Of a DNA stretch of 63,007 nt, positions 1-63,007 are shown piece by piece. The DNA comes from Lachnospiraceae bacterium. GTDB taxonomy: Bacteria; Bacillota; Clostridia; Lachnospirales; Lachnospiraceae. The stretch is from contig JAFXCD010000022.1 of the NCBI GenBank assembly GCA_017521605.1, positions 1 to 63,007 on the forward strand, in the 5' to 3' direction. Within the stretch, counting starts at the first letter, position 1. The number at the start of each line of letters is the position of its first letter. Made by a program: the position numbers and the translations under genes. The notes beneath the pieces were generated by a model. That model did not search any database. It was not told the DNA's origin and saw only the letters and a list, made by a program, of their open reading frames with translations.

Positions 1-3000
1 CAGCTCATCATAGCTATACTGGTACTCACCATAGAGACCGGACTTGGTAGTTATGTTACCATTTCCATCGTAAGCATAGCGATTCTCAGCCAGTATGCCC
101 TCTGTAGTTTTCACACTGTGAAGGGTCAGATTGGCATCCCCGTCATACTCATAGCCTGTCTCTGTGATACCCGGTATCCTTACACTCTTCTTCCTGCCAA
201 AGGCGGTATATTCATACTCCGCCAACAGACGTTCATTATCATATACACTATTTAACCGGTTGTAACCGTCATAGGTATAGTTTACGGTTTTGCCACTGAT
301 ATCCTTCTGCTTAATAATATTTCCATTCAGGTCATACTCGTAAGCTATGAGGGTCTTTCCACTGGCACACTTCTCGCGCAGGCTTCCATCCGGATTGTAG
401 ACATACTCGTAGCGCATGCCGCCGGCAATGGCACTCCTTAAACGACCATCCTCATCATAAACATAGCTTTCCTCCACGGTACCGCCGCCATTTCGTCTGG
501 AGGTAAGGTTTTGGTACATGTTGTAGGTGTAATGAATGCTCCTGCCATCACGAAGAATCTGCTTGGACAAATTGCCACTGATATCATAACCAAACTGCTC
601 TGTAGTTTCATCCTGCCAGGTAATCTGCGACAGCTTGTTAATTTCATTGAAACTGTATTGCACATGATTTCCATTACCATCCACAGACTCTACAATATTG
701 CCTGCATAGTCATAGGCATAGTTCTCTCCACTGCCGTCTGCATGCTTTATGCCTGTAATTCTTCCCCAGGTGTCGTATTCATAGGTTGTAGTATTTGCAT
801 TACCGTCCGTTACCGCCTTCACATTTCCCAGAGCATCATAGGTTATCTGTTCTGACCTCTGCTCTCCGGATATGCTTCCTGTTCTGCGTCCTGCGAAGTC
901 ATATTGGTAGGATATGGGCTTCAGTCCTGCATGCTGCTGTCTGATGACTTCTCCGTAGGCATTAAACTCCTGGCTGAAAAGCACCTCATTATCCCTTCCC
1001 ACCAGCTCTGTCAGTCTGCCACAGCTGTCATATGTATAGCGGATTCCTGTGGTGCTTCCAGCTGCATAATCCACCGGAGGTATCATTTTATCCAGCTTGC
1101 CGTTCACGCTATAGCAATACTTCGTAGTTGCACCAGTTGCGCCAATTTCCTTTACCCTTCGGTTCAAAAGGTCATATTCATAGCGGATGGTAATCCCCTT
1201 ATTATCACGTACTGCAGTCAGATTGCCTGCATGGTCATACTCATAGTAAGTAGTATTTCTGATACCACCCTTTTTCTCTTTATGAGTTTCCGAAACAACA
1301 CGTCCTGCAGCATCATAGCTGTAGTAGATTTCTGAACCATCCGGTAATATCCTCTTAACCAAATTGGCATTTTCATCATAAGCAAAGGTGATTTTTGCTG
1401 CCTTCTGTTTGGTGGATTTGAAATCAGCTGTCTGCAGATACTGCTCCACCTTACCACGCTTGTTATAGCTCCAGCTTCTGATTTGCTTATGTTCATCATT
1501 AATCTTTCTGCTTTCATATGTGAGGTTGCCGTTTCCATCATACTTGTATATAATCTCTGCTCCCAGATTATCGGACACACAAACCAGACGTCCACACACA
1601 TCATACTTGCGGTGCACGATATTTACTCTTCCACTCTGGCTGTTTAGCGTCTGCTCATCCAGATATCTTTTCTCTGTGATTATATTTCCGGTCTTGTCAT
1701 ATTCATATGTGGTAAGACGATAACCGGCTTTGCCGTCTTCATAACTTACCGGTTGACGTATCTGTGTCAACCATCCACATAGATTATACTCATACACTGT
1801 ACCTATACGTTCTGCATCAGTAGTACCTGTATCCATGCCTTTCGCATCAATTTCCTTTTCTATACTACCCATCAGATTATATATATACTTCTTGATGACA
1901 GTTCCATATGGATCAGTTATCTGTGTCATTCTGCCTACAGCATCATATTCGTATTCATATCCGGCACCTTCATCATCCGCTTCCTTATACTCTGCCGGAC
2001 CAATATCCTTGATACATTGTCCCAGTGCATTATATATTCTTCTTCTGGTGCCACCCTCAGGATATTTTACATGTGTCATATTGCCGAACATATCATATAT
2101 CTTCTCAATACCGCTACCCTGCTCACCCTGCAACGCATATGAATTGGGATGAATCTCTTTAGTAGTAGCACCTGCACAATTCACCTGTACAGCACTGATA
2201 TCTCCACAGGGATTCATGGTACGAACCAGTCTCTGTAAAGCATCATAAGTATATTCAATACCGGCACCTTGTAATGCGTTCTCCCTATACTCCTTAGGTC
2301 TGATTATTTTTGTAAGCTTACAAGCCAAATCATAAACAAATTTGGTGGTATTACCCTCTTCATCAATGATAGAAGTCATACAATCAAACGGGTTATATGC
2401 ATATTTTAATATGGTTTTCCCGTTGTCCTGTGACATCATACGTCCTGCCGCATCATAGGTATAGTTCTTCTGTGTACCATCTGCCATTACCACACAAGTA
2501 GGATTTTCGAAATCACAGTCATAATAGTATTCTGTACGGTTTCCGTTTTCATCTATATATGCTACAATTCGTCCAACATCATCATACTCGAAGCATTTTT
2601 CGATAAATACGCCTTCCTCTATCTTTACCTTATTAGAAATCAGGTTGTAATTTGCATCATAACTAAACCTGCTTTCTCGTCCTATATTATCAAAAGACTT
2701 AACCAGATAATTATTTTCATCATATATACATGTCAAAGTTAAACCATTGGGTAATTCACGTTGTAACAGATTACCTGACGAATCATAGGTATATGTAGTA
2801 ACATTACCCATTCGATCCTTATAACGTATCAGATTATCTCCGCCATCGTATTCTTTCTCTTCTCTTGTCTGGTCAGGATATATAATTGCTGTTACCAGAT
2901 TATTACGATTATACTCATACTTCACACTACTTCCGGTAGATACTGTGAGGAATGTATTTACTTTATTAGCATCGTCATAAAGATAAATATACTCTTCACC

Positions 3001-6000
3001 ATCTGCCATTAACTGATGGAGTACACGTCCCTTTCTGTCATACTTACTTGTGATAAATTTCTGACCATTTTCATCCCATACACCAATGATATTTCCGCTT
3101 CCATCATACTCATACTTAACAATTGCCCCATTGGGATAATATACCTTGGTCAGATATTCTCCTTCATACTCGTAAGAAATCTCCCTATTGATATTATCTG
3201 TAATTGAACGAAGCTTCTTGCCTTCGTATGCAAAGGATAAATATACACCAGAAGACAATACTACCTTCGACAATTGCTTACCCTCATAGCTAAAATGGGT
3301 ATAATTATTGTTCTTGTCAGAAATAGTTTCCAGCAAACCTTCTGTGTTATAAAAATATGTTTTCCTCTCCTGCTTATTATATAGAGTATAGCCATTTTTC
3401 TCTTCTGAAAGGGTATATAAGGTATCTCCCTCTCGTTTATTACACCATTGAATCCCATCAGGAACAAAATGTTCTAAGTGATTATCCGGCATACGAACGG
3501 TTATTTCATCACCATTGATATACATTCTGCTTTCCAGATTGTATATCCAGCGATTTCCCAACATATGCCCTTCATTGGTATATACAGACTCATAAGTACG
3601 TACCAATGGAAATACACCCAGAATATCTTTATAGCTCATATCCCTATGGGCAATCTTAAAGCTTCCTGTTACCATATTAACAGGGTCACCTGCAGAGTCC
3701 GTGGTTCTCTCCTTGTCACTATTGGTTTTATTTGTATTGGAAGAACCTTCTCCACTGCTTCCCAATCTGGTTCCTGTATTTCCTTCACCATTAGAGCCAC
3801 TATTACCGTTATTATTTCGGTTTTCGCTTCCCTCTGGAATGTTTTCTGAATCTGAATCCTTCTCTTTCTTCTTATCAATGCTTTGATCGACAATCTCAAA
3901 AATGAAATTTCCAATCACTATGCTTGTATCCGCCCAATCCTGCCCATTTGATGTCCCTTCTCTGGTCCAGATATCAACTAAGCTAGAAACGGTTTCCGGA
4001 ACAAGAAAAAACATATCGACATTATCGGCAATTTTTGAAATCTTCTTAACCCATTTTAAGTTTTTAAAAGTATCTATTGCTTTACCGGCTTTAATAATTG
4101 CTTTTGCACCCTTACCAGTTAATTTAGCAACTTGGCATGCATCTCCCAATCCCGGAATAGCAGAAAGCAGATTAAGCCCAAATCCCACCAAATCTCCACG
4201 TACTAACGATATCGCAGCATTAATCAAATCAGGAATAAATCCCCATACCGGAATTAATCCCGCAAAATCTAATACTAACTGTAACCCATCTAATACAGTA
4301 TCCAGCCAATTGGCATCTGATACAGATTTTTCCTGATACTCGTGTTTTGATGTTCCTACCCACTCAAAATGTTTAGTAGAAATATTAATGTTTTTATTTA
4401 ATAAAATCTGATTATCCTGAGTTACTTGAAGCACCAATTCATTCAACGCATTTATTTCTATATTGGTATGGTTTGGACTATTTCCTACTAATACTGTTCC
4501 TCCCGGTAATATGTAGTCTGCTAATGCCTCATATCCTTTTGCAGCTTTTCCCAAAACATCTAAATGTAATGATCCTAAAAAGTTCTTTCCAGCTGTTTCC
4601 CAATATTTGTCCCAACCCGATGCAAAATTCAGCCCTACTTGCTCCCAATAACCTCTTCCACCATGCTCTTTATGAATCTGAGAACCTGCTTTATGTAATT
4701 CATTACAATCTTGTATTGCGTTCTGCATGGGTGTAAATTCACCATTCACATCAGCTAATATGCCTATTGCTTCTTTTGCATTTATATTAATTCCAGTATC
4801 AGAATAAATCTCCAAAGCTTGTTGAGACATGGTGATTCTTGCCACCTGTCCCTCCCCTTCTCCAGAAGTATTTTCTAACTCAATTCTATCTGTAGCTAAT
4901 CTAATTACATTTCCCATAAAAGACATACTATTATCTTCGGGAATATCAAAATCAGGAGAACTGATATCTGTTCGCTTACTTCCCAAACAAACAGTCTGCC
5001 CTGTATTGTCATAATAAATATATACTTCGTTTCCTACATCCGGCATACAGTAGAAAGAATTACTTATAGCACTTTCATAAGGAATCCATGGCTTATCTCC
5101 TGTCTCACCCTTATCTGTAGGATAACTCACTTGTATAAAATTACCCTCCACTTGTTCCACGATACCGGTTAATATTTGACTTTCTAACTCTGCATTATGG
5201 CTTTCCAATGCATTAGCATGTACTGTTCCTTTACGTTGAAGGCCCAATCGGTTCACCATGAGACCTCCATCAGAAAAAATCTCATTTTCCACCACCCGAT
5301 ATCCGTTAATCAAATCTCCGGGACAAATATTTAATACTTCTGTCTCTACATCTAATACCTGATACTCTGCTGATGATACTGTAATACCTAATGAAAGCAT
5401 ATCTGTTCGCATAGCATTTACATCCACATGTGTTCCATATGTTCTATATGGTATATTTCTTTGGGTCACATCTGGCTCTCCTACAAAGACATACATCCTT
5501 GCCACACGAGGATTCACAAAAACTTCCTTACCATACTGCGCTGCTATTCGTTTAAGAAACTTCCAATCTGTTTCATGTTCCTGAGACAACGTAAATGGAA
5601 TCTCTACATCTTTGTCAATTATTAATGTTGCTGAATATTCATCATATGTCTCTTCAAATAGCTCTCCTAATGTCTTAGACATGCTCTGATATGTATTGTA
5701 CTCCTTTTCCATATCTGCCAGTACAGAATGAGTCATTACTTCAATATCCAGTTCACGGTATTCCGGCGCCTCAAACACTTCTGCTTCTACACATATACCA
5801 GAAAATATCCTGCTATTCGTATCATCGTTTAGATTGACTTCTGTACCTCTTATTCTTTTTGGCATATCTTCTGACTTTTCATACTCCACCAGAAGTTTTA
5901 CCTTCATTTCTCCATGATTTCCCACTTTATTTTTTACCGATATATCTAGTATTGATAAGTAATCAATATTACAATCCAGTTTTAAAAATGCCTGAGGTAT

Positions 6001-6003
6001 CAT
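1..6003 (-). CDS. VgrG-RHS fusion, polymorphic toxin-type spike effector (C-terminus outside window)
   Basis: An open frame of 2001 codons runs off the left edge, so the C-terminal toxin is not visible. The start has an AAGGAG site about 8 nt upstream. Residues 1-290 resemble the gp27-like part of VgrG, including the family hallmark HETDWKFLKRIAAQYG; an OB-fold gp5-like segment follows at about 275-330 (YCMPDVGNEVYIYYDN). Residues about 575-630 are hydrophobic and Gly/Ala-rich, like a membrane-insertion region. A Ser/Asn/Gly-rich linker lies at about 715-768. A DUF6531-type RHS start follows (DPVNMVTGSFKIAHRD ... VRTYES), and then dozens of YD repeats (YEYDxxGN) to the edge. In RHS proteins these repeats form a cocoon around a C-terminal toxin. 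It is the last visible gene of cassette A, after the PAAR-like gene and a membrane protein. An effector role is inferred from architecture. Confidence 0.88.
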   Translation of the reverse strand, partial: MIPQAFLKLDCNIDYLSILDISVKNKVGNHGEMKVKLLVEYEKSEDMPKRIRGTEVNLNDDTNSRIFSGICVEAEVFEAPEYRELDIEVMTHSVLADMEKEYNTYQSMSKTLGELFEETYDEYSATLIIDKDVEIPFTLSQEHETDWKFLKRIAAQYGKEVFVNPRVARMYVFVGEPDVTQRNIPYRTYGTHVDVNAMRTDMLSLGITVSSAEYQVLDVETEVLNICPGDLINGYRVVENEIFSDGGLMVNRLGLQRKGTVHANALESHNAELESQILTGIVEQVEGNFIQVSYPTDKGETGDKPWIPYESAISNSFYCMPDVGNEVYIYYDNTGQTVCLGSKRTDISSPDFDIPEDNSMSFMGNVIRLATDRIELENTSGEGEGQVARITMSQQALEIYSDTGININAKEAIGILADVNGEFTPMQNAIQDCNELHKAGSQIHKEHGGRGYWEQVGLNFASGWDKYWETAGKNFLGSLHLDVLGKAAKGYEALADYILPGGTVLVGNSPNHTNIEINALNELVLQVTQDNQILLNKNINISTKHFEWVGTSKHEYQEKSVSDANWLDTVLDGLQLVLDFAGLIPVWGFIPDLINAAISLVRGDLVGFGLNLLSAIPGLGDACQVAKLTGKGAKAIIKAGKAIDTFKNLKWVKKISKIADNVDMFFLVPETVSSLVDIWTREGTSNGQDWADTSIVIGNFIFEIVDQSIDKKKEKDSDSENIPEGSENRNNNGNSGSNGEGNTGTRLGSSGEGSSNTNKTNSDKERTTDSAGDPVNMVTGSFKIAHRDMSYKDILGVFPLVRTYESVYTNEGHMLGNRWIYNLESRMYINGDEITVRMPDNHLEHFVPDGIQWCNKREGDTLYTLSEEKNGYTLYNKQERKTYFYNTEGLLETISDKNNNYTHFSYEGKQLSKVVLSSGVYLSFAYEGKKLRSITDNINREISYEYEGEYLTKVYYPNGAIVKYEYDGSGNIIGVWDENGQKFITSKYDRKGRVLHQLMADGEEYIYLYDDANKVNTFLTVSTGSSVKYEYNRNNLVTAIIYPDQTREEKEYDGGDNLIRYKDRMGNVTTYTYDSSGNLLQRELPNGLTLTCIYDENNYLVKSFDNIGRESRFSYDANYNLISNKVKIEEGVFIEKCFEYDDVGRIVAYIDENGNRTEYYYDCDFENPTCVVMADGTQKNYTYDAAGRMMSQDNGKTILKYAYNPFDCMTSIIDEEGNTTKFVYDLACKLTKIIRPKEYRENALQGAGIEYTYDALQRLVRTMNPCGDISAVQVNCAGATTKEIHPNSYALQGEQGSGIEKIYDMFGNMTHVKYPEGGTRRRIYNALGQCIKDIGPAEYKEADDEGAGYEYEYDAVGRMTQITDPYGTVIKKYIYNLMGSIEKEIDAKGMDTGTTDAERIGTVYEYNLCGWLTQIRQPVSYEDGKAGYRLTTYEYDKTGNIITEKRYLDEQTLNSQSGRVNIVHRKYDVCGRLVCVSDNLGAEIIYKYDGNGNLTYESRKINDEHKQIRSWSYNKRGKVEQYLQTADFKSTKQKAAKITFAYDENANLVKRILPDGSEIYYSYDAAGRVVSETHKEKKGGIRNTTYYEYDHAGNLTAVRDNKGITIRYEYDLLNRRVKEIGATGATTKYCYSVNGKLDKMIPPVDYAAGSTTGIRYTYDSCGRLTELVGRDNEVLFSQEFNAYGEVIRQQHAGLKPISYQYDFAGRRTGSISGEQRSEQITYDALGNVKAVTDGNANTTTYEYDTWGRITGIKHADGSGENYAYDYAGNIVESVDGNGNHVQYSFNEINKLSQITWQDETTEQFGYDISGNLSKQILRDGRSIHYTYNMYQNLTSRRNGGGTVEESYVYDEDGRLRSAIAGGMRYEYVYNPDGSLREKCASGKTLIAYEYDLNGNIIKQKDISGKTVNYTYDGYNRLNSVYDNERLLAEYEYTAFGRKKSVRIPGITETGYEYDGDANLTLHSVKTTEGILAENRYAYDGNGNITTKSGLYGEYQYSYDEL

Positions 6004-6032
6004 TTATCCCCACTCCTTCTCACGTAATATAT

Positions 6033-6824
6033 TTATTCTTTCCTTTTACTTTTTATATAAAGCTCCAGACCACAACATATAACTGAGGCTACTACAAAAA
6101 ATAATACTGCTCTTTTCAGTGGTGAAATATCTCCCACTTCTATATCCTCCCACTTACCTACCATATCAACATACCAAACCATATTCTCTGGTTGAATTCC
6201 TAGCATTTCACTTTGTCCCGGAAATTCAATTCGTACTTTTTCTTCTTGCAAGGATTGGTGTGTTCTATATACCCCAATGGGAAGCTTAATCTTTTTACCC
6301 GCAGGTATATCTAATAAATTCATATCAACCAATACATATATCTTTTCACCACTATCAAGTGTAACTGCATACCACTCGCCATAAGATATTCCACTAAGAT
6401 TCCATATTACTTGACGTGTATAATACAAGATATCCCCTAACAATCCATCCCCTAATCCATATCGCTCCTTGACTTGACTTCCTACATGCTTATGCGCAAC
6501 CTTAGAATGGAAATCACCCGACTCACTAAAATCTTTTATTAAAAAAGTTCTTGTTGGTACAATATCTTCCTTTGATACTTCTATTGTAAAATACTCATTT
6601 GCCATAATATCTTCAATTGCTTTTACTACCGGAACATCATCTCCTGGCGGATATCCAACTGCCATCCCCTTCTTATATTTATCGAAGACGTCCTGATAAC
6701 TAAGCGCTTTTTGCTTTTCATAATATGGTTTATAATGATTTATAGAAGCAATACCTAAAGTAATAGTCAGCACTAATATTATTTCCACATTCGTTAATAT
6801 ATTTAAAGATTTCTCTTTATTCAC
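6033..6824 (-). CDS. Membrane protein with one TM helix at each end, next to the VgrG-RHS gene
   Basis: 263 residues, GTG start with AGGAAAG about 8 nt upstream. I do not recognise the family. A hydrophobic helix lies near residues 8-28 (NVEIILVLTITLGIASI) and a second near 233-253 (AVLFFVVASVICCGLELYI), followed by a short basic tail. The roughly 200-residue loop between them is polar and probably faces outward. It sits between the DUF4280 tip gene and the VgrG-RHS gene with short gaps. It has no counterpart at the same place in cassette B, so it is probably specific to this effector. Immunity protein, adaptor or chaperone are all possible; nothing in the sequence decides between them. Confidence 0.6.
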   Translation of the reverse strand: MNKEKSLNILTNVEIILVLTITLGIASINHYKPYYEKQKALSYQDVFDKYKKGMAVGYPPGDDVPVVKAIEDIMANEYFTIEVSKEDIVPTRTFLIKDFSESGDFHSKVAHKHVGSQVKERYGLGDGLLGDILYYTRQVIWNLSGISYGEWYAVTLDSGEKIYVLVDMNLLDIPAGKKIKLPIGVYRTHQSLQEEKVRIEFPGQSEMLGIQPENMVWYVDMVGKWEDIEVGDISPLKRAVLFFVVASVICCGLELYIKSKRKE

Positions 6825-6840
6825 TATCTCTTTCCTCTAA

Positions 6841-7326
6841 TCATCCTACATCTTTATCCGTAATGGTAATAACACCACCATACATACAAGTCAATTGATG
6901 GTCTGTACTTAAAGCAGGAGCACCTTCCACAATATGTACTTTGTCCTCCATTTTATCACTTACATCCTCCCAAGGTGTAAAAGTTTTTGGATTGCATTTA
7001 CAACCACCAAATGTATCCACCACTGCCCCTCCTATTACAAGCATTCCTAAAGGTCCACCAACAAGAGCACCTGCTCCTAAACAAGTAGAAGAAATACTTG
7101 CTGTTGCTGTTATCAATGCTAAATTAAGAGGATTCTTTAATGATTTGCATTGTCCAAAATGCACTATATTCTTACCTGTTCCCGGCTCGTGGTCGTTTTC
7201 ATTTAATAATGGCTCCCCCTCATCAAAACGAATGCCATGATCTTTTGGCGCATTCAAATAATTAACTTTTGTGCCACAGCTACATTCCATATGAGCCAAT
7301 CTGCACACATATTCTTTTCCTGCCAT
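6841..7326 (-). CDS. DUF4280 PAAR-like spike tip protein (cassette A)
   Basis: 161 residues. The pattern fits DUF4280 PAAR-like proteins: an N-terminal Cys-rich start (CRLAHMECSCGTKVNYL), a conserved DHGIRF segment, a central CKCNP, and the closing Cys-Met-Tyr-Gly-Gly-Val-Ile strand (LTCMYGGVITI) after a 'paLstdhqL' segment. Such proteins cap VgrG trimers as the sharp metal-binding tip of contractile injection systems. Unlike its paralogue in cassette B it carries a central hydrophobic stretch (about residues 87-118), as in PAAR proteins that travel with membrane-inserting effectors. It lies 6 nt after the Imm11-like gene and directly before the membrane protein and VgrG-RHS genes. Tip function is inferred from family and context. 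Confidence 0.8.
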   Translation of the reverse strand: MAGKEYVCRLAHMECSCGTKVNYLNAPKDHGIRFDEGEPLLNENDHEPGTGKNIVHFGQCKSLKNPLNLALITATASISSTCLGAGALVGGPLGMLVIGGAVVDTFGGCKCNPKTFTPWEDVSDKMEDKVHIVEGAPALSTDHQLTCMYGGVITITDKDVG

Positions 7327-7332
7327 AATCTT

Positions 7333-7869
7333 CTACCTCCCTATTTCCACTTCTTCAATACATATTCCATACATATGACGACGTAGGATGCTTTCTACTA
7401 CTGCTTCCGTAACAATAACTCGCTCCTCCCTGATGTCTCCTACTTTAAACACATCCCTTTGAGGTATTTTATCCTGATGTAATATCAGCTTTTCCACACT
7501 ACCATTGGGTAATACCTTCATATCCGGGTGACCACATGTATACGCTTCAACCCCGGGTGCCCAATAGCTATGCATCTTTACATTCTGTTCGTCCCTCTTA
7601 TCATCATATACATGTAAGCCTCTGAAAATCATTTCTCGTTCATATAATTTCAAAAGCTTTTTTAACTCATTATCAACCATGAACACAGGTTCATGTATAA
7701 TCGCTGGGAATTCCACATTCTCAAAATCATTATAGTATCCAACTGCTAACTTGGGGAGAGCGCTTACTTCATCTTTTGCCATATTGTAGTGATATAATCG
7801 AGAATCAAAATCTACAATTTTAATCGGATTTTTCACGTTCTCACTCTGCCTTATACTAAACAGATGCAT
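7333..7869 (-). CDS. Imm11/DUF1629-like protein conserved in both cassettes (A)
   Basis: 178 residues from the chosen start, where AGGAGG stands 6 nt before ATG; an upstream ATG at 7884 lacks such a site. The C-terminal half resembles Imm11 (DUF1629) proteins: 'KIPQRDVFKVGD', then 'ERVIVTEAVVESILRR' and the closing 'YGICIEEVEI'. Its counterpart in cassette B has the same ending (YIFGFRLRELEVE) and the same position just before the DUF4280 gene. Imm11 members are usually discussed as immunity proteins. Strict conservation of this position in both cassettes, next to the tip gene, suggests a structural or tip-loading role instead. It overlaps the preceding gene by 14 nt, which implies translational coupling. 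Confidence 0.6.
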   Translation of the reverse strand: MHLFSIRQSENVKNPIKIVDFDSRLYHYNMAKDEVSALPKLAVGYYNDFENVEFPAIIHEPVFMVDNELKKLLKLYEREMIFRGLHVYDDKRDEQNVKMHSYWAPGVEAYTCGHPDMKVLPNGSVEKLILHQDKIPQRDVFKVGDIREERVIVTEAVVESILRRHMYGICIEEVEIGR

Positions 7870-8917
7870 TTTCTTCCTCCTCATTTGTTATATATTCTGC
7901 AAAATCCGAGTTCTGCACGATAGACTTATTGTCTACCCTTACCTGTCTTATACGTGTTTCATATATGTTTGCATTTGAAATATCGCATTCTATATAAGAA
8001 ACCTGCTTCATATCACAATTATCATACTTAAGATGTCTGCATGCAAATCCCTTGTACCCTGAATATGCATTCCCATCCACTTTAACGTATTCCACCTTTT
8101 GAAATGTACAATTAATAAACTCGCACCCTCTTATATCACAATTATCAAAAACGGTCTTTTTAAAATCACAATTCTCAAATGTACAATCTACTAAACTGCT
8201 ATTTTGAAATACAGAATCACGAAAAGCACAGTCAATAAATCTTGCCCCTTCCAATTCCAATCTTCTAAATTCCTTTTTGGTATAAATTGACTTAATATAT
8301 TTCCTATAAATCAGAGTTTCTCCATCAACATTAAAAAAGATATCCAACGGGGCACGTTCAACATATATATACTCCTGCTTATCCATATATTCACCCACCG
8401 AAATGTAAAAGTCCTTTTCTTTTTTAATGTCTTTTAACTCTTTCAGTTTCTCTGCCATTTTCCATTGATATCGAAGATTCTCCTTGAAAATATGGATAAT
8501 CCAATCCACTGTTTTAGACATACAGATATCCACATCCCCCAGTAGCAATGTATCGTATTCTTCCACCTTAAGCAATAATTTTTCCCTTAATTCCTCCAAT
8601 CCGACTATTGCCCAACGAACCGGCATTTCCTCTGTAATAATTGCCTCTGACAACACTCCTCTTTCTCCATATACATCTATCCTAATCACCGGTGTTCCCT
8701 TTAACACACTATATCGCATCAACGACAGATGTATACATTTTATGGGAATATCTTCCATCTCCTGCACCTTTCGCACCATTTCCAATATGCGACTTAATTT
8801 ATAACTTACTGCCGCCAGAAAACTATCCTGCTCCTCTGCATATACTTCCAACATTTTCTTCAAGGTGGCATTTCTTAAGCCAATAAATTCATTTTTCAAA
8901 AATTCTTCTCTACTCAT
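7856..8917 (-). CDS. Cassette protein with C-terminal pentapeptide repeats (A)
   Basis: 353 residues. The N-terminal 190 residues appear distantly related to the 205-residue protein at the same place in cassette B (shared spacing of helices, 'IxIxxY' and Glu/Leu-rich segments). Residues about 222-335 form a pentapeptide-repeat right-handed helix of the A(D/N)LXX type: FIDCAF, SVFQNS, SLVDCTF, NCDFKKTVF, NCDIRGCEF, NCTFQKV, NCDMKQVSYIECDI. The pentapeptide extension is absent from the cassette B version. It lies immediately after the short VgrG gene. Function is unknown; the repeat region may be a binding platform for the spike or an effector. Confidence 0.7.
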   Translation of the reverse strand: MSREEFLKNEFIGLRNATLKKMLEVYAEEQDSFLAAVSYKLSRILEMVRKVQEMEDIPIKCIHLSLMRYSVLKGTPVIRIDVYGERGVLSEAIITEEMPVRWAIVGLEELREKLLLKVEEYDTLLLGDVDICMSKTVDWIIHIFKENLRYQWKMAEKLKELKDIKKEKDFYISVGEYMDKQEYIYVERAPLDIFFNVDGETLIYRKYIKSIYTKKEFRRLELEGARFIDCAFRDSVFQNSSLVDCTFENCDFKKTVFDNCDIRGCEFINCTFQKVEYVKVDGNAYSGYKGFACRHLKYDNCDMKQVSYIECDISNANIYETRIRQVRVDNKSIVQNSDFAEYITNEEEENASV

Positions 8918-8928
8918 TTTGTCAACCC

Positions 8929-10284
8929 TTAATTAATCAACATCTCTTCTCCACCAAAACTGATTTTATCAGGTAAAATATCAATATATGACGAACCTGT
9001 ATGTAATAAAATCTCATGCTGTCCTTCAATTTCCACCGTTGTATCAGAAGATATTTTAATCGTTCTTGGAGATGTAATATTAATGTTTTGGTCTGAAGAT
9101 ATGGTAATACCATTTTCCTCTTTTAATGAAATGATTATCTTTCCGGTTTCACAAGAAATCACAATCCCATCCGGAGTTAATAATATTTCCTTATTTTCAT
9201 TCCTCCATGATTTATAGAGCGGGTTCTCCTGTGGAGATACATTAACTGAGCTTGCTGCGAAAGCATCAGTTTCTTTTTCAGACGGAAAGAATATTCTAAC
9301 AATATCCCCTTCCTTGGGCATACAATAAAAACCACTTCCATCATCAGAGGAATATGCTGTGGAATATGGGAACCAATAATCCGAATCACTCGCAAACTGT
9401 TCATCAACATCCAACAAATATACCCTTACCTTATCGGCTTTTACTTCCTTTACCTCACCACGGAACATTCTGCCAGAGACCTGGGTGTTTTGTAAAGTAA
9501 GCGGTACACTAAATACTTTATGAGATCCATACTGATAATAACATTTCAATATACCATCTACTAATTCTGCACGCACAGCCACTATATATCCTTCATTGCC
9601 AAACATATCTCCCAAAAAAGCATAGTCATAGGAGGTACCTGTATATACCATACACGAGCCTTTATCATTAGTATTCATCCTACTCTTAAGGATTGTAGAG
9701 CCAGTACGGTTTAACACACTGATTTGTCGTTGTGCACTTGGTACTCCTACAATAATTCTTGGAATCCTCGCCCTAACATCCGGACATATACCAGCCTGAA
9801 AACGGCTAGCCATTCTTCTTACAAATTCCCAATCGGTTTCATTATACTGCATAACAATACCACCTATCTTGGTATCGCTTACATTCATCTCTACCTCTGC
9901 CTTGTCTCCAAACATCTGTTCAAACATCTCGCCATAGGACATTCCTGTTTTTTGAAAGGTCCGACTGTTTCTTGCGATATCCAACAAATAGCTGGTAGAA
10001 ATCAAAGTCACTTCCATTATACAATAAACGTCTTCATACCCAAGTTGCGCGTTCAATACAACACCACAGAACATGTATTGTGGTTGTTCTTCTGCAGTAG
10101 TTATTATTGAAACAAATAACTGGTCTGTCAGACGTGCGGCTTCTTCTTTTGCTATAGAAGCCTCTACCTCTCCTTTAATCCTTGCCGTACTATGCTCATC
10201 AATACAATGATTAATTTCCAATGCTAATATTTTATTAAACTTAATTCCGTTAACTCTAATAGAATCATATGTAATCGTAGCCAT
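8929..10284 (-). CDS. Short VgrG/Pvc8-type spike protein (cassette A)
   Basis: 451 residues, good GGGAAGGG site. The gp27-like part contains the signature MQYNETDWEFVRRMASRF at about 145-162. A gp5-like OB fold follows at about 275-345 with FYCMPKEGDIVRIFFPSEKE. The C-terminal 80 residues are short beta-strand repeats (GITISS, INITSP, TIKISSD, TVEIEG), as expected for the triple-stranded needle. There is no effector domain, so this looks like a structural spike, while the VgrG-RHS protein later in the cassette carries cargo. It is preceded by the DcrB-like gene and followed by the pentapeptide protein. Confidence 0.88.
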   Translation of the reverse strand: MATITYDSIRVNGIKFNKILALEINHCIDEHSTARIKGEVEASIAKEEAARLTDQLFVSIITTAEEQPQYMFCGVVLNAQLGYEDVYCIMEVTLISTSYLLDIARNSRTFQKTGMSYGEMFEQMFGDKAEVEMNVSDTKIGGIVMQYNETDWEFVRRMASRFQAGICPDVRARIPRIIVGVPSAQRQISVLNRTGSTILKSRMNTNDKGSCMVYTGTSYDYAFLGDMFGNEGYIVAVRAELVDGILKCYYQYGSHKVFSVPLTLQNTQVSGRMFRGEVKEVKADKVRVYLLDVDEQFASDSDYWFPYSTAYSSDDGSGFYCMPKEGDIVRIFFPSEKETDAFAASSVNVSPQENPLYKSWRNENKEILLTPDGIVISCETGKIIISLKEENGITISSDQNINITSPRTIKISSDTTVEIEGQHEILLHTGSSYIDILPDKISFGGEEMLIN

Positions 10285-10311
10285 TTTACCCTTCCCATCC
10301 TCTTAATTATT

Positions 10312-10947
10312 CTATTGTTCTTCTACATCCTCTATCTCAAAAGATTCCAACATCTCTTTTGCTATCGTTAATTGACGTTCTTTATATTTTAAAGGAAAAT
10401 TTATATTTCCCATTAATATTTGTCCCTTAACAATTACATAAAAAGTAGTATTATATACTTCTGTGTCTATGGCAGTAGAAATAAATTCCATCACTCCAAT
10501 TTGATAATCTTCTTTATCAATCATTTTTCTCTCGATATTTGTAACCTTCGGCATGGTAACTTTTAACAGCTTTTCCCCATAATCCAAAAATGGTTCCAAT
10601 TTATCTACCGGTATTCTGTTGTTTGTAAGATTTAACGAAATTACCAAATTAACCGTAGCATTACCATATACATACTTCGGTCGATTTCCTGACGGGTATA
10701 TCTCCATCTTCAACTGCTCATCCAAGTCAAAACTAGTAGTTGGCATCATAATGCTCACACCATATTCTTCATTTTTTCTGCGTGAGAACTCTACTTCCTG
10801 TCCATAAATATGAACCTTTCCATCCATTATAGATTCTTTTAGCTCATTCTCCAAATTTTCTTTACTTTCTTGTTTTTCCTTCTCTTTCTTTTCCGCTTCA
10901 TGAATGATATGTTTTGCTTTTAATATCTTCTCATCACTTAAACTCAT
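10312..10947 (-). CDS. DcrB/Mog1-like protein, possible spike or effector chaperone (A)
   Basis: 211 residues. The N-terminal 35 residues are charged and helical (KAKHIIHEAEKKEKEKQE). The rest is an alpha/beta domain whose last part (VMEFISTAIDTEVYNTTFYV ... KEMLESFEIED) has the look of the DcrB/PsbP (Mog1) fold, in which a final helix ends in a 'SFEI'-type strand. DcrB-like proteins (DUF1795, Eag family) are known chaperones for membrane-inserting T6SS effectors. The cassette B counterpart also ends in a 'KPIAKEVFMSIKTYE' helix and likewise precedes the short VgrG gene. No signal peptide is seen, which agrees with a cytoplasmic chaperone. Fold assignment is by eye only. Confidence 0.5.
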   Translation of the reverse strand: MSLSDEKILKAKHIIHEAEKKEKEKQESKENLENELKESIMDGKVHIYGQEVEFSRRKNEEYGVSIMMPTTSFDLDEQLKMEIYPSGNRPKYVYGNATVNLVISLNLTNNRIPVDKLEPFLDYGEKLLKVTMPKVTNIERKMIDKEDYQIGVMEFISTAIDTEVYNTTFYVIVKGQILMGNINFPLKYKERQLTIAKEMLESFEIEDVEEQ

Positions 10948-10960
10948 TATTTTCTCCTCC

Positions 10961-11740
10961 CTAGTCCACTATCATTCGACGTTCTCTCATCTCTCTTGCC
11001 GTCATATTGTTTCTACCACTCCTCATCCCATTTAAAATTTCATTCAATCCTTCGTATAACTTTATATTGGAATAGTCTTTAGGTTCCCAGCCCAATTTAT
11101 TACATACATATAACAAAATAGTATCCCTGTTAAGCGTATTTCCTTTTAATTCTGCAATTTGATATAAAAACAACATATCCTGTGGGTCTTTACGAGGTAT
11201 TTTCATGGCTTCCTTGTAAAATTCCTTAAGGACTCTTGGTGTCATTGAAGACTGCCCGTATGCTGACCATTTAGCTTCTATCTCATACACCGTATCATAT
11301 TGGGTACTCAAATCTTTAAAATCCCGATAAGTATTTCGCAACCCTGCTCCACTCTGTAATTTAAATCTACATAGTTCAATATCATTATCTACTGTTTCGC
11401 TCTCTCTTCCAAGACACACTTTAATTCCTTTTGTAATATAAGACTCTGAAATCTCTTCACCCAAAAAACTAATCTTTAGAATCATCCATTCATTAGTTGG
11501 TTCATAATGAATCTCGATTGGCTTATCAATATAATAAGCTTGCTCTTTGTAAATAAATATTCCTCGATTCACCGTTAATAAACTTGCTGTTGTTGTAATC
11601 TCACATCCTCTATATATACCATCAGCAAATCCTATATATGCGTTCTCCCGCTCTGCCAAAGCATAATCTCTAACGTCTTCCAGTGTTGCTTTTGTTAATA
11701 TAGTCCCACTATTAAAACGTGGAATTTTATCTCCTATCAT
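10961..11740 (-). CDS. Conserved cassette protein, possible baseplate component (259 aa, A)
   Basis: 259 residues with AGGAGG before the start. The N-terminal half reads like a phage or T6SS baseplate shell domain: FNSGTILTKATLEDVRDYA, then GFADGIYRGCEIT and a beta-strand pair ending in YIDKPIEI. The middle has ELCRFKLQSGAGLRNTYRDF, nearly the same as ELCRFRLQTGAMLRTNYRDF in the cassette B paralogue. Both share KWSAYG and end in an ERRMIVD-type tail (MEHRRLIVD in B). Strong conservation in both cassettes argues for a structural role. A TssK-like N-terminal fold is possible but unproved. In A it comes after the 223-residue gene; in B it comes directly after the sheath gene. Confidence 0.55.
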   Translation of the reverse strand: MIGDKIPRFNSGTILTKATLEDVRDYALAERENAYIGFADGIYRGCEITTTASLLTVNRGIFIYKEQAYYIDKPIEIHYEPTNEWMILKISFLGEEISESYITKGIKVCLGRESETVDNDIELCRFKLQSGAGLRNTYRDFKDLSTQYDTVYEIEAKWSAYGQSSMTPRVLKEFYKEAMKIPRKDPQDMLFLYQIAELKGNTLNRDTILLYVCNKLGWEPKDYSNIKLYEGLNEILNGMRSGRNNMTAREMRERRMIVD

Positions 11741-11749
11741 CTGTGCCTC

Positions 11750-12421
11750 CTATAACAACTCAATCTGGCCATATTGCAAAGTTCTTGAAGTTCCAACTAC
11801 ACCAAAATGTGTCTCCCAAAAAACTCTGGTTTCATAACCTATTGGCAAAAATATATTTTCTACCAGCTTCAATATATTCACTTTTTCTCTACTCTTCTTT
11901 TCTCCGGCATACACAAGTAAGCAATTCTTCTTTTCCGCATTCCTATACACTACTCCGGTTTCCCACAGACTGACTAATGCCTTTGCATACATAGTTATTG
12001 ACTCTCCCCCTTCCAATTGCTCTACCATAAAGCATGCCAACCGATATTTTTGTTTCCTTGATAATAATTGATATTGAGCCATTATATCTGTTCCATACAT
12101 CCCATCCGCTAATTGCTTCATAATTCTGACCATATGCAATTCTTTTAAATTGTAACTATTTAACCGTTCCTGCTCTATTAATATATGTGTTCCTATATCA
12201 ATCAATATTTCTTTCCATTCCTTATACTCATCTGATGCTTCCAATATACTCTCAAACACCTTAGCATAACGGCATAAAGCATTATAGAAAACAGTAATCT
12301 CTTTTGATTCTTCAATAATTTCTGTAATTTCAAAATACGGACTAAACGTTGTAGCTTGTTTAAAACGAACCTGTTTCTCACGGAACGCAAATTCCCATAC
12401 ATAATCAGTCTCTTTTATCAT
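11750..12421 (-). CDS. Conserved cassette protein of unknown function (223 aa, A)
   Basis: I chose the ATG preceded by a G-rich site (GGGGGGAG) because it gives the same N-terminus as the cassette B paralogue (Met, then YVWEFAF versus FIWEYLL) and leaves a 16-nt gap after the previous gene. The protein is mainly helical and soluble. Shared features with the paralogue are FKQATTFSPY/FRQASSWNPY near the start, LxGxYG (ADGMYGTD/EQGLYGEK) in the middle, and the end LPIGYETRVFWETHFGVVG/LPLGYKVEVLWDKHFGVLG. I do not recognise the family. Its place among spike and sheath genes suggests a baseplate or assembly factor. Confidence 0.6.
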   Translation of the reverse strand: MIKETDYVWEFAFREKQVRFKQATTFSPYFEITEIIEESKEITVFYNALCRYAKVFESILEASDEYKEWKEILIDIGTHILIEQERLNSYNLKELHMVRIMKQLADGMYGTDIMAQYQLLSRKQKYRLACFMVEQLEGGESITMYAKALVSLWETGVVYRNAEKKNCLLVYAGEKKSREKVNILKLVENIFLPIGYETRVFWETHFGVVGTSRTLQYGQIELL

Positions 12422-12437
12422 CGCTCCCCCCGCTCTG

Positions 12438-13679
12438 TTATTGCAATACACCAACACACCGAAATTGCGGATATTCCCACTGTATACAAGTAATAATGTA
12501 ACTCAAAATATCCCACGTCAGATAGTTCTCTGTTTGTACATTCTTAAACACAAAATACAATACGGGTAAATCATCTGTTATTAATAACTCATTTTCTAAA
12601 AAAGGATCCATAAGATACGTATGTGAATTTACAATATTTTCAGGATTTCTCTCAATTTCTTTTAAAATCACATAATTCTCATACCCAAGACTCTTCACAA
12701 ATCTTCTAACTTCTGCTAAAGTTCGAATCCCCTTACTTTCTCCGAATAGCTTCTTATTTGAGAATATTTGTTCCTCATAATAGGCACTCTGTTCCTGCAT
12801 AAAGTATAAGAGTTCCCACTCCACAAATTCATCTGATTCAGAAATAATTATTAAATCACCATTCTGCTTCATCATGTTATATATCGAATGTTTATCACTA
12901 ATTGCTATACAATCCTGTGAAAGGAGCCTTTCTTTGAAAATTTTATGTTGATACAACTTTCCCCCTTCACTTGGCATAGATAAAAAACTACTTTTCTCTT
13001 TTTTGGTTCTGATATTCCATATTGGGAAAACATCATAACGCACCATGGATGTATACTCACCAAAATCTATAGAAATATTACGTATATTCTCACCATCTAC
13101 AGCATCCCCACCCACTAAAAATACTTTAAACATTCTTTTCAGATATACTCCACATGGGGTATTCCATTTTATTCCATTTCCGGCAAAGTTTTTGTATAAA
13201 TCATATATCAACTCGTTATATTCCATTGCGGGTTCCAAAACAAATGTTGCCTTAAATTCATCATCATCCGTCTCTATAACTCCCTCAAATCGTGTTTTAT
13301 TACTAATCAAACGCTCTATAATGATAAAATCTGCCTGAACAAATACCGAAAACAAATACAATGCTTCCTTCTTTGTCAATGCTTCACTTATTTCCTGAAA
13401 ACTGATAATCGGCTCCTCTAAATCACTTGCAATCATAGGTACCATTTTCTTATCTGTTACATCATACTTATTTCTTTCTACTATACCCATTTGAATTTCA
13501 TATTGCTTTGTTTTCTCATTTTCTTGTTGTTTCAGTTTTTCTTCAAGACGAATTATATTAGTCTGTATATTCTGATGTAACTGTACCAAAACTTCCTGTA
13601 CTGCTGTTCTAATCACACTACGTTCCTGCAAATCTTCTATTTCAAGTAAACGTTTTTCTACATAATCGTTGAAATCCAT
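12438..13679 (-). CDS. Conserved cassette protein of unknown function (413 aa, A)
   Basis: 413 residues. The N-terminus is helical and probably coiled-coil (VEKRLLEIEDLQERSVIRTA then IIRLEEKLKQQENEKTKQ), followed by a mostly beta region. The cassette B paralogue shares the arrangement: VEKRLLEIEDLQER/IESRLLEIESLEDR; YDVTDKKMVPMIASDLEE/FDVTEGSMFPMVKADMEK; WNTPCGVYLKRMFKVFL/WNTVCTAYLNKFLDVYL; and the ending IQWEYPQFRC/VQRKYPEFLC. No domain is recognised. Size and conservation in the cassette make a wedge or baseplate role plausible, but this is inference. Confidence 0.6.
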   Translation of the reverse strand: MDFNDYVEKRLLEIEDLQERSVIRTAVQEVLVQLHQNIQTNIIRLEEKLKQQENEKTKQYEIQMGIVERNKYDVTDKKMVPMIASDLEEPIISFQEISEALTKKEALYLFSVFVQADFIIIERLISNKTRFEGVIETDDDEFKATFVLEPAMEYNELIYDLYKNFAGNGIKWNTPCGVYLKRMFKVFLVGGDAVDGENIRNISIDFGEYTSMVRYDVFPIWNIRTKKEKSSFLSMPSEGGKLYQHKIFKERLLSQDCIAISDKHSIYNMMKQNGDLIIISESDEFVEWELLYFMQEQSAYYEEQIFSNKKLFGESKGIRTLAEVRRFVKSLGYENYVILKEIERNPENIVNSHTYLMDPFLENELLITDDLPVLYFVFKNVQTENYLTWDILSYIITCIQWEYPQFRCVGVLQ

Positions 13680-13690
13680 CTTAGTCCTTT

Positions 13691-15760
13691 CTAGCTACTT
13701 GTCATAACCTTTTTATTTTTATTTAGCTCATTAAAAGTAACATCAAATACACAAGTGTTTTCGCCTTCATTCAATTGATATGTAATATTTTCCTTCTCCT
13801 TCAATATGGTGTTAACATTTGCATTATTCTCTGACCATTTAGCCCTAATACTTCCGGGGCGATTTTGAAAAAATAATTTTATTAACGTATTTTTAAAATC
13901 CTGCGTTTCATGACGTATCACTCTTTCCATGTATACCAAAGTTTGTATAGTGGAAATACTATCAAAAGTACCATTTTGATAAGAAGCACATCTGTCAGTG
14001 GCCATAACTATACCTTGACTGGTTGGCATAAATACAACACCTATACTATGCTTTTCTATATCACTCTTCAATTCATCATTATAGCCTATAATTTCTCTTA
14101 ACATTGTAGTTTTCGTAATATATCTATGATCTGCTTCCATAATTCGATATGCTGTTCCCGGCAAGTCCATCGCTACGCGATTCTTATAATACCTTTTTAA
14201 GTAGTTCGGACACTGCCATGCTGCCACTAATCCTGCAGCCACATATGAAGCTTCTACATATATCCCCTCCAACCATACTCTATATGTACCGGTTGACTTG
14301 ATTTCTTCATCTACAAATTCATCATATGCATATATATTACCTAATTCTATATCCATATATTCCTGAGAAACTATTGTAAAATTAGGTATACACGGAATAA
14401 TAAATTCACTATATCCGGAATTTATAACTCCATAAAATGTTCTATTATAATTATCTAACCCTTCTTTTTCAAATTGAGGAAATGCGGTACTTTTCTTTCC
14501 TACTATGCTTATAAAACAAATAACCTGATACTCTGTCAATATACCCAACAACTCGCTTATGCATTCTTGTGAATGAGTAAGCTCCTTATTAAACAGCCCC
14601 CTTCTTTCTGTGTCACGACTTCTAAATCGTTCCCTAATTTTGTCCTGTGCATTATCCTTCTGATATTCAATTGTAGGGATAATTGCATACCATAGCGCAT
14701 CCTGATTAAAAACCTTGTTATTTATTGTATCAAGATAAACTTTTAATCTATTGCTATTATCCGGAGTCTGCAAGCTTTCAGGCATACAATTAGCTATCAG
14801 TATCGATGGAGGCATTCCACCTACCACATTGTCCTGCATTCCATATTGTTCAAAAAATGTATATATACCTAAAATATTCTGCAAAAGTGGTCGCATTTCA
14901 CCCCATAGGGCCAAAATAATGTTTTGATACAACTCTTGATAAATGTGATATCTATCCAACATATATGCGATATCGTTATCTGTATATGCAGCCATTTCTA
15001 AACATATCTGCATTGCTTCTTCATTACAAATAATTTTACCTTGTGCTTTACATTTTTCGAAAAAGCTTCCAACAAATTGTCGATATGCATCTTTTTGTTC
15101 TTTCTCAATTGAAAACTCATACTCTTTGAATTTTTTTGACATTTTAACAATATCAATTTGAGTATTATTAACATCCTTAATAATCATAGGATTTGTTTTA
15201 TTTATTTTAACTTCTTCTATTTGTTTTTGCAACCCATCTAATATGACTCTTAATAACACTACTCCTTTGTCATAAGCATTTACGATATGTTCCAGCAACA
15301 ATTGGGCATTCTCTATATCTCCAAACAAATACTCTTCTTTAACTTTTTTAAGTGTTTCTTTCAATTCAAGTACCTTTGCTTTTTCAAGTATATCTACCAA
15401 CTTTTTTGCTATATGATTATCAATAGTCCTATCTTTGCTCTCTAAATCTAAAAGTTGAAAAAGTGTCTGAAAAAAGGGCATACTCTTACCAATCCTTATA
15501 TGAAAAGTATTAGAATTTCTCCACAAATTCTCTTTGGAAACACCAAAAGTAAGCTCATTCATATCAACAGTTCCATACAAGCCCGGATTATACTTATTTA
15601 AGAATTCTTCAAAAGATCGAACTAACAATTTTTGATTTATAGTAATTACTTCTTCATCAGTCAAACTTTGCTTATTTTTCACATCACCTATTAAACTAAA
15701 CAAATCCTCTTTTCCCGGATTTATCTCTTCAAAAAGAATTGTCCTATTTGTCTGCTCCAT
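13691..15760 (-). CDS. Contractile-sheath-like protein, cassette A paralogue
   Basis: 689 residues. It begins MEQTNRTILFEEINPGKE, identical to the cassette B paralogue and close to the core 724-residue protein. The C-terminal third has the conserved sheath-like block GIYVEASYVAAGLVAAWQCP, then YRIMEADHRYITKTTMLREI and a closing YMERVIRHETQDFKNTL ... FFQNRPGSIRAKW. Phage and TssC sheaths carry the same kind of C-terminal 'G...A.D...G' and 'R...i.....f' elements. Beyond the first 18 residues it is highly divergent from its paralogues, so it may form a distinct sheath, a sheath-baseplate collar or a cap. It follows the seam repeat and starts cassette A. Confidence 0.65.
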   Translation of the reverse strand: MEQTNRTILFEEINPGKEDLFSLIGDVKNKQSLTDEEVITINQKLLVRSFEEFLNKYNPGLYGTVDMNELTFGVSKENLWRNSNTFHIRIGKSMPFFQTLFQLLDLESKDRTIDNHIAKKLVDILEKAKVLELKETLKKVKEEYLFGDIENAQLLLEHIVNAYDKGVVLLRVILDGLQKQIEEVKINKTNPMIIKDVNNTQIDIVKMSKKFKEYEFSIEKEQKDAYRQFVGSFFEKCKAQGKIICNEEAMQICLEMAAYTDNDIAYMLDRYHIYQELYQNIILALWGEMRPLLQNILGIYTFFEQYGMQDNVVGGMPPSILIANCMPESLQTPDNSNRLKVYLDTINNKVFNQDALWYAIIPTIEYQKDNAQDKIRERFRSRDTERRGLFNKELTHSQECISELLGILTEYQVICFISIVGKKSTAFPQFEKEGLDNYNRTFYGVINSGYSEFIIPCIPNFTIVSQEYMDIELGNIYAYDEFVDEEIKSTGTYRVWLEGIYVEASYVAAGLVAAWQCPNYLKRYYKNRVAMDLPGTAYRIMEADHRYITKTTMLREIIGYNDELKSDIEKHSIGVVFMPTSQGIVMATDRCASYQNGTFDSISTIQTLVYMERVIRHETQDFKNTLIKLFFQNRPGSIRAKWSENNANVNTILKEKENITYQLNEGENTCVFDVTFNELNKNKKVMTSS

Positions 15761-15923
15761 CTTTTTACCTTTTATCTAAACTTTTTACTACTTTGAACCA
15801 TCAAAGAAATCCATCTTCCATGCATCATTTTCAAATGAGTAGAAGCTTCTCTGCCGATACACAGTATGGAGTTCCTTCTTGTTACAGGTACCAGGAAGAA
15901 GCCCCACTGTCCTTGGCTGCAAA
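15708..15923. repeat. Cassette seam repeat, copy A
   Basis: About 216 bp matching the stretch 28425-28642 with roughly six substitutions and two single-base deletions (about 96% identity by eye). It spans the first 18 codons of the sheath-like gene, the intergenic gap and the last 45 codons of the Hsp70-like gene. Homology ends abruptly on both sides. Copy spacing is 12.7 kb, the length of one cassette. Confidence 0.85.
15788..15923 (-). pseudogene. Broken 3' fragment of the Hsp70-like ATPase gene
   Basis: This is a decayed copy of the last 45 codons and stop of the intact Hsp70-like gene at 28505-31186. Compared with that gene it has two one-base deletions (one in the 'agaaggctt' run, one in 'cactgatcc'), so it is frameshifted. 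Upstream sequence is unrelated. It stands immediately before cassette A's sheath gene, exactly as the real Hsp70-like gene stands before cassette B's. The simplest reading is that cassette A once followed the Hsp70-like gene directly and that cassette B was inserted or duplicated between them. Confidence 0.8.
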
Positions 15924-16074
15924 CCACACCCTAAGCCTTTTCAAATTATTTCGCACAGTGGTATTAGAATTAAAGCCAATTTAACTTTTATTCAGAAAAC
16001 GCATTATCTTCACGGATTCAAGTATCATGAAAACAATGCGCTCCAAATCACTATAAACTATCCTATACCCTGTA

Positions 16075-16406
16075 TTATCGCTTTTTCTTCAGTAACCAAC
16101 AATAATAATAATATCTTACCCAATTCAACAAACCGCTAAATATGAGAACGATAATTATTAAACCTATTTCATAGTTTTCAATGAATTCTACAAAACTTGG
16201 ACTTCCATTCCCCCATAAGAAGAATAATAATCCCCCGCCAATACCTCTATTGCAGGAATAACAAATAACACTTTAAATCTTTTGGGATTGTAGATATTTC
16301 TTGCACATAAAATATCGTAAATGATGCACCCGACAATCATTAACAAAATAGGATTCTCTGTCCATGCTGTTATTAACCCAACAACAATAATTGCCAGAAA
16401 CAGCAT
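16075..16406 (-). pseudogene. Frameshifted small membrane protein, candidate immunity gene of the cassette B effector
   Basis: The first 72 codons encode a hydrophobic protein (MLFLAIIVVGLITAW, IVGCIIYDILCARNIYNPKR, FKVLFVIPAIEVLAG). A one-base shift at a run of five G (about 16235-16245, GCGGGGGA) would continue it as GLLFFLWGNGSPSFVEFIE ... LIIIVLIFSGLLNWVRYYYY ... LLKKKR, adding two further TM helices before a TAA. The shifted frame is so clearly membrane-like that I read this as one gene of about 110 codons broken by an indel. It lies downstream of the large VgrG effector gene, where immunity genes commonly stand. Immunity function is inference. The start codon has no strong ribosome site. 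Confidence 0.4.
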
Positions 16407-16858
16407 AGCAATTAATAATATCTGATAAACAATAGTCTCTTTTCTATGCTGTTTCTTTTTCTAAAGCTACCTTTGATACATTTCTACATACACTTCTACT
16501 CCTGCCCTGCATTTTGAGCCTTTGACCACCTTTTAGCTGAATTACCGACATTTAGGAAACTTTCATCCACTATTCATTGGAAAACCTCTTTTTAATCCTA
16601 TTCCCACGTACTATAACATGAAACAGGCTTTCTTTTTGATAGGGCATAGAGAACTTTTTCAACACTGTCATAACACACCCTTAATATAACTATCCGGCAC
16701 CTAACGACTATGAAAAACTGTATATGAGATATTCTGCCAGTAGTTTGGCTGGCAGAATATCTTATTCTATTATGTATCAAATTTTGACACCAGACCACTG
16801 CTGTAAATATCATTTTGTAATTTGCTTATTCTGCAGAATCATCATCAGAGTCCATTTT
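16407..16858. other. Intergenic stretch between effector gene and frameshifted membrane gene
   Basis: No convincing gene. A 72-codon opposite-frame reading exists but has no ribosome site, odd composition and crosses the strong hairpin below. The DNA looks decayed, perhaps remains of a third gene or of a mobile element, but no transposase motif or terminal repeats are visible. Confidence 0.4.
16727..16762 (-). terminator. Strong hairpin downstream of the VgrG effector gene
   Basis: A perfect 14-bp stem (AGATATTCTGCCAG and its complement) with an 8-nt loop, about 100 nt after the stop of the effector gene. No U run follows directly on the minus strand; a TTTTT lies about 8 nt further. It may end or weaken transcription between cassettes, or protect the 3' end. 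Confidence 0.45.
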
Positions 16859-19804
16859 TTATTCTCCAACAGATTCTTTTACTTCTGTAATTACAGCACT
16901 AGCTGCTTTATTAATCGGTTCATTAGTTACATTTTTAATTTTTTCTGTTGCCGCCTTTTTGCCTGATTCTATCACTATTTTATCAATAAGTGATAGAAGA
17001 AAATCCTTCCTATATTGATTGCCCAATTGCTTGAACAATACATTTTTTAATCTTTGTATTTCTTTTTTACTTTGTTTAATACTATTTTCAACATTTATTT
17101 TATTAAGTTGCATCCATGACACTTTACCACACCTTTCTGCAACCTCTCCCTTAATTTGGTTTGCAGCTTTTTGAGCAGCACTCGTAGCTTTTTGAGCATA
17201 TTTCATTGCTTCATCTGTAACGCCCTCAGCTTCTTTTACAGCCTTATCTATAACTTCCTTTGTAACTTTTTCTGTAGCTTCATCTACCTCTTTTTTTGTT
17301 ACTTTTTTCATGGCTTCTTCCACAGCTTCTTCTGTAACTTCTTTATTAGCCTCTTGTAATTTTTTTACTATAGCATCTTTTAATTCTTTTTCTATAGCAT
17401 CTTTTAATTCTTTTTCTATATCATCTTTTAAAGAATCTTTTCCACATTCTTTTAGTACTTTTTCTAGTTCTTCCTTTAGTGCTTTCTCTAATGCTTCTTC
17501 AGTCTCATATTCCCCAGACTCTACTAACGATTCTTTTATTGCCTTTTTAATCGCCTTTTCGGTTTCCTTTTCTAAAACTTCATCCTGCTGATCCAATGCT
17601 CCCTGGAGTAATGCCTTATATTTTTTTAATAACTCATCTTCCTTTCCTTGCAACTTTTTATACAGCTTAGAATCCATTATATCCTTTAATAAACTATCTT
17701 CATTTGCTTTTATTTTTTCTAATACTACGCCTATAGATTCTTTAAATTTATTTGGTATTGGGATTTTGTCTAAACCACTAGACAACTTCTTCCCTATACC
17801 TTTAAATAGCTTCTGCCATGGTATTCCATCAAAAATTCCTCCAAATATTAAACTAAAACCCGTACTCTTGGCCAAACTCCACAAATAATTTTCTTCTTGC
17901 ATTTCCGGATTACAAATATACTCTGTAAGATGTGAAAAAAAATTACCCCCTGCATTAAAAAGTAACATCTTCCCAAATGCCGACCATACAAATTTTCCAC
18001 CTTGCCATACCGGACCGGCTAATGCTGTAATTGCGCCTTCTATAGCTCCTCCTATACATTGTAAAAGAGTACTCCCTAATACTTTATACCAGTCCTCAGC
18101 TTGCCCGTTATTATAATCCTCTATCGCCTGTCCTACTACAACAAATGTACCCGTTACTACTGCTCCTACTGTAGCCCCTGCAGTAACAGCCGTAACTGTA
18201 GCAGCAGCAACTCCTGCAGCTGTTAATACTGCTGGTAAAGCAAATACACATAAAGCAGCAACTGCTGCAACTGCAACAATCCCTACAAATATATTTAAAG
18301 CCATTCCCCAAGACCAACCCGGTTCTGCAATCTCAGGAACATCCATAATAATGGGAAAAAACTTCCCATTATCAATTCCATTGTCATGATGTAAGTAATC
18401 CAGCAATTCCAAGCATAGTTCCTCAGCAGCCAAAAAGAGAGGTGCTGAGCCGAATATCTCGATAGAACATTTATTGTCTACACTAGCATGCAATCCAATT
18501 TCTTTAGCAGCAGCTATTCCAATCGCCGGACTACTAAAACGCAAACCATTACTTGTTGTCCCCAATGCTATACTTGACTCAATAAAATGAGTATCCAGAC
18601 TCGAGTTACTAATCATTGCTATAACATTAACAAAGGATATTTCCTCAGTGTAGGAAACTAATAAAACATCATCCTTTGTCATTGATAATAGCTTTTTATC
18701 TTCTGTTTTAAAATAAAGCGTATCTTTATCATAACTACCTTCTGATTCTCTACGAACACAATTTACTGCCATAGCCTGCTTTTCATCATTATTGGGGAAA
18801 TATAAAGAAACAATTGCATTCTTTTCAGGTAGACAATAAAACATATTACCAGCTTCCGGTTTCCACGGATAGCCAAAGTATTTAGCATGTTTTTTCTCAT
18901 TTTCAAGGATTAATTTTAATTCAATCTCCTCTTTATTCGCATTTTGTACTTCACCCAAAATAGTACAACCAACAAATCTATTGTTAAAAATCTGTTGCAC
19001 TTTTATATATTCACTACAAGCCAAAATATACTCATAACGCAACTCTTCATTAACAATTTCTGCTTCTTTTTTACAAATCACATACTTACTTCCCTTAAAA
19101 TCGCATAATCCACCTAAGGGATAACTATTTGGGCTATATACTCTATGGTATCGATATTTTGCACTACTTGTATCATTTTTTTTATTGTATGTGGAACAAA
19201 TTCCTTCATGACAAGGATACTCATAATACTCTAATTCACCACAATCTCCTAATTCTCCAGCTCTAATGATTGATGGTTCCGATGTTTCATCCACAAAGAT
19301 TGGACAATTATAGGCACTCTCCATACGAACAATAAATTCCCAATCTGTTTCTTCATATTGAATAATGGGAGCTCCTATGCTCATATCTTGATTCTGTTTT
19401 GTTTCTAATAATACTCCTTTATGTTCCTCCACAACTTCATGCATAATATCATCATAAGTCATGTCTTTATTTTGAAATGAGCGTTTTTTCTTCTCTCGAT
19501 CCAGTTCAATAGAATTTGCCACCAAATTCAAACGTATCTTTTGAAACATTTGAGCTTTTTTTTCCACAACAATCTGCTCAATTAGTCCCGAGAAAATAAC
19601 TTCTTCATTTTCTTTTACGATACTAATCACCTGTTTTTCTATAATCCCCCTAGTTACATCAGCATCGGGATTCATTTCACAAACAACAACAGCTCGTGGA
19701 TGAATAGATGGAATATTCTCCATATGAAATTCTTTCACATACCGGAAACCTATTAGTCCGTTCACTTTTATTTCACTACTTACTGTAATCCCCATAACCA
19801 TCAT
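16859..19804 (-). CDS. VgrG fused to a hydrophobic and coiled-coil C-terminal region (cassette B effector candidate)
   Basis: 981 residues; several in-frame ATGs exist within the first four codons, so the exact start is uncertain by 3-9 nt. Residues 1-380 are VgrG-like: IQYEETDWEFIVRMESAYN at about 142-160 and an OB-fold with FYCLPEKNAIVSLYFPN at about 325. Residues about 505-565 are Ala/Val/Gly-rich and strongly hydrophobic (AVAALCVFALPAVLTAAGV, GATVGAVVTGTFVVVG), with further hydrophobic stretches to about 660. From about 700 to 900 comes a Lys/Glu/Ala-rich helical repeat region (units like EKELKDAI, KKVTKKEVDEAT). The last 80 residues are basic and helical. No known toxin motif is recognised. 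It follows the DUF4280 gene, the same position as VgrG-RHS in cassette A. Confidence 0.8.
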   Translation of the reverse strand: MMVMGITVSSEIKVNGLIGFRYVKEFHMENIPSIHPRAVVVCEMNPDADVTRGIIEKQVISIVKENEEVIFSGLIEQIVVEKKAQMFQKIRLNLVANSIELDREKKKRSFQNKDMTYDDIMHEVVEEHKGVLLETKQNQDMSIGAPIIQYEETDWEFIVRMESAYNCPIFVDETSEPSIIRAGELGDCGELEYYEYPCHEGICSTYNKKNDTSSAKYRYHRVYSPNSYPLGGLCDFKGSKYVICKKEAEIVNEELRYEYILACSEYIKVQQIFNNRFVGCTILGEVQNANKEEIELKLILENEKKHAKYFGYPWKPEAGNMFYCLPEKNAIVSLYFPNNDEKQAMAVNCVRRESEGSYDKDTLYFKTEDKKLLSMTKDDVLLVSYTEEISFVNVIAMISNSSLDTHFIESSIALGTTSNGLRFSSPAIGIAAAKEIGLHASVDNKCSIEIFGSAPLFLAAEELCLELLDYLHHDNGIDNGKFFPIIMDVPEIAEPGWSWGMALNIFVGIVAVAAVAALCVFALPAVLTAAGVAAATVTAVTAGATVGAVVTGTFVVVGQAIEDYNNGQAEDWYKVLGSTLLQCIGGAIEGAITALAGPVWQGGKFVWSAFGKMLLFNAGGNFFSHLTEYICNPEMQEENYLWSLAKSTGFSLIFGGIFDGIPWQKLFKGIGKKLSSGLDKIPIPNKFKESIGVVLEKIKANEDSLLKDIMDSKLYKKLQGKEDELLKKYKALLQGALDQQDEVLEKETEKAIKKAIKESLVESGEYETEEALEKALKEELEKVLKECGKDSLKDDIEKELKDAIEKELKDAIVKKLQEANKEVTEEAVEEAMKKVTKKEVDEATEKVTKEVIDKAVKEAEGVTDEAMKYAQKATSAAQKAANQIKGEVAERCGKVSWMQLNKINVENSIKQSKKEIQRLKNVLFKQLGNQYRKDFLLSLIDKIVIESGKKAATEKIKNVTNEPINKAASAVITEVKESVGE

Positions 19805-19870
19805 CTTCCTATCATAATTATTTTCTCTATACTGTATTAATCTTCACTACAGCACTAATTGCCCTATATA

Positions 19871-20389
19871 CTAAGCATCTAAATCTCCACTATATCCAAA
19901 ACCAAAATTATTATCATCTTCATTATTTTCGCTTTTATATATGCTGATGACTCCTCCATACTTACATACCAAATATGATTCCGATGTTAATGGTTTACCG
20001 TCTCCTGCTAAGCTTTTAACAACAAATTTTTCTTTACAGTTTTGCCATCCTTCCAGTATCACCGGTTTGCATTTTTTCCCATTTACATTTTTTTCCTCCC
20101 CTAATCTGGCATCAGGCTTTAATAAAATATCTTCTGTATTTTCTGGATTCTTTTTGCATACACCAAACCATGCAATATTTTGTTGTTGCATTTTATCTTT
20201 ATTTTCATCACCAACTACAATATCACAATCTAATAAAAAAGGATGCATTTTTTTCTTCGGATCGGCTGTTTCTTCTATATCTATACCCCAACCATGGTCT
20301 TTTATCAAATTAGCGCACCTGGTATGTGAACCACAATCACACTTGAGTACCACTCCTCTAGTAACATAACTTCTTATTTCATCTCCCAT
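19871..20389 (-). CDS. DUF4280 PAAR-like spike tip protein (cassette B)
   Basis: 172 residues. It shares with the cassette A protein the early Cys-rich segment (VLKCDCGSHTRCANL), the conserved KDHGWGIDI, the phrase IAWFGVCK (VHFGQCK in A), a central CKPVI...W segment and the closing SYLVCKYGGVISIY. This is the DUF4280 pattern. It lacks the central hydrophobic insert of the A version. It stands between the Imm11-like gene (3-nt gap) and the large VgrG effector gene, which suits a tip that caps that VgrG. Metal binding by the Cys residues is expected from the family, not shown. Confidence 0.8.
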   Translation of the reverse strand: MGDEIRSYVTRGVVLKCDCGSHTRCANLIKDHGWGIDIEETADPKKKMHPFLLDCDIVVGDENKDKMQQQNIAWFGVCKKNPENTEDILLKPDARLGEEKNVNGKKCKPVILEGWQNCKEKFVVKSLAGDGKPLTSESYLVCKYGGVISIYKSENNEDDNNFGFGYSGDLDA

Positions 20390-20392
20390 ATA

Positions 20393-20917
20393 CTATTCCA
20401 CCTCTAACTCTCTTAATCTAAAACCAAATATATACCTTTTTAATAAACATTCTACATAATCTTGTCTTACCACAATATTTGTTGATGATGGGCCATCCAA
20501 AATAAACAATACTTGATCCGGTATCTTATCCCCATCAAGAACACCTTCAATAATCATTGATTTATCTTGATTCATTTTTGTTTTTTTGCTTAAACAATCA
20601 TATTTTTTCAATAATGGAAACATATATTTTTCCATCTTTTCTTTACTTTGATCTACTAAAGGCATATCCTTATATTTCATATATGGCTCAAACTGAGATA
20701 ATAAATCAGCCGCCTCCTCCGGTAATAATAACCATGGCTTAACGATTAATTCTTTTCCTGCACTGTTACTGGCAAACTTACAAAACAGTACCGTCACTTT
20801 TGGTATATATGCATATCTTTCCGGCACTAAATTTTTAGTCTCAACTTTTCGCGACCAATTAACTAATTGTGGAACTTCTAAACATTTCGTATCTTGTTCT
20901 AATAAAAAGTATTTCAT
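20393..20917 (-). CDS. Imm11/DUF1629-like protein conserved in both cassettes (B)
   Basis: 174 residues from the chosen ATG; an upstream GTG at 20926 overlaps the likely ribosome site (AGGTGGTG). The ending DKIPDQVLFILDGPSSTNIV, then VRQDYVECLLKRYIFGFRLR and ELEVE, matches the cassette A protein in spacing and pattern and resembles Imm11-type C-termini. The N-terminal half shares only general features with A (an acidic segment, PEEAADLLSQFEPYMKYKDM). It is followed after 3 nt by the DUF4280 gene. Presence of one copy per cassette at a fixed place suggests an accessory of the tip or spike. Confidence 0.55.
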   Translation of the reverse strand: MKYFLLEQDTKCLEVPQLVNWSRKVETKNLVPERYAYIPKVTVLFCKFASNSAGKELIVKPWLLLPEEAADLLSQFEPYMKYKDMPLVDQSKEKMEKYMFPLLKKYDCLSKKTKMNQDKSMIIEGVLDGDKIPDQVLFILDGPSSTNIVVRQDYVECLLKRYIFGFRLRELEVE

Positions 20918-20935
20918 ATGCACCACCTACATAAC

Positions 20936-21553
20936 TTACTCATTTTTCACTGATGATATAGAATATATTTCACTACCTTGTTCCCATATTTTTCCAAATA
21001 AGATTGAAACCTCTTCAATCATATCTATCTCAAGTATTTTTTTATGATATTGAAACGAACTTATATATCTTATAATATAAATGAATACTATCTTGTAGTA
21101 ATCTGAAGAATACATAAGTTTCACCATTTGCTCTTCTCTTGAAGTAAGACGATAGATTTCATTTCTTAAAGCACCAATTAAGTATTTTATGTCATCTTGA
21201 TAATATGGATAAACAAATGCCGGTTCCCAGATAACATCAACACAGCTTCCACTATATCCCTTTTCATCCAATGCTCTAAACTGTATTTCTAATTTATCTT
21301 CCTGAATCCCTGCCTGTAAATACGTAATATAGATTTCCTGAAGCCTACCAAATTCTCCATTTTTCTGTGCTTCTAACACTTTAGTATATAATTGGGCGAC
21401 CAATGCCATAAAAAAATCTATTTCCTTATCCTCATTTTCCATGATTCTTTCCATAATCTTTTCAATATTATCAGCCAAACGTTCTGACATTAGCTCAATA
21501 GACTTCTCTTTAATCAAGTCGATTCTATCTTCTTTTACTTCTTGTAATGACAT
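20936..21553 (-). CDS. Conserved cassette protein of unknown function (205 aa, B)
   Basis: 205 residues, helical N-terminus rich in Lys and Glu (ERLADNIEKIMERIMENEDK), then a mixed region (IYITYLQAGIQEDKLEIQFR) and a hydrophobic helix (IVFIYIIRYISSF) that may be buried instead of membranous. It corresponds in position and weakly in sequence to the N-terminal 190 residues of the pentapeptide-repeat protein in cassette A. Its start lies 4 nt after the short VgrG gene. No known family is recognised. A role specific to spike assembly is inferred from its place. Confidence 0.55.
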   Translation of the reverse strand: MSLQEVKEDRIDLIKEKSIELMSERLADNIEKIMERIMENEDKEIDFFMALVAQLYTKVLEAQKNGEFGRLQEIYITYLQAGIQEDKLEIQFRALDEKGYSGSCVDVIWEPAFVYPYYQDDIKYLIGALRNEIYRLTSREEQMVKLMYSSDYYKIVFIYIIRYISSFQYHKKILEIDMIEEVSILFGKIWEQGSEIYSISSVKNE

Positions 21554-21557
21554 ACTA

Positions 21558-23024
21558 TTATTTCCTCTCTTGTAACCTTACTTCTTTTCCTTTGATAGTA
21601 GTAATTCCCAAATTCATATCTATCATATTTTTTTCAACTCCCGCTTCACCTTGCTCTAATAAAATCTGATGTGTTGCTTCTATTACAATAGAGTCTTCAC
21701 TTGTCATTACAATCTTTTCATTTGAGTGAATATTTAGAGGCTTCAACGTGTCTATAATAATACCTTCTGTATCATCTAAAGCAATCATCATATCTTCATT
21801 ATTTGTAATAATAATGCATGTAGGTGCAAAAATTAATTCTTTGTTATATTTATTCTTAATGGATTTGTATTCAGGATTTGTTCTAGCTTCAGGCAATTGT
21901 GATAGAATGGGATTATTTTGTACATACTCTGAAGTTATTCCAGTATTTACCACATCTAAATGTACGGCACTAATCACATATGCATCCTTTTCCCTTTCAC
22001 TTGGGAAATATAATCTAACCCTATCCTCTTCTTCCGGCATACAATACCATCCCGAACCATCTTTAGATGATGCAACCGTCGCAAATGGAAATTCTTTACT
22101 TCCACGAATAAGATTATTATTATCACAATCGAGTGTGACTCTAATCATTGTTCCCGAAACACTGGCAACTTCCCCTTCTAATGAAGCTCCTATAATTTTT
22201 TCATTAGGTGTATATGGAACTTTGAAAAAGCTCTTACTTCTACATGAATATGTGAAAGTCAATTCCTCATCAACCATTTTGCCAATCACTTCGTATACGA
22301 ACAACTCGTTATTTTGGAAATTAATCCTATCACCTAAATACAATATATCTCTAGTGGTTATTCTAAATTGCTTTGCCTCATTCTCTACTAAATCTAATCC
22401 TTTACTATTCTTATTTCTCATCTCCGACAAAACATTTTCTATTGAATATTCTAAAACATTACTTAATTCTTTTAATTCATTACTTTTTAATCCCATTTGA
22501 TAACGAATTCCCTCTAAATTCACAATTGGTAATAACACTTCTCCAATTAAAGAGGCTGTTCTCTTTAAAAACTCCCAATCCGTCTCATTATACTGCGCCA
22601 AAAATGTACCTACTTTTTCATTGCCTACTTCTGTATGAATAAATGCTCCACTTTCTCTACTAATAGACTCCATTAAATTTAGAACAATTCTATCTTCTTT
22701 TTGAAATGTTCGTTTCTTTTGTTCCATATCCAAGTTAATTGTTTCTGATATTAATTCTAATATCAAAACATCCTCATAACCCTTATGTACAATTTCAACA
22801 TTATATACAGTTCCAATAAAAATAACCTGTTCTACAGACTCATCTTCTATGTATACTTTCAGTTGATTAGTACTCATACAATAATTAATTATGCTCTCAC
22901 AATTCGCTTGCTTTATCATGCCTGTCAGCTTAATTCGTGAATGTTCATTCACCTTACAAGTAATTTCAATATCTCTTACATAAAAATCTGGAATATCTTT
23001 TATTTTGATAAGAACTGCTCTCAT
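21558..23024 (-). CDS. Short VgrG/Pvc8-type spike protein (cassette B)
   Basis: 488 residues with a GGAGAAGGG site. The gp27-like part holds LAQYNETDWEFLKRTASLIG at about 145-164. The gp5-like OB fold at about 280-350 holds GWYCMPEEEDRVRLYFPSER. The C-terminal 90 residues form short beta repeats (GIIIDTLKPLNIHS, KIVMTSEDSIVIEA, HQILLEQG, GITTIKGKEVRLQ). The DGSGWYCMPEE block is close to the cassette A protein's DGSGFYCMPKE. It has no cargo domain. The gene follows the DcrB-like gene and is tightly linked to the next gene, as in cassette A. Confidence 0.88.
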   Translation of the reverse strand: MRAVLIKIKDIPDFYVRDIEITCKVNEHSRIKLTGMIKQANCESIINYCMSTNQLKVYIEDESVEQVIFIGTVYNVEIVHKGYEDVLILELISETINLDMEQKKRTFQKEDRIVLNLMESISRESGAFIHTEVGNEKVGTFLAQYNETDWEFLKRTASLIGEVLLPIVNLEGIRYQMGLKSNELKELSNVLEYSIENVLSEMRNKNSKGLDLVENEAKQFRITTRDILYLGDRINFQNNELFVYEVIGKMVDEELTFTYSCRSKSFFKVPYTPNEKIIGASLEGEVASVSGTMIRVTLDCDNNNLIRGSKEFPFATVASSKDGSGWYCMPEEEDRVRLYFPSEREKDAYVISAVHLDVVNTGITSEYVQNNPILSQLPEARTNPEYKSIKNKYNKELIFAPTCIIITNNEDMMIALDDTEGIIIDTLKPLNIHSNEKIVMTSEDSIVIEATHQILLEQGEAGVEKNMIDMNLGITTIKGKEVRLQERK

Positions 23025-23049
23025 TTTCCCTTCTCCTTAATTATTTAGA

Positions 23050-23637
23050 TTATTCATAAGTTTTAATAGACATAAAAACTTCCTTTGCTATCGGCTTCCA
23101 TATATCCTTCTCTTCAGCATTACAATTAAATACAAAATTCAACTGTTTACCGGCAACAGACGTTACACCCATAAAATTATAGATCATAGCATCTATTCCT
23201 CTGGTAATAAAGTCGAACCAAAATACAAGCTTATTGGTATTCTCATTTATATTTGATTCTTTATCTAAAAATAAATCATATGGTTTATAATTCTTTGTAA
23301 TCTGATACATCTGTTCACCAACTTCTTTAGTCATTGCATCCGTCCCTTCCAAAGGAAGTGGATTCAGTCCAAAATCAACACCACCTAATCTATGTGTTTT
23401 AATATATTTCGGACGTCCTTCGCTTGGATATTTATACTTCTTTATCGGTTCCGGGATATCAATAAAGTCAACCGGTAAATATACCTCGATTCGATCCTCT
23501 TCAAAGATAAACTTATCAAATAGCATTTCTTCGCCTTTTACAAAAATATTGCTATAAATACTTCCTCTTGTCTCCTTTTTATATTCATTCGCCTCTTTAA
23601 TAAACTGTTCGTCTTCTCTTTCATAATCTTGTTTCAT
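23050..23637 (-). CDS. DcrB/Mog1-like protein, possible chaperone (B)
   Basis: 195 residues with AAGGAG before ATG. It pairs with the 211-residue protein of cassette A: both have a charged helical start, then RIEVYLPVDFIDIPEPIKKY (A has a similar beta-strand plus 'MEIYPSGNRPKYVYG'; B has YPSEGRPKYIKT), and a C-terminal FDFITRGIDAMIYNFMGVTS followed by a final helix. The shared YPS-x-x-RPKY motif is specific to this pair. A DcrB/PsbP-type fold fits the strand-helix order. It directly precedes the short VgrG in both cassettes. Chaperone function is inferred. Confidence 0.5.
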   Translation of the reverse strand: MKQDYEREDEQFIKEANEYKKETRGSIYSNIFVKGEEMLFDKFIFEEDRIEVYLPVDFIDIPEPIKKYKYPSEGRPKYIKTHRLGGVDFGLNPLPLEGTDAMTKEVGEQMYQITKNYKPYDLFLDKESNINENTNKLVFWFDFITRGIDAMIYNFMGVTSVAGKQLNFVFNCNAEEKDIWKPIAKEVFMSIKTYE

Positions 23638-23652
23638 CTTTAATCTCCTTTC

Positions 23653-24351
23653 TTACATCATCCTTATAGCATTCATTCTCATCGTCACATCTTCTCCCAG
23701 CACTCCAAAATGCTTGTCCCACAGGACTTCAACCTTATATCCCAGAGGTAAGAACAATATTTCAGCCAATTCGATAAGCTGTTCCGTTTTTCTTCGTTTT
23801 TGTTCTCCCACGTACAGAATATATGCAGCATCATGGTAACAATCTCTATATAGAACACCGGTATTTAATAAGTCAATGATTACTTTCTTATAAATTTCCA
23901 TACTTCCATTGGGAGTAATGCCTGACTTCATCATGTTCCTTTGTTGTTCAAGATAATGCATGATCAGATATTTCTGTTGAACATTTAGGTCTTCATAGTA
24001 TTGCTTTATCTTTTCACCATACAGTCCCTGTTCTATGTCCCATCCGCATTTTCTTTTGTTATATTCTTTTATTGATATGCCTTCCGTACTGTCTGTTTGT
24101 ATCAGATAGTGAGCGCATACATCAAACAGCACCATATCTCTTTGTGTTTTAGGTACTCCCCTGCTTTGAAAAAAGGAACCGAATACATTTTCATATCTGT
24201 ACAATGCATTAAATATGCATTCCTTATCTTCCGTTTCCTCAACAATCTCTTTATAGGGATTCCAAGAGGAAGCTTGCCTGAAGTGAATATCTTCCCCATT
24301 ATTCTCCAAAAGATATTCCCATATAAATTGCTTTTTACGTTTTTTTCCCAT
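23653..24351 (-). CDS. Conserved cassette protein of unknown function (232 aa, B)
   Basis: 232 residues, start after a GGGGG ribosome site. It is the paralogue of the 223-residue protein of cassette A: WEYLLENNGEDIHFRQASSW near the start, EQGLYGEKIKQYYEDL in the middle, and the closing ILFLPLGYKVEVLWDKHFGV. Predicted soluble and helical. The last segment is the best conserved and may be a contact surface. It is embedded between the 421-residue and DcrB-like genes, the same relative order as the A copies except that in A the 259-residue gene comes between. Confidence 0.6.
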   Translation of the reverse strand: MGKKRKKQFIWEYLLENNGEDIHFRQASSWNPYKEIVEETEDKECIFNALYRYENVFGSFFQSRGVPKTQRDMVLFDVCAHYLIQTDSTEGISIKEYNKRKCGWDIEQGLYGEKIKQYYEDLNVQQKYLIMHYLEQQRNMMKSGITPNGSMEIYKKVIIDLLNTGVLYRDCYHDAAYILYVGEQKRRKTEQLIELAEILFLPLGYKVEVLWDKHFGVLGEDVTMRMNAIRMM

Positions 24352-24372
24352 TCGTCCCCCTCTTCCTTACTA

Positions 24373-25638
24373 TTAGCTTAACCACTCTCCATAGCACAAG
24401 AACTCCGGATATTTACGTTGTACCGTTGTAACAATAAAGCTCAAAATATCATTTGACAGGAAATCAAATACTCGTTGTTCAAATTGCAGTACCATCGGTT
24501 GTCTTAACACCTTCACCTCGAACTCTTCTGTTATGCCTTTATCCATGGAATAGATTGGTTCTTTCGCCTTATATACATCCGGGAATAAAACGTCCTTTAA
24601 ACCCATTCTATCCCTGTAACCAAGCGCATTAACAACTCTAAACACATCGCCAACTGTACGTGCCGGCACAATTGGTGCTCCTTCTGATTTATTGCTTAAT
24701 ATCGGATATGCCGAATACATATTGGTAATCGGTAGTATTCGATACATTTTCCACTTTCTCGCATCGGAAGACATTGTTGTAGCCACAATTCCTTCCGGGC
24801 CGGATGTTCTTGTTAATATGCTTTCCTCTTCTGCTATCAGAGTAAAACCAGGTTTTAAATAATACTTAGAAAAAAAGTGTTGATATTGGGCATGATCTAT
24901 ATTTGCAACCTTTTTCACCTCGGAAATACAAGTATACTCTTCTACATTCCAAACCGGGAAACAGTCAAATTTAAACTTTGTGGCATATTCCTCAAAATTA
25001 ATGTCTATATTATCTATTTCCTGGCTTACCAACATCTCATCAGCTTTTAGGTATACATCTAAAAACTTATTAAGATAAGCTGTACAAACTGTATTCCAGC
25101 TAAAACCATTATTGGTAACTACTCGAAAAAGCTTCTTTACCAAGCTGCTATATTCTGTATTACATCTTAATTCTGCAGTAATAGGATGCTGCGAATTCCC
25201 CATATATATATATCCATGGAATTCTCTCTTTTTCTCCAGCAATGCCTTTATTTCATCATATCCCATTTCACAGAATACAGAAAAAACTTTTACTTCTCTT
25301 CCTTGCTGAAATGCTTCCACTAACTCATCAACAGATACCTCTACCTTCTCCATATCTGCTTTTACCATTGGAAACATACTACCTTCTGTTACGTCAAAAG
25401 TACTTCTTGTAGAAACTCCGATATTAATGCAGAATGTCTCTTCCTTTTTACCAAGCTCATCAGCAACACTTTCTTCAAGTTTTGCTATCTTAGCATCTGT
25501 ATAGTGATATAATTCTTTAAACAAGCGACTCATAATCTCTCGAGTTTCTTTTCTATCCTCAAGACTTTCAATTTCCAACAAGCGGCTTTCTATAAGCTTG
25601 TCCATATCAAAATTTTTATCTAATAACTTATTGACCAT
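24373..25638 (-). CDS. Conserved cassette protein of unknown function (421 aa, B)
   Basis: 421 residues. It is the paralogue of the 413-residue protein in cassette A: a helical N-terminus (IESRLLEIESLEDRKETREI), the pair CINIGVSTRSTFDVTEGSMF, the WNTVCTAYLNKFLDVYLKAD block, a DISxxE-like 'DNIDINFEEYATKFKFDCFP' segment (A has 'NISIDFGEYTSMVRYDVFP'), and the end ILSFIVTTVQRKYPEFLCYG. No membrane segment and no known domain are seen. Equal size in both cassettes implies a fixed structural part. Confidence 0.6.
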   Translation of the reverse strand: MVNKLLDKNFDMDKLIESRLLEIESLEDRKETREIMSRLFKELYHYTDAKIAKLEESVADELGKKEETFCINIGVSTRSTFDVTEGSMFPMVKADMEKVEVSVDELVEAFQQGREVKVFSVFCEMGYDEIKALLEKKREFHGYIYMGNSQHPITAELRCNTEYSSLVKKLFRVVTNNGFSWNTVCTAYLNKFLDVYLKADEMLVSQEIDNIDINFEEYATKFKFDCFPVWNVEEYTCISEVKKVANIDHAQYQHFFSKYYLKPGFTLIAEEESILTRTSGPEGIVATTMSSDARKWKMYRILPITNMYSAYPILSNKSEGAPIVPARTVGDVFRVVNALGYRDRMGLKDVLFPDVYKAKEPIYSMDKGITEEFEVKVLRQPMVLQFEQRVFDFLSNDILSFIVTTVQRKYPEFLCYGEWLS

Positions 25639-25650
25639 TTTGTTTATTCC

Positions 25651-26430
25651 TTAATCGACTATTAGCCTTCTATGCTCCATATGTCGTCCAACTGTATTTG
25701 CCCGTTCGCCCTTCACAAGCTTTAAGGTTTCTGTCAATGCCTTATATATTTCGTCATTATTTCTTTCCTTAAATGGCTGATTTAGTCTCCACGAAAGGTA
25801 GAGATTAATCTCATCTGCATTTAAAGTGGTACCGTCCGTTGCTGCAATTCTGCTCAAAAACTGCTTATCTTCAGGACTGTTAATATTACATTTTAGTGCT
25901 TCTGACATATATTTTTTCAAAACCTCAATTGATATTGAGCCCTTACCATATGCAGACCACTTTGCATTCTTCAGACACACCGTGTCATACTCCGTACTCA
26001 TATCCTGAAAATCTCTATAATTGGTACGTAACATAGCACCTGTTTGTAATCGAAAACGACATAATTCTATATCACTTTCTAAAAGCTGTTCTTTTGTTAT
26101 CAACGCCACTTCTACTTGGCGGACGATATAATCTACTTCCTTTTGCTCTTCTACAGCTCTTGCTATTAACAATAACAATTCGTTTGTTGCCTGTATTGGT
26201 ACCTCTATTTGAGAATATATGTAGTAAGGAATGGAATTCAAAATAATAACGCCCTTACCTACTTTGATATATCCCGGTGCAGTAGAAATTGCACAGCCCT
26301 TCAATACTCCATCTGAATATCCGGTATATTTCAATTCCTGACTATCTATTGAGGCTTCTTTAAGTATCTCCAGCATCTCATGTGTGAGAATATTGCCCGC
26401 TTTAAAAACCGGTTCTTTTTGTATAATCAT
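25651..26430 (-). CDS. Conserved cassette protein, possible baseplate component (259 aa, B)
   Basis: 259 residues, the same length as its cassette A paralogue. It begins with FKAGNILTHEMLEILKEASI, then GYSDGVLKGCAISTAPGYIK and VGKGVIILNSIPYYIYSQIE, a beta-rich pattern like the N-terminal shell domain of baseplate proteins. The middle ELCRFRLQTGAMLRTNYRDF and KWSAYGKGSI blocks are the best conserved. It ends RHMEHRRLIVD. In this cassette it comes directly after the sheath-like gene (16-nt gap), before the 421-residue gene; in cassette A the order is different. A TssK-like role is possible, not established. Confidence 0.55.
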   Translation of the reverse strand: MIIQKEPVFKAGNILTHEMLEILKEASIDSQELKYTGYSDGVLKGCAISTAPGYIKVGKGVIILNSIPYYIYSQIEVPIQATNELLLLIARAVEEQKEVDYIVRQVEVALITKEQLLESDIELCRFRLQTGAMLRTNYRDFQDMSTEYDTVCLKNAKWSAYGKGSISIEVLKKYMSEALKCNINSPEDKQFLSRIAATDGTTLNADEINLYLSWRLNQPFKERNNDEIYKALTETLKLVKGERANTVGRHMEHRRLIVD

Positions 26431-26446
26431 ATTGATTCCCTCTTCC

Positions 26447-28477
26447 TTAATTCAAGAAAACTGTTCGTTGGCATGTTGTATCATTAAAAGTCACTTCGAA
26501 AACACACTCTCTATTATCTTTATCCAATTTATACTGTATGGTTTCTCCTGTTTTCAAAATGGAATTATAATACTCACCACTTTTTTCCCACTTTCCTATA
26601 AGGCTTCCCGGCCTTTTCTGAAAGAATTGCTCGATTAATGTGGATTTGAAATCCTGTGTTTCATAACGCATCTTTCGTTCTATATAGGTCAATGTCTGAA
26701 TCATACTCAAACTATTTCTCAGACCAAACATCTTTGACATGGCACAATCTTGTATAATTAGCAAACGATTGTTATATGGTGCAAAAAAGATACCACAACA
26801 TTTTCTCTCAATATCACTTAATAATTCATCTGTATAACCCAACATTCCGGTTTTTAGTACACAAGGAAGCTTCACATAACTTTGGTTTTCATGAATCCGG
26901 AAAGAAACTCCCGGAGTCTCTTTATTGATTCTTCTGGGGAAATGCTTCTCCAAGAATTCCGGACACTGAATTGCAGCATATATTCCGGCCGCCACATAGG
27001 AAGCTTCTATCGTACAATTTCTAAGCCACAATTGTTTTCTTGTGTCCCTATATAAAGAATCTTCCGCCTTACTCTCCCGTATATTTATATCCACTTCCAT
27101 ATAGGTATTACTAGAAAGTGCAAAATTGGGAAAGCAGGGATACATATATTCTGCGTACTCCTTTTGCACAATATTTTCCTGACATTCAATCCACTCTTCT
27201 ATCCCATTCTGCGCAATCCATTCTGCGCAAGAATGCTCACCAGACACCGGACTAAAAAATATCTGTATCCTATATTCTGTTAATATTTTAGCCAGAAGCT
27301 CTACCTCTTCATAGCTGTTTATATCATTTAGTAATAACTTATTGCTACCTTTAAAACGTTCTCTTACACCACCACTGTTTTCTATTCCTTTATATTCCAT
27401 ATGCGGAATGATTCCGTACCATATTATATGTTCTGTAAATACTTTTCCATTGGTTGAACTTAGGAACAGTCTTAGCTTTTCTCTTGCCTTTATATCATTT
27501 AGGTCTCTGGGTGTAATATTAGAAATCAGTAATTTAGGTTTCATACCTTCAGCATCAACTGTATACTGTGCAAAATAGGTATAAATTCCCAATAGCTTTT
27601 CTAATAGTGGCCTTAATTGATTCCAATAGCTTTCCACTATATTAATGTGAAATTCCAAACTTTGATAATATATCTCTCTTATTGTGTCGGCATCCTGCTT
27701 TTGCCCATGCATAACTATGTAAAAAAAGGTCTTAAACCATTCTCCATTCTGTTCTTCTTCTAAGATTTCATCTATCCATTTTCTGTACTTATCCAAAGAT
27801 TTCTCAGGAATGGTAATATGCTTATACAAAAAGGCATTTGACACCTTTTCTATACTGGTTTGTATGTTTTCTTTATCTTTTACTATGATTTTTAATACAT
27901 CATCTTCACTTTCTAACGCTTCAAGCTCCTTACTGGAAAACAGTACCACCAAATACACTAATATTACTAAGTTATTATATTTTTCAACAAATTTCTTAAT
28001 TGCTTTTTCAGCTTCTTTTTTTCTCCTATTCCTGAACAATGACAATATATGTGAATACTCTCCATATACTTCTTTCTCATCCGGAAAAGGGAACAATAAT
28101 TGTGTGATATTATCTTCCAGTTCAAGGCAACAATTTGTCTCTCCCTTTATCATATTGGTATAATATCTTAATAATGGATAATCTTCATGGATCTTGGTAC
28201 TGCAAACCTCGTAACCACCACTTTGTCCGATTGTGGTAATCTCTTCTCTGCTTGTTGTACAAATAACCTTTTTATTCGTTCCATCCAATGCCAAATAGAT
28301 CTCAGGTTGTAATTTCCTGATACACTCTTCCAAAGATGACACTTCCAAGTTGTTATGAATTAACTGTAATGTTTCATCCGTAACCCCTTCTTTACTTGAA
28401 TCATGTATATAAGTTAGAAGATTTTCTTTTCCCGGATTTATCTCTTCAAAAAGAATTGTCCTATTTGTCTGCTCCAT
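26447..28477 (-). CDS. Contractile-sheath-like protein, cassette B paralogue
   Basis: 676 residues. The first 18 residues are identical to the cassette A paralogue because the DNA lies in the seam repeat; the rest is far more diverged. The conserved C-terminal blocks are CTIEASYVAAGIYAAIQCPE, VSFRIHENQSYVKLPCVLKT and YIERKMRYETQDFKSTLIEQ followed by FFQKRPGSLIGKW. The large middle region (about 200-330) is charged and helical. The gene follows the Hsp70-like gene after 27 nt. It may make an alternative sheath, or a ring that joins this spike cassette to the shared sheath. Confidence 0.65.
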   Translation of the reverse strand: MEQTNRTILFEEINPGKENLLTYIHDSSKEGVTDETLQLIHNNLEVSSLEECIRKLQPEIYLALDGTNKKVICTTSREEITTIGQSGGYEVCSTKIHEDYPLLRYYTNMIKGETNCCLELEDNITQLLFPFPDEKEVYGEYSHILSLFRNRRKKEAEKAIKKFVEKYNNLVILVYLVVLFSSKELEALESEDDVLKIIVKDKENIQTSIEKVSNAFLYKHITIPEKSLDKYRKWIDEILEEEQNGEWFKTFFYIVMHGQKQDADTIREIYYQSLEFHINIVESYWNQLRPLLEKLLGIYTYFAQYTVDAEGMKPKLLISNITPRDLNDIKAREKLRLFLSSTNGKVFTEHIIWYGIIPHMEYKGIENSGGVRERFKGSNKLLLNDINSYEEVELLAKILTEYRIQIFFSPVSGEHSCAEWIAQNGIEEWIECQENIVQKEYAEYMYPCFPNFALSSNTYMEVDINIRESKAEDSLYRDTRKQLWLRNCTIEASYVAAGIYAAIQCPEFLEKHFPRRINKETPGVSFRIHENQSYVKLPCVLKTGMLGYTDELLSDIERKCCGIFFAPYNNRLLIIQDCAMSKMFGLRNSLSMIQTLTYIERKMRYETQDFKSTLIEQFFQKRPGSLIGKWEKSGEYYNSILKTGETIQYKLDKDNRECVFEVTFNDTTCQRTVFLN

Positions 28478-28642
28478 CTTTTTACCCTTTATCTAAACTT
28501 TTTACTACTTTGAACCATCAAAGAAATCCATCTCCCATGCATCGTTTTCAAATGCATAGAAGGCTTCTCTGCCGATACACAGTATGGAGTTCCTTCTTGT
28601 TACAGGTACCAGGAAGAAGCCCCACTGATCCTTGGCTGCAAA
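28425..28642. repeat. Cassette seam repeat, copy B (intact context)
   Basis: Partner of the 216-bp repeat at 15708-15923. Here it covers the real 3' end of the Hsp70-like gene, the 27-nt gap with the AAAGGG ribosome site, and the first 18 codons of the cassette B sheath-like gene. Confidence 0.85.
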
Positions 28643-31186
28643 TACGAAGAATTTCACTTCGCCTTCATAGATGCTGTCCATATCATCCTGTGGTATACAC
28701 TCTCTGTAATCATAGTAGCGATCCAGGATTTCCTCGTAAGTGGTTTCCTCATAATCTGCTTCTTTATTATCAAATATATATCTGTATTTCAGATTTCCTG
28801 AGCCATCCTTAAGGAACAGCTCCAGCTGGCGGATACCACTATTTCTGGACAGGTGTCCATAGGTCTGTGTTCTGTCCAAACTGTATATCAGCTTTTTTTC
28901 CTCTCCTTCATGGGTTAAACCACTGACGGAATAAGGTATGGATGCCATCTGATAGTATAGATGGACATCGGTAAAGCCCATCTTTCTGGCATTTACATAC
29001 TGAATGGCACCTCTTACGCAAGTCAGTTTTAACTCCGTAAAGTCCTTTTTCTCCTTAGATTGTTGCTTAAACTCGATACTTTTACCGGGCACAAACTCTT
29101 TTAATGCCTCTCGGAAGATATCGATTCGACAGGACTGACCTGTCAGCTTAATAATAGAATAATCATCTAATTCTCTGCTCTGATAAAAACTATTCAGAAA
29201 TTTATTTACAATTTCATAAATATCTGCTTTTAACAACAGCTCAATCTCTTTAATATTGAAAATAACTTCCGGGAAAGAATGCTTATAAACCAGTCTTCCG
29301 TCTTCCCGAATCACAAGATTCCAACGTTCAATCTGGGTTACCTTTAAATCATCATCTTCCTTGTCGTAATTATTCTGAAAACTGTTACGGATAATACCCT
29401 CGCGCATATAGAACTGTTTCTTCATGCGGTCAGCAATATCAAACAGGAAGTAGAAATTATTCTTTACCATGAAATATTCATCTCTGGTACGGTTTTCATA
29501 GTTTTTAAACTTAGTAGGGATGATATTTTCTGCTTCATCATATGCCTTATCCAGATATTCATATACTGACGCCTTTCCAAACTCATCCACATAGCGGAAA
29601 ATATCCTCTGAAGCCACTTGAATAATATCATCAATATGCACGGACTTACCCTGTGTATAAAATGCCGCAAACATAATCTTGATATACTGCATAATACGAT
29701 ATGTAATATTATTTCCCCCAAAATTGGTATCACCGTTTTCATAGGTGGTCTCAATATCTACCCGATAGGATATGCTGTCATTCTCAATGACGAAATTACA
29801 GGAAGATAAATCGGTAGTACCACCACCACAGTCTATGATAAGTGCCGAGATTTTCTCTCCATCATAATATTTTTTCTTTTCTATCAGGCTATGAATCGTA
29901 TTATAAATAACCGCTGTTCCTTCATCCAGCATATGCTTTGTATCAATTTCATACTCCGGCAATAACTCTTTAAACATCTGATTATACTGACGTTTCATCT
30001 TCACCGGACTGGTAAGGTGCAGGTGCTTAAACTTACACTTAAATCTCTGCTCTGCACAATGGATTACATAGAGCAAATACTCTCTGACAATCTCACCACG
30101 CTTTACAAAAGCGGTATTACCGGCCTTGTCATTAATCTCCTGTCTGGTTTCATAGCTGTTTACCCAACGTTTAATCTCATAAAAGATACTGAAGGATTCA
30201 TCATAATATTTTATCTCTGCATCCTTTTTAGCAGCATATCCAAAATGGTAGATGATATTATTGGCATCACTACAATCCACTACTGAAACCACTGTGGGCA
30301 ACATAGGAACCCACTTCTTAATCTTTTTGGTATAATCCATGAATCGGACTTCATTTATGGCATCCAGCTTCACGCCACCATTCAACAGGTCATTGCTGTC
30401 ATGCTGGTTGATATAGCCATAGTCCAGATAGGTTCCTGCTGTAGTATTGGAGGTACCAAAATCAATGGATAGAATGGCTTCTGTCTCCTCAGCCTCTCTT
30501 ATCTCCAAATCCACCAGGGGAATCTTGTAATAATTGATGGCCGCACAGGGCTTCTGCTCTTTTGCATAATATGCGTTATATAAATAATCCGATTCTCGCT
30601 TTTCAAAAAACAGTAAATAATAAAACTTTTTATCGCTTAATTTGATAGGCTGTCTGCCATCTCTTTCCAAAAAGAAATGCTCTTCCTCTTCTCCGTCACT
30701 TACCAGGTTCAGAATACTGCAAATCTCTCCATTTTCCCCTACCAGCAAAACATTAGACTCCACAATGTGATTAATAACCGTCTTACTGATATCGTTCTTT
30801 TTGCTTCGGTCAATTCCTACCTGATATCTGTCATACAGGGTCAGATCCAATCCTTCATACATGATGATTCTGGCCGGATTATGTATGGTTCCCTCATCCC
30901 TAAGCTGGGATCCCAGCTTTCTGGTCAATATAGACTGTAAGCGCTCCCATCCGCCTTCCTTTACTTCTCGGATTAAAAGCGCTTCTTTCTCTCCACGATA
31001 TCTCAAAATAGTCTCAATCAGCTCATAACGATTAAGGGGATCGGTAATCCCCTTAATAATCATCTCTTTACTGCAAATATCTCTGAGCTGATATGTTGTC
31101 ATCTCCTCCAGATCACGCTTCTGGTAGGTATGAGTAGTTGATTTTTGTGGCGTGTTGCCTAAATTTAATGTATATGATTTTGCCAT
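28505..31186 (-). CDS. Hsp70/actin-like ATPase with N-terminal SAP-like segment
   Basis: 893 residues, larger than DnaK (about 610-640) and organised differently. Residues 28-65 (MTTYQLRDICSKEMI ... NRYELIETILRYRG) resemble a SAP motif. The actin-like ATPase core follows: phosphate-1 LSIDFGTSNTTAGTYLDYG at about 243-261, phosphate-2 ALIIDCGGGTTDLSSCNFVI at about 445-465, and an adenosine-type IIKLTGQSCRIDIFREAL near 705. The usual EEVD/SBD peptide-binding arrangement is not evident. The last 150 residues are a beta-rich domain with FVFAAKDQWGFFLVPVTRR. It is encoded between the degenerate PP2C gene and the first spike cassette, and a J-domain protein lies in the same operon. It may remodel sheath or spike parts; this is inference. 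Confidence 0.75.
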   Translation of the reverse strand: MAKSYTLNLGNTPQKSTTHTYQKRDLEEMTTYQLRDICSKEMIIKGITDPLNRYELIETILRYRGEKEALLIREVKEGGWERLQSILTRKLGSQLRDEGTIHNPARIIMYEGLDLTLYDRYQVGIDRSKKNDISKTVINHIVESNVLLVGENGEICSILNLVSDGEEEEHFFLERDGRQPIKLSDKKFYYLLFFEKRESDYLYNAYYAKEQKPCAAINYYKIPLVDLEIREAEETEAILSIDFGTSNTTAGTYLDYGYINQHDSNDLLNGGVKLDAINEVRFMDYTKKIKKWVPMLPTVVSVVDCSDANNIIYHFGYAAKKDAEIKYYDESFSIFYEIKRWVNSYETRQEINDKAGNTAFVKRGEIVREYLLYVIHCAEQRFKCKFKHLHLTSPVKMKRQYNQMFKELLPEYEIDTKHMLDEGTAVIYNTIHSLIEKKKYYDGEKISALIIDCGGGTTDLSSCNFVIENDSISYRVDIETTYENGDTNFGGNNITYRIMQYIKIMFAAFYTQGKSVHIDDIIQVASEDIFRYVDEFGKASVYEYLDKAYDEAENIIPTKFKNYENRTRDEYFMVKNNFYFLFDIADRMKKQFYMREGIIRNSFQNNYDKEDDDLKVTQIERWNLVIREDGRLVYKHSFPEVIFNIKEIELLLKADIYEIVNKFLNSFYQSRELDDYSIIKLTGQSCRIDIFREALKEFVPGKSIEFKQQSKEKKDFTELKLTCVRGAIQYVNARKMGFTDVHLYYQMASIPYSVSGLTHEGEEKKLIYSLDRTQTYGHLSRNSGIRQLELFLKDGSGNLKYRYIFDNKEADYEETTYEEILDRYYDYRECIPQDDMDSIYEGEVKFFVFAAKDQWGFFLVPVTRRNSILCIGREAFYAFENDAWEMDFFDGSK

Positions 31187-31210
31187 AATAACCCCGATTT
31201 CTTTTGTCTA

Positions 31211-33139
31211 TTACTGTGGTTGCGGTTGCGGTTGTGGTTGCGTAGCCAGTTTGATAAGAATATTACTCATTTTCTTTGCCATCTCCTTATTACCGACTTC
31301 CTCAAATGCCTTTTGAGCCTTTTCCAGATATAATTTTGCTTTGGGCATGTCGCCGTCGGCTATTGCTTCCATAGCTGAAATCACGTTGTCCATTGCATCT
31401 TCTTTCTGTTCACTTGCTTCCTGATCGATTTGTCCGATTTTACCAATCATTTCATTTACTTTTTCCTGATTACCTGCTTGCTGATACATATCAAGTGCCA
31501 GTTTGTAATTCACTGTAGCTTCTGTAGTATTGCCATTGGCTTTCGCCTGATCACCAAGGTCTTCATAAATCTTTGCTTGAACCTCAATTTCCATATCACC
31601 TATTATTATATCTATGTCTTTTATCTTTTTTTCAACATCAGCAACTCTTTCACTGGCACTGGCATCACCATTTTTGACAGCTTTTTCATATTCACTTCTC
31701 GCCAATTCATATTGTTTCTTTGCCGGAATATAGTCGCCTTGTACACGCATACTATTAGCACTCTCTTCCAGCTTTTTGCCTTCTTGTACAGCAATACCGG
31801 CATTCGCTTTATTCTTCCATGAATTTGCATTATCTCGGTTTGCAGTATCATCTATTTCATTCATGATTTCGCTGGCTTCTATAAATTCTTTTATTGCTCC
31901 TTCATAGTCCAGATTTTCATATTTTGCAGCACCTTCCTGCATACTGGTAGCATATGATAAATATGCTTCTATACCGGACTTATATGCACCTATCTCTTCC
32001 TGATAATCCTTTTCCAATTCCTCCATAATACCCACTGCTGTCTGGAACAATCCCGCTGCTTTTTTATATTCCTTTTCCTGTAGTGCCTGCATTCCGCGAT
32101 TAAGATTATCTGTCAGCTTTTCATAGGTTTCAACGCATAAAACCTTAGTATAGTTTTTGGATTTCTTTCTGGCCTTTACATTTTCTGTGGTTCTGTAAGC
32201 TTCATTCATCTGTTCATCTGCAGAAGCATAATTATTCTCCTGCAAATATTCAATACCTCTGGTTTTATATTTTTCCATTTTCTCTACATTGGTTTTATTC
32301 TTCTGAACCCGGCTTATAGTCAGGGTTAATACCAATGTCAGCACTACTATCAGCAGAGAAACAATTATTTTAATCCACTTTTTATACTTACCTGCTTTGG
32401 GATTCTTGTATATTTTATTCACGAAAACAGTAGCTATGGTATAGTTCTCTATTACATCCATTCGCTGGCTTAAGATTACATCTTCCAAGCCGGTACATAC
32501 ATCCTCTGCTTTGGACACGCCATCAATGGCATCAATAATTTCTGCTTCACCTACATTTTCCCATACACCACGGGTCATAAGCAGCAAAATATCTCCATCC
32601 TCCAAAACCTTCTTACCGGAAATAACCGGGCTGAATCTTCCCGGTTGTCCCAAGTAGGTATAGAGGTTATTTCTTTCTTCATGATATGCCAGCTGATCAA
32701 TAGGAATCTCTTCGTCATCCACCATTTTCTGTGTCAGGGAGGTGTCTTTGGTTGCCATCCTGATACTACCATTCTTCAACCAATATAAACGGCAATTACC
32801 GGCATGAGCCCACATGGCTTTCTTATAGTCCGTCAGCAAAATAGCCATACTTACTTCCAGACGGATTTCTTCAGCTTCATCCAAAAGAGTCTGATGAGCT
32901 GCCTTCATGTACTGCTTCAGTTTCCCTGCAGACATTCCCGGATTTTCTGAAAATTTGGTAATCACGGTTGTGATGGCAAGCTTTGCACTTTCCTTCTTTT
33001 CATCTATGTCGATACCATCTGCAATTACATAACATGCATAGTCTTTCAGCTCCACGAAAGCAAAATAATCTGAATTTACCAGATAGCTTCCTGCTTCTGA
33101 AATAAACTTGGTAATAAAACTGGCATTATCCTTACGCAT
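31211..33139 (-). CDS. Degenerate PP2C (pseudophosphatase) with TM helix and TPR-like C-terminus
   Basis: 642 residues. Residues 1-240 have a PP2C fold pattern, and the ADG aspartate (Asp41) is kept, but other key positions are altered: the DGxGG element reads ADGIDID, the GDSR element reads AGNCRLYW (114-119), the SDG element reads MTRGVW (188-193), and the final DN reads VIENYT (229-234). Metal-binding aspartates of the last two motifs are missing, so catalysis is doubtful. A TM helix spans about 257-277. Residues 290-620 are helical repeats of TPR type (EGAAKYENLDYEGAIKEFIE, QGDYIPAKKQYELARSEYEK, LEKAQKAFEEVGNKEMAKKM). The protein ends in a QPQPQPQPQ tail. It probably senses or binds phospho-states and scaffolds the machine at the membrane. 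Confidence 0.8.
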   Translation of the reverse strand: MRKDNASFITKFISEAGSYLVNSDYFAFVELKDYACYVIADGIDIDEKKESAKLAITTVITKFSENPGMSAGKLKQYMKAAHQTLLDEAEEIRLEVSMAILLTDYKKAMWAHAGNCRLYWLKNGSIRMATKDTSLTQKMVDDEEIPIDQLAYHEERNNLYTYLGQPGRFSPVISGKKVLEDGDILLLMTRGVWENVGEAEIIDAIDGVSKAEDVCTGLEDVILSQRMDVIENYTIATVFVNKIYKNPKAGKYKKWIKIIVSLLIVVLTLVLTLTISRVQKNKTNVEKMEKYKTRGIEYLQENNYASADEQMNEAYRTTENVKARKKSKNYTKVLCVETYEKLTDNLNRGMQALQEKEYKKAAGLFQTAVGIMEELEKDYQEEIGAYKSGIEAYLSYATSMQEGAAKYENLDYEGAIKEFIEASEIMNEIDDTANRDNANSWKNKANAGIAVQEGKKLEESANSMRVQGDYIPAKKQYELARSEYEKAVKNGDASASERVADVEKKIKDIDIIIGDMEIEVQAKIYEDLGDQAKANGNTTEATVNYKLALDMYQQAGNQEKVNEMIGKIGQIDQEASEQKEDAMDNVISAMEAIADGDMPKAKLYLEKAQKAFEEVGNKEMAKKMSNILIKLATQPQPQPQPQ

Positions 33140-33154
33140 TACTACAATTCCTCT

Positions 33155-34018
33155 TTACTTGATTGTAAGAATTACAATCGTTGCATTATCTTTATTTTTC
33201 TTCTTATATGCATTTATTTGTGCAATAATAGTATCTGCAGTCTTCTGGGGGTGAGTCTTTTTAGACAATAGCTTCTCCAGTCCTATTTGTCCCAACACCT
33301 CTACACCATCAGAATAAATGAGTACCTTATCACCCTTTTTCAGGAATATGGGACGATCTGACTCATCTGCCTTCTTAAAACCATCATATCCCAGATAGTT
33401 CACTAATCTGGTATCCGTATTATTGCTTAATGCTTCCTCTCGAGCTATGGCACCTGCATGATACTGGTCTTCCATAAAGTTCTTCACATTTTCTTTGCGG
33501 TTGACCATAATCAGTCTGCCACCTCTGAACACAGCAATATTACTGTCTCCTACCGAGGTCCAAAACAATTTATCATCCTTTAGCACCACAGCAACAAGGG
33601 TAGTTCCACCCTTGGTATCGCCAAACTCATCACGAATGCGTTCATTGGAAAGCATGGCTGATTTCTGAAAATAGTAGGTCAGATTATCCGTCACATCTCT
33701 CTTTTCAAACTCATCCATAAAAGTTTCTGCTGTAATACTGCTGGCTAATTTACCATTTATGTATCCACCGATACCATCTGCCACCAATGCCATGAGACCG
33801 TACTCTCTTATACTGACTGCAAACGAGTCATCCTGTTTTTCTCTGGTACCAATCGTTTGTGCATTACCCACATCTACATGAAGGCTATGGCCGATAGAAT
33901 ATCCCCTGTTATCCCGAAGAAGGCGTATGAGAATACAGGTAATCAGCACGATAACAATGATACCCCCGGCAATTCCCAATGCTATCAACACTTTGCTATC
34001 TGTAATCACTTCCTGCAT
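33155..34018 (-). CDS. Membrane-anchored PP2C-type Ser/Thr phosphatase
   Basis: 287 residues. A TM helix lies at about 10-31 (IALGIAGGIIVIVLITCILI). The PP2C domain keeps the expected motifs: REKQDDSFAVS near 60, LMALVADGIGGYINGKLAS, TSVGDSNIAVFRGGRL, KVLIYSDGVEVLG and the final KKNKDNATIVILTIK, so it is probably active on phosphothreonine. Its start overlaps the stop of the preceding FHA gene by one base (TAATG), implying coupled translation. With the kinase and FHA proteins of the operon it forms a threonine-phosphorylation switch like that of PpkA/PppA/Fha in some T6SSs. Confidence 0.88.
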   Translation of the reverse strand: MQEVITDSKVLIALGIAGGIIVIVLITCILIRLLRDNRGYSIGHSLHVDVGNAQTIGTREKQDDSFAVSIREYGLMALVADGIGGYINGKLASSITAETFMDEFEKRDVTDNLTYYFQKSAMLSNERIRDEFGDTKGGTTLVAVVLKDDKLFWTSVGDSNIAVFRGGRLIMVNRKENVKNFMEDQYHAGAIAREEALSNNTDTRLVNYLGYDGFKKADESDRPIFLKKGDKVLIYSDGVEVLGQIGLEKLLSKKTHPQKTADTIIAQINAYKKKNKDNATIVILTIK

Positions 34019-34563
34019 TAGTATTCTCCCATCTCATCACTTTCTGCGCCATCATTGCTCCACTCAAAATGTTCACCACATAATGGTATAAAGATAAATT
34101 TACTTTGTCCTATCTCAATCACCGAAAATGCACGTAGCTCAACAGGTGTATAAACCGCCTCTCCGTTATGATATGCCAGTCCGGATGAATCTCCGGGGAG
34201 CAAATAGGAAGAACGATTCTTGCCATCATAAATGATAGCTGCATGGTTGATTCTTGATATGGCATTATCTCCCAGAATCTGGATATGCATGTTGTCTGCC
34301 CTACCAATGAAGTTTTTACCCGCATGAATCTTATAATCTTTTCCATACTGAGCACCCTCTATACATACAAGCCATCCTGTAACCGGCTCTACATTTTCAG
34401 CCGCACCGGAAATGGGCATTGTTTTGTCCGGGTCATCCACCATCATTCTGCGGTTGTTTGAATATCTATTTACACTCTCCAGCTCTGTGTTACAATATGG
34501 ACAGGTATCTCCATATTTTCTAGCACTATACATATGTCCGTTTTTACAGCGATTAAGTCCCAT
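34018..34563 (-). CDS. FHA-domain protein with N-terminal zinc ribbon
   Basis: 181 residues. Residues 1-27 hold a zinc ribbon-like segment (CKNGHMYSARKYGDTCPYCN). Residues about 45-53 are DPDKTMPIS, a Thr in an acidic stretch that could be a phosphorylation site. The FHA domain spans about 65-165: YKIHAGKNFIGRADNMHIQI, the core ISRINHAAIIYD (R...S..H pattern in variant form) and a Gly-Gly-like SSYLLPGDSSG segment. FHA domains bind phosphothreonine. It lies between the TM-FHA gene and the active PP2C. Confidence 0.82.
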   Translation of the reverse strand: MGLNRCKNGHMYSARKYGDTCPYCNTELESVNRYSNNRRMMVDDPDKTMPISGAAENVEPVTGWLVCIEGAQYGKDYKIHAGKNFIGRADNMHIQILGDNAISRINHAAIIYDGKNRSSYLLPGDSSGLAYHNGEAVYTPVELRAFSVIEIGQSKFIFIPLCGEHFEWSNDGAESDEMGEY

Positions 34564-34573
34564 ATTTTTCTCC

Positions 34574-35305
34574 TTACTGAATCTGCAGCATTGTGCTTGC
34601 TATATAAATAATATCTCCTGCCTCAACCTCTATAGCACCTACAAGCTTAACATCCATAATTGAATTCTGTGTCAATTTCTTTACTCTTGTTCCGTTTTTG
34701 GAATCTATATCATCTACATACCAGCCCTTTTCTGTATAGTTAAGCACTGCATGTTGCTTCGATATCATCTGTGCTACTGCTGAACCGGACAAATCAATAT
34801 CCACTTCTTCCCCATCAGCACTCTTGCCTATAATTAGTGAAGTCTTTCTTTCCAGACTCCACTCCATAAGTGTTTGTCCTTCTTCATTGATAAGTACTAT
34901 TTTCTTTGCACCTGTCTTGTTACGTTCGTGCTGCTCTTTCTTTGTTGCACTCATAGGACGTCTATCTAAAGGATTGCTTTGAATTTGTGCCTGTTGTGCC
35001 TGATTTGAACTAGCAAGTCGTGCACTATCTCTTACCAAATTCTCCGGCAAAGGCATATTTCTGCTGATTCGAGCACTACTTTCCACATTACTAATCCTGC
35101 CGGTTCCCTTATTTTCTTTTTTATTACCCATAATAATAAACATTGCTGCTATCAGCGCAGCAATTAATACAATACCCAATACACAAAGTACTTTTATCAA
35201 AGTAGTTATAGTTGAATTAATAATAGCACCTGCTATTATTCCCAAAGCGATATACAAAATCGCTTTAATGATTTCCATTGCTATTTTATTTGTTGATTGC
35301 TTCAC
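34574..35305 (-). CDS. Membrane-anchored FHA-domain protein
   Basis: 243 residues, GTG start. Two TM helices lie at about 9-33 and 36-58 (IKAILYIALGIIAGAIINS, KVLCVLGIVLIAALIAAMFI). A Ser/Arg/Gln-rich linker follows. The FHA domain at about 145-243 has SLIIGKSADGEEVDIDLSG, MISKQHAVLNYTEKGWYVDD and IDSKNGTRVKKL, the GR/K-S, SxxH and NG elements of a canonical FHA. A cytoplasmic FHA on a membrane anchor can recruit phosphorylated parts to the cell membrane. It follows the tube genes and a strong intercistronic hairpin. Confidence 0.85.
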   Translation of the reverse strand: MKQSTNKIAMEIIKAILYIALGIIAGAIINSTITTLIKVLCVLGIVLIAALIAAMFIIMGNKKENKGTGRISNVESSARISRNMPLPENLVRDSARLASSNQAQQAQIQSNPLDRRPMSATKKEQHERNKTGAKKIVLINEEGQTLMEWSLERKTSLIIGKSADGEEVDIDLSGSAVAQMISKQHAVLNYTEKGWYVDDIDSKNGTRVKKLTQNSIMDVKLVGAIEVEAGDIIYIASTMLQIQ

Positions 35306-35334
35306 GATTATTCTCTCTTTTCTTTTCAGATATA

Positions 35335-35364
35335 TCAGTCAATGGGCCTAAGCCCACTGACTGA
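35335..35364 (-). other. Intercistronic hairpin after the tube genes
   Basis: A 13-bp stem (TCAGTCAGTGGGC on the minus strand, one G-U pair) with a 4-nt loop lies between the second Hcp-like gene and the TM-FHA gene. No U run follows. It likely stabilises the 3' end of the tube-gene message or attenuates reading into the signalling genes. Confidence 0.7.
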
Positions 35365-35387
35365 ATACTGAATTACTTTAGTTTTGA

Positions 35388-35804
35388 TTAGTTAGCGTAT
35401 CCACCGGTAATAGCGGTAGTGCCAATCTTATCCTTCTTCTGCTTAACAACTAATTCAAAGGTTCCTACGCCTTCGGTATCGCCATAGTTCTCCTTGTAGT
35501 CTACTACGAAAGCATTAGGTAATGTGTATTCACGAACTACCTGACCTGCAGCAGTTACCATTACAGTTACGTTCTTATAGCAGTCTGCCTTTTCAGCAGG
35601 TACCATAGACCATAATGCAAGATCTACAGTAGCTTCAGTACTGTTGTCTAACATGGTAAGAATCTTACCGGTCACTTTCATTGTAACGCCAACATCAGTT
35701 GTTTTAGCGTTAGAATCCTTGGGTGTATCTACACTGAAATCTACAGTCTGAACTGTTTCAACGCCCAAATTGATTGAATCACCAACTTTTAAAATAAATC
35801 CCAT
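35388..35804 (-). CDS. Hcp-like tube protein, second copy
   Basis: 138 residues, very strong AAAGGAGGAG site. It is mostly beta strands, the size of small Hcp/TssD tube proteins. The C-terminal NAFVVDYKENYGDTEGVGTF followed by ELVVKQKKDK matches the Hcp pattern in which a YK-E segment and an alternating final strand build the ring. It is about half identical to the neighbouring 140-residue copy (shared INLGVET/INLGIETV, FSVDTPKDSNAK/FNTDTPNDSNAR, YKENYGD/YKETFGD). Hcp rings stack to form the inner tube and can carry cargo. Two tandem copies could form mixed or alternating rings. Confidence 0.75.
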   Translation of the reverse strand: MGFILKVGDSINLGVETVQTVDFSVDTPKDSNAKTTDVGVTMKVTGKILTMLDNSTEATVDLALWSMVPAEKADCYKNVTVMVTAAGQVVREYTLPNAFVVDYKENYGDTEGVGTFELVVKQKKDKIGTTAITGGYAN

Positions 35805-35827
35805 TGTTATCTCCTCCTTTTATAGTC

Positions 35828-36250
35828 TTAGTACGCAAATCCGCCCTGGTATTCTACGTTAGCGTTCATGTCTTTTTTCTGCTTAACTACTAACTCGAAT
35901 GTACCTACACCGGATTCATCGCCAAATGTTTCCTTATAAGCTACAACATATGCTGTATCCATAATAATCTGGCGTACAACCATTCCGCTGGAAATAACAT
36001 CAACGCTTACCTTGCCATAGCACTGAGCGTCTTCAGCAGGTACAAGTGCCCATGTAGGCAGCTTTACAGTATCATCTGCAACACCTGCGATATTTGCGCG
36101 GATCTTTCCAGTAATGGTAAGAGTCATTCCTAAATCTGTGGAACGTGCATTACTGTCGTTAGGGGTATCAGTATTAAACTTTACTTCTGTTACTGTTTCA
36201 ATCCCCAGGTTAATTGTTTCTTTTGCTTCGATAGTTACTTTAAAACCCAT
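35828..36250 (-). CDS. Hcp-like tube protein, first copy
   Basis: 140 residues, AGGAGG 6-7 nt before ATG. It has the same architecture as the following paralogue: TINLGIETVTEVKFNTDTPN, central LPTWALVPAEDAQCYGKVSV, and AYVVAYKETFGDESGVGTF then ELVVKQKKD. The position right after the large sheath-like gene is the place tube genes take in phage tails and T6SS clusters. Strong ribosome sites and flanking hairpins fit a need for high expression. Assignment rests on pattern and context, not on a structure search. Confidence 0.75.
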   Translation of the reverse strand: MGFKVTIEAKETINLGIETVTEVKFNTDTPNDSNARSTDLGMTLTITGKIRANIAGVADDTVKLPTWALVPAEDAQCYGKVSVDVISSGMVVRQIIMDTAYVVAYKETFGDESGVGTFELVVKQKKDMNANVEYQGGFAY

Positions 36251-36280
36251 CTTCTTCCTCCTATATGTTTTTTATTTGAT

Positions 36281-36302
36281 AAATGAAAGTTGACTTTCAT
36301 TT
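36281..36302 (-). other. Intercistronic hairpin between sheath and tube genes
   Basis: A perfect 10-bp stem (AAATGAAAGT and its complement) around a 2-nt centre lies between the sheath-like stop and the ribosome site of the first Hcp-like gene. It may be a processing or stability element that lets tube message outnumber sheath message. Confidence 0.5.
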
Positions 36303-36308
36303 GATCAC

Positions 36309-38483
36309 TTAGTTACCTGCAGTTGTGCTCTTAGTAATAGAAACCTTAAGATTCTTCACATTACCATTGAAGCCCAACTTGATATTACATTCATTCGTCA
36401 CATCATCAATTACAAAGTCTAAGGTGTCACCTTCCTGAACAATTGCATTAACAAGATTCTTATCAGCTTCCCATAAAGACTTCTGGCTCTTAGGATTGTT
36501 ACTAAAGAACTTCACCACATTTTCCTGCTTGAAGTCATTGGTCAGGAATCTAAGCATACGTTCTACATATGTACTTACCATAGTTTTGTAAATAGAATCA
36601 TATACATCATCTGAAACTGCCATGGTTCTTGCCTTATATACAGTAAGATTCTTTATCTCCTTACCCTGCATCTGGCTGCTTTCAGAAGCAAACACAAAAC
36701 CAAAGCCCTTGCTGTTAATCGTATTCTTAATTGTATTGGTGAAACCGGTAATCTCCTTACCTAAGGTGGTTACTGTTCTCAGTGAGTGGTCTCCGGATTC
36801 AATATCATATCTTACTCCGGGATACTTCTTTGACACATTACTATAATGCTCACGTAAATAATCCGGACACTGACAAGCTGCTACCAAACCGGCTGCCGCA
36901 TATGCTGCCCCCACATAAATACCCTCAATCCAAAGCTTCATAACATCTTCTCTAGCCTTAGAAAGCTCTACATTACCATCTTCATTCATCTGCATTCTGT
37001 TATCCAGAACAACCTCTGATTTATCCTTGGGCACGATGGTAAAGTTAGGCAAACAGCAGGATATATATTCACTGTAGTCTTTCTTAGCTACAGGCTGTGA
37101 TTTTTCAATAAACTTATCCACACCTGAAGTAGCCACATAATTAAAGGTAGTATCTTCTCCTGTCTGGAAGTTATAGAAAATCTGAATCTTGTATTCTCTG
37201 ATTGCTTCCATAAGACTGGAAAGTGCTTCCATGGTATTGCCTTCTGCTTTTTCTACAACTGCATTACCTCTAAATCTTTGTCTTGTTGCTCTTCTGCTCT
37301 GGCTCTGCTCCAATTCAATATTGGGCACAATACCAAGCCATACAGTATTGCTGTAATCATTCTTTGTATTTACGGAATTTAAATATGTAGTAAGACGTTC
37401 AATATTGACACTGCTTACCATCATATCAAGTCTTGTATTTGCAACCAATAAGCTGGGACGCATTCCTTTTTCCTTGGTATTGTACTGTTCAAAGAATACT
37501 CTTACGCCCAACAGTTTTTCTACTAAAGGCTTAACAGTCTTAATAAAATCATCCTTTGCACTCTTGTAGAATTCCAAATAAGTATTGTAGTTGTTCATTT
37601 CCTGTTCTACATTAACATCAGCATTGGTTACTGCAGTCATAGGACAGAAGGTTCTTACAACCAGACTCTTTACATACTCTGAAGGCTCTTCATTTACTGC
37701 ATCATAATCATCCTTAAATGCCTCTACCAAACCGGTATTGGTTTCTGTTGCAGAGATAGCCATCAATTCATTTTTATCCTTCTTTGCAATTTCCAAAACC
37801 TTCAATTCACCGTTTTCGTTCATGGAAAGCATACCAATCTGTAAAGCACTTTCCTGCTTTTTACCGGATGATTGTGTTAACAAAAGTCTTGTCTTGATAT
37901 CTTCAATTGCAAGAGGTAACATAGCCATTACATTGTTATAGTTCTGGCTTGCTTCTTCAAACTTGTAGTTCAGCTTGTCACCGATATCCAGCTTCTTAGG
38001 ATCACCATCATCCAGCTTCTCATATTCACCATACAGATAATGAATTTCCTTACGAACCTGTTTAATGTCTCTCATAATCTTCTTAGGAGAAATCATATCC
38101 AGAATCTTATCAAACTTGAAGTCTACATTGATGATTCCTTGTGATCTCTTAGAATCCATAATGGTAAACAGCATGTTCAGGAAATCGTTCTGTTTATTTA
38201 AAGGTATCTCTGAAATATATTCCTCCGGAATATTATCCGGTTTCTCCAAGGTATAAGCCACACTTTGTGTTGCTGCATTAAAGAAGGAGTATACCACCGG
38301 TTGGAATTTATCTAAAAATTCATCAAAACTAGTAACCAATAACTGGCTATGAATCTCCTTAATCTTTGCATCATCCAGACTTTCCAGCCCTTTTGTGTCC
38401 CCTACCAAAGTAAGTAAATCCAGCTTTTCAGGGTTAATTTCTTCAAAAAGCATGGTTCGGTTTGTTTGTGTAATAACGTCCAT
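36309..38483 (-). CDS. Core contractile-sheath-like protein (TssC-like, 724 aa)
   Basis: 724 residues. It starts TNRTMLFEEINPEKLDLL, the same motif as both cassette paralogues. The C-terminal half is the best conserved part: LWIEGIYVGAAYAAAGLVAA then CQCPDYLREHY, VRYDIESGDHSLRTVTTLGK, GFGFVFASES, and YVERMLRFLTNDFKQENVVK with FFSNNPKSQKSLWE. A late 'Arg...Asp' element and closing beta segment are typical of phage and TssC sheath folds. The N-terminal 250 residues are helical. It is larger than usual TssC (about 490-500 residues), and no separate TssB gene is visible, so it may combine both roles. It lies directly upstream of the two tube genes. Confidence 0.72.
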   Translation of the reverse strand: MDVITQTNRTMLFEEINPEKLDLLTLVGDTKGLESLDDAKIKEIHSQLLVTSFDEFLDKFQPVVYSFFNAATQSVAYTLEKPDNIPEEYISEIPLNKQNDFLNMLFTIMDSKRSQGIINVDFKFDKILDMISPKKIMRDIKQVRKEIHYLYGEYEKLDDGDPKKLDIGDKLNYKFEEASQNYNNVMAMLPLAIEDIKTRLLLTQSSGKKQESALQIGMLSMNENGELKVLEIAKKDKNELMAISATETNTGLVEAFKDDYDAVNEEPSEYVKSLVVRTFCPMTAVTNADVNVEQEMNNYNTYLEFYKSAKDDFIKTVKPLVEKLLGVRVFFEQYNTKEKGMRPSLLVANTRLDMMVSSVNIERLTTYLNSVNTKNDYSNTVWLGIVPNIELEQSQSRRATRQRFRGNAVVEKAEGNTMEALSSLMEAIREYKIQIFYNFQTGEDTTFNYVATSGVDKFIEKSQPVAKKDYSEYISCCLPNFTIVPKDKSEVVLDNRMQMNEDGNVELSKAREDVMKLWIEGIYVGAAYAAAGLVAACQCPDYLREHYSNVSKKYPGVRYDIESGDHSLRTVTTLGKEITGFTNTIKNTINSKGFGFVFASESSQMQGKEIKNLTVYKARTMAVSDDVYDSIYKTMVSTYVERMLRFLTNDFKQENVVKFFSNNPKSQKSLWEADKNLVNAIVQEGDTLDFVIDDVTNECNIKLGFNGNVKNLKVSITKSTTAGN

Positions 38484-38508
38484 TTTTTTATCCTTTCTTT
38501 TGTTTTAT

Positions 38509-39384
38509 TTACATTTGCAACATAAGCTGTAGCAAAAAAATGCTCTTTAATCTTTTATTTTTATTTCTATTTAGTGTACTTAGTATCACCTTTTCCAACA
38601 ATGGCGGTATCTCAGTAAAATTCGAAATTGGCGGTATGGTTTCCTGTTCCTCATAATCATCCGGCTCAGGCAACTGGCTATCTGTCAACATATAATACAA
38701 AACAGCACCTATACTATAAATATCCGCCCGATAATCAATCTTACCACCGTGATACAGCTCCGGTGCCGAATATCCCCGGCTCACAAAAACCATATCATTC
38801 TGTTTTTCCTTTTTAAAACTGGCAGAACCAAAATCAATCAGTGTAACACTTTCATCTTCATCATTCAGTATGATATTTGATGGTTTTATATCGCAATGTA
38901 TAATACCTTTTTTATGTATCTGACGAACAATCGCCACCAACTGTTGCATGGTAGAGCGAATAGAGAAATCCTCACCATTCTCAATATAATCCTGTAAACT
39001 CTTTCCCCTTATCTTTTCTGTTATGAGATAGCGCGTCCCATTCTCCGTAAAAGAATCCAGATATTTCAAAACGCAACCTTCATATGGTTTTTTTAAACCC
39101 TTTAATCTTAATATACACTCACATTCTGCATCAAAGGCTTTCTTGAATTTCTGAAATTGGTCTTTATACCCATTCCGTTTACAAACAACTGTTTTTCCAT
39201 CCATATCGCGATTAGCGATACTATAGGGCATAAATTCCTTTATTACAATTTCTCGGTTTTCTTGAAAATCCTCACCAAAATATACAATTCCGCTTTGTCC
39301 CAAATAATGGACTTCCTGTATCATGTATCTTTGGTGTAAAACAACCTGGGGTGCAAGTGCAATATCACTTACTTCTATACCCAT
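38509..39384 (-). CDS. Soluble Hanks-type Ser/Thr protein kinase
   Basis: 291 residues, a bare kinase domain without TM or PASTA repeats. Gly-loop region YLGQSGIVYFGEDF; catalytic Lys in EIVIKEF (Lys49); catalytic loop IIHCDIKPSNIILNDED, with HCD where most kinases have HRD; metal-binding LIDFGSA; activation segment to YSAPELYHGG; APE and later DIYSIGAVLYYMLT. All catalytic residues are present, so it should be active; HxD with Cys makes it a non-RD kinase, often independent of activation-loop phosphorylation. It probably phosphorylates FHA partners and apparatus proteins. It follows the VWA gene and precedes the sheath gene. Confidence 0.9.
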   Translation of the reverse strand: MGIEVSDIALAPQVVLHQRYMIQEVHYLGQSGIVYFGEDFQENREIVIKEFMPYSIANRDMDGKTVVCKRNGYKDQFQKFKKAFDAECECILRLKGLKKPYEGCVLKYLDSFTENGTRYLITEKIRGKSLQDYIENGEDFSIRSTMQQLVAIVRQIHKKGIIHCDIKPSNIILNDEDESVTLIDFGSASFKKEKQNDMVFVSRGYSAPELYHGGKIDYRADIYSIGAVLYYMLTDSQLPEPDDYEEQETIPPISNFTEIPPLLEKVILSTLNRNKNKRLKSIFLLQLMLQM

Positions 39385-39403
39385 CTACTTCCTCATTTCT
39401 GCT

Positions 39404-41188
39404 TTATCTGTTCAAGCAATCACTTTTTGCCGTATATTTCATTTCTATTTCTGACGCATTTTCAGCAAAAGAAATATACAAAATATCTCCTGAAGATATG
39501 GTAATCGGCTTATTAGCCTTAACATTCTGATCGCCCAGAAATATTCCGCCCTCCATACAATGCACCAAAAGTAATTCATTCGTATTTTTACCGGGATAAA
39601 AGCATACCTTTTCTATATCTTTAAAACTCTCTTTTATACCCTTACTCAAGAACAATTCTTCCAGTGTTACACCCTCCGGCGGATAATCTTCCAAGTCCCA
39701 AAGCAAGTCAACTGATTCATTTTTACTTTTTAAATCAATAAAGTATGCTTTAATACTGCCCGAAATAGCATTTTGCGTCTTTTTCCCGCCAAATAATACT
39801 GCTTTAATAATATATGCACAAATCACACCTGCAACCAGAAGAATACCACATACCAATATAATTGTAAGCAATCCCTGATACTGTTTCCATGCCGGCACAA
39901 TCTCTAAACCAAGAGCAATTTCCTTTTTGTTCTGTTTACTGTCCTCTGCTACTATCAGATATTCATTCTTTCCTGCTTTATCTATAGTAACACTCAACAT
40001 ACTTCCGGATAATGTACACTCTGCTTCTCCAGAATTTTGGGTCACACTGTATTTCACAATATCCCCGTCTTCATCCTCAAAAAGACTGCTCACATCCATT
40101 ACCCATGCTTCTTTTGAAGTATACATCTGTTTTTCAACATTCTGACCCTTAGGAGCTTTTCCCAAATCTTCTACCACCGGCGGTGCTGTAGGTACCGGTG
40201 CCGCAACTACCGGCTCTTTTTTCTGAACCCTGACCGTACCTGAAATTAAGGTTGATGTTTTTTCCAGACTATATATGGCTTTGAAGTCATATTGCCCTTC
40301 TTCGTCCATTCTTTGTATCAGATAATTCTTTCCCCGAAAAACCTGTACACCTTCATTCACATTTACCACTTCACAATCAGACATGGGTTCTGTAGAAAAA
40401 AGCACTTCATAACACTTCTGATTCTTCGGAACTTCCGTATGAGTTTCATAACGGTTAACTATTTCCGTTGTTTCGCTTGCCTGAAAATTCGCTTTTCCGT
40501 GTTCATATCCGTAAAAGAATGTTCCTAATACTACCTGAACAAACTGCGTGGCATTATTCACAATAGTAGTACTGCCTCCCGTTGAAGCACTTACCACTGA
40601 TAACAACCCTGTATCTTGGTTATATGCATCAGTATAGCCGACCACATTTATCATAATATCATTGTCTATAGCCAACTGTGTACTTGTTTCCATATCTGCA
40701 TCCGAGTCGGCGGTTGTTCTATTGGTCTTACTATTTTCCAAATCCGTGTTACCATCGGAAATCATAATAATAAAAGCATTGTCATACTCCAATCCCGCTT
40801 CTACAATTGCATTAGTGGCTTTTAACAGTCCTAACCCGTTATCGGTTTCTCCACGGAACTGCAGAGCATCCAATTCCTCAACCAACTTATTTTTGCCTTC
40901 CGCATTTCCCATTGATACCAGGCCGCTATGATAAACAATCTGGTCATTATATGCGGTTACACTAAGATAATCCGTTTCATTACAGATATCCATACATAAC
41001 TTAATCAGCTCTATAGAATGCCTGTGAGAGTCCGTTTTCTTCATGGAACCACTAACATCAATAGCTATAGATATAACATTACATTCTGTTGTTTCTTCAT
41101 TCCCTTCTGCTTTTGTCTGCAATGGTTTCACCATAATTAGTGAAAGCACCATTATGACAGTCAGCACTCTTCTTAACACCAATTTCAT
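39404..41188 (-). CDS. Exported von Willebrand A protein with TM helix and cytoplasmic FHA-like domain
   Basis: 594 residues. A signal peptide ends near residue 27 (PLQTKAEG). The VWA domain at about 37-215 has an intact MIDAS (Asp44-x-Ser-x-Ser, DVSGSMKK) and IMISDGNTD. A beta domain with cadherin/Ig-like patterns follows (about 345-425). A TM helix lies at about 438-462 (LTIILVCGILLVAGVICAYI). The C-terminal 110 residues, predicted to be cytoplasmic, look like an FHA-type beta sandwich (MEGGIFLGDQNVKANKPITI, SSGDILYISFAE), although the phosphate-binding Arg/Ser is not clear. It could sense an outside ligand or the cell wall and pass the state to the phospho-switch inside. Confidence 0.82.
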   Translation of the reverse strand: MKLVLRRVLTVIMVLSLIMVKPLQTKAEGNEETTECNVISIAIDVSGSMKKTDSHRHSIELIKLCMDICNETDYLSVTAYNDQIVYHSGLVSMGNAEGKNKLVEELDALQFRGETDNGLGLLKATNAIVEAGLEYDNAFIIMISDGNTDLENSKTNRTTADSDADMETSTQLAIDNDIMINVVGYTDAYNQDTGLLSVVSASTGGSTTIVNNATQFVQVVLGTFFYGYEHGKANFQASETTEIVNRYETHTEVPKNQKCYEVLFSTEPMSDCEVVNVNEGVQVFRGKNYLIQRMDEEGQYDFKAIYSLEKTSTLISGTVRVQKKEPVVAAPVPTAPPVVEDLGKAPKGQNVEKQMYTSKEAWVMDVSSLFEDEDGDIVKYSVTQNSGEAECTLSGSMLSVTIDKAGKNEYLIVAEDSKQNKKEIALGLEIVPAWKQYQGLLTIILVCGILLVAGVICAYIIKAVLFGGKKTQNAISGSIKAYFIDLKSKNESVDLLWDLEDYPPEGVTLEELFLSKGIKESFKDIEKVCFYPGKNTNELLLVHCMEGGIFLGDQNVKANKPITISSGDILYISFAENASEIEMKYTAKSDCLNR

Positions 41189-41215
41189 ATTCTTATTCTC
41201 TTTTGATACTTTTTA

Positions 41216-41650
41216 CTATTTAGGACGAAAACCAAAAAAGCTGGCAAATTGTTCACTTACATCATTCAAATTTACCCCTGCATTTTTATCACTTTCTTTT
41301 TTCTTCTTGTTAATCTCATCAAACATCATATCGCCAAAATCCATTTTGAAATTCTGTTGAGTAAATCCCGCAAAAGGATTAGCTGTCTGACTGGTCTTCT
41401 TTGGTCCGGTAGCGGCATTGCCGGCAGCACTTGACTGCTCACCTTTATCCTCATCATAAGCTTTGCGCTTTTCTTCGTCACTCAAAACTGAGTATGCTTC
41501 ATTTATATCCTGAAATTTCTTCGCAGCCTCTGCATTGCCTCCGTTAGTATCCGGATGATATTGCTTGGCAAGTTTACGAAAGGCTTTTTTTAAGGTAGCA
41601 TCATCAGCATCTCTGGGCACTCCCAGTATCTTGTAATAATCCTTGCGCAT
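41216..41650 (-). CDS. J-domain (DnaJ-type) protein
   Basis: 144 residues. A J domain occupies residues 4-70: [20 protein letters not shown], the HPD motif in [10 protein letters not shown] and [20 protein letters not shown]. The C-terminal part is low complexity ([14 protein letters not shown]) with [10 protein letters not shown] and a short conserved end; no zinc-finger or substrate-binding domains of full DnaJ. J proteins stimulate Hsp70 ATPase activity. The operon encodes an Hsp70-like ATPase, so the two probably act together. It has a GGAG site and lies 4 nt after the zinc-ribbon gene. Confidence 0.9.
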
Positions 41651-41654
41651 ATTT

Positions 41655-41963
41655 CTATCTCCTGCCTACAGGCATCTTACAAACTGAACAGGCCACACTG
41701 GTTTCCGAAATAGCAGCATAGCATTTCTTACAAATTATAATTCCATGTTTCTTCGTTTCCTGTCTGTTTACTTGTGCCACTTTTTCTCCATTGCTCACCA
41801 CCTGTGCTGTCGAAGCATGATTTTCCACAGGTTTTGCTTTACAAATCTTAATTATCTCCTGTTGATTCTTTAACACATTCAAAACCAACACCAGCGATAC
41901 TACCGCAATCACAGCAGACACAACACTCAAGCCCAGCAAAACATATATTACAATGTCATTCAT
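41655..41963 (-). CDS. Small membrane protein with C-terminal zinc ribbon
   Basis: 102 residues. An N-terminal TM helix lies at about 6-30 ([20 protein letters not shown]). The C-terminus holds two CxxC knuckles ([20 protein letters not shown]), a zinc ribbon. The middle is polar. No family is recognised. Position between the FHA and J-domain genes suggests a membrane part of the signalling module. Confidence 0.7.
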
Positions 41964-41990
41964 AAGTTTTTATTCCTTTTCTATTTACCT

Positions 41991-42926
41991 TTAGTCAATA
42001 TAGAATGTATATTCTTCATCTACAAACTTTATTTTTGTACCATTAAAAATCTCCACGGTAGCCTTACCGGGTATCGCTTTTCCATCCACATATGTTTTAT
42101 TTGTGGAATTATTATCAACAACAAAATAACTGTTTCCTCTTACAATAATTTCTGCATGCTTTCTACTGATTACATCCTTATCTATCAACAAATCCACATC
42201 ATCTTTTCCAACCCAAAAACTGGGTCTGTTAATAACTACCGTTCTTCCGCTTGTTGTATGTACCAGTTTGGGCACCGGAGCCGGTTTGGCAGTTCTTCCC
42301 AATCTTTGTGATGGTGTACTATTTAATGCAGTATCCCAGAATGACGGATCCAACACACCCGTTTCTCCATTATTAGGTTGGCCCATATACTCAGCCTGAC
42401 CTCCCTGATCAGATTGGCCTCCATACTGTCTTTCAAGATTTTCCCAATAAGAAACATCCAACACACCCGTTTCCCCGTCTCCCGGCATCTGTGCAGGATA
42501 AGTATTCACCTGAGTAGGAACATTCGCCTGAGCAAGAACATTCACCTGCTGTCCGCCAGCTATAAATCTTTTAATATCCAGCAATTCCACTCCATTCCAC
42601 GTATCATCCAGAAAATGCAAAAATTCTGTCACCTTACTACAATCCTCTTCACCATCAAAGACACACCCAAAGGTAATTTCCTTCAAAAACGCCTTAATTC
42701 TTGCACCTTCATAAACAGACTCCTCTGTAATCAATTGAAACTGCAGCTGCGAATTCTTCAATGTCATTTTGTCCATATCCAAAACCACTTGAATTCCCTC
42801 GCCCTGTACCTTCTTTAACATATCTACTGTTTGCTTAATCAATTCAAAATATGACAATACACTAATATGCCCTTTTATGTAATCCTTCAGTGATTCACCA
42901 CTTTTTGTATTTGTATTAACCTTCAT
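41991..42926 (-). CDS. FHA-domain protein with two TGVL repeat motifs, first gene of the apparatus operon
   Basis: 311 residues. Residues 1-125 are an alpha/beta domain I do not recognise. Residues 135-210 are a flexible Gln/Pro/Gly-rich linker carrying two copies of a motif (D/N)GETGVLD(V/P)S(Y/F)W at Thr153 and Thr189. The FHA domain at about 228-311 has RPSFWVGKDDVDLLIDKDVI, SRKHAEIIVRGNSYFVVDNN and STNKTYVDGKAI, with Ser-Arg-Lys-His and Asn-Lys-Thr elements of canonical FHA. Repeated Thr with Leu at +3 suits FHA recognition, so the protein may bind its own phosphorylated linker in chains. The first gene after the riboswitch leader. Confidence 0.85.
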   Translation of the reverse strand: MKVNTNTKSGESLKDYIKGHISVLSYFELIKQTVDMLKKVQGEGIQVVLDMDKMTLKNSQLQFQLITEESVYEGARIKAFLKEITFGCVFDGEEDCSKVTEFLHFLDDTWNGVELLDIKRFIAGGQQVNVLAQANVPTQVNTYPAQMPGDGETGVLDVSYWENLERQYGGQSDQGGQAEYMGQPNNGETGVLDPSFWDTALNSTPSQRLGRTAKPAPVPKLVHTTSGRTVVINRPSFWVGKDDVDLLIDKDVISRKHAEIIVRGNSYFVVDNNSTNKTYVDGKAIPGKATVEIFNGTKIKFVDEEYTFYID

Positions 42927-42981
42927 ATATAATCACCAATCTTTCCGTGGTTATAAAAATGCCACTTTACCTTACTATACT

Positions 42982-43009
42982 ATTTTAACACAAATTTCCA
43001 CCATGTCAA
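42982..43009 (-). promoter_or_regulatory. Putative housekeeping promoter directly upstream of the apparatus operon
   Basis: On the minus strand TTGACA is followed after 16 bp by TAAAAT, about 56 nt before the first start codon. It lies downstream of the riboswitch terminator, so it could give basal expression that does not depend on cyclic di-GMP. Confidence 0.6.
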
Positions 43010-43140
43010 TTCTTTGCCTCTTTAATCTGTTAACTTATTGTTTCTATAGCCACATTCTGCAATTCCTTCATGGTTCTTGATAAAAATCTGCGCTTTTGCA
43101 TACCTTATTATATATTTTATTTTTTATCCGTAACAAAATT

Positions 43141-43171
43141 AAAAACGGCTACAATAAAATTATTGCAACCG
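43141..43171 (-). terminator. Intrinsic terminator, expression platform of the c-di-GMP riboswitch
   Basis: An 11-bp stem with two G-U pairs (CGGTTGCAATA and its complement) and a 4-nt loop is followed by TTTTTAATTTT on the minus strand. Its 5' arm shares bases with the 3' arm of aptamer helix P1, so the two folds exclude each other. Ligand binding should therefore favour read-through. Confidence 0.8.
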
Positions 43172-43262
43172 AACCATCAATATAGTACACATAAAACCAT
43201 ACTACTTAGACTTCCTGCTTTGCGTCCCTACATTTCTATAGGTTTGCCCTTGTAAATCGATT
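43167..43262 (-). ncRNA. Cyclic di-GMP-I riboswitch (GEMM-I aptamer)
   Basis: The minus strand carries the GEMM-I conserved core: AAGGGCAAACC, a short hairpin closed by a GAAA tetraloop (TATAGAAATGTA), then GGGACGCAAAGC and a CTAAG joining segment with a second arm, ending in GGTTCGGTTGC. P1 can form between AATCGA (43257-43262) and TCGGTT (43167-43172). The closest known relative in pattern is the Vc2-type aptamer. The next gene downstream on the same strand is the first gene of the contractile apparatus operon. I saw no convincing promoter upstream; a TATAAT at 43265-43270 is too close to P1 to be the start signal. Confidence 0.85.
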
Positions 43263-43642
43263 TAATTATATCATATATTCTCAAAGAAATCTATAGATTT
43301 ATTTACTATAATCAAGCATATCCACATTTACACTTTTCTTCGATAACCATATATTAACACCTTACCGTATATAAATATATGGGGTAATTATGCACCTTAA
43401 AGCAGCAAACATGTAGATTATCGCACGTTACCCAATAATAAAGCCGGCAAAATTTCCTTTAAACATCAGCAGCGATATTTGACCTGATCATACTCACCAA
43501 CAGAATGCTCCTGTATGTATGCGAGTTTGTCAAATCCGTCATATTGTTAACACCGCTTTTTTTGCTCTGACGAAAGATAAATAAATGCAATGGGTAACAC
43601 GCATTCATCATACGCCTGCTGCCACCAGGCTTGCAATGCAAC
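43263..43642. other. Intergenic stretch upstream of the riboswitch
   Basis: About 380 nt with no credible gene. It holds a perfect 14-bp palindrome (AAATCTATAGATTT, 43287-43300) that could be an operator, an imperfect hairpin (43381-43433; GGGTAA...TTACCC ends), and otherwise AT-rich DNA. The promoter for the riboswitch transcript should lie here but was not identified with confidence. Confidence 0.5.
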
Positions 43643-44722
43643 TCATTCAACATCGTAAGGATTCTTTGTCGGCTTAATCGTAAATGTATCGCAGACAACT
43701 TCATCCTTTTCAAAAATATCCGGACCGTAACCGTTTGCAATTCCGTAAAAACGGTCCTCCGTCGCTCCGTAGAAAGCTTTTCCCTTTTTATTATCCCAGT
43801 AAGTGTCCACAGACAGATCCGCTGTAAGGATGGTTGTCCAATCTTTCTGCCCATACTCTCTTACACAAATGTTGCGATACTCAAATGTTCTCGTTTCATT
43901 TGCATAATCATAATCATAATTTTCCATAAACTGCGACATGCCTCCTTCAAAATAGGAGTTATAAAGCTTTGTATCAAAACAGCTGATCAGTGTCCATTCT
44001 CCCGTCGAAAGATCTGCTACCCACTGCTCCACAAAGGTCTTGCCATCTTCATCCTGATAACAGTTTAAGTACATGCGATACCATTTTTCTTCTTCCCATT
44101 TATAGTCGCATATATAATTTGTGCCTTCTCCCTCGCCGCCGAACTTGTTTGTATCACCATCAGAAGGATAAATGCGCTCTGCCTCGATTTTCATTTCATT
44201 GCCCGACTCATCCAGGTACTTAATTTCCCAAAACGACATGATGGCCTTCGGACCGTCCTGTCTCACCTGCAGACCTGCATATGCACCTGTGTAAGCATCA
44301 ATGACATCGTACTTGCTCATCAGATCCTCTTTATTCATTTGCCAATTACAAAGAGACCAATAAGTAGCCATTCCTGCCTTATCCGCTTTAAAATCAATCA
44401 TAAATCCGTCAAATTTCCCGGAAGTAGCACTTAAATCCGGATCGACATACACATTATGTGCCATCCGATTTTCCGGATTAGCTTCATTCTTCGCTTCACC
44501 TGTCGAAACTTTAAGAATCTCATCCCAATTTACACCATTTAAGTCATTTATATAAGTTATCTCTTCCTCTCTTCCAATCGAAAGGTTTTCTTCCACCATA
44601 GGAGTAGCAGTAGGATTTTCCTGTATTTCCAAAGACTCCACTTCTTTCTCACCACATGCTGTCAAACTAAAAACTGCCATATATAGCAAGCAATTTAAAA
44701 CAACCTTTTTTAATTTATTCAT
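43643..44722 (-). CDS. Lipoprotein of the DUF3472 type
   Basis: 359 residues with GGAGGGG before ATG. The signal peptide ends in a lipobox (SLTAC, Cys23), so it is probably anchored on the outer face of the membrane. The mature part is rich in aromatic and acidic residues: ATYWSLCNWQMNKEDLM, YTGAYAGLQVRQDGPKAIMS, YICDYKWEEEKWYRMYLNCY and FVEQWVADLSTGEWTLISCF. These fit DUF3472, a family of jelly-roll-like proteins thought to bind glycans. It reads in the same direction as the apparatus operon but is separated from it by the intergenic stretch and riboswitch. Function unknown. Confidence 0.65.
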   Translation of the reverse strand: MNKLKKVVLNCLLYMAVFSLTACGEKEVESLEIQENPTATPMVEENLSIGREEEITYINDLNGVNWDEILKVSTGEAKNEANPENRMAHNVYVDPDLSATSGKFDGFMIDFKADKAGMATYWSLCNWQMNKEDLMSKYDVIDAYTGAYAGLQVRQDGPKAIMSFWEIKYLDESGNEMKIEAERIYPSDGDTNKFGGEGEGTNYICDYKWEEEKWYRMYLNCYQDEDGKTFVEQWVADLSTGEWTLISCFDTKLYNSYFEGGMSQFMENYDYDYANETRTFEYRNICVREYGQKDWTTILTADLSVDTYWDNKKGKAFYGATEDRFYGIANGYGPDIFEKDEVVCDTFTIKPTKNPYDVE

Positions 44723-44762
44723 TTCCCCTCCTCCACAAAACGCTTATACAAATTTTAATAAA

Positions 44763-44786
44763 GGGCCTGGCTTAACAGTCAGACCC
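44763..44786 (-). terminator. Possible terminator hairpin after the broken surface-protein gene
   Basis: On the minus strand GGGTCTGAC pairs with GCCAGGCCC (one wobble, one mismatch) across a 6-nt loop, followed by TTTATT. The U run is weak. It lies between a disrupted gene and the lipoprotein gene. Confidence 0.45.
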
Positions 44787-44839
44787 TCACGACAACCCCT
44801 CAAAACTTTGATTCTCTGCTTTTTGAATCTCCACCACAC

Positions 44840-45730
44840 TTATGCCGCTTTATTATTTCCCTTGGTCTTACGATAGACAACAACACCAATGATTGCTACA
44901 ACCAATACTCCCAAAACACCAACAATCAACAACCCGGACTTCTTGGAATCTGAAGTTTCATCCTCTGATTCATCATCTTCTGATTCATCATCTTCTGATT
45001 TTTCATCTTTTGATTCCTCGTCCTCTTCTTCTTCCTTTTCATTAACTACTACATTCTTATCCTCCGCAGTGTCATCGGACTGTGTAGATTCTGCACCGTC
45101 TTTCTGTGCCTCTTGTTCTATAAAGTCCTGTGCCTGCGTTCCCGTAATCTCACCGATCACTGTATTTCCCAAAGAGTCTTCACCTGTCATAAAGTTATAA
45201 ACTGCATTATTTTCCACAATGTAGTAGTACTGCCACTCCATGATTGCCAGATATGAATTTGCAAAGTTCTCATCAACTTTAGAATAATTGTCGTAATTCG
45301 CCGCTACACAATTCTCGAAAATTTATTGAAATGACGCTAGTACTTTATCATATGAATAATCTGTAATAACTTGCTTTGGTGAAACATATAGAACATCCCA
45401 CAAGAATTGTTCGAAACCTTCTTTACTCTCCCATTCCTCTACTGTTCCGTTACAATAATCAACATAGCGTTCTTGATAATATGACGCAAGAATTTCATAG
45501 TAATCAATAAAGTAATCATAGTCTTCTGAAGCCATAATACTTGCATGTTCCAAAAATGTATTAAATAATTCATCTGCCTGTGTATTTCCCGTATCTACAG
45601 AATATTTCTCCATAACCTCTTCCTTTGTCATGAAAGAATCCGGCTCTGCAAACACGTTAATACTACAATTACACATACAAACCAACGCAACCATTAATGA
45701 TAATAATACTTTTGTGATCTTCTTTCTCAT
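44840..45730 (-). pseudogene. Surface protein gene interrupted by one in-frame TAA
   Basis: The reading frame is continuous over 297 codons except for a TAA at 45323-45325. Part one (135 codons) has a signal peptide (LLSLMVALVCMCNCSINVFA) and an acidic helical domain rich in Tyr. After the stop the same frame continues IFENCVAANYDNYSKVDENF and then MEWQYYYIVENNAVYNF, an acidic Glu/Asp/Ser stalk and a C-terminal TM helix with basic tail (LLIVGVLGVLVVAIIGVVVY). The downstream ATG has no ribosome site, so separate expression is unlikely. Intact, this would be a type I membrane protein with an outward domain. I read it as a nonsense pseudogene; read-through or a sequence error are alternatives. 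Confidence 0.65.
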
Positions 45731-45763
45731 AATAATTATACTCCTACTCTTTCCTTAAATATA

Positions 45764-46594
45764 TTAATAATGAAGTAAAACAGTGGAATATGCACCTACA
45801 CATGCTCCATCTTCTGCTTTAAATAAAAAGGTTAACGTTATACTTGTATCTCCTCCAGCATTAATAGTTTTAATAGGAATCCGCAGCTCTATACCCTGGT
45901 ATTCATTTCCATGTATATCTAAAACACTTCCGCTTTTTTCTGACATAATATCAGTATATTCCTTTAGCTGCTCTTTTACGCTTCCATATGTAAGTCCCTC
46001 TCCATCTCTACGAAATCCCTTGGCATAATAGGTGTTCTCAGCACATCTCATTGGTAGAGGCGAATCAACCTTAAGACCCTCCGAAGATCCCGTTATTGTT
46101 TCGTCCGATCTGTTAGATGCAGATAGCAAAAAATATAGATTTCCATCTTTATAGACTTCTACAGCCAGACCACTCCACGGACCCACCAGCATATCCGGAT
46201 TATAGTCCTTATTATCTACCTTGAATGTATATTCCACACCACTGTTTTGCAGTGCTGTAATCACTTCATTTAAGCTCATGGTTCCATCCACACGAATAAT
46301 GGTATTATCTATTTACATCAAACAATCTTCGAAGGACGCATTCATCATCTCCGGCAAGCATTCAAAGCTTTCGTTCCGGACCGCCTCTACTTCTTTATCC
46401 ATCTCTTCCTCTACTTTTTCACTTACTTCTTCCTTTTTTTCTGTTTCTTCTGATTCATCCGCTTTTTCTCCCTTTTGTTCAATCACTTCTTCCTTTTCAC
46501 TTTGAACATCAGAATCGCTGCCACTTCCATTTCCACAAGCAGCAAAGGACGATACTACGAGTACTAAAATACACATCATTAATTTTCGTTTCAT
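45764..46594 (-). pseudogene. Lipoprotein gene interrupted by one in-frame TAA
   Basis: 277 codons in one frame, broken by a TAA at 46313-46315. I use the ATG with GGAAGG 8 nt upstream. Part one has a lipoprotein signal (VVSSFAACGNGSG, Cys after LVVSSFAA) and a Glu/Lys-rich stalk. After the stop the frame continues IDNTIIRVDGTMSLNEVITA, then a soluble domain with YTFKVDNKDYNPDMLVGPWS and a closing ITLTFLFKAEDGACVGAYST. The second half has only a GTG or a weak ATG start. It neighbours another gene broken in the same manner. Domain family not recognised. Confidence 0.65.
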
Positions 46595-46623
46595 AATCAA
46601 AACCTTCCATATTAAATATCCTC

Positions 46624-46668
46624 AAAAAAAAATGTGCGAATTACGTCTTGATGACGCAAAATCGCACA
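46624..46668 (-). terminator. Intrinsic terminator of the ABC exporter operon
   Basis: TGTGCGA pairs with TCGCACA, with an inner GCGTC/GACGT pairing, followed on the minus strand by a run of nine T. It lies after the second ABC gene and before the lipoprotein pseudogene. Confidence 0.85.
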
Positions 46669-46803
46669 CATAATTATATATATATTCATATATACAGTCA
46701 ATAGTATTGTAAAAGTTTAGCAAACTTTGCCCTTTTGCGATATCCCAATTGTTACAGTGAAACTCTCCGAAGCGTAGCGTAGGCAAAACCGGCGAAGCCA
46801 ATC

Positions 46804-46860
46804 AGGTGTCATCGAAAATACACCTCGCACGGATACATCCAAGGGATGTATAGAAGTGCG
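46804..46860 (-). other. Structured 3' region of the ABC exporter operon
   Basis: Two adjacent hairpins: CGCAC...GTGCG enclosing a GATACATCC/GGATGTAT stem, and AGGTGT/ACACCT. More short pairings follow to about 46745. No gene. It may be a long structured 3' UTR or a small RNA; no match to a known RNA family was recognised. Confidence 0.45.
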
Positions 46861-46882
46861 CCCTTATCAGGGAATCATAGAC

Positions 46883-48724
46883 TTAAATATAGTATTGCGC
46901 CTGGGCATTCCATAACGCATAGTACTGACCATTTGCCTCTTTTACAAGTTCCGCATGTGTACCCTTTTGTACAATTCTTCCCTGATCAAACACTGTAATC
47001 TCGTCACAAAATTGACAGGACGACAAGCGATGGCTGATATAAATAGCAGTTTTATTGTTAACCATATTACTGAAATCCTCATATACCTGTGCTTCGGCTA
47101 TAGGATCCAAAGCCGCAGTAGGTTCATCCAGTACTATCATGGGAGTCCCTTTATATAATGCTCTTGCCAAAGCAATCTTCTGGGCTTCTCCCCCAGATAT
47201 CTCCACACCATTTTCTGAGATATCCTTGTACAGATATGTATCCGGACCGTCCTCCATGGATAGATACCGTTCATAAAAAGAAACTTTTTTCATGCATTCT
47301 TCCAGCTTCTCTTTATCATAATTGACGTCCGCAGCAATATTCTGTGCCAATGTAAAAGCAAACAGCTTAAAATCCTGAAAAACAAAGGAGAACAATTTCA
47401 TGTACTCTTCGTAATCATACTTTCTAATATCTATGCCATTTAGCAGAATTTCCCCTTCTGTGGGATCATATAGTCTGCAAAGCAATTTTACAAAGGTGGT
47501 TTTACCGGCACCATTTGTGCCTACAAAGGCTTGCTTTTTTCCGATGCTGAGTTTTGTGTTGATATTTTTAAGTACATAGGTGTCACTGCCCGGATATTTG
47601 AAAGAAACATTTCTGAATTCAATATCGTAATCATTCTCTCCGTTATTGCAGAAAAAGATTTTTTCAACCGGAAGTTTTCCCTGGTATTTATTATTGGGAA
47701 TATCCAAATAAGCAAACAATTTCTCTAAATGCTTGGTATAGATCTTATTCTCGGAAAAGATCCATGTCAAAAGACCGACGTATCCTACCAATTCGGTGAG
47801 TGCTCCTACATATTGAACGATACTACCCACGTCAAAGGCTCCGCTACTTGCTTTTGCAACAACAAATATGTAACACAAAGCATTGCAGATTCCCTTTGAA
47901 AAGTATAGTAACCCCTGGCAAGAGCTCATCTTTGCCAAGAATGCATTATCACTCTCATTATGCTCTTCCATCTTCTGCATTTCTCTGTCAGCGATTTTTT
48001 CCTGACCGTAAATCCTTACATCCTTTGCCCTTTTCGTACTATCATATAATTCGTGTCCATAGAACATAAATGCACGATTAAACCATACGGTCCCTTTGGT
48101 CCATTGTTCAAACACAGTATTTTCTTTCTGCGTCAGAAAATGATAAACCATTCCAAAAAGAATCATCACAACAAGAATCGCCAGCATCCAAAGATTTGAA
48201 TCCATGATTGCATTCCCTGACTTGGATAAAAACAAGGAGGCTGTCAATGAGACGGATGCGATGATGCCAACTATTACCTTCACAAGACTCTCTGTATCCC
48301 ATATCAATTGTCCTAATCCATTTCCAAACATAAACAGATTTTCCTCTGCTTTTTGTCGCTGTTTCTGAATATCCGGATTCTCCAGATCCACATAATCCAT
48401 GCTCATCTGTTTATCTGAAAAAATCTTGTTAAAATAATTCCACATGCCGGATTCTTTGTCGTTTACTATTTTATCCATTACATTTTTGATCATGGAAAAC
48501 ATCAAATGAATCCCTATAACCAATACGACATATAGAATAATCACATTTTGTCTTCTCCCATTCATCAACTCATTAATGATTCGGGCAGAAAACCAAACGG
48601 TCGCAAACGGCGATAAAGCCTCAAGAGTAGCTGAGATAGTTTTTGCCTTAATCAGTCCCGGTGTATATGTTCCCAAAAGTTCGTAGCCGCGTTTTGTTAT
48701 TTCAATTCTCTTCCGAAACTTCAT
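46883..48724 (-). CDS. ABC exporter half-transporter (second of a pair)
   Basis: 613 residues from the ATG at AAAGGAG; an upstream ATG would overlap the previous gene by 77 nt. The TM domain (about 20-330) has several helices (ILYVVLVIGIHLMFSMI, LWMLAILVVMILFGMVYHFL). The nucleotide-binding domain has Walker A VGTNGAGKTTF, signature ISGGEAQKIALARAL, Walker B MIVLDEPTAALDP and the switch His in YISHRLSS. It pairs with the preceding gene as a heterodimeric exporter; both ATP sites look complete. Substrate unknown: a peptide or drug is usual for such pairs near LytTR systems. Confidence 0.92.
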   Translation of the reverse strand: MKFRKRIEITKRGYELLGTYTPGLIKAKTISATLEALSPFATVWFSARIINELMNGRRQNVIILYVVLVIGIHLMFSMIKNVMDKIVNDKESGMWNYFNKIFSDKQMSMDYVDLENPDIQKQRQKAEENLFMFGNGLGQLIWDTESLVKVIVGIIASVSLTASLFLSKSGNAIMDSNLWMLAILVVMILFGMVYHFLTQKENTVFEQWTKGTVWFNRAFMFYGHELYDSTKRAKDVRIYGQEKIADREMQKMEEHNESDNAFLAKMSSCQGLLYFSKGICNALCYIFVVAKASSGAFDVGSIVQYVGALTELVGYVGLLTWIFSENKIYTKHLEKLFAYLDIPNNKYQGKLPVEKIFFCNNGENDYDIEFRNVSFKYPGSDTYVLKNINTKLSIGKKQAFVGTNGAGKTTFVKLLCRLYDPTEGEILLNGIDIRKYDYEEYMKLFSFVFQDFKLFAFTLAQNIAADVNYDKEKLEECMKKVSFYERYLSMEDGPDTYLYKDISENGVEISGGEAQKIALARALYKGTPMIVLDEPTAALDPIAEAQVYEDFSNMVNNKTAIYISHRLSSCQFCDEITVFDQGRIVQKGTHAELVKEANGQYYALWNAQAQYYI

Positions 48725-50543
48725 CCGTGCTCTCCTTTCCCTCTGATTTTTCCTGATAATACTTGGCCTGAGTTTCAAACAACTTGTTATATATCCCTTT
48801 CTTAAGGATAAGTTGTTCGTGGGTACCTTCTTCCACTATCTTCCCGTTTTCTAACATTAAAATACGATTACAAAACCTGGTTGAAGCCAATCTGTGCGAA
48901 ATGAAAATCGTAGTTTTGTTCTTCATGATGTCATCATAAGATTCATATAAACGATTCTCCGCAATGGGATCCAAAGCCGCAGTGGGCTCATCCAGAATAA
49001 TGACAGGTGCCTGCTTGTAAAGTGCCCTTGCCAATAAAAGCTTCTGTGTTTCACCGCCCGACAAATTAATACCGTCGTCCCAAAAAGCTCTGTCAAAAAG
49101 ACTTTTACTTCCCTTTTCCAGAGATAATATCTTTTCCCACAATCCTGCCTGTTTCAAACATTCTTCTACACGTCTTACATCAACTTCTTCTTCGACATCC
49201 TCCGCAACTATTTCTTCAATGGTAACCGGCAAAATAGAATAATCCTGAAACACAGCACCAAAAAGACGATAATATTGAAGTCGGTTCAACTCTCGGATAT
49301 CTACCCCATCATAGAGTACCCGCCCCTGTGTAGGATCAATCAATCCGCAGATGAGTTTTGCCAAAGTAGTCTTTCCGGCACCATTTAACCCCACAACTGC
49401 AAGATGCTCTCCGGATTTTAATTCCAGATTCATATCCTTAATAATATCTTCGTCATCTTCATTGTATCGAAAGCTCACATGTTCTAATGATATAACTCCG
49501 GGTAATTCAGTTTTTTCCACTTCAATCCCATCTTCCCGCCTATAGCATTCAGGATAATCAAGATAGGAACGGAAGCGATTCATGGCTAGACTAAGCCTTT
49601 CCAGATTATTGATCTGTCCAAGTATGCTGCTAAGCCAAACAGAAAAACCTGCAACCACGTTGAAATATAAAACAAACTCTGCAACCGAAATCTGATTTAT
49701 CCAAACCATATAGATCAAAATCAGGTATGTTACTCCTTCCCTAAAAAATGTCAAACCGCTGTCAACTGCCGAAACGCCAAACAGCATCGCCGTATACTTG
49801 CGATACCAGGAATGGATTCCGTTCATATTTTCTTTATAAAGCTGATTCATCCATTTCGTCATATGATAAAGGCGTATATCCTTGGCTGCCTGCATATCAT
49901 TTGATGCGTGGATAATATATTGCATCCTTTGCTCATATCCGATTTTTTCTTCGTTGTTTTTATCCACCCATTTAAGAAGCCGACGGTTTAAAAGAAAACT
50001 GACCAGCGTCGTTGTACACAAAAAGAGAAACAAAAATGGATTTAAGGTTATCAATATTCCTGTAAATGCCAGGAAACCCAGCACATTGGAAAAAAATAGT
50101 ACTGCTGCATCATAAGTCTGTGCATAATAAGAAAAATTACCATTGCAGCTTGCAAAGCTTTCACTCTGCAGTTTTCTGAAATGCTCATTTTCCTGATTTC
50201 GGTAGTCAGTGGTTAACCCTTTTCTCGTTACCATCTGAAGGAAAAAATCGTTCATTTTAAACTTGTTCCAATAGATTAACTTTTCCAAATACTTCTGGAG
50301 ACCTGTAAATATAGCCAATGCCAGTGTTAAAACACAGGTCACAAGTAATAAATTTCCCAGTCTCTTTTGCTCTATGATCATTTCTATAACAACCTTCGGC
50401 AAAAAAGCAGTGATAACGGGAATCAGTGCATTTATCAAAATGATGCTGATACAGTACACTAAAAGCCTCGGATATTTTTTCTTAGTAATGCCTGCGCAAT
50501 AAACAAGATTTTGCAGGATTGTAAACTTTTTATCTTGATTCAT
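48702..50543 (-). CDS. ABC exporter half-transporter (first of a pair)
   Basis: 613 residues from the ATG with GGAAGGA 6 nt upstream. The TM domain includes LLVYCISIILINALIPVITA and LLLVTCVLTLALAIFTGL. The nucleotide-binding domain has Walker A VGLNGAGKTTLAK, Q-loop VFQDYSILP, signature NLSGGETQKLLLARAL, Walker B VIILDEPTAALDP and FISHRLAS. The C-terminus overlaps the next ABC gene by 23 nt, so translation is coupled. The two-component operon upstream ends in its own terminator, which suggests separate transcription of the exporter, perhaps under control of the LytTR regulator. Confidence 0.92.
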   Translation of the reverse strand: MNQDKKFTILQNLVYCAGITKKKYPRLLVYCISIILINALIPVITAFLPKVVIEMIIEQKRLGNLLLVTCVLTLALAIFTGLQKYLEKLIYWNKFKMNDFFLQMVTRKGLTTDYRNQENEHFRKLQSESFASCNGNFSYYAQTYDAAVLFFSNVLGFLAFTGILITLNPFLFLFLCTTTLVSFLLNRRLLKWVDKNNEEKIGYEQRMQYIIHASNDMQAAKDIRLYHMTKWMNQLYKENMNGIHSWYRKYTAMLFGVSAVDSGLTFFREGVTYLILIYMVWINQISVAEFVLYFNVVAGFSVWLSSILGQINNLERLSLAMNRFRSYLDYPECYRREDGIEVEKTELPGVISLEHVSFRYNEDDEDIIKDMNLELKSGEHLAVVGLNGAGKTTLAKLICGLIDPTQGRVLYDGVDIRELNRLQYYRLFGAVFQDYSILPVTIEEIVAEDVEEEVDVRRVEECLKQAGLWEKILSLEKGSKSLFDRAFWDDGINLSGGETQKLLLARALYKQAPVIILDEPTAALDPIAENRLYESYDDIMKNKTTIFISHRLASTRFCNRILMLENGKIVEEGTHEQLILKKGIYNKLFETQAKYYQEKSEGKESTDEVSEEN

Positions 50544-50590
50544 CCCATGTCCTTCCTGTTCTACTTCATTTTGCCTCACTATAACATAAT

Positions 50591-50623
50591 AAAAATCCAC
50601 TCACGATAAATTTTCGCGAGTGG
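50591..50623 (-). terminator. Intrinsic terminator between two-component and ABC operons
   Basis: CCACTCGCGA pairs with its near-complement (one G-U pair) around an AT loop, followed by GATTTTTATT on the minus strand, just after the kinase gene. Confidence 0.75.
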
Positions 50624-50647
50624 TTATCATTTAAGCCCAAACGGTAT

Positions 50648-51319
50648 CTAATCCATTGGAAGCAGTATTTCTGTTGCAAATACTCCTTCTTCATTCTGGC
50701 GGTTTACAAATCCCTTATATTTCTCCACAATATAGTCAACACGGCCAAGACCAAATCCATGATTATTTCCACTCTTGGTAGATAGATACTGATTTCTGTT
50801 TTTCTTAAGCTCTCCACCAATGGAATTATAGACGGAAATATAAAGCTGCTCCTTTAGGATTCCTATAAAAATTCTCACAAATCGTTCTGAACCTTCATCT
50901 TGGCGTAAAACAGCTTCCATAGCATTGTCCAAGAGATTACCGATTATCGTACATAAATCAATTTCCGATACAGAAAGCTTCTCCGGAACGATCGCTTTAG
51001 CACTGGCTCCGATTCCTTTAGACTTCATCAATGATATCTTGCTGTTCAATATGGCATCTATCATTACATTTCCCGTCTTTATAACTGTATCTACAGTCGT
51101 CAGATCATCATTAAGTTTCCACAAATATTCTCTTGTTCTTTCTTCATCACCACACAATGCAAGAAGCGTTTGGATATGGTTGTGGTAATCATGCCGCCAT
51201 CCTCTCATAGTTTTGTAGATATGTTGCACTTCCTCGCAGTGTTTTTCAATTAAATCAGACTGGTATTCGGCAATTCTGCGATCTATCATTTTTCCCCAAA
51301 TTTTTTCTACTATTTTCAT
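50648..51319 (-). CDS. GHKL-type histidine kinase lacking a membrane domain
   Basis: 223 residues. It contains an H-box with RHDYHNHIQTLLALC (phospho-acceptor His near residue 44), the N-box IDLCTIIGNLLDNAMEAVL and a late GHGFGLG-like segment (NNHGFGLGRVDYIVEKY). This is the AgrC/LytS-like GHKL group. Most members have five to seven N-terminal TM helices; this protein has only a short helical start, so it must be soluble or be recruited to the membrane by a partner. It overlaps the LytTR gene by 4 nt. Confidence 0.88.
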   Translation of the reverse strand: MKIVEKIWGKMIDRRIAEYQSDLIEKHCEEVQHIYKTMRGWRHDYHNHIQTLLALCGDEERTREYLWKLNDDLTTVDTVIKTGNVMIDAILNSKISLMKSKGIGASAKAIVPEKLSVSEIDLCTIIGNLLDNAMEAVLRQDEGSERFVRIFIGILKEQLYISVYNSIGGELKKNRNQYLSTKSGNNHGFGLGRVDYIVEKYKGFVNRQNEEGVFATEILLPMD

Positions 51320-52032
51320 TGCGTCTCCAGTCTCCTCTTGAAATAATCAATAAATGCAAGATTTACTTCGTTATATTTTCTTCGGGATAATGGAACGGTA
51401 TCACCATTTTCCAGAATAACCTCTGTTTTTGCAATTCTTTTAATCCACTCAATATTGACAAGATAAGAACGATGTACTCTGACAAACTGCTCTCCAAGTT
51501 CCTTTTCTAGTTTGCTGATGGATGTTTTATACTCGACATGCTCCTCAGTTGTGTGCAAAACACAGGAATGAGAAAAAACTTCCACATATAATATATTTTT
51601 TGTGGCTATCCTCATTGCTTCACCACTCTCCTGTAAAAGAATAACCGGTTCCACATGTTTCAAATGAATTACTGCCTTTTCCATAGCTTTTAAAAATTTT
51701 CCTTGTTCGAGCGGCTTCATTAAGTAATGAATCGCATCTACTTCGTATCCTTCTGCTATGAAATCCGGAAATCCTGTCACAAATATGATTTGAAGTTCCT
51801 TATTTTCCTTCCTCAGTTCTTTAGCGAGATCTACGCCATTCATTTTTCCCATTTCAATATCCAAAATAAGAATTTGGTAATCTTTTTCTTCTGCATACTG
51901 AAAAAGAAACTGCTCCGCTGAAGTAAAAGTATATAACTCCAATTTTCTGCCAGTTAATTGAGCCCATGTACGGAGAAGGCTTATAACATAATCTTGATCA
52001 ATTTTGTTGTCATCACAAATTGCAACCTTCAT
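51316..52032 (-). CDS. LytTR-family response regulator
   Basis: 238 residues. The receiver domain (1-120) has AICDDNKIDQD, the phosphoacceptor Asp58 in LILDIEMGKMNGVDL, Thr in FVTGFPD and the Lys of YLMKPLEQG. The LytTR DNA-binding domain (about 135-238) has ILYVEVFSHSCVLHTTEEHV, LGEQFVRVHRSYLVNIEWIK and LSRRKYNEV. It likely binds pairs of direct repeats at promoters; the ABC exporter operon just downstream is the obvious candidate target. Confidence 0.93.
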   Translation of the reverse strand: MKVAICDDNKIDQDYVISLLRTWAQLTGRKLELYTFTSAEQFLFQYAEEKDYQILILDIEMGKMNGVDLAKELRKENKELQIIFVTGFPDFIAEGYEVDAIHYLMKPLEQGKFLKAMEKAVIHLKHVEPVILLQESGEAMRIATKNILYVEVFSHSCVLHTTEEHVEYKTSISKLEKELGEQFVRVHRSYLVNIEWIKRIAKTEVILENGDTVPLSRRKYNEVNLAFIDYFKRRLETQ

Positions 52033-52074
52033 TTTCTAAGCCTCCTCTCTCCTCAAAACCATAAATAATAATCT

Positions 52075-52272
52075 CTAATTGCTCATTATCATCTGAAAAT
52101 GTCTCATGGCATCCTCAATTGCCATAATCTTCTCTTCCGGACATCCCGGCTGCTTACTGTTTTCTGACTTAGCCTTGTTATAATTTTCCCGTTCTATGAT
52201 GCCGTGCTTCTGCATTACCTGAGCGATATTCAGATTCGTTACATGAAATCCGTACTTATCCTGCACCCAATC
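52075..52272 (-). pseudogene. C-terminal tail of the RlmD gene, separated by an in-frame TAA
   Basis: The frame of the methyltransferase gene continues past its TAA as DWVQDKYGFHVTNLNIAQVM, then QKHGIIERENYNKAKSENSK and QPGCPEEKIMAIEDAMRHFQ, ending in a normal stop. To my knowledge this segment resembles a C-terminal extension seen on RlmD-type proteins of Lachnospiraceae; that is recalled, not checked. It has only a GTG start with poor spacing to a possible site. I treat it as the detached tail of the upstream gene. Confidence 0.55.
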
Positions 52273-53640
52273 TTAGATTTCCTTATATGTAGCTTTCGCT
52301 TCCGCGATTGTCAAATCCAACTCGTCCATCTCCAGTGATACATTCACATGATGTTTTACTTCACGAAGCTTGGACAATAAGCATACCGTTTCAACATGGC
52401 CTGTAAACGGAAACATATCACATCCAACAGCTCTCTTTACCTTGTATCCCTGTTTTGTTAAGTACTTCAAATCCCTTGCCAGGGTTTCCGGATTGCAGGA
52501 AATGTAAACCACCTTTTCAGGCTTCATCTTTACCACAGAACTCAAGAAGGCTTCGTTACTGCCACTTCTGGGCGGGTCCATAAGTACCACATCCACCTTC
52601 GCCCCTTGTTCTGCCATACTCATCAGGAACTGTCCCGCATCATTTTGATAGAACTGAATATTCTTTACACTATTACACTTTGCATTCTCTTTAGCATCCT
52701 TTACTGCATCCCCGTTAAGCTCCACGCCAATGACTTTACCTGCCTTATCACTGGCGATAATACCGATGGTACCGGTACCGCTATACGCATCCAGTACAGT
52801 CTCGTTCCCTTGCAAATCAGCGAATTCCAGCGCCTTTCTATATAGTTTTTCAGTCTGTACCGGATTCACCTGATAGAAGGATTTGGGAGAGATTCGAAAT
52901 GTTTTACCACAGAGTACATCCTCAATATACCCTTTACCGTAAATCACCTGTTCCTTATCACCCAATATCATACTGGTACCTCTGTTATTTACATTAACCA
53001 CGATAGTGCTAATCTCCGGATGTAGCTTCAAAAGTGCTTTTACAAAATTATTTTTGGAAGGCATAATAGGTGAAGCCAATACCAAAACCACCATAATCTG
53101 TCCGGTAGCTGCCCCCGTACGAATCAGCACATGGCGCAGCAATCCATAGCCCGTATCCTCGTTATAAGGACGAATTTTAAAGGATTTTAAAAGCTCCCGT
53201 ATAGATACAATAATGGCATCTGCCTTTTCGTTTTCAATCAGGCAATTGTCCACAGGTACGATTTTATGGGTTCCTTCTTCATAAATACCGGAAATAATAT
53301 TATGCTTTCTATCCTCACCGAATACCGCATGCACCTTGTTGCGGTAATGAGCGGGTTGTTCCATACCTATGATAGGCTCTGCCTTACAAAAAGGCTCCAG
53401 CAATCCTTTTACCCACTTCTCCTTTTCCTTCAGCTGTACAGTATACTCCTTATCAATCCATTTGCAGCCGCCACATTTTTCAGAAACAGGACAGATACCA
53501 CTTTCCTTTTTCTGTTTTGTTATTACGGACTTCTTACCGCCCTTGTGTTCAGACTTTTCAAAAGGAGTGGTCCTTTTCTTTGCTGCCTGTCTTGCCGCCT
53601 TCTTTTTCTCTGCAATTAATTTATCCCTATTATCCCTCAT
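52273..53640 (-). CDS. rlmD: 23S rRNA (uracil-5-)-methyltransferase, RlmD/RumA type
   Basis: 455 residues. The basic N-terminal extension (KKKAARQAAKKRTT) is followed by the iron-sulfur-cluster cysteines in GICPVSEKCGGCKWID. SAM motif I is LDAYSGTGTIGIIASDKAGK; the substrate-contact QVNPVQTEKLY is present; catalytic motif VVLMDPPRSGSNEAFL and YISCNPETLARDL contain the nucleophilic Cys. It methylates C5 of a uridine in 23S rRNA; whether at U1939, U747 or both cannot be told from sequence. It ends at a TAA followed in frame by a conserved-looking tail. The start stands 3 nt after the M20 peptidase gene. Confidence 0.9.
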   Translation of the reverse strand: MRDNRDKLIAEKKKAARQAAKKRTTPFEKSEHKGGKKSVITKQKKESGICPVSEKCGGCKWIDKEYTVQLKEKEKWVKGLLEPFCKAEPIIGMEQPAHYRNKVHAVFGEDRKHNIISGIYEEGTHKIVPVDNCLIENEKADAIIVSIRELLKSFKIRPYNEDTGYGLLRHVLIRTGAATGQIMVVLVLASPIMPSKNNFVKALLKLHPEISTIVVNVNNRGTSMILGDKEQVIYGKGYIEDVLCGKTFRISPKSFYQVNPVQTEKLYRKALEFADLQGNETVLDAYSGTGTIGIIASDKAGKVIGVELNGDAVKDAKENAKCNSVKNIQFYQNDAGQFLMSMAEQGAKVDVVLMDPPRSGSNEAFLSSVVKMKPEKVVYISCNPETLARDLKYLTKQGYKVKRAVGCDMFPFTGHVETVCLLSKLREVKHHVNVSLEMDELDLTIAEAKATYKEI

Positions 53641-53643
53641 TTT

Positions 53644-55086
53644 TTAGCATTCCTTCATTAATCTAATATAAAATTCCACTGTTTTTACCAATGTTTCCAA
53701 TGGAATCCTCTCGTTATTGCCGTGAATCATGGCTCTTTCTTCCTTGGATAGCTTCATAGCCGAAAAACGATACACTTTATCCGAAATACGGGAATAATTC
53801 CTGGAATCACTACAAGCCATCATCAGATAAGGAGACACGATTGCTTCGCTCCAGGTCGCCTGAATGGCTCTCTTTATACTATCCCAGGCTTCTCCCTCTG
53901 TTTGGGATATAGCAGAAGGATTCATGCCTTCCACTATCCGTATTTGAATCTTGTCATTTTTAATAACTTTTTGGATATACTCCCTGGCAGATTCAACGGT
54001 ATCTGCTCCCATCAGACGCAAATTCATGCCTACACTCGCCTTAGGTGGCAATACATTGAAGGCCTTAGAGCCTTCCATTTTGGTAATGGCACAGGTAGTG
54101 CGCATCATGGCATTTAATTCTCCCCCAGACAGTCTGCATACCAGATTCAGTAACGGTTTAAAGCACCACAAATTAGCAAATAAAACTTTATATCCAAAGC
54201 CCGAATGTCTTCCCAAGGTATCAAACATCTCAGCCACAGGCTTTGTCAGTTGTCCTTTAAAAGGATGCTTCTCAATCCTTACCACCGCTTCAGATAGCTG
54301 TCCCAGCATGGTTCTTGTAGGAGGTGTAGAGGCATGCCCCCCGTTACCCTCCATCTCTAATTCCATATCTGCCATACCTTTTTCTGCAATACCGATAAGC
54401 GCACACTCCCCTGTAACCCCCGGGAATACATTCTCTACTACTGCGCCGCCTTCATCCAGCACCATAACGGGCTCAATGCCCCTCTTTTCAAACCATTCCA
54501 CCATCCTTGGACAACTGTCTCCAGAAATTTCCTCCTCTCCGGAAAAGGCAAAATACATATCTTGTTTGGGAACAAACCCCTCTGACAGAAGCTGCTCGGC
54601 TGCCTCCAATACACCACAAAGAGTTCCCTTAGTATCCAATGTGCCTCTGCCCCACATTTCGTCATTCTCAATAATGGCTTCAAAGGCTGGTTTCTCCCAA
54701 CCTTCCTCCGATACCGGCACCACATCATAATGAGCCATGAAAATACAAGGTTTTTCATGATTCCTTCCTTCCAGGTGATAAAGCAGACCTGTTTTCCCTA
54801 TTTTTTCCAACTTACAATTTATATGTACTAATGGATAGCATTTCTGTAAAACCTGCTTAAACTTAGCAAATTCTTCCCAATCCATCAAAAACTCTTCACG
54901 ATAGGACACCGTCTTACAGCGAATCAATTCCTGCATATCCTTAATAATCTTCTCCCTGTCTAAAGCCACGCTTTCCGGCTCGGGTCTTACCTCTTCATAA
55001 GGCTTAAACAGACAGGTCCTCACCAATATTACCGTCAAAAATATAACAAATACTACCCCTACGGTACCTCCAATGACCAAACCCAT
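53644..55086 (-). CDS. Membrane-anchored M20-family peptidase/deacylase
   Basis: 480 residues from the ATG that follows GGAGG by 6 nt. A TM helix lies at the start (VIGGTVGVVFVIFLTVILVR). M20 motifs: metal His and Asp in CIFMAHYDVVPVSEE, the second GRGTLDTKGTLCGVLEAAE, catalytic Glu pair FSGEEEISGD, DEGGAVVENV, and a late HGNNERIPLETLV. The dimerisation domain lies between. It resembles the PM20D1/carboxypeptidase-S-like group with an N-terminal membrane anchor. It probably hydrolyses peptides or N-acyl amino acids; the true substrate is unknown. Confidence 0.9.
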   Translation of the reverse strand: MGLVIGGTVGVVFVIFLTVILVRTCLFKPYEEVRPEPESVALDREKIIKDMQELIRCKTVSYREEFLMDWEEFAKFKQVLQKCYPLVHINCKLEKIGKTGLLYHLEGRNHEKPCIFMAHYDVVPVSEEGWEKPAFEAIIENDEMWGRGTLDTKGTLCGVLEAAEQLLSEGFVPKQDMYFAFSGEEEISGDSCPRMVEWFEKRGIEPVMVLDEGGAVVENVFPGVTGECALIGIAEKGMADMELEMEGNGGHASTPPTRTMLGQLSEAVVRIEKHPFKGQLTKPVAEMFDTLGRHSGFGYKVLFANLWCFKPLLNLVCRLSGGELNAMMRTTCAITKMEGSKAFNVLPPKASVGMNLRLMGADTVESAREYIQKVIKNDKIQIRIVEGMNPSAISQTEGEAWDSIKRAIQATWSEAIVSPYLMMACSDSRNYSRISDKVYRFSAMKLSKEERAMIHGNNERIPLETLVKTVEFYIRLMKEC

Positions 55087-55177
55087 TCTCTTCCTCCAAA
55101 ACCAGATATCTATTATTTTTATCATACCTTATTTTTTCATGAAAAAAAAGCCTTCTTGTACTTTTTTCATCTTTTTA

Positions 55178-55206
55178 TATACAGTTGGCATTATAAATGA
55201 TATACT
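55178..55206 (+). promoter_or_regulatory. Putative promoter of the pantothenate kinase gene
   Basis: TATACA (4 of 6 matches to the -35 consensus) is followed after 17 bp by TATACT, about 60 nt before the coding start, in the divergent gap next to the M20 gene. Confidence 0.45.
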
Positions 55207-55267
55207 ATGCAAAAGCGGTTTTGTTGTGATTAATAACTGACTGCAACCTTTTATGGAGGACGACAAG

Positions 55268-56101
55268 ATGGGAATCAGAATTGGTATTGATATTGGTAGC
55301 AGTACCACTAAAATTGTAGCATTTGAAAAAGAAACTATGATGGCACCTATGGTAGTTCGTGCCGACACCCAGATGGCCTCCTTATATGGTGCCTTTGGTC
55401 AATATTTATACGAAAACAAATTAGACTTAAGTGATGTGGATGGTATTTATTGTACCGGTGTAGGAAGCAAGTATGTAGACAAACCGGTATATGGCTGTCC
55501 CACTTACAAGGTAGATGAGTTCATAGCAACCGGTACCGGTGGTTACTATCTCACAGACAAAAAAGAAGTTATTGTAGTCAGCATGGGAACCGGCAGCTTT
55601 TATGTCAAGGTTACTGAAACCGAAATGAAACATTTAGGTGGTGTTGGTCTTGGTGGCGGTACCATTTGCGGTCTCTCTTCCATTGCGTTAAATACCGATG
55701 ATATCAATGAGATTGCTGCACTTTCCGCCAAAGGGGATGTAGCCAATATCGACCTACGCATCGGCGATTTATCCCGTGAAAAGCTTCCCGGTCTTAATTT
55801 GGACGTTACCGCTTCTAATTTTGCCAAAGCCGATGCCCAGTCCAAACCCGAGGATGTGGCAGCAGGTATCGTACACTTAGTAATAGAAAATATCTGTCAG
55901 GCCGGTATACTGGCCTCTGCTCATATGGGCATCAAGGATTATATCCTTATTGGTGGTTTAACCAAATTCTTTGAATGCAAACAGATTTCCGAAGCTTTCA
56001 AGAGCTTATGGGATGTAGAAATCACCATTCCTAAGTACTCTGACTTTGCAACTGCAATCGGCGCAGTGATTGCTGCTGAGCAGGCACAGGAAGTAAAATA
56101 A
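55268..56101 (+). CDS. coaW: Type II pantothenate kinase
   Basis: 277 residues. I chose the second ATG because GGAGGA stands 7 nt before it; the ATG at 55253 is part of that site. It catalyses the first step of coenzyme A synthesis, ATP-dependent phosphorylation of pantothenate. Sequence features: actin-like ATPase start IGIDIGSSTTKIVAFEKE, GTGSFYV, and the PanK-II hallmark GVGLGGGTICGLSSIALN with INEIAALSAKGDVANIDLRI and LDVTASNFAKAD. A later ILIGGLTKFFEC completes the fold. It is slightly longer than Staphylococcus CoaW. Transcribed alone, convergent with the GGDEF-EAL gene and divided from it by a hairpin. Confidence 0.88.
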   Translation: MGIRIGIDIGSSTTKIVAFEKETMMAPMVVRADTQMASLYGAFGQYLYENKLDLSDVDGIYCTGVGSKYVDKPVYGCPTYKVDEFIATGTGGYYLTDKKEVIVVSMGTGSFYVKVTETEMKHLGGVGLGGGTICGLSSIALNTDDINEIAALSAKGDVANIDLRIGDLSREKLPGLNLDVTASNFAKADAQSKPEDVAAGIVHLVIENICQAGILASAHMGIKDYILIGGLTKFFECKQISEAFKSLWDVEITIPKYSDFATAIGAVIAAEQAQEVK

Positions 56102-56114
56102 TTTGTAACCTAAT

Positions 56115-56141
56115 ACCAGCCCCTACATTGTAGGGGCTGGT
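56115..56141. terminator. Bidirectional terminator hairpin between convergent genes
   Basis: A perfect 12-bp GC-rich stem (ACCAGCCCCTAC and complement, 3-nt loop) lies between the stops of coaW and the GGDEF-EAL gene. Neither side has a strong U run. Confidence 0.7.
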
Positions 56142-56151
56142 TCCATGTACT

Positions 56152-58599
56152 CTATTTGTCATCCTTTAGTTCTATGGCACATCCATATGCTTTCACTGGC
56201 ACTCCACCTTCATCAAACACAACTGTGTACTTCACTCGGTGCGGCAGCTTCTTCTTGGTCATAGGAACTACAATCTCCGCTTCCTTAATACCACTGCCCA
56301 ACTGTTCATGGAACTGTCGATAGATTTCCGCTGCTTCCGGTGGTACAACACCTAATTTAGGTGCATTTTCCGGATACTTATACACAATCTCAGGCAAACC
56401 TCTTTCCTTAACACATCTGTCACAGGGATACACTGTCTGGGTATCAATAATATACTCCCAATAGTATACATTGGCCTGTTCTGCAAGTATTCGAAAACGC
56501 TCAATGGTATTCTGCATTTCTGCATATTGTCGTTTCTCTGTTGTAATATTCCGTACCATAGCATAAAACAGATAACTGTCACTGCTCTTACCAATTAACT
56601 GTACACTGGTACGTATACACAACCACTCACCATCACAACAGGAGGTAACCATCTTACGCCAGGTTTCGCACTCCTGCTCTTCTCTGGTTTCGATAGCTCT
56701 GTCCAACATATCTGTATATATTTTCTTATTCTCTTCATCAAAGAAGCGCATGGGGTCATTCTCTATAATATCCTTCTCAGATACATAATCGGAAAACTCC
56801 TTTAAATACCTCTTATTAACCCTTAACACTTCAACCTTACCGTCCTGATACTCAAAGATGGACGCACCACCAACATAATTACTGAAAATCAAAGTTTCCT
56901 GTGATATAGGATTCCAGAAATTGTTGCCATCCAAATCATGTAACAGCTGTAATTGTGGAACCTTTTCGCCCACATCACTTGCTCCCAGTAATTCTTCATA
57001 CATTTCTTCCGGTAATGGCCTTGAATATAAATATCCCTGGATATAATTGCAACCAATGCTACGTAGAAAATCTGCCTGTTCTACAGACTCTACACCTTCT
57101 GCAATAATGGGCATATCCAACCATTTGGCCATACGGACTACTGAACTGATAATGGTGCCACCCTTATTATTCTGATTCTCCTTGGACAAAAACAACATAT
57201 CCAGCTTAAGAATATCCAGTTCAATATCCTTTAACACATTCAAAGAAGAATATCCGCTTCCAAAATCATCCATCTCTACCACATAACCACAGTTATGGAG
57301 TTTTCTAACAATTTCATTAGCTTGTATACCGCTTCCTGTTATGGCAGATTCTGTAATCTCCACTCTCAAATATTTGGACGGTATATCGTATTTTTGACGA
57401 ATTCCTTCCAATCGGGAAACGAAATCCGGCTGGAAAATATCATGTCTTGAGAAGTTAGAAGAAATAGGAACTATCTTCATATTGTTATCCATACATTTAC
57501 GTAAAAACAAGCACACTTCCTCAAATACGCATAAATCCAACTTGGTAATAAATCCATTTTTTTCAAAAATAGGAATAAAAATTCCCGGAGAAATCAATCC
57601 CTTTTCCGGATGCTTCCATCGTACCAGTGCTTCCGCACCTACCAGCACTCCCGTAGAATGGTCGTACTGAGGTTGATAATAAACCACAAACTGCCTTTCT
57701 GCCAATGCGGTAGTCATAATACCTACGACTTCCTGTTCCGTTAGCATCTCGTCACGCATTTTCTGGTTATAATAATTAAACTTTGTAACATAACTGCCTT
57801 TTATAGTGGACTGTGCCAACATGGCACGGTCCAGCATGGTGTTTACTGCCACCTGTTCTTCGCCTGTCACATAAATACCGATATTGCATGCAATCTCAAA
57901 AGGTAAATCATATTTTCCTATATGTTCAACAATATCATTTACTAATTTTTCCAGCTTCTCACCGGAAACCTTTACAAATACAGCAAAGCGGTCTGCATTC
58001 AAACGGCAGGCCCTATCCTCCGCACCTATCAACTTCTGCAAAACATTTGCAATATAACGTAGCAATTCATCTCCCTTTTCCATACCAAAAAGATCATTAA
58101 TTGCCTTAAAACGTATTACATCGAAATACACAAATGCATATTCGCCTTGTATAACAGCTTCCTTATTCTCCTGAATAATCAATTCTATCTCTTTACAGAA
58201 TTTCTTACGATTCATCAAACCTGTCAATTCATCAAATTCTGTTTTCTTTAACAGTTGATTCTTGAGTGCGATTTCCTTGTCAATATCTGCAAAAGTAATG
58301 CTAACCAGTTCTCTTGGAATTGTGTTGGCAAAACTCACGCGATACCATGAGGTTAAATGCTCTTCATTACCTAATAAAAACTCAGCCGAATAAACCTGCG
58401 GTTTCTCTGCAACTGCAAGTTCTTCTACCTTCTGAACAATTTGATCAATCGTATCTTCTGATGCCAGGCCATTCTCCCTTAATATTTCTTGGAATGGTTT
58501 ACCATCGGAATTGCCCATCCCCATCGGATAGCGATATTCTTTTTTCAGACAATCATATATGATGAATTCATCATAATTCGGCTTTCCGTATGCCTCCAT
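56152..58599 (-). CDS. GGDEF-EAL protein, likely c-di-GMP phosphodiesterase with degenerate GGDEF
   Basis: 815 residues, good AGGGGG site. An N-terminal PAS-like region is followed by a GGDEF domain (about 130-290) that lacks the signature: the loop reads CRLNADRFAVFVK where RxGGDEF is expected, so cyclase activity is unlikely. The EAL domain (about 300-550) keeps the catalytic set: YQPQYD, AEALVRWKHPEKG, SSNFSRHD, VEITES, MDDFGSGYSSL, LKLDML, IIAEGVES, QGYLYSRPLP. It should degrade cyclic di-GMP. A PAS-like region closes the protein (about 590-800). No TM helix. A link with the c-di-GMP riboswitch is plausible but not shown. Confidence 0.9.
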   Translation of the reverse strand: MEAYGKPNYDEFIIYDCLKKEYRYPMGMGNSDGKPFQEILRENGLASEDTIDQIVQKVEELAVAEKPQVYSAEFLLGNEEHLTSWYRVSFANTIPRELVSITFADIDKEIALKNQLLKKTEFDELTGLMNRKKFCKEIELIIQENKEAVIQGEYAFVYFDVIRFKAINDLFGMEKGDELLRYIANVLQKLIGAEDRACRLNADRFAVFVKVSGEKLEKLVNDIVEHIGKYDLPFEIACNIGIYVTGEEQVAVNTMLDRAMLAQSTIKGSYVTKFNYYNQKMRDEMLTEQEVVGIMTTALAERQFVVYYQPQYDHSTGVLVGAEALVRWKHPEKGLISPGIFIPIFEKNGFITKLDLCVFEEVCLFLRKCMDNNMKIVPISSNFSRHDIFQPDFVSRLEGIRQKYDIPSKYLRVEITESAITGSGIQANEIVRKLHNCGYVVEMDDFGSGYSSLNVLKDIELDILKLDMLFLSKENQNNKGGTIISSVVRMAKWLDMPIIAEGVESVEQADFLRSIGCNYIQGYLYSRPLPEEMYEELLGASDVGEKVPQLQLLHDLDGNNFWNPISQETLIFSNYVGGASIFEYQDGKVEVLRVNKRYLKEFSDYVSEKDIIENDPMRFFDEENKKIYTDMLDRAIETREEQECETWRKMVTSCCDGEWLCIRTSVQLIGKSSDSYLFYAMVRNITTEKRQYAEMQNTIERFRILAEQANVYYWEYIIDTQTVYPCDRCVKERGLPEIVYKYPENAPKLGVVPPEAAEIYRQFHEQLGSGIKEAEIVVPMTKKKLPHRVKYTVVFDEGGVPVKAYGCAIELKDDK

Positions 58600-58660
58600 G
58601 CAATACGCCCCCTACCTTTTTGTGTATTTGGGCATTCCCTACTACCCCATCATGTTTATA

Positions 58661-58666
58661 ATTATA
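58661..58666 (-). promoter_or_regulatory. Possible -10 element of the GGDEF-EAL gene
   Basis: TATAAT on the minus strand, about 65 nt before the start; the -35 region is weak. Confidence 0.4.
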
Positions 58667-58762
58667 TCACTTATTTCTCATAAAAGCTAGTGTTTTTGGT
58701 GAATTTTCTGTTAATTCACTCATTAATATTTTGTTTTCTAAAAATCCACCCCGCCATAGCAC

Positions 58763-58792
58763 AAAAAAAGAAGCCGACATTATCGACTTCTT
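58763..58792 (-). terminator. Intrinsic terminator of the tRNA gene
   Basis: A 10-bp stem (AAGAAGTCGA with TCGGCTTCTT, one G-U pair) followed by TTTTT on the minus strand, starting 4 nt after the tRNA. Confidence 0.9.
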
Positions 58793-58795
58793 TAA

Positions 58796-58870
58796 TCGGA
58801 GTGACAAGATTCGAACTTGCGGCCTCCGCCTCCCTAAGACGGCGCTCTAACCAAACTGAGCCACACCCCG
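58796..58870 (-). tRNA. tRNA-Pro (anticodon AGG)
   Basis: 75 nt without encoded CCA. The acceptor arm CGGGGTG pairs with CACTCCG, discriminator A. The anticodon stem CCGTC/GGCGG encloses the loop TTAGGGA, anticodon AGG, which reads CCU (and CCC by inosine or wobble). The T-arm has the usual GTTCGAATC. The D-arm has GGCTCAG...GAGC. Confidence 0.9.
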
Positions 58871-58882
58871 TGAACAAAAATG

Positions 58883-58911
58883 ATTATACAAGGTCTTGCC
58901 GAAAAAAGCAA
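58883..58911 (-). promoter_or_regulatory. Promoter of the tRNA-Pro gene
   Basis: On the minus strand TTGCTT is followed by 17 bp and TATAAT, ending 12 nt before the tRNA 5' end. Confidence 0.75.
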
Positions 58912-58922
58912 GACCTTTTTTG
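58890..58922 (+). terminator. Plus-strand intrinsic terminator overlapping the tRNA promoter
   Basis: AAGGTCTTGC pairs perfectly with GCAAGACCTT over an 8-nt loop, followed by TTTTTT on the plus strand. No plus-strand gene ends near, so it may guard the tRNA from antisense transcription. Confidence 0.6.
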
Positions 58923-59014
58923 AATTTTTCGAATTTTTGTAATATTTGATACTTTTTCTTATTGCACAAGTGGATATTTGGGGGAAATTAACATAATTAC
59001 ATACATAGTGATCC

Positions 59015-59167
59015 TTGTGTATCTAACACGGCTTAATATACCCTATTTGGACACGCTCTCGCTTGGATGAACTACGTAGCGGTTCTAGGTTCGAAAGAAC
59101 CTCACCAAGAACCGACGAGTTCATACAGTCCTGCATTAGGGTATATTAAGCCGTGCCCGATACACAA
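59015..59167. repeat. Large imperfect palindrome, unknown structured element
   Basis: Arms of about 33 bp (59015-59047 and 59135-59167) match with about five mismatches; the core GGCTTAATATACCCTA is exact. Nested inside are ATGAACT/AGTTCAT and GGTTCT/AGAACC stems around a GGTTCGAAAGAACC hairpin. No ORF of note. It could be a repetitive palindromic element, a MITE or an RNA element. It stands 17 nt after the end of a hydrolase gene. Confidence 0.65.
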
Positions 59168-59184
59168 ATGGACACCCTTTCCTC

Positions 59185-60309
59185 TCACACTTCAAAAAGA
59201 AGATCCCTCAATTTAGGGTGGACTTCGCCGTAAGCCATACCGCAACTGCGTACATGCTGGATATAGACCAAAGATATCTTGGACTTGGTATCCATAATGA
59301 TACAGCTTCCTGCTGCACCATCCCAGCCAAATACGCCTGCCGGAGCCGGACTTCCAATAAGCTCAGGTTGTAACAATACCTGGACGCCACAGCCATATCC
59401 GTAGCCCAAGCGGCCCATATTGTTAATAATCTCCTGTTGTGATGCTTCGCCTAAAAGATTCTGTTTCATCAGTTCTATGGTCTCCGGCTTGATAATACGT
59501 ACACCATCCTTGCTAATACCACCACAAGCCAAGGTGTCCGCAAATACGGCATAATCCTCTGTACAGCTGATTAAACCTGCCCCACCACTTTCATAACTTT
59601 CAGAAAGCTGGTAATTGCAAGTAGGTCCCATAGGCTGTGTTTTGCCCTGTTCATCCATTACAAACTGGGTAGCCAGCTTCTCCGACTGATTCACCGGCTT
59701 AGCAAAAAAGGTTCTCTTCATGCCCAGTGGCTCCCAGATGTATTTCTTCAGATATTCACCAAAGCTCATGCCGCTTACCACTTCCACAATAGCTGCTGCC
59801 ACATCATGGCTCAGGCTATACAAGAAATGCTCTCCCGGCACAAATTTCAGAGGGGATTCCACAAAGGCATCCACTATCTCTCTGGTGGTTGCCTGCTGCC
59901 CTTTTTCTGCCAGTACACGCTTAATACCGGGACGCTCTAGGTCATAGTCCAATCCGGATTGCATGGAAAGTAAATGCTTCACCAGCATAGGTTTCTGCAA
60001 TTTTTCCACCTTACCATCCACTTCCACTGTCAGGTTTTCATAAGCCGGCAAGTATTTGCCCACTTCATCCTCCAAGGAAAGCTTCCCCTGCTCCACCAGC
60101 TGCATAACAGCGGTCATGGTCTGCACCTTAGTCATAGAGAACATAATGTACAACTCATCCCCCTGTATGGACTTACTGTATTCCTCATCCGTGGTTCCGC
60201 ACATATGACGGTACACCAACTCATGTTCTTTATAAATCATACAATCCACAGAAGGGATTCCCCTTCCCGGTAAGGTTTCTAAATATTCTGTAATTTTATC
60301 TAAATTCAT
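59185..60309 (-). CDS. Serine beta-lactamase-like hydrolase (class C/esterase family)
   Basis: 374 residues from the ATG with GGAGG 7 nt upstream. It has the catalytic SxxK in MFSMTKVQTM (Ser near residue 66), FLYSLSHDVAAAIVE in place of the usual YxN, and a later VFGWDGAAGSC near the KTG-equivalent region. No signal peptide, so it is probably cytoplasmic. Such proteins include esterases and D-amino-peptidases; beta-lactamase activity is not implied. It stands in the same orientation as, but about 85 nt from, the larger paralogous hydrolase. Confidence 0.85.
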   Translation of the reverse strand: MNLDKITEYLETLPGRGIPSVDCMIYKEHELVYRHMCGTTDEEYSKSIQGDELYIMFSMTKVQTMTAVMQLVEQGKLSLEDEVGKYLPAYENLTVEVDGKVEKLQKPMLVKHLLSMQSGLDYDLERPGIKRVLAEKGQQATTREIVDAFVESPLKFVPGEHFLYSLSHDVAAAIVEVVSGMSFGEYLKKYIWEPLGMKRTFFAKPVNQSEKLATQFVMDEQGKTQPMGPTCNYQLSESYESGGAGLISCTEDYAVFADTLACGGISKDGVRIIKPETIELMKQNLLGEASQQEIINNMGRLGYGYGCGVQVLLQPELIGSPAPAGVFGWDGAAGSCIIMDTKSKISLVYIQHVRSCGMAYGEVHPKLRDLLFEV

Positions 60310-60396
60310 GTAGTATCCTCCGTAGGTTTTTCTTTTCCTGCTTTCCATACTACACTATTTCGCACTAATTTGAAAGGGGTTTCACATCATATTTTT

Positions 60397-62157
60397 CTAG
60401 ATATACCACCACATAAACAGATTCCAATAAAGCATATTTGCAAATGTAGCCAGCAACATCACTACCATTACTCCATTGTAAAATCTGCACTTCTTACTTA
60501 ATTCCACTTTCTTGGATTTACACAAGCCGTAAATAGCCAGTCCCAACACCACACACATAAATACAGCAAGTGCATAAAAAATCCACATATAGGAACTTGC
60601 CGTAGCGTAAGCACTAACCATGACTATCGCCAACAAAAACAATATAATAATCGCCAATTGTACCACAGCTGCCAGGCTGCTCCACCGGCTTAAGGGTGTA
60701 GGTGCATTTTTCTTTCGAATCATTTTCACCAGCTTGGCTATCAACTTTACAGGCAGGCTCAACAAGGAAAATACCACTGCCAACAACCACAAAAGTACCA
60801 ATCCCAGCTCCAACACAAACTCCCAAGTGGGTACATCTACCCAGTCTCCGTAAAGATAATAAACCTTCTCTACCCCATCATTTCCGGCAGCCCAGTAAGC
60901 TTCTCTCAGGGGCTCGCCCAGCATATAGGTCAGACTCATGATCTTAAGGGGACCTTTTCGTACGGTTCTAGCCGGTCTGAAAATACCTTCCCAATCCTCA
61001 CGCCCCTCCGGGAACCACTTTTCTGTTTCATACTTACCAAAAATCAATTCCAGCATCTCACTATTATAAACGGTTTCACCGGCTTGATTGGTCATTACCA
61101 CCATACCGGTTCCACTTTCCAAATGTAGTGCCAAATACGAGGAACACCCTGCCGTATTTCCACCATGCCCTAGCACTTCTACTCCATAGGGCATCATCCA
61201 AAAACCATGGTAATTAGCCGGAATATCACTGCCTCCCGCATAAGCGGTTGGTGTAAACATTTCCTTACGGGTCTCTGCCTTTTCAAACAATGGACCATCA
61301 CTCATTAATAATGCCTGACCAAAGGCAGCAAAGTCCTCCAAGGTGGAAGTGCACATACCTGCAGGATACCAGGTAATATAGTAAAAGCAATCAGGAATCA
61401 ACATTCCATCCACCATATAACACTGAAGCACTTTTCTTTGCTCCTGCACCCATGGATTATCACTCAAATCCGGCTTTAATGCACTGTGCTCCATCCCCAA
61501 AGGTTTAAATATGTTGGCGTGCACATAATCCGCAAAGCTCATGCCACTGACTCTTTCCACAATCAGTCCTGCCAATGCACATCCCCAGTTGGAGTATGCG
61601 GTCACCGTACCCGGTTCAAAAATCTGTGCCGGTTTATGAGCCTGTAAAGCTTCCTCCAAGGGAAGAATATCTTCCTTATTCTTTACAAACAAATCGGCGT
61701 ACACCTCTTGAAATCCGGCATTGTGATTCATCAAATGCAATATGGTAATGGGCGTATCATATGTTAAGAAATCCAAATAGCCTTCCGGCAGGTACTCCTT
61801 TATATCAGTCTCCAAATCCAGCTTGCCCTGCTCCCATAATTGCATTACGCTGACCCATACCAGCAACTTAGTAGCAGAGCCCCACTCCACCACAGTTTCT
61901 GCATCCATGGCAACCCCATTTTCCTTATCACCATATCCAAAATACCCCATATAAAAGGTATTTTCCTCATCAAATACGCTAACAGACATACCGGCAGTGG
62001 TTTCTGCATGTTCTTCCACAAAAGCCTCTATGCGTTCACCAATCTCCTCATTACTCGTACCTGATGGCAACAGTTCCTTCGCCTGTGTAGGTACACTATT
62101 TGTTAATAAAACAACTGCCATCAAAGCCATTCCTATCGCTCTCTGTATCTTCTTCAC
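60397..62157 (-). CDS. Exported serine beta-lactamase-like hydrolase with C-terminal TM domain
   Basis: 586 residues with GTG start and GAGGAAAAG upstream. A signal peptide (MALMAVVLLTNSVPTQAKE) leads. The catalytic domain has SxxK in EWGSATKLLVW, YSNWGCALAGLIVERVSG and the HGG triad-like MPYGVEVLGHGGNTAGCSSY. Residues about 440-586 carry four or five TM helices (LLWLLAVVFSLLSLPVKLI, AIIILFLLAIVMVSAYATA, FYALAVFMCVVLGLAIYGL). This architecture is like FmtA/Flp-type cell-envelope hydrolases. Substrate unknown; peptidoglycan or teichoic acid esters are possible. Confidence 0.85.
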   Translation of the reverse strand: MKKIQRAIGMALMAVVLLTNSVPTQAKELLPSGTSNEEIGERIEAFVEEHAETTAGMSVSVFDEENTFYMGYFGYGDKENGVAMDAETVVEWGSATKLLVWVSVMQLWEQGKLDLETDIKEYLPEGYLDFLTYDTPITILHLMNHNAGFQEVYADLFVKNKEDILPLEEALQAHKPAQIFEPGTVTAYSNWGCALAGLIVERVSGMSFADYVHANIFKPLGMEHSALKPDLSDNPWVQEQRKVLQCYMVDGMLIPDCFYYITWYPAGMCTSTLEDFAAFGQALLMSDGPLFEKAETRKEMFTPTAYAGGSDIPANYHGFWMMPYGVEVLGHGGNTAGCSSYLALHLESGTGMVVMTNQAGETVYNSEMLELIFGKYETEKWFPEGREDWEGIFRPARTVRKGPLKIMSLTYMLGEPLREAYWAAGNDGVEKVYYLYGDWVDVPTWEFVLELGLVLLWLLAVVFSLLSLPVKLIAKLVKMIRKKNAPTPLSRWSSLAAVVQLAIIILFLLAIVMVSAYATASSYMWIFYALAVFMCVVLGLAIYGLCKSKKVELSKKCRFYNGVMVVMLLATFANMLYWNLFMWWYI

Positions 62158-62178
62158 TTTTCTTTTCCTCGTATTACA

Positions 62179-62994
62179 TCATATTTTTTTCTTCAAAATC
62201 ACAAAGAATATCACACCAACAATCACAAAGGGTACTACCTGCACCAACTCCACAACATAGCGATTGGCTTCATATACGTTATTATCTATCACCAGACATC
62301 CGTTTAAAGCAGCTGTCATTGTATTTACCATGCTATGAAGCACAGATACCGGTACCACAGAACCACTTTTCTTGGTCAGCCATACCCCCATACACACCAG
62401 CATAATATGCATAATAGCAAGTATGAACATGGTATATCCCAGATGCTTATCCCAGGGGGCCATCACCAAATGCCAGCCTGTACGAATTACAATGGACAAA
62501 CCGATTGCTCCTGCCATACCAAAAAGCTTCTCCATCCGGGGATATAAGTACCCCATCCAGCCCAGTTCTTCACCCATACTTACAAAAAACTGGATACAGG
62601 CTGCAGAAATCCCTGCCAAAATGGTAAAGCAAACCACCATGGGGGTTGCCTCAGGGTGGAAGCTTGCCATCTTAGGAAAGAAAAAAGGTGTGGGCAACAG
62701 TTCCAGACACACCACCAGAGCACCCAACAAAATTGCCAACAGATAAACCATCCCATTCTTCTGTAGCTTCGGCATAAATTGCAGATTCCAGAGGCTTTCC
62801 TTATTCATACGGCACAAGAAAATAGCCGTCAATGCCGGCATAAAACAGGCAATTGTATGTACTCCGTGTGCCCAGCGAACCACTTCTTCTCCAAACAAAC
62901 CATCATAGGCTATCCAACCTAACAGCCAGGTTATGGGTAAACAGATGACCAGAAAGAGCAGAATCTCCTTCCCCACTTTTGATTTAAGCTTCAT
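62179..62994 (-). CDS. CPBP-family intramembrane protease-like protein
   Basis: 271 residues near the right edge; start follows a GGGGTGGAA segment. At least six TM helices. The CPBP (Abi) motif 1 appears as VSMGEELGWMGYLYPRM, but the usual Arg (EExxxR) is Met here; motif 2 TGWHLVMAPW and later SVLHSMVNTM supply His and Asn. CPBP proteins include Rce1-like proteases and some bacteriocin self-immunity proteins. The Arg change may reduce activity. It ends 22 nt upstream of the exported hydrolase gene, so the two are probably cotranscribed. Confidence 0.8.
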   Translation of the reverse strand: MKLKSKVGKEILLFLVICLPITWLLGWIAYDGLFGEEVVRWAHGVHTIACFMPALTAIFLCRMNKESLWNLQFMPKLQKNGMVYLLAILLGALVVCLELLPTPFFFPKMASFHPEATPMVVCFTILAGISAACIQFFVSMGEELGWMGYLYPRMEKLFGMAGAIGLSIVIRTGWHLVMAPWDKHLGYTMFILAIMHIMLVCMGVWLTKKSGSVVPVSVLHSMVNTMTAALNGCLVIDNNVYEANRYVVELVQVVPFVIVGVIFFVILKKKI

Positions 62995-63007
62995 ACTGTT
63001 CCACCCC

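Follow-up and report, generated by a model that had tools for sequence, protein, structure and literature searches.

A class I cyclic di-GMP (c-di-GMP-I, or GEMM-I) riboswitch stands at the head of a predicted contractile injection operon in a Lachnospiraceae bacterium, on the minus strand of the window (the whole stretch of 63,007 nucleotides analyzed here, contig JAFXCD010000022.1). We consider it likely that this is an ON-type switch through which c-di-GMP raises operon expression by read-through, as a contributing input and not the sole key; here we infer the response to the ligand and the weight of each promoter. The riboswitch itself is an unremarkable member of its class. A link between such a switch and such an operon is observed again in related operons of three other Lachnospiraceae genomes, all within one clade.

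The initial annotation had reported GEMM-I core motifs in this region, and both motifs and coordinates were right, with GGGCAAACC, a GAAA loop, GGGACGCAAAGC, and TCTAAG found on the minus strand. The covariance search that it had proposed returned a full-length match to Rfam RF01051 (model positions 1-87 of 87, window 43258-43161) at 58.2 bits, above the gathering threshold of 35 (E = 8.2e-9). A model built from 22 GEMM-I sequences, R1, scored the aptamer at 72.3 bits, a value reached partly by construction since the window is 1 of the 22 training rows. Across these 22 sequences, 14 of 17 pairs are altered on both sides, a result favored by a structure that comes from the same alignment, and standard pairing occupies 96.4% of pair cells under that same alignment-derived structure. 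In view of the full-length covariance match and the covariation, we set aside a chance motif match. The 151-nt leader has a fold z of -2.56, with 3 of 200 shuffles equally good. The ligand-contact nucleotides are present at columns 11, 38-40, and 100 of alignment A3, positions that we take to be G20, A47, and C92 in Vc2 numbering, and the C that pairs with the ligand is present in all 24 GEMM-I rows compared, a set that leaves out L162 both here and in the comparison of terminator overlap below. Set against the RF01051 class, the window aptamer has the same conserved core, GAAA loop, and ligand-contact positions, and we saw no difference within the aptamer. Judged by its sequence, it is an ordinary class I member that should bind c-di-GMP.

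A G-to-A change at the position that guides selectivity is the rule for cGAMP riboswitches. The window carries G at this position, which is nearly invariant in A3 (position 11), and its genome is rich in GGDEF proteins, with 20 matches. A preference for another cyclic dinucleotide such as cGAMP therefore seems very improbable to us, even though riboswitches for cGAMP resemble those for c-di-GMP and were initially annotated as such, according to the available text of one report (PMC9262584). An 815-aa GGDEF-EAL protein encoded within the window might synthesize or degrade c-di-GMP locally. The genome has two further GEMM-I switches, one (G000:C4:3777-3866, L003) with an overlapping terminator before a 404-aa gene without a Pfam match, and one (C50) that precedes a zinc-ribbon gene and has its terminator further on.

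The intrinsic terminator that had been proposed to follow the aptamer is there, at 43171-43146, as a stem of 11 pairs (4 GC) and a T tail. It is the sole terminator-like site in 42700-43700, where shuffles give 0.3 +/- 0.6. Its 5' arm starts 6 nt before the ligand-pairing C, includes that C, and shares nucleotides with the base of the final aptamer helix, which we take to be P3 in crystal naming, with the C as C92. Overlap with the aptamer was thus correctly foreseen, but the helix involved is this last one and not P1. In a ligand-free calculation of folding during elongation, which leaves out ligand energy and tertiary contacts, terminator pairing is 0.02 at 43153, climbs to 0.89 by 43147, and reaches 0.97 at 43145; after transcription of 43145, pairing at the base of P3 is down to about 0.06, compared with about 0.3-0.5 before, and stays at 0.10 or less. 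By anatomy and by this calculation, aptamer and terminator are mutually exclusive, as expected for an ON switch acting on transcription. The ON assignment of the initial annotation holds for this layout, and for the ligand response it is a prediction.

Two characterized riboswitches illustrate the alternatives. In the ON-type pilM GEMM riboswitch of Geobacter, which senses cGAMP and is tied to pili, the terminator likewise sequesters the ligand-pairing C and excludes the aptamer, whereas the aptamer and terminator folds of the Cd1 OFF switch can coexist, as far as the available text describes them (PMC9262584). Because aptamer and terminator cannot coexist in the window, as in pilM and unlike Cd1, c-di-GMP should permit read-through, and the response in vivo would be in the ON direction. 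The Cd1/Cdi-1 riboswitches of Clostridioides difficile belong to the same aptamer class; in the accessible portions of the sources, one precedes the large flgB flagellar operon and two sit in prophage regions containing the host lysis module (PMC9262584, PMC6200980, PMC3649979). Their logic differs from that of the window in being reported as OFF, with Cd1 letting aptamer and terminator coexist (PMC9262584, PMC6200980), except that the gene after Cdi-1-1 rose with c-di-GMP, opposite to the other C. difficile class I cases (PMC6200980, available text). This precedent is what would favor an OFF switch in the window, with an unseen antiterminator reversing the logic as in most C. difficile class I riboswitches; given that the terminator here takes the ligand-pairing C itself, which sets it apart from the Cd1 type (PMC9262584), we hold such a reversal to be very improbable.

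Downstream of the switch lie 33 same-strand genes, presumably co-transcribed as a whole (Table 1). That this operon encodes a contractile injection apparatus, as the initial annotation had it, is supported by computation: a contractile sheath fold and an Hcp/gp19-type tube fold are predicted from structure, and hub/spike and PAAR-type tip proteins are recognized through PF05954, PF14107, and the 7b5h and 7aef chains. What the machine does would follow from these likenesses. The operon carries three sheath paralogs (30-33% identity).

Table 1. Features of the window discussed in the text (all on the minus strand)
Feature	Position	Strand	Basis or remark
c-di-GMP-I (GEMM-I) riboswitch aptamer	43161..43258	-	RF01051 match; ligand-contact positions kept in alignment A3
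Intrinsic terminator, stem and U tail	43137..43171	-	5' arm contains the ligand-pairing C of the aptamer
Candidate riboswitch promoter	43265..43273	-	TGA-TATAAT (extended -10), weak -35; by eye
Weaker promoter-like site after terminator	43107..43136	-	TTGTTA-18-TATAAT; 10/12 consensus
Second promoter (predicted), between terminator and first gene	42982..43009	-	TTGACA-16-TAAAAT with TG (extended -10); 11/12 consensus
First operon gene, FHA domain, 311 aa	41991..42926	-	PF00498 6.1e-15
DnaJ (J-domain) protein	41216..41650	-	PF00226 8.5e-29
VWA-domain protein	39404..41188	-	PF13519 1.9e-7
Ser/Thr protein kinase	38509..39384	-	PF00069 9.5e-34
Contractile tail sheath protein, 724 aa	36309..38483	-	predicted fold
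Two Hcp-like tube proteins, 140 and 138 aa	35388..36250	-	predicted fold
Two further FHA-domain proteins	34018..35305	-	PF00498 1.2e-9 and 4.7e-5
PP2C phosphatase	33155..34018	-	PF13672 4e-10
Hsp70/actin-like (ASKHA) ATPase candidate, 893 aa	28505..31186	-	motif residues in alignment A6
Sheath paralog 2	26447..28477	-	30% identity to 724-aa sheath, residues 299-708
DUF4280 (PAAR-like) protein	19871..20389	-	PF14107 2.2e-14
Hub (Phage_GPD) with long C-terminal extension, 981 aa	16859..19804	-	PF05954 2.8e-7
Sheath paralog 3	13691..15760	-	33% identity to 724-aa sheath, residues 280-716
Spike/hub protein (GPD, base V)	8929..10284	-	PF05954 1.5e-8; Anabaena CIS chain 7b5h 2.9e-6
Second DUF4280 (PAAR-like) protein	6841..7326	-	PF14107 7.2e-20
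GGDEF-EAL protein, 815 aa	56152-58599	-	in window

The sheath is recognized by fold only: its sequence profile against the PDB found no sheath, returning two weak matches to other proteins, and a viral fold library gave two matches named sheath (6.9e-5 and 3.3e-4) with TM-scores below 0.3. A search of 20 of the 33 operon proteins against PHROGs matched best to families of unknown function (1.3e-10 for a 642-aa protein, 3.2e-4 for a 451-aa hub), with all tail-named matches above 0.01. A phage origin of the sheath gene was set aside, as 50,697 phage records held no tblastn match at 1e-5. At the sequence level, none of the 33 operon proteins has a Pfam match at E 0.01 to TssB/C/E/F/G/K/J/L/M or ClpV, and no AAA+ domain, as in the Cdc48-type ATPase of the eCIS core set, was matched in them by Pfam; a 211-aa protein has a sub-cut-off match to the BREX BrxC domain (0.0043). 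The 893-aa ASKHA candidate has no Pfam match of its own. Within its family, PF00012 was found in 6 of 15 members (best 0.0031), a match to DnaK reached 0.074, and alignment A6 has invariant residues around IDFGTSNTT and DCGGGTTDL, which we read as an Hsp70/actin-like ATPase signature. With the J-domain protein, and with no ClpV by Pfam, this candidate may form a chaperone pair dedicated to assembling or recycling the sheath. The C-terminal extension of the 981-aa hub shows, by eye, hydrophobic and charged helical-looking stretches and is possibly an effector domain.

Solved contractile injection systems (the S. coelicolor CIS, AFP, PVC, the Anabaena CIS, and the T6SS) resemble the window operon in sheath, tube, and hub, by fold or by sequence; the operon differs from them in having three sheath paralogs in one operon and no Tss/ClpV Pfam match. 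Also comparable is an "unknown phage-like translocation system" of Firmicutes, in which DUF4280 likewise lies beside a Phage_GPD hub in Gram-positive bacteria and which, like the window operon as judged by Pfam, is without the conserved T6SS/eCIS neighbors, according to the available text of two reports (PMC8651086, PMC5349215). To that arrangement the window operon adds the predicted sheath and tube, FHA/kinase/PP2C genes, and J-domain/Hsp70-like genes.

A sheath profile run over genome contigs identified at least 351 confirmed relatives, including Paenibacillus, Brevibacillus, Aneurinibacillus, Lysinibacillus, Clostridium, Tepidibacter, and Lachnospiraceae among the matches listed. With the window's own genome included, a sheath match is present in 20 of 397 sampled genomes of its family and in 14 of 101 genomes of its genus, 2 of the latter distant or partial only. 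The best 80 of the at least 351 relatives were taken as named loci, and R1 found a riboswitch in 2 of these 80, L039 and L050. Reading the contig of L048 further upstream (as L212) added a third locus, with two switches in one locus. None of 13 family loci has a riboswitch (the window alone has one among 14 sources that include it), nor does any of 20 further loci at E 0.01, where two weak matches reached 0.14 and 0.97; the counts over 80, 13, and 20 loci overlap, with L191 and L043, and L022 and L047, being the same contigs. Among the named loci, 66 of 80 extend over all 10 kb ahead of the sheath gene (the 14 short ones were listed by hand), and several family and further loci, such as L028, L190, L197, and L199, have less than 5 kb. 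The closeness of switch to operon rests on R1 run over locus DNA; a genome-wide RNA search took in 49 of the 80 loci, L071 left out, and the whole-genome RNA searches scored up to 150 or 70 first-look candidates in each genome. Within the operon family the riboswitch is rare, most relatives being without one.

The first gene of the L039 operon (Acetatifactor sp., sheath 83% identical) follows the end of switch and terminator at a distance of about 30 nt, and in L050 about 20 nt separate that end from the PP2C gene that opens the gene run; both loci leave no room for a promoter between terminator and first gene, and the switch is the only leader seen. In L212 the order is switch, IS200 transposase, second switch, 344-aa gene, 1743-aa Ig-like surface gene, and PP2C, with 19 nt between the last two. 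The gene between the two switches that head this related operon (L212:195-1184) is IS200-like, and the 1743-aa Ig-like (Big_13) protein running into the injection operon (L212:2344-7575) has, by eye, a C-terminal membrane segment.

The ligand-pairing C lies within the terminator stem in 5 of 5 operon-linked switches (the window, L039, L050, and the two in L212). The 19 other GEMM-I switches compared comprise 2 with an overlapping terminator, 11 with a later one, and 6 with none within 80 nt; the difference in overlap, 5 of 5 versus 2 of 19 (Fisher p = 5e-4), is descriptive only, the 19 being no random sample and the rows being related. On a sheath tree of 24 rows, a single Lachnospiraceae clade of 12 rows contains all four loci that carry a switch (100/100; one row is titled only Clostridiales), in which the operon heads of L041, L042, and L044 (3 of the 12 rows) are lost at contig ends. 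Within the clade the distribution requires three gains or losses, and over the 24 rows the clustering of switch-bearing loci is not significant (a value as low arose in 90 of 500 shuffles). L117 was excluded from alignment A4 for one stop codon in its stretch. By a rough estimate, accidental placement of a switch right before the operon head has a probability of about 5e-5 to 3e-4 per genome.

We also considered other RNA elements. Among the leaders of six sources only L039 matched any Rfam family, and in a set of eight sources none did. On whole genomes, RF01051 was found in 4 of 12 from the family, each time on a contig other than that of the operon, and in 3 of 13 from the genus, where it shared the operon contig only in G244; as place and score match those of G299, we equate G244 with the genome of L039.

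Transcription of the window operon may also begin beyond the switch. The candidate promoter of the riboswitch was found by eye and is absent from the list of our consensus promoter scan. Past the terminator, the predicted promoter at 43009-42982, about 55 nt upstream of the first gene, is the best consensus match in 24000-43270. The homology between the window and L043, the closest relative found (sheath 94% identical to the window's), starts at 43013, just before this promoter, and keeps both hexamers; upstream of the shared block, L043 has different DNA, with no riboswitch and no Rfam match. Since the leader region holds 7 promoter-like sites versus 4.9 +/- 2.5 by chance, i.e., not above chance, and two more 11/12 matches exist in 4700-24000, the case for this second promoter rests on its place and its conservation. 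It probably gives the operon a c-di-GMP-independent start in the window genome. Transcripts starting downstream of the terminator are plausible there because the near-consensus promoter is conserved in riboswitch-free L043.

The same promoter could sustain a different account, in which a genuine riboswitch contributes nothing to the operon, yielding only a short terminated RNA while 43009-42982 drives the genes. The rank of this promoter and its sharing with L043 fit that account. It does not extend to L039 and L050, which have no space for such a promoter; the four loci of one clade share the association with the same overlapping terminator; and the other 11/12 matches show that a promoter of such quality can be chance. 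We therefore regard an idle switch as rather unlikely. The second promoter is nevertheless why we describe c-di-GMP as raising expression and not as its sole key, and exclusive control by the riboswitch in the window genome is doubtful. The initial annotation had the switch commanding the operon: recurrence at related operons supports the connection, and the conserved promoter speaks against sole command.

In the ON-type reading that we prefer, RNA polymerase would start a short way before the aptamer. In the ligand-free state, the terminator would form from the 3' strand of the final aptamer helix, ligand-pairing C included, and transcription would stop at about 43137. With c-di-GMP bound, that strand would be held in the aptamer and the terminator blocked, so that polymerase reads into the 33-gene run. 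The second promoter would supply a c-di-GMP-independent share in the window genome.

The tfoY gene of Vibrio itself has a class I riboswitch leader. The Vibrio T6SS is likewise a contractile weapon under c-di-GMP control, but through a regulator protein and with the opposite sign, low c-di-GMP inducing it through TfoY in the available text of the source (PMC6618264). In the window, by comparison, the apparatus operon carries the switch in its own leader, and the switch should respond to high c-di-GMP. A full-text literature search, in which few subscription papers were covered, found no published case of a contractile injection operon whose leader contains a c-di-GMP riboswitch; the indirect Vibrio link was the nearest one found. 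The riboswitch is ordinary and its target unusual, a contractile injection operon being new among the literature found.

Earlier authors had no more than suspected a phage-like system in Gram-positive bacteria; with its sheath and tube, the operon offers a predicted structural basis for it. Our broadest proposal is a tentative one. In this Lachnospiraceae clade, c-di-GMP may directly arm, at the transcript level, a Gram-positive contractile machine of undescribed type, run by an FHA/kinase/PP2C circuit and by a dedicated J-domain/Hsp70-like pair that replaces ClpV, and in some species co-switched, at the transition to sessile life, with giant Ig-like surface proteins. Should read-through indeed respond to c-di-GMP, RNA alone would couple an injection machine to this messenger in gut Lachnospiraceae.
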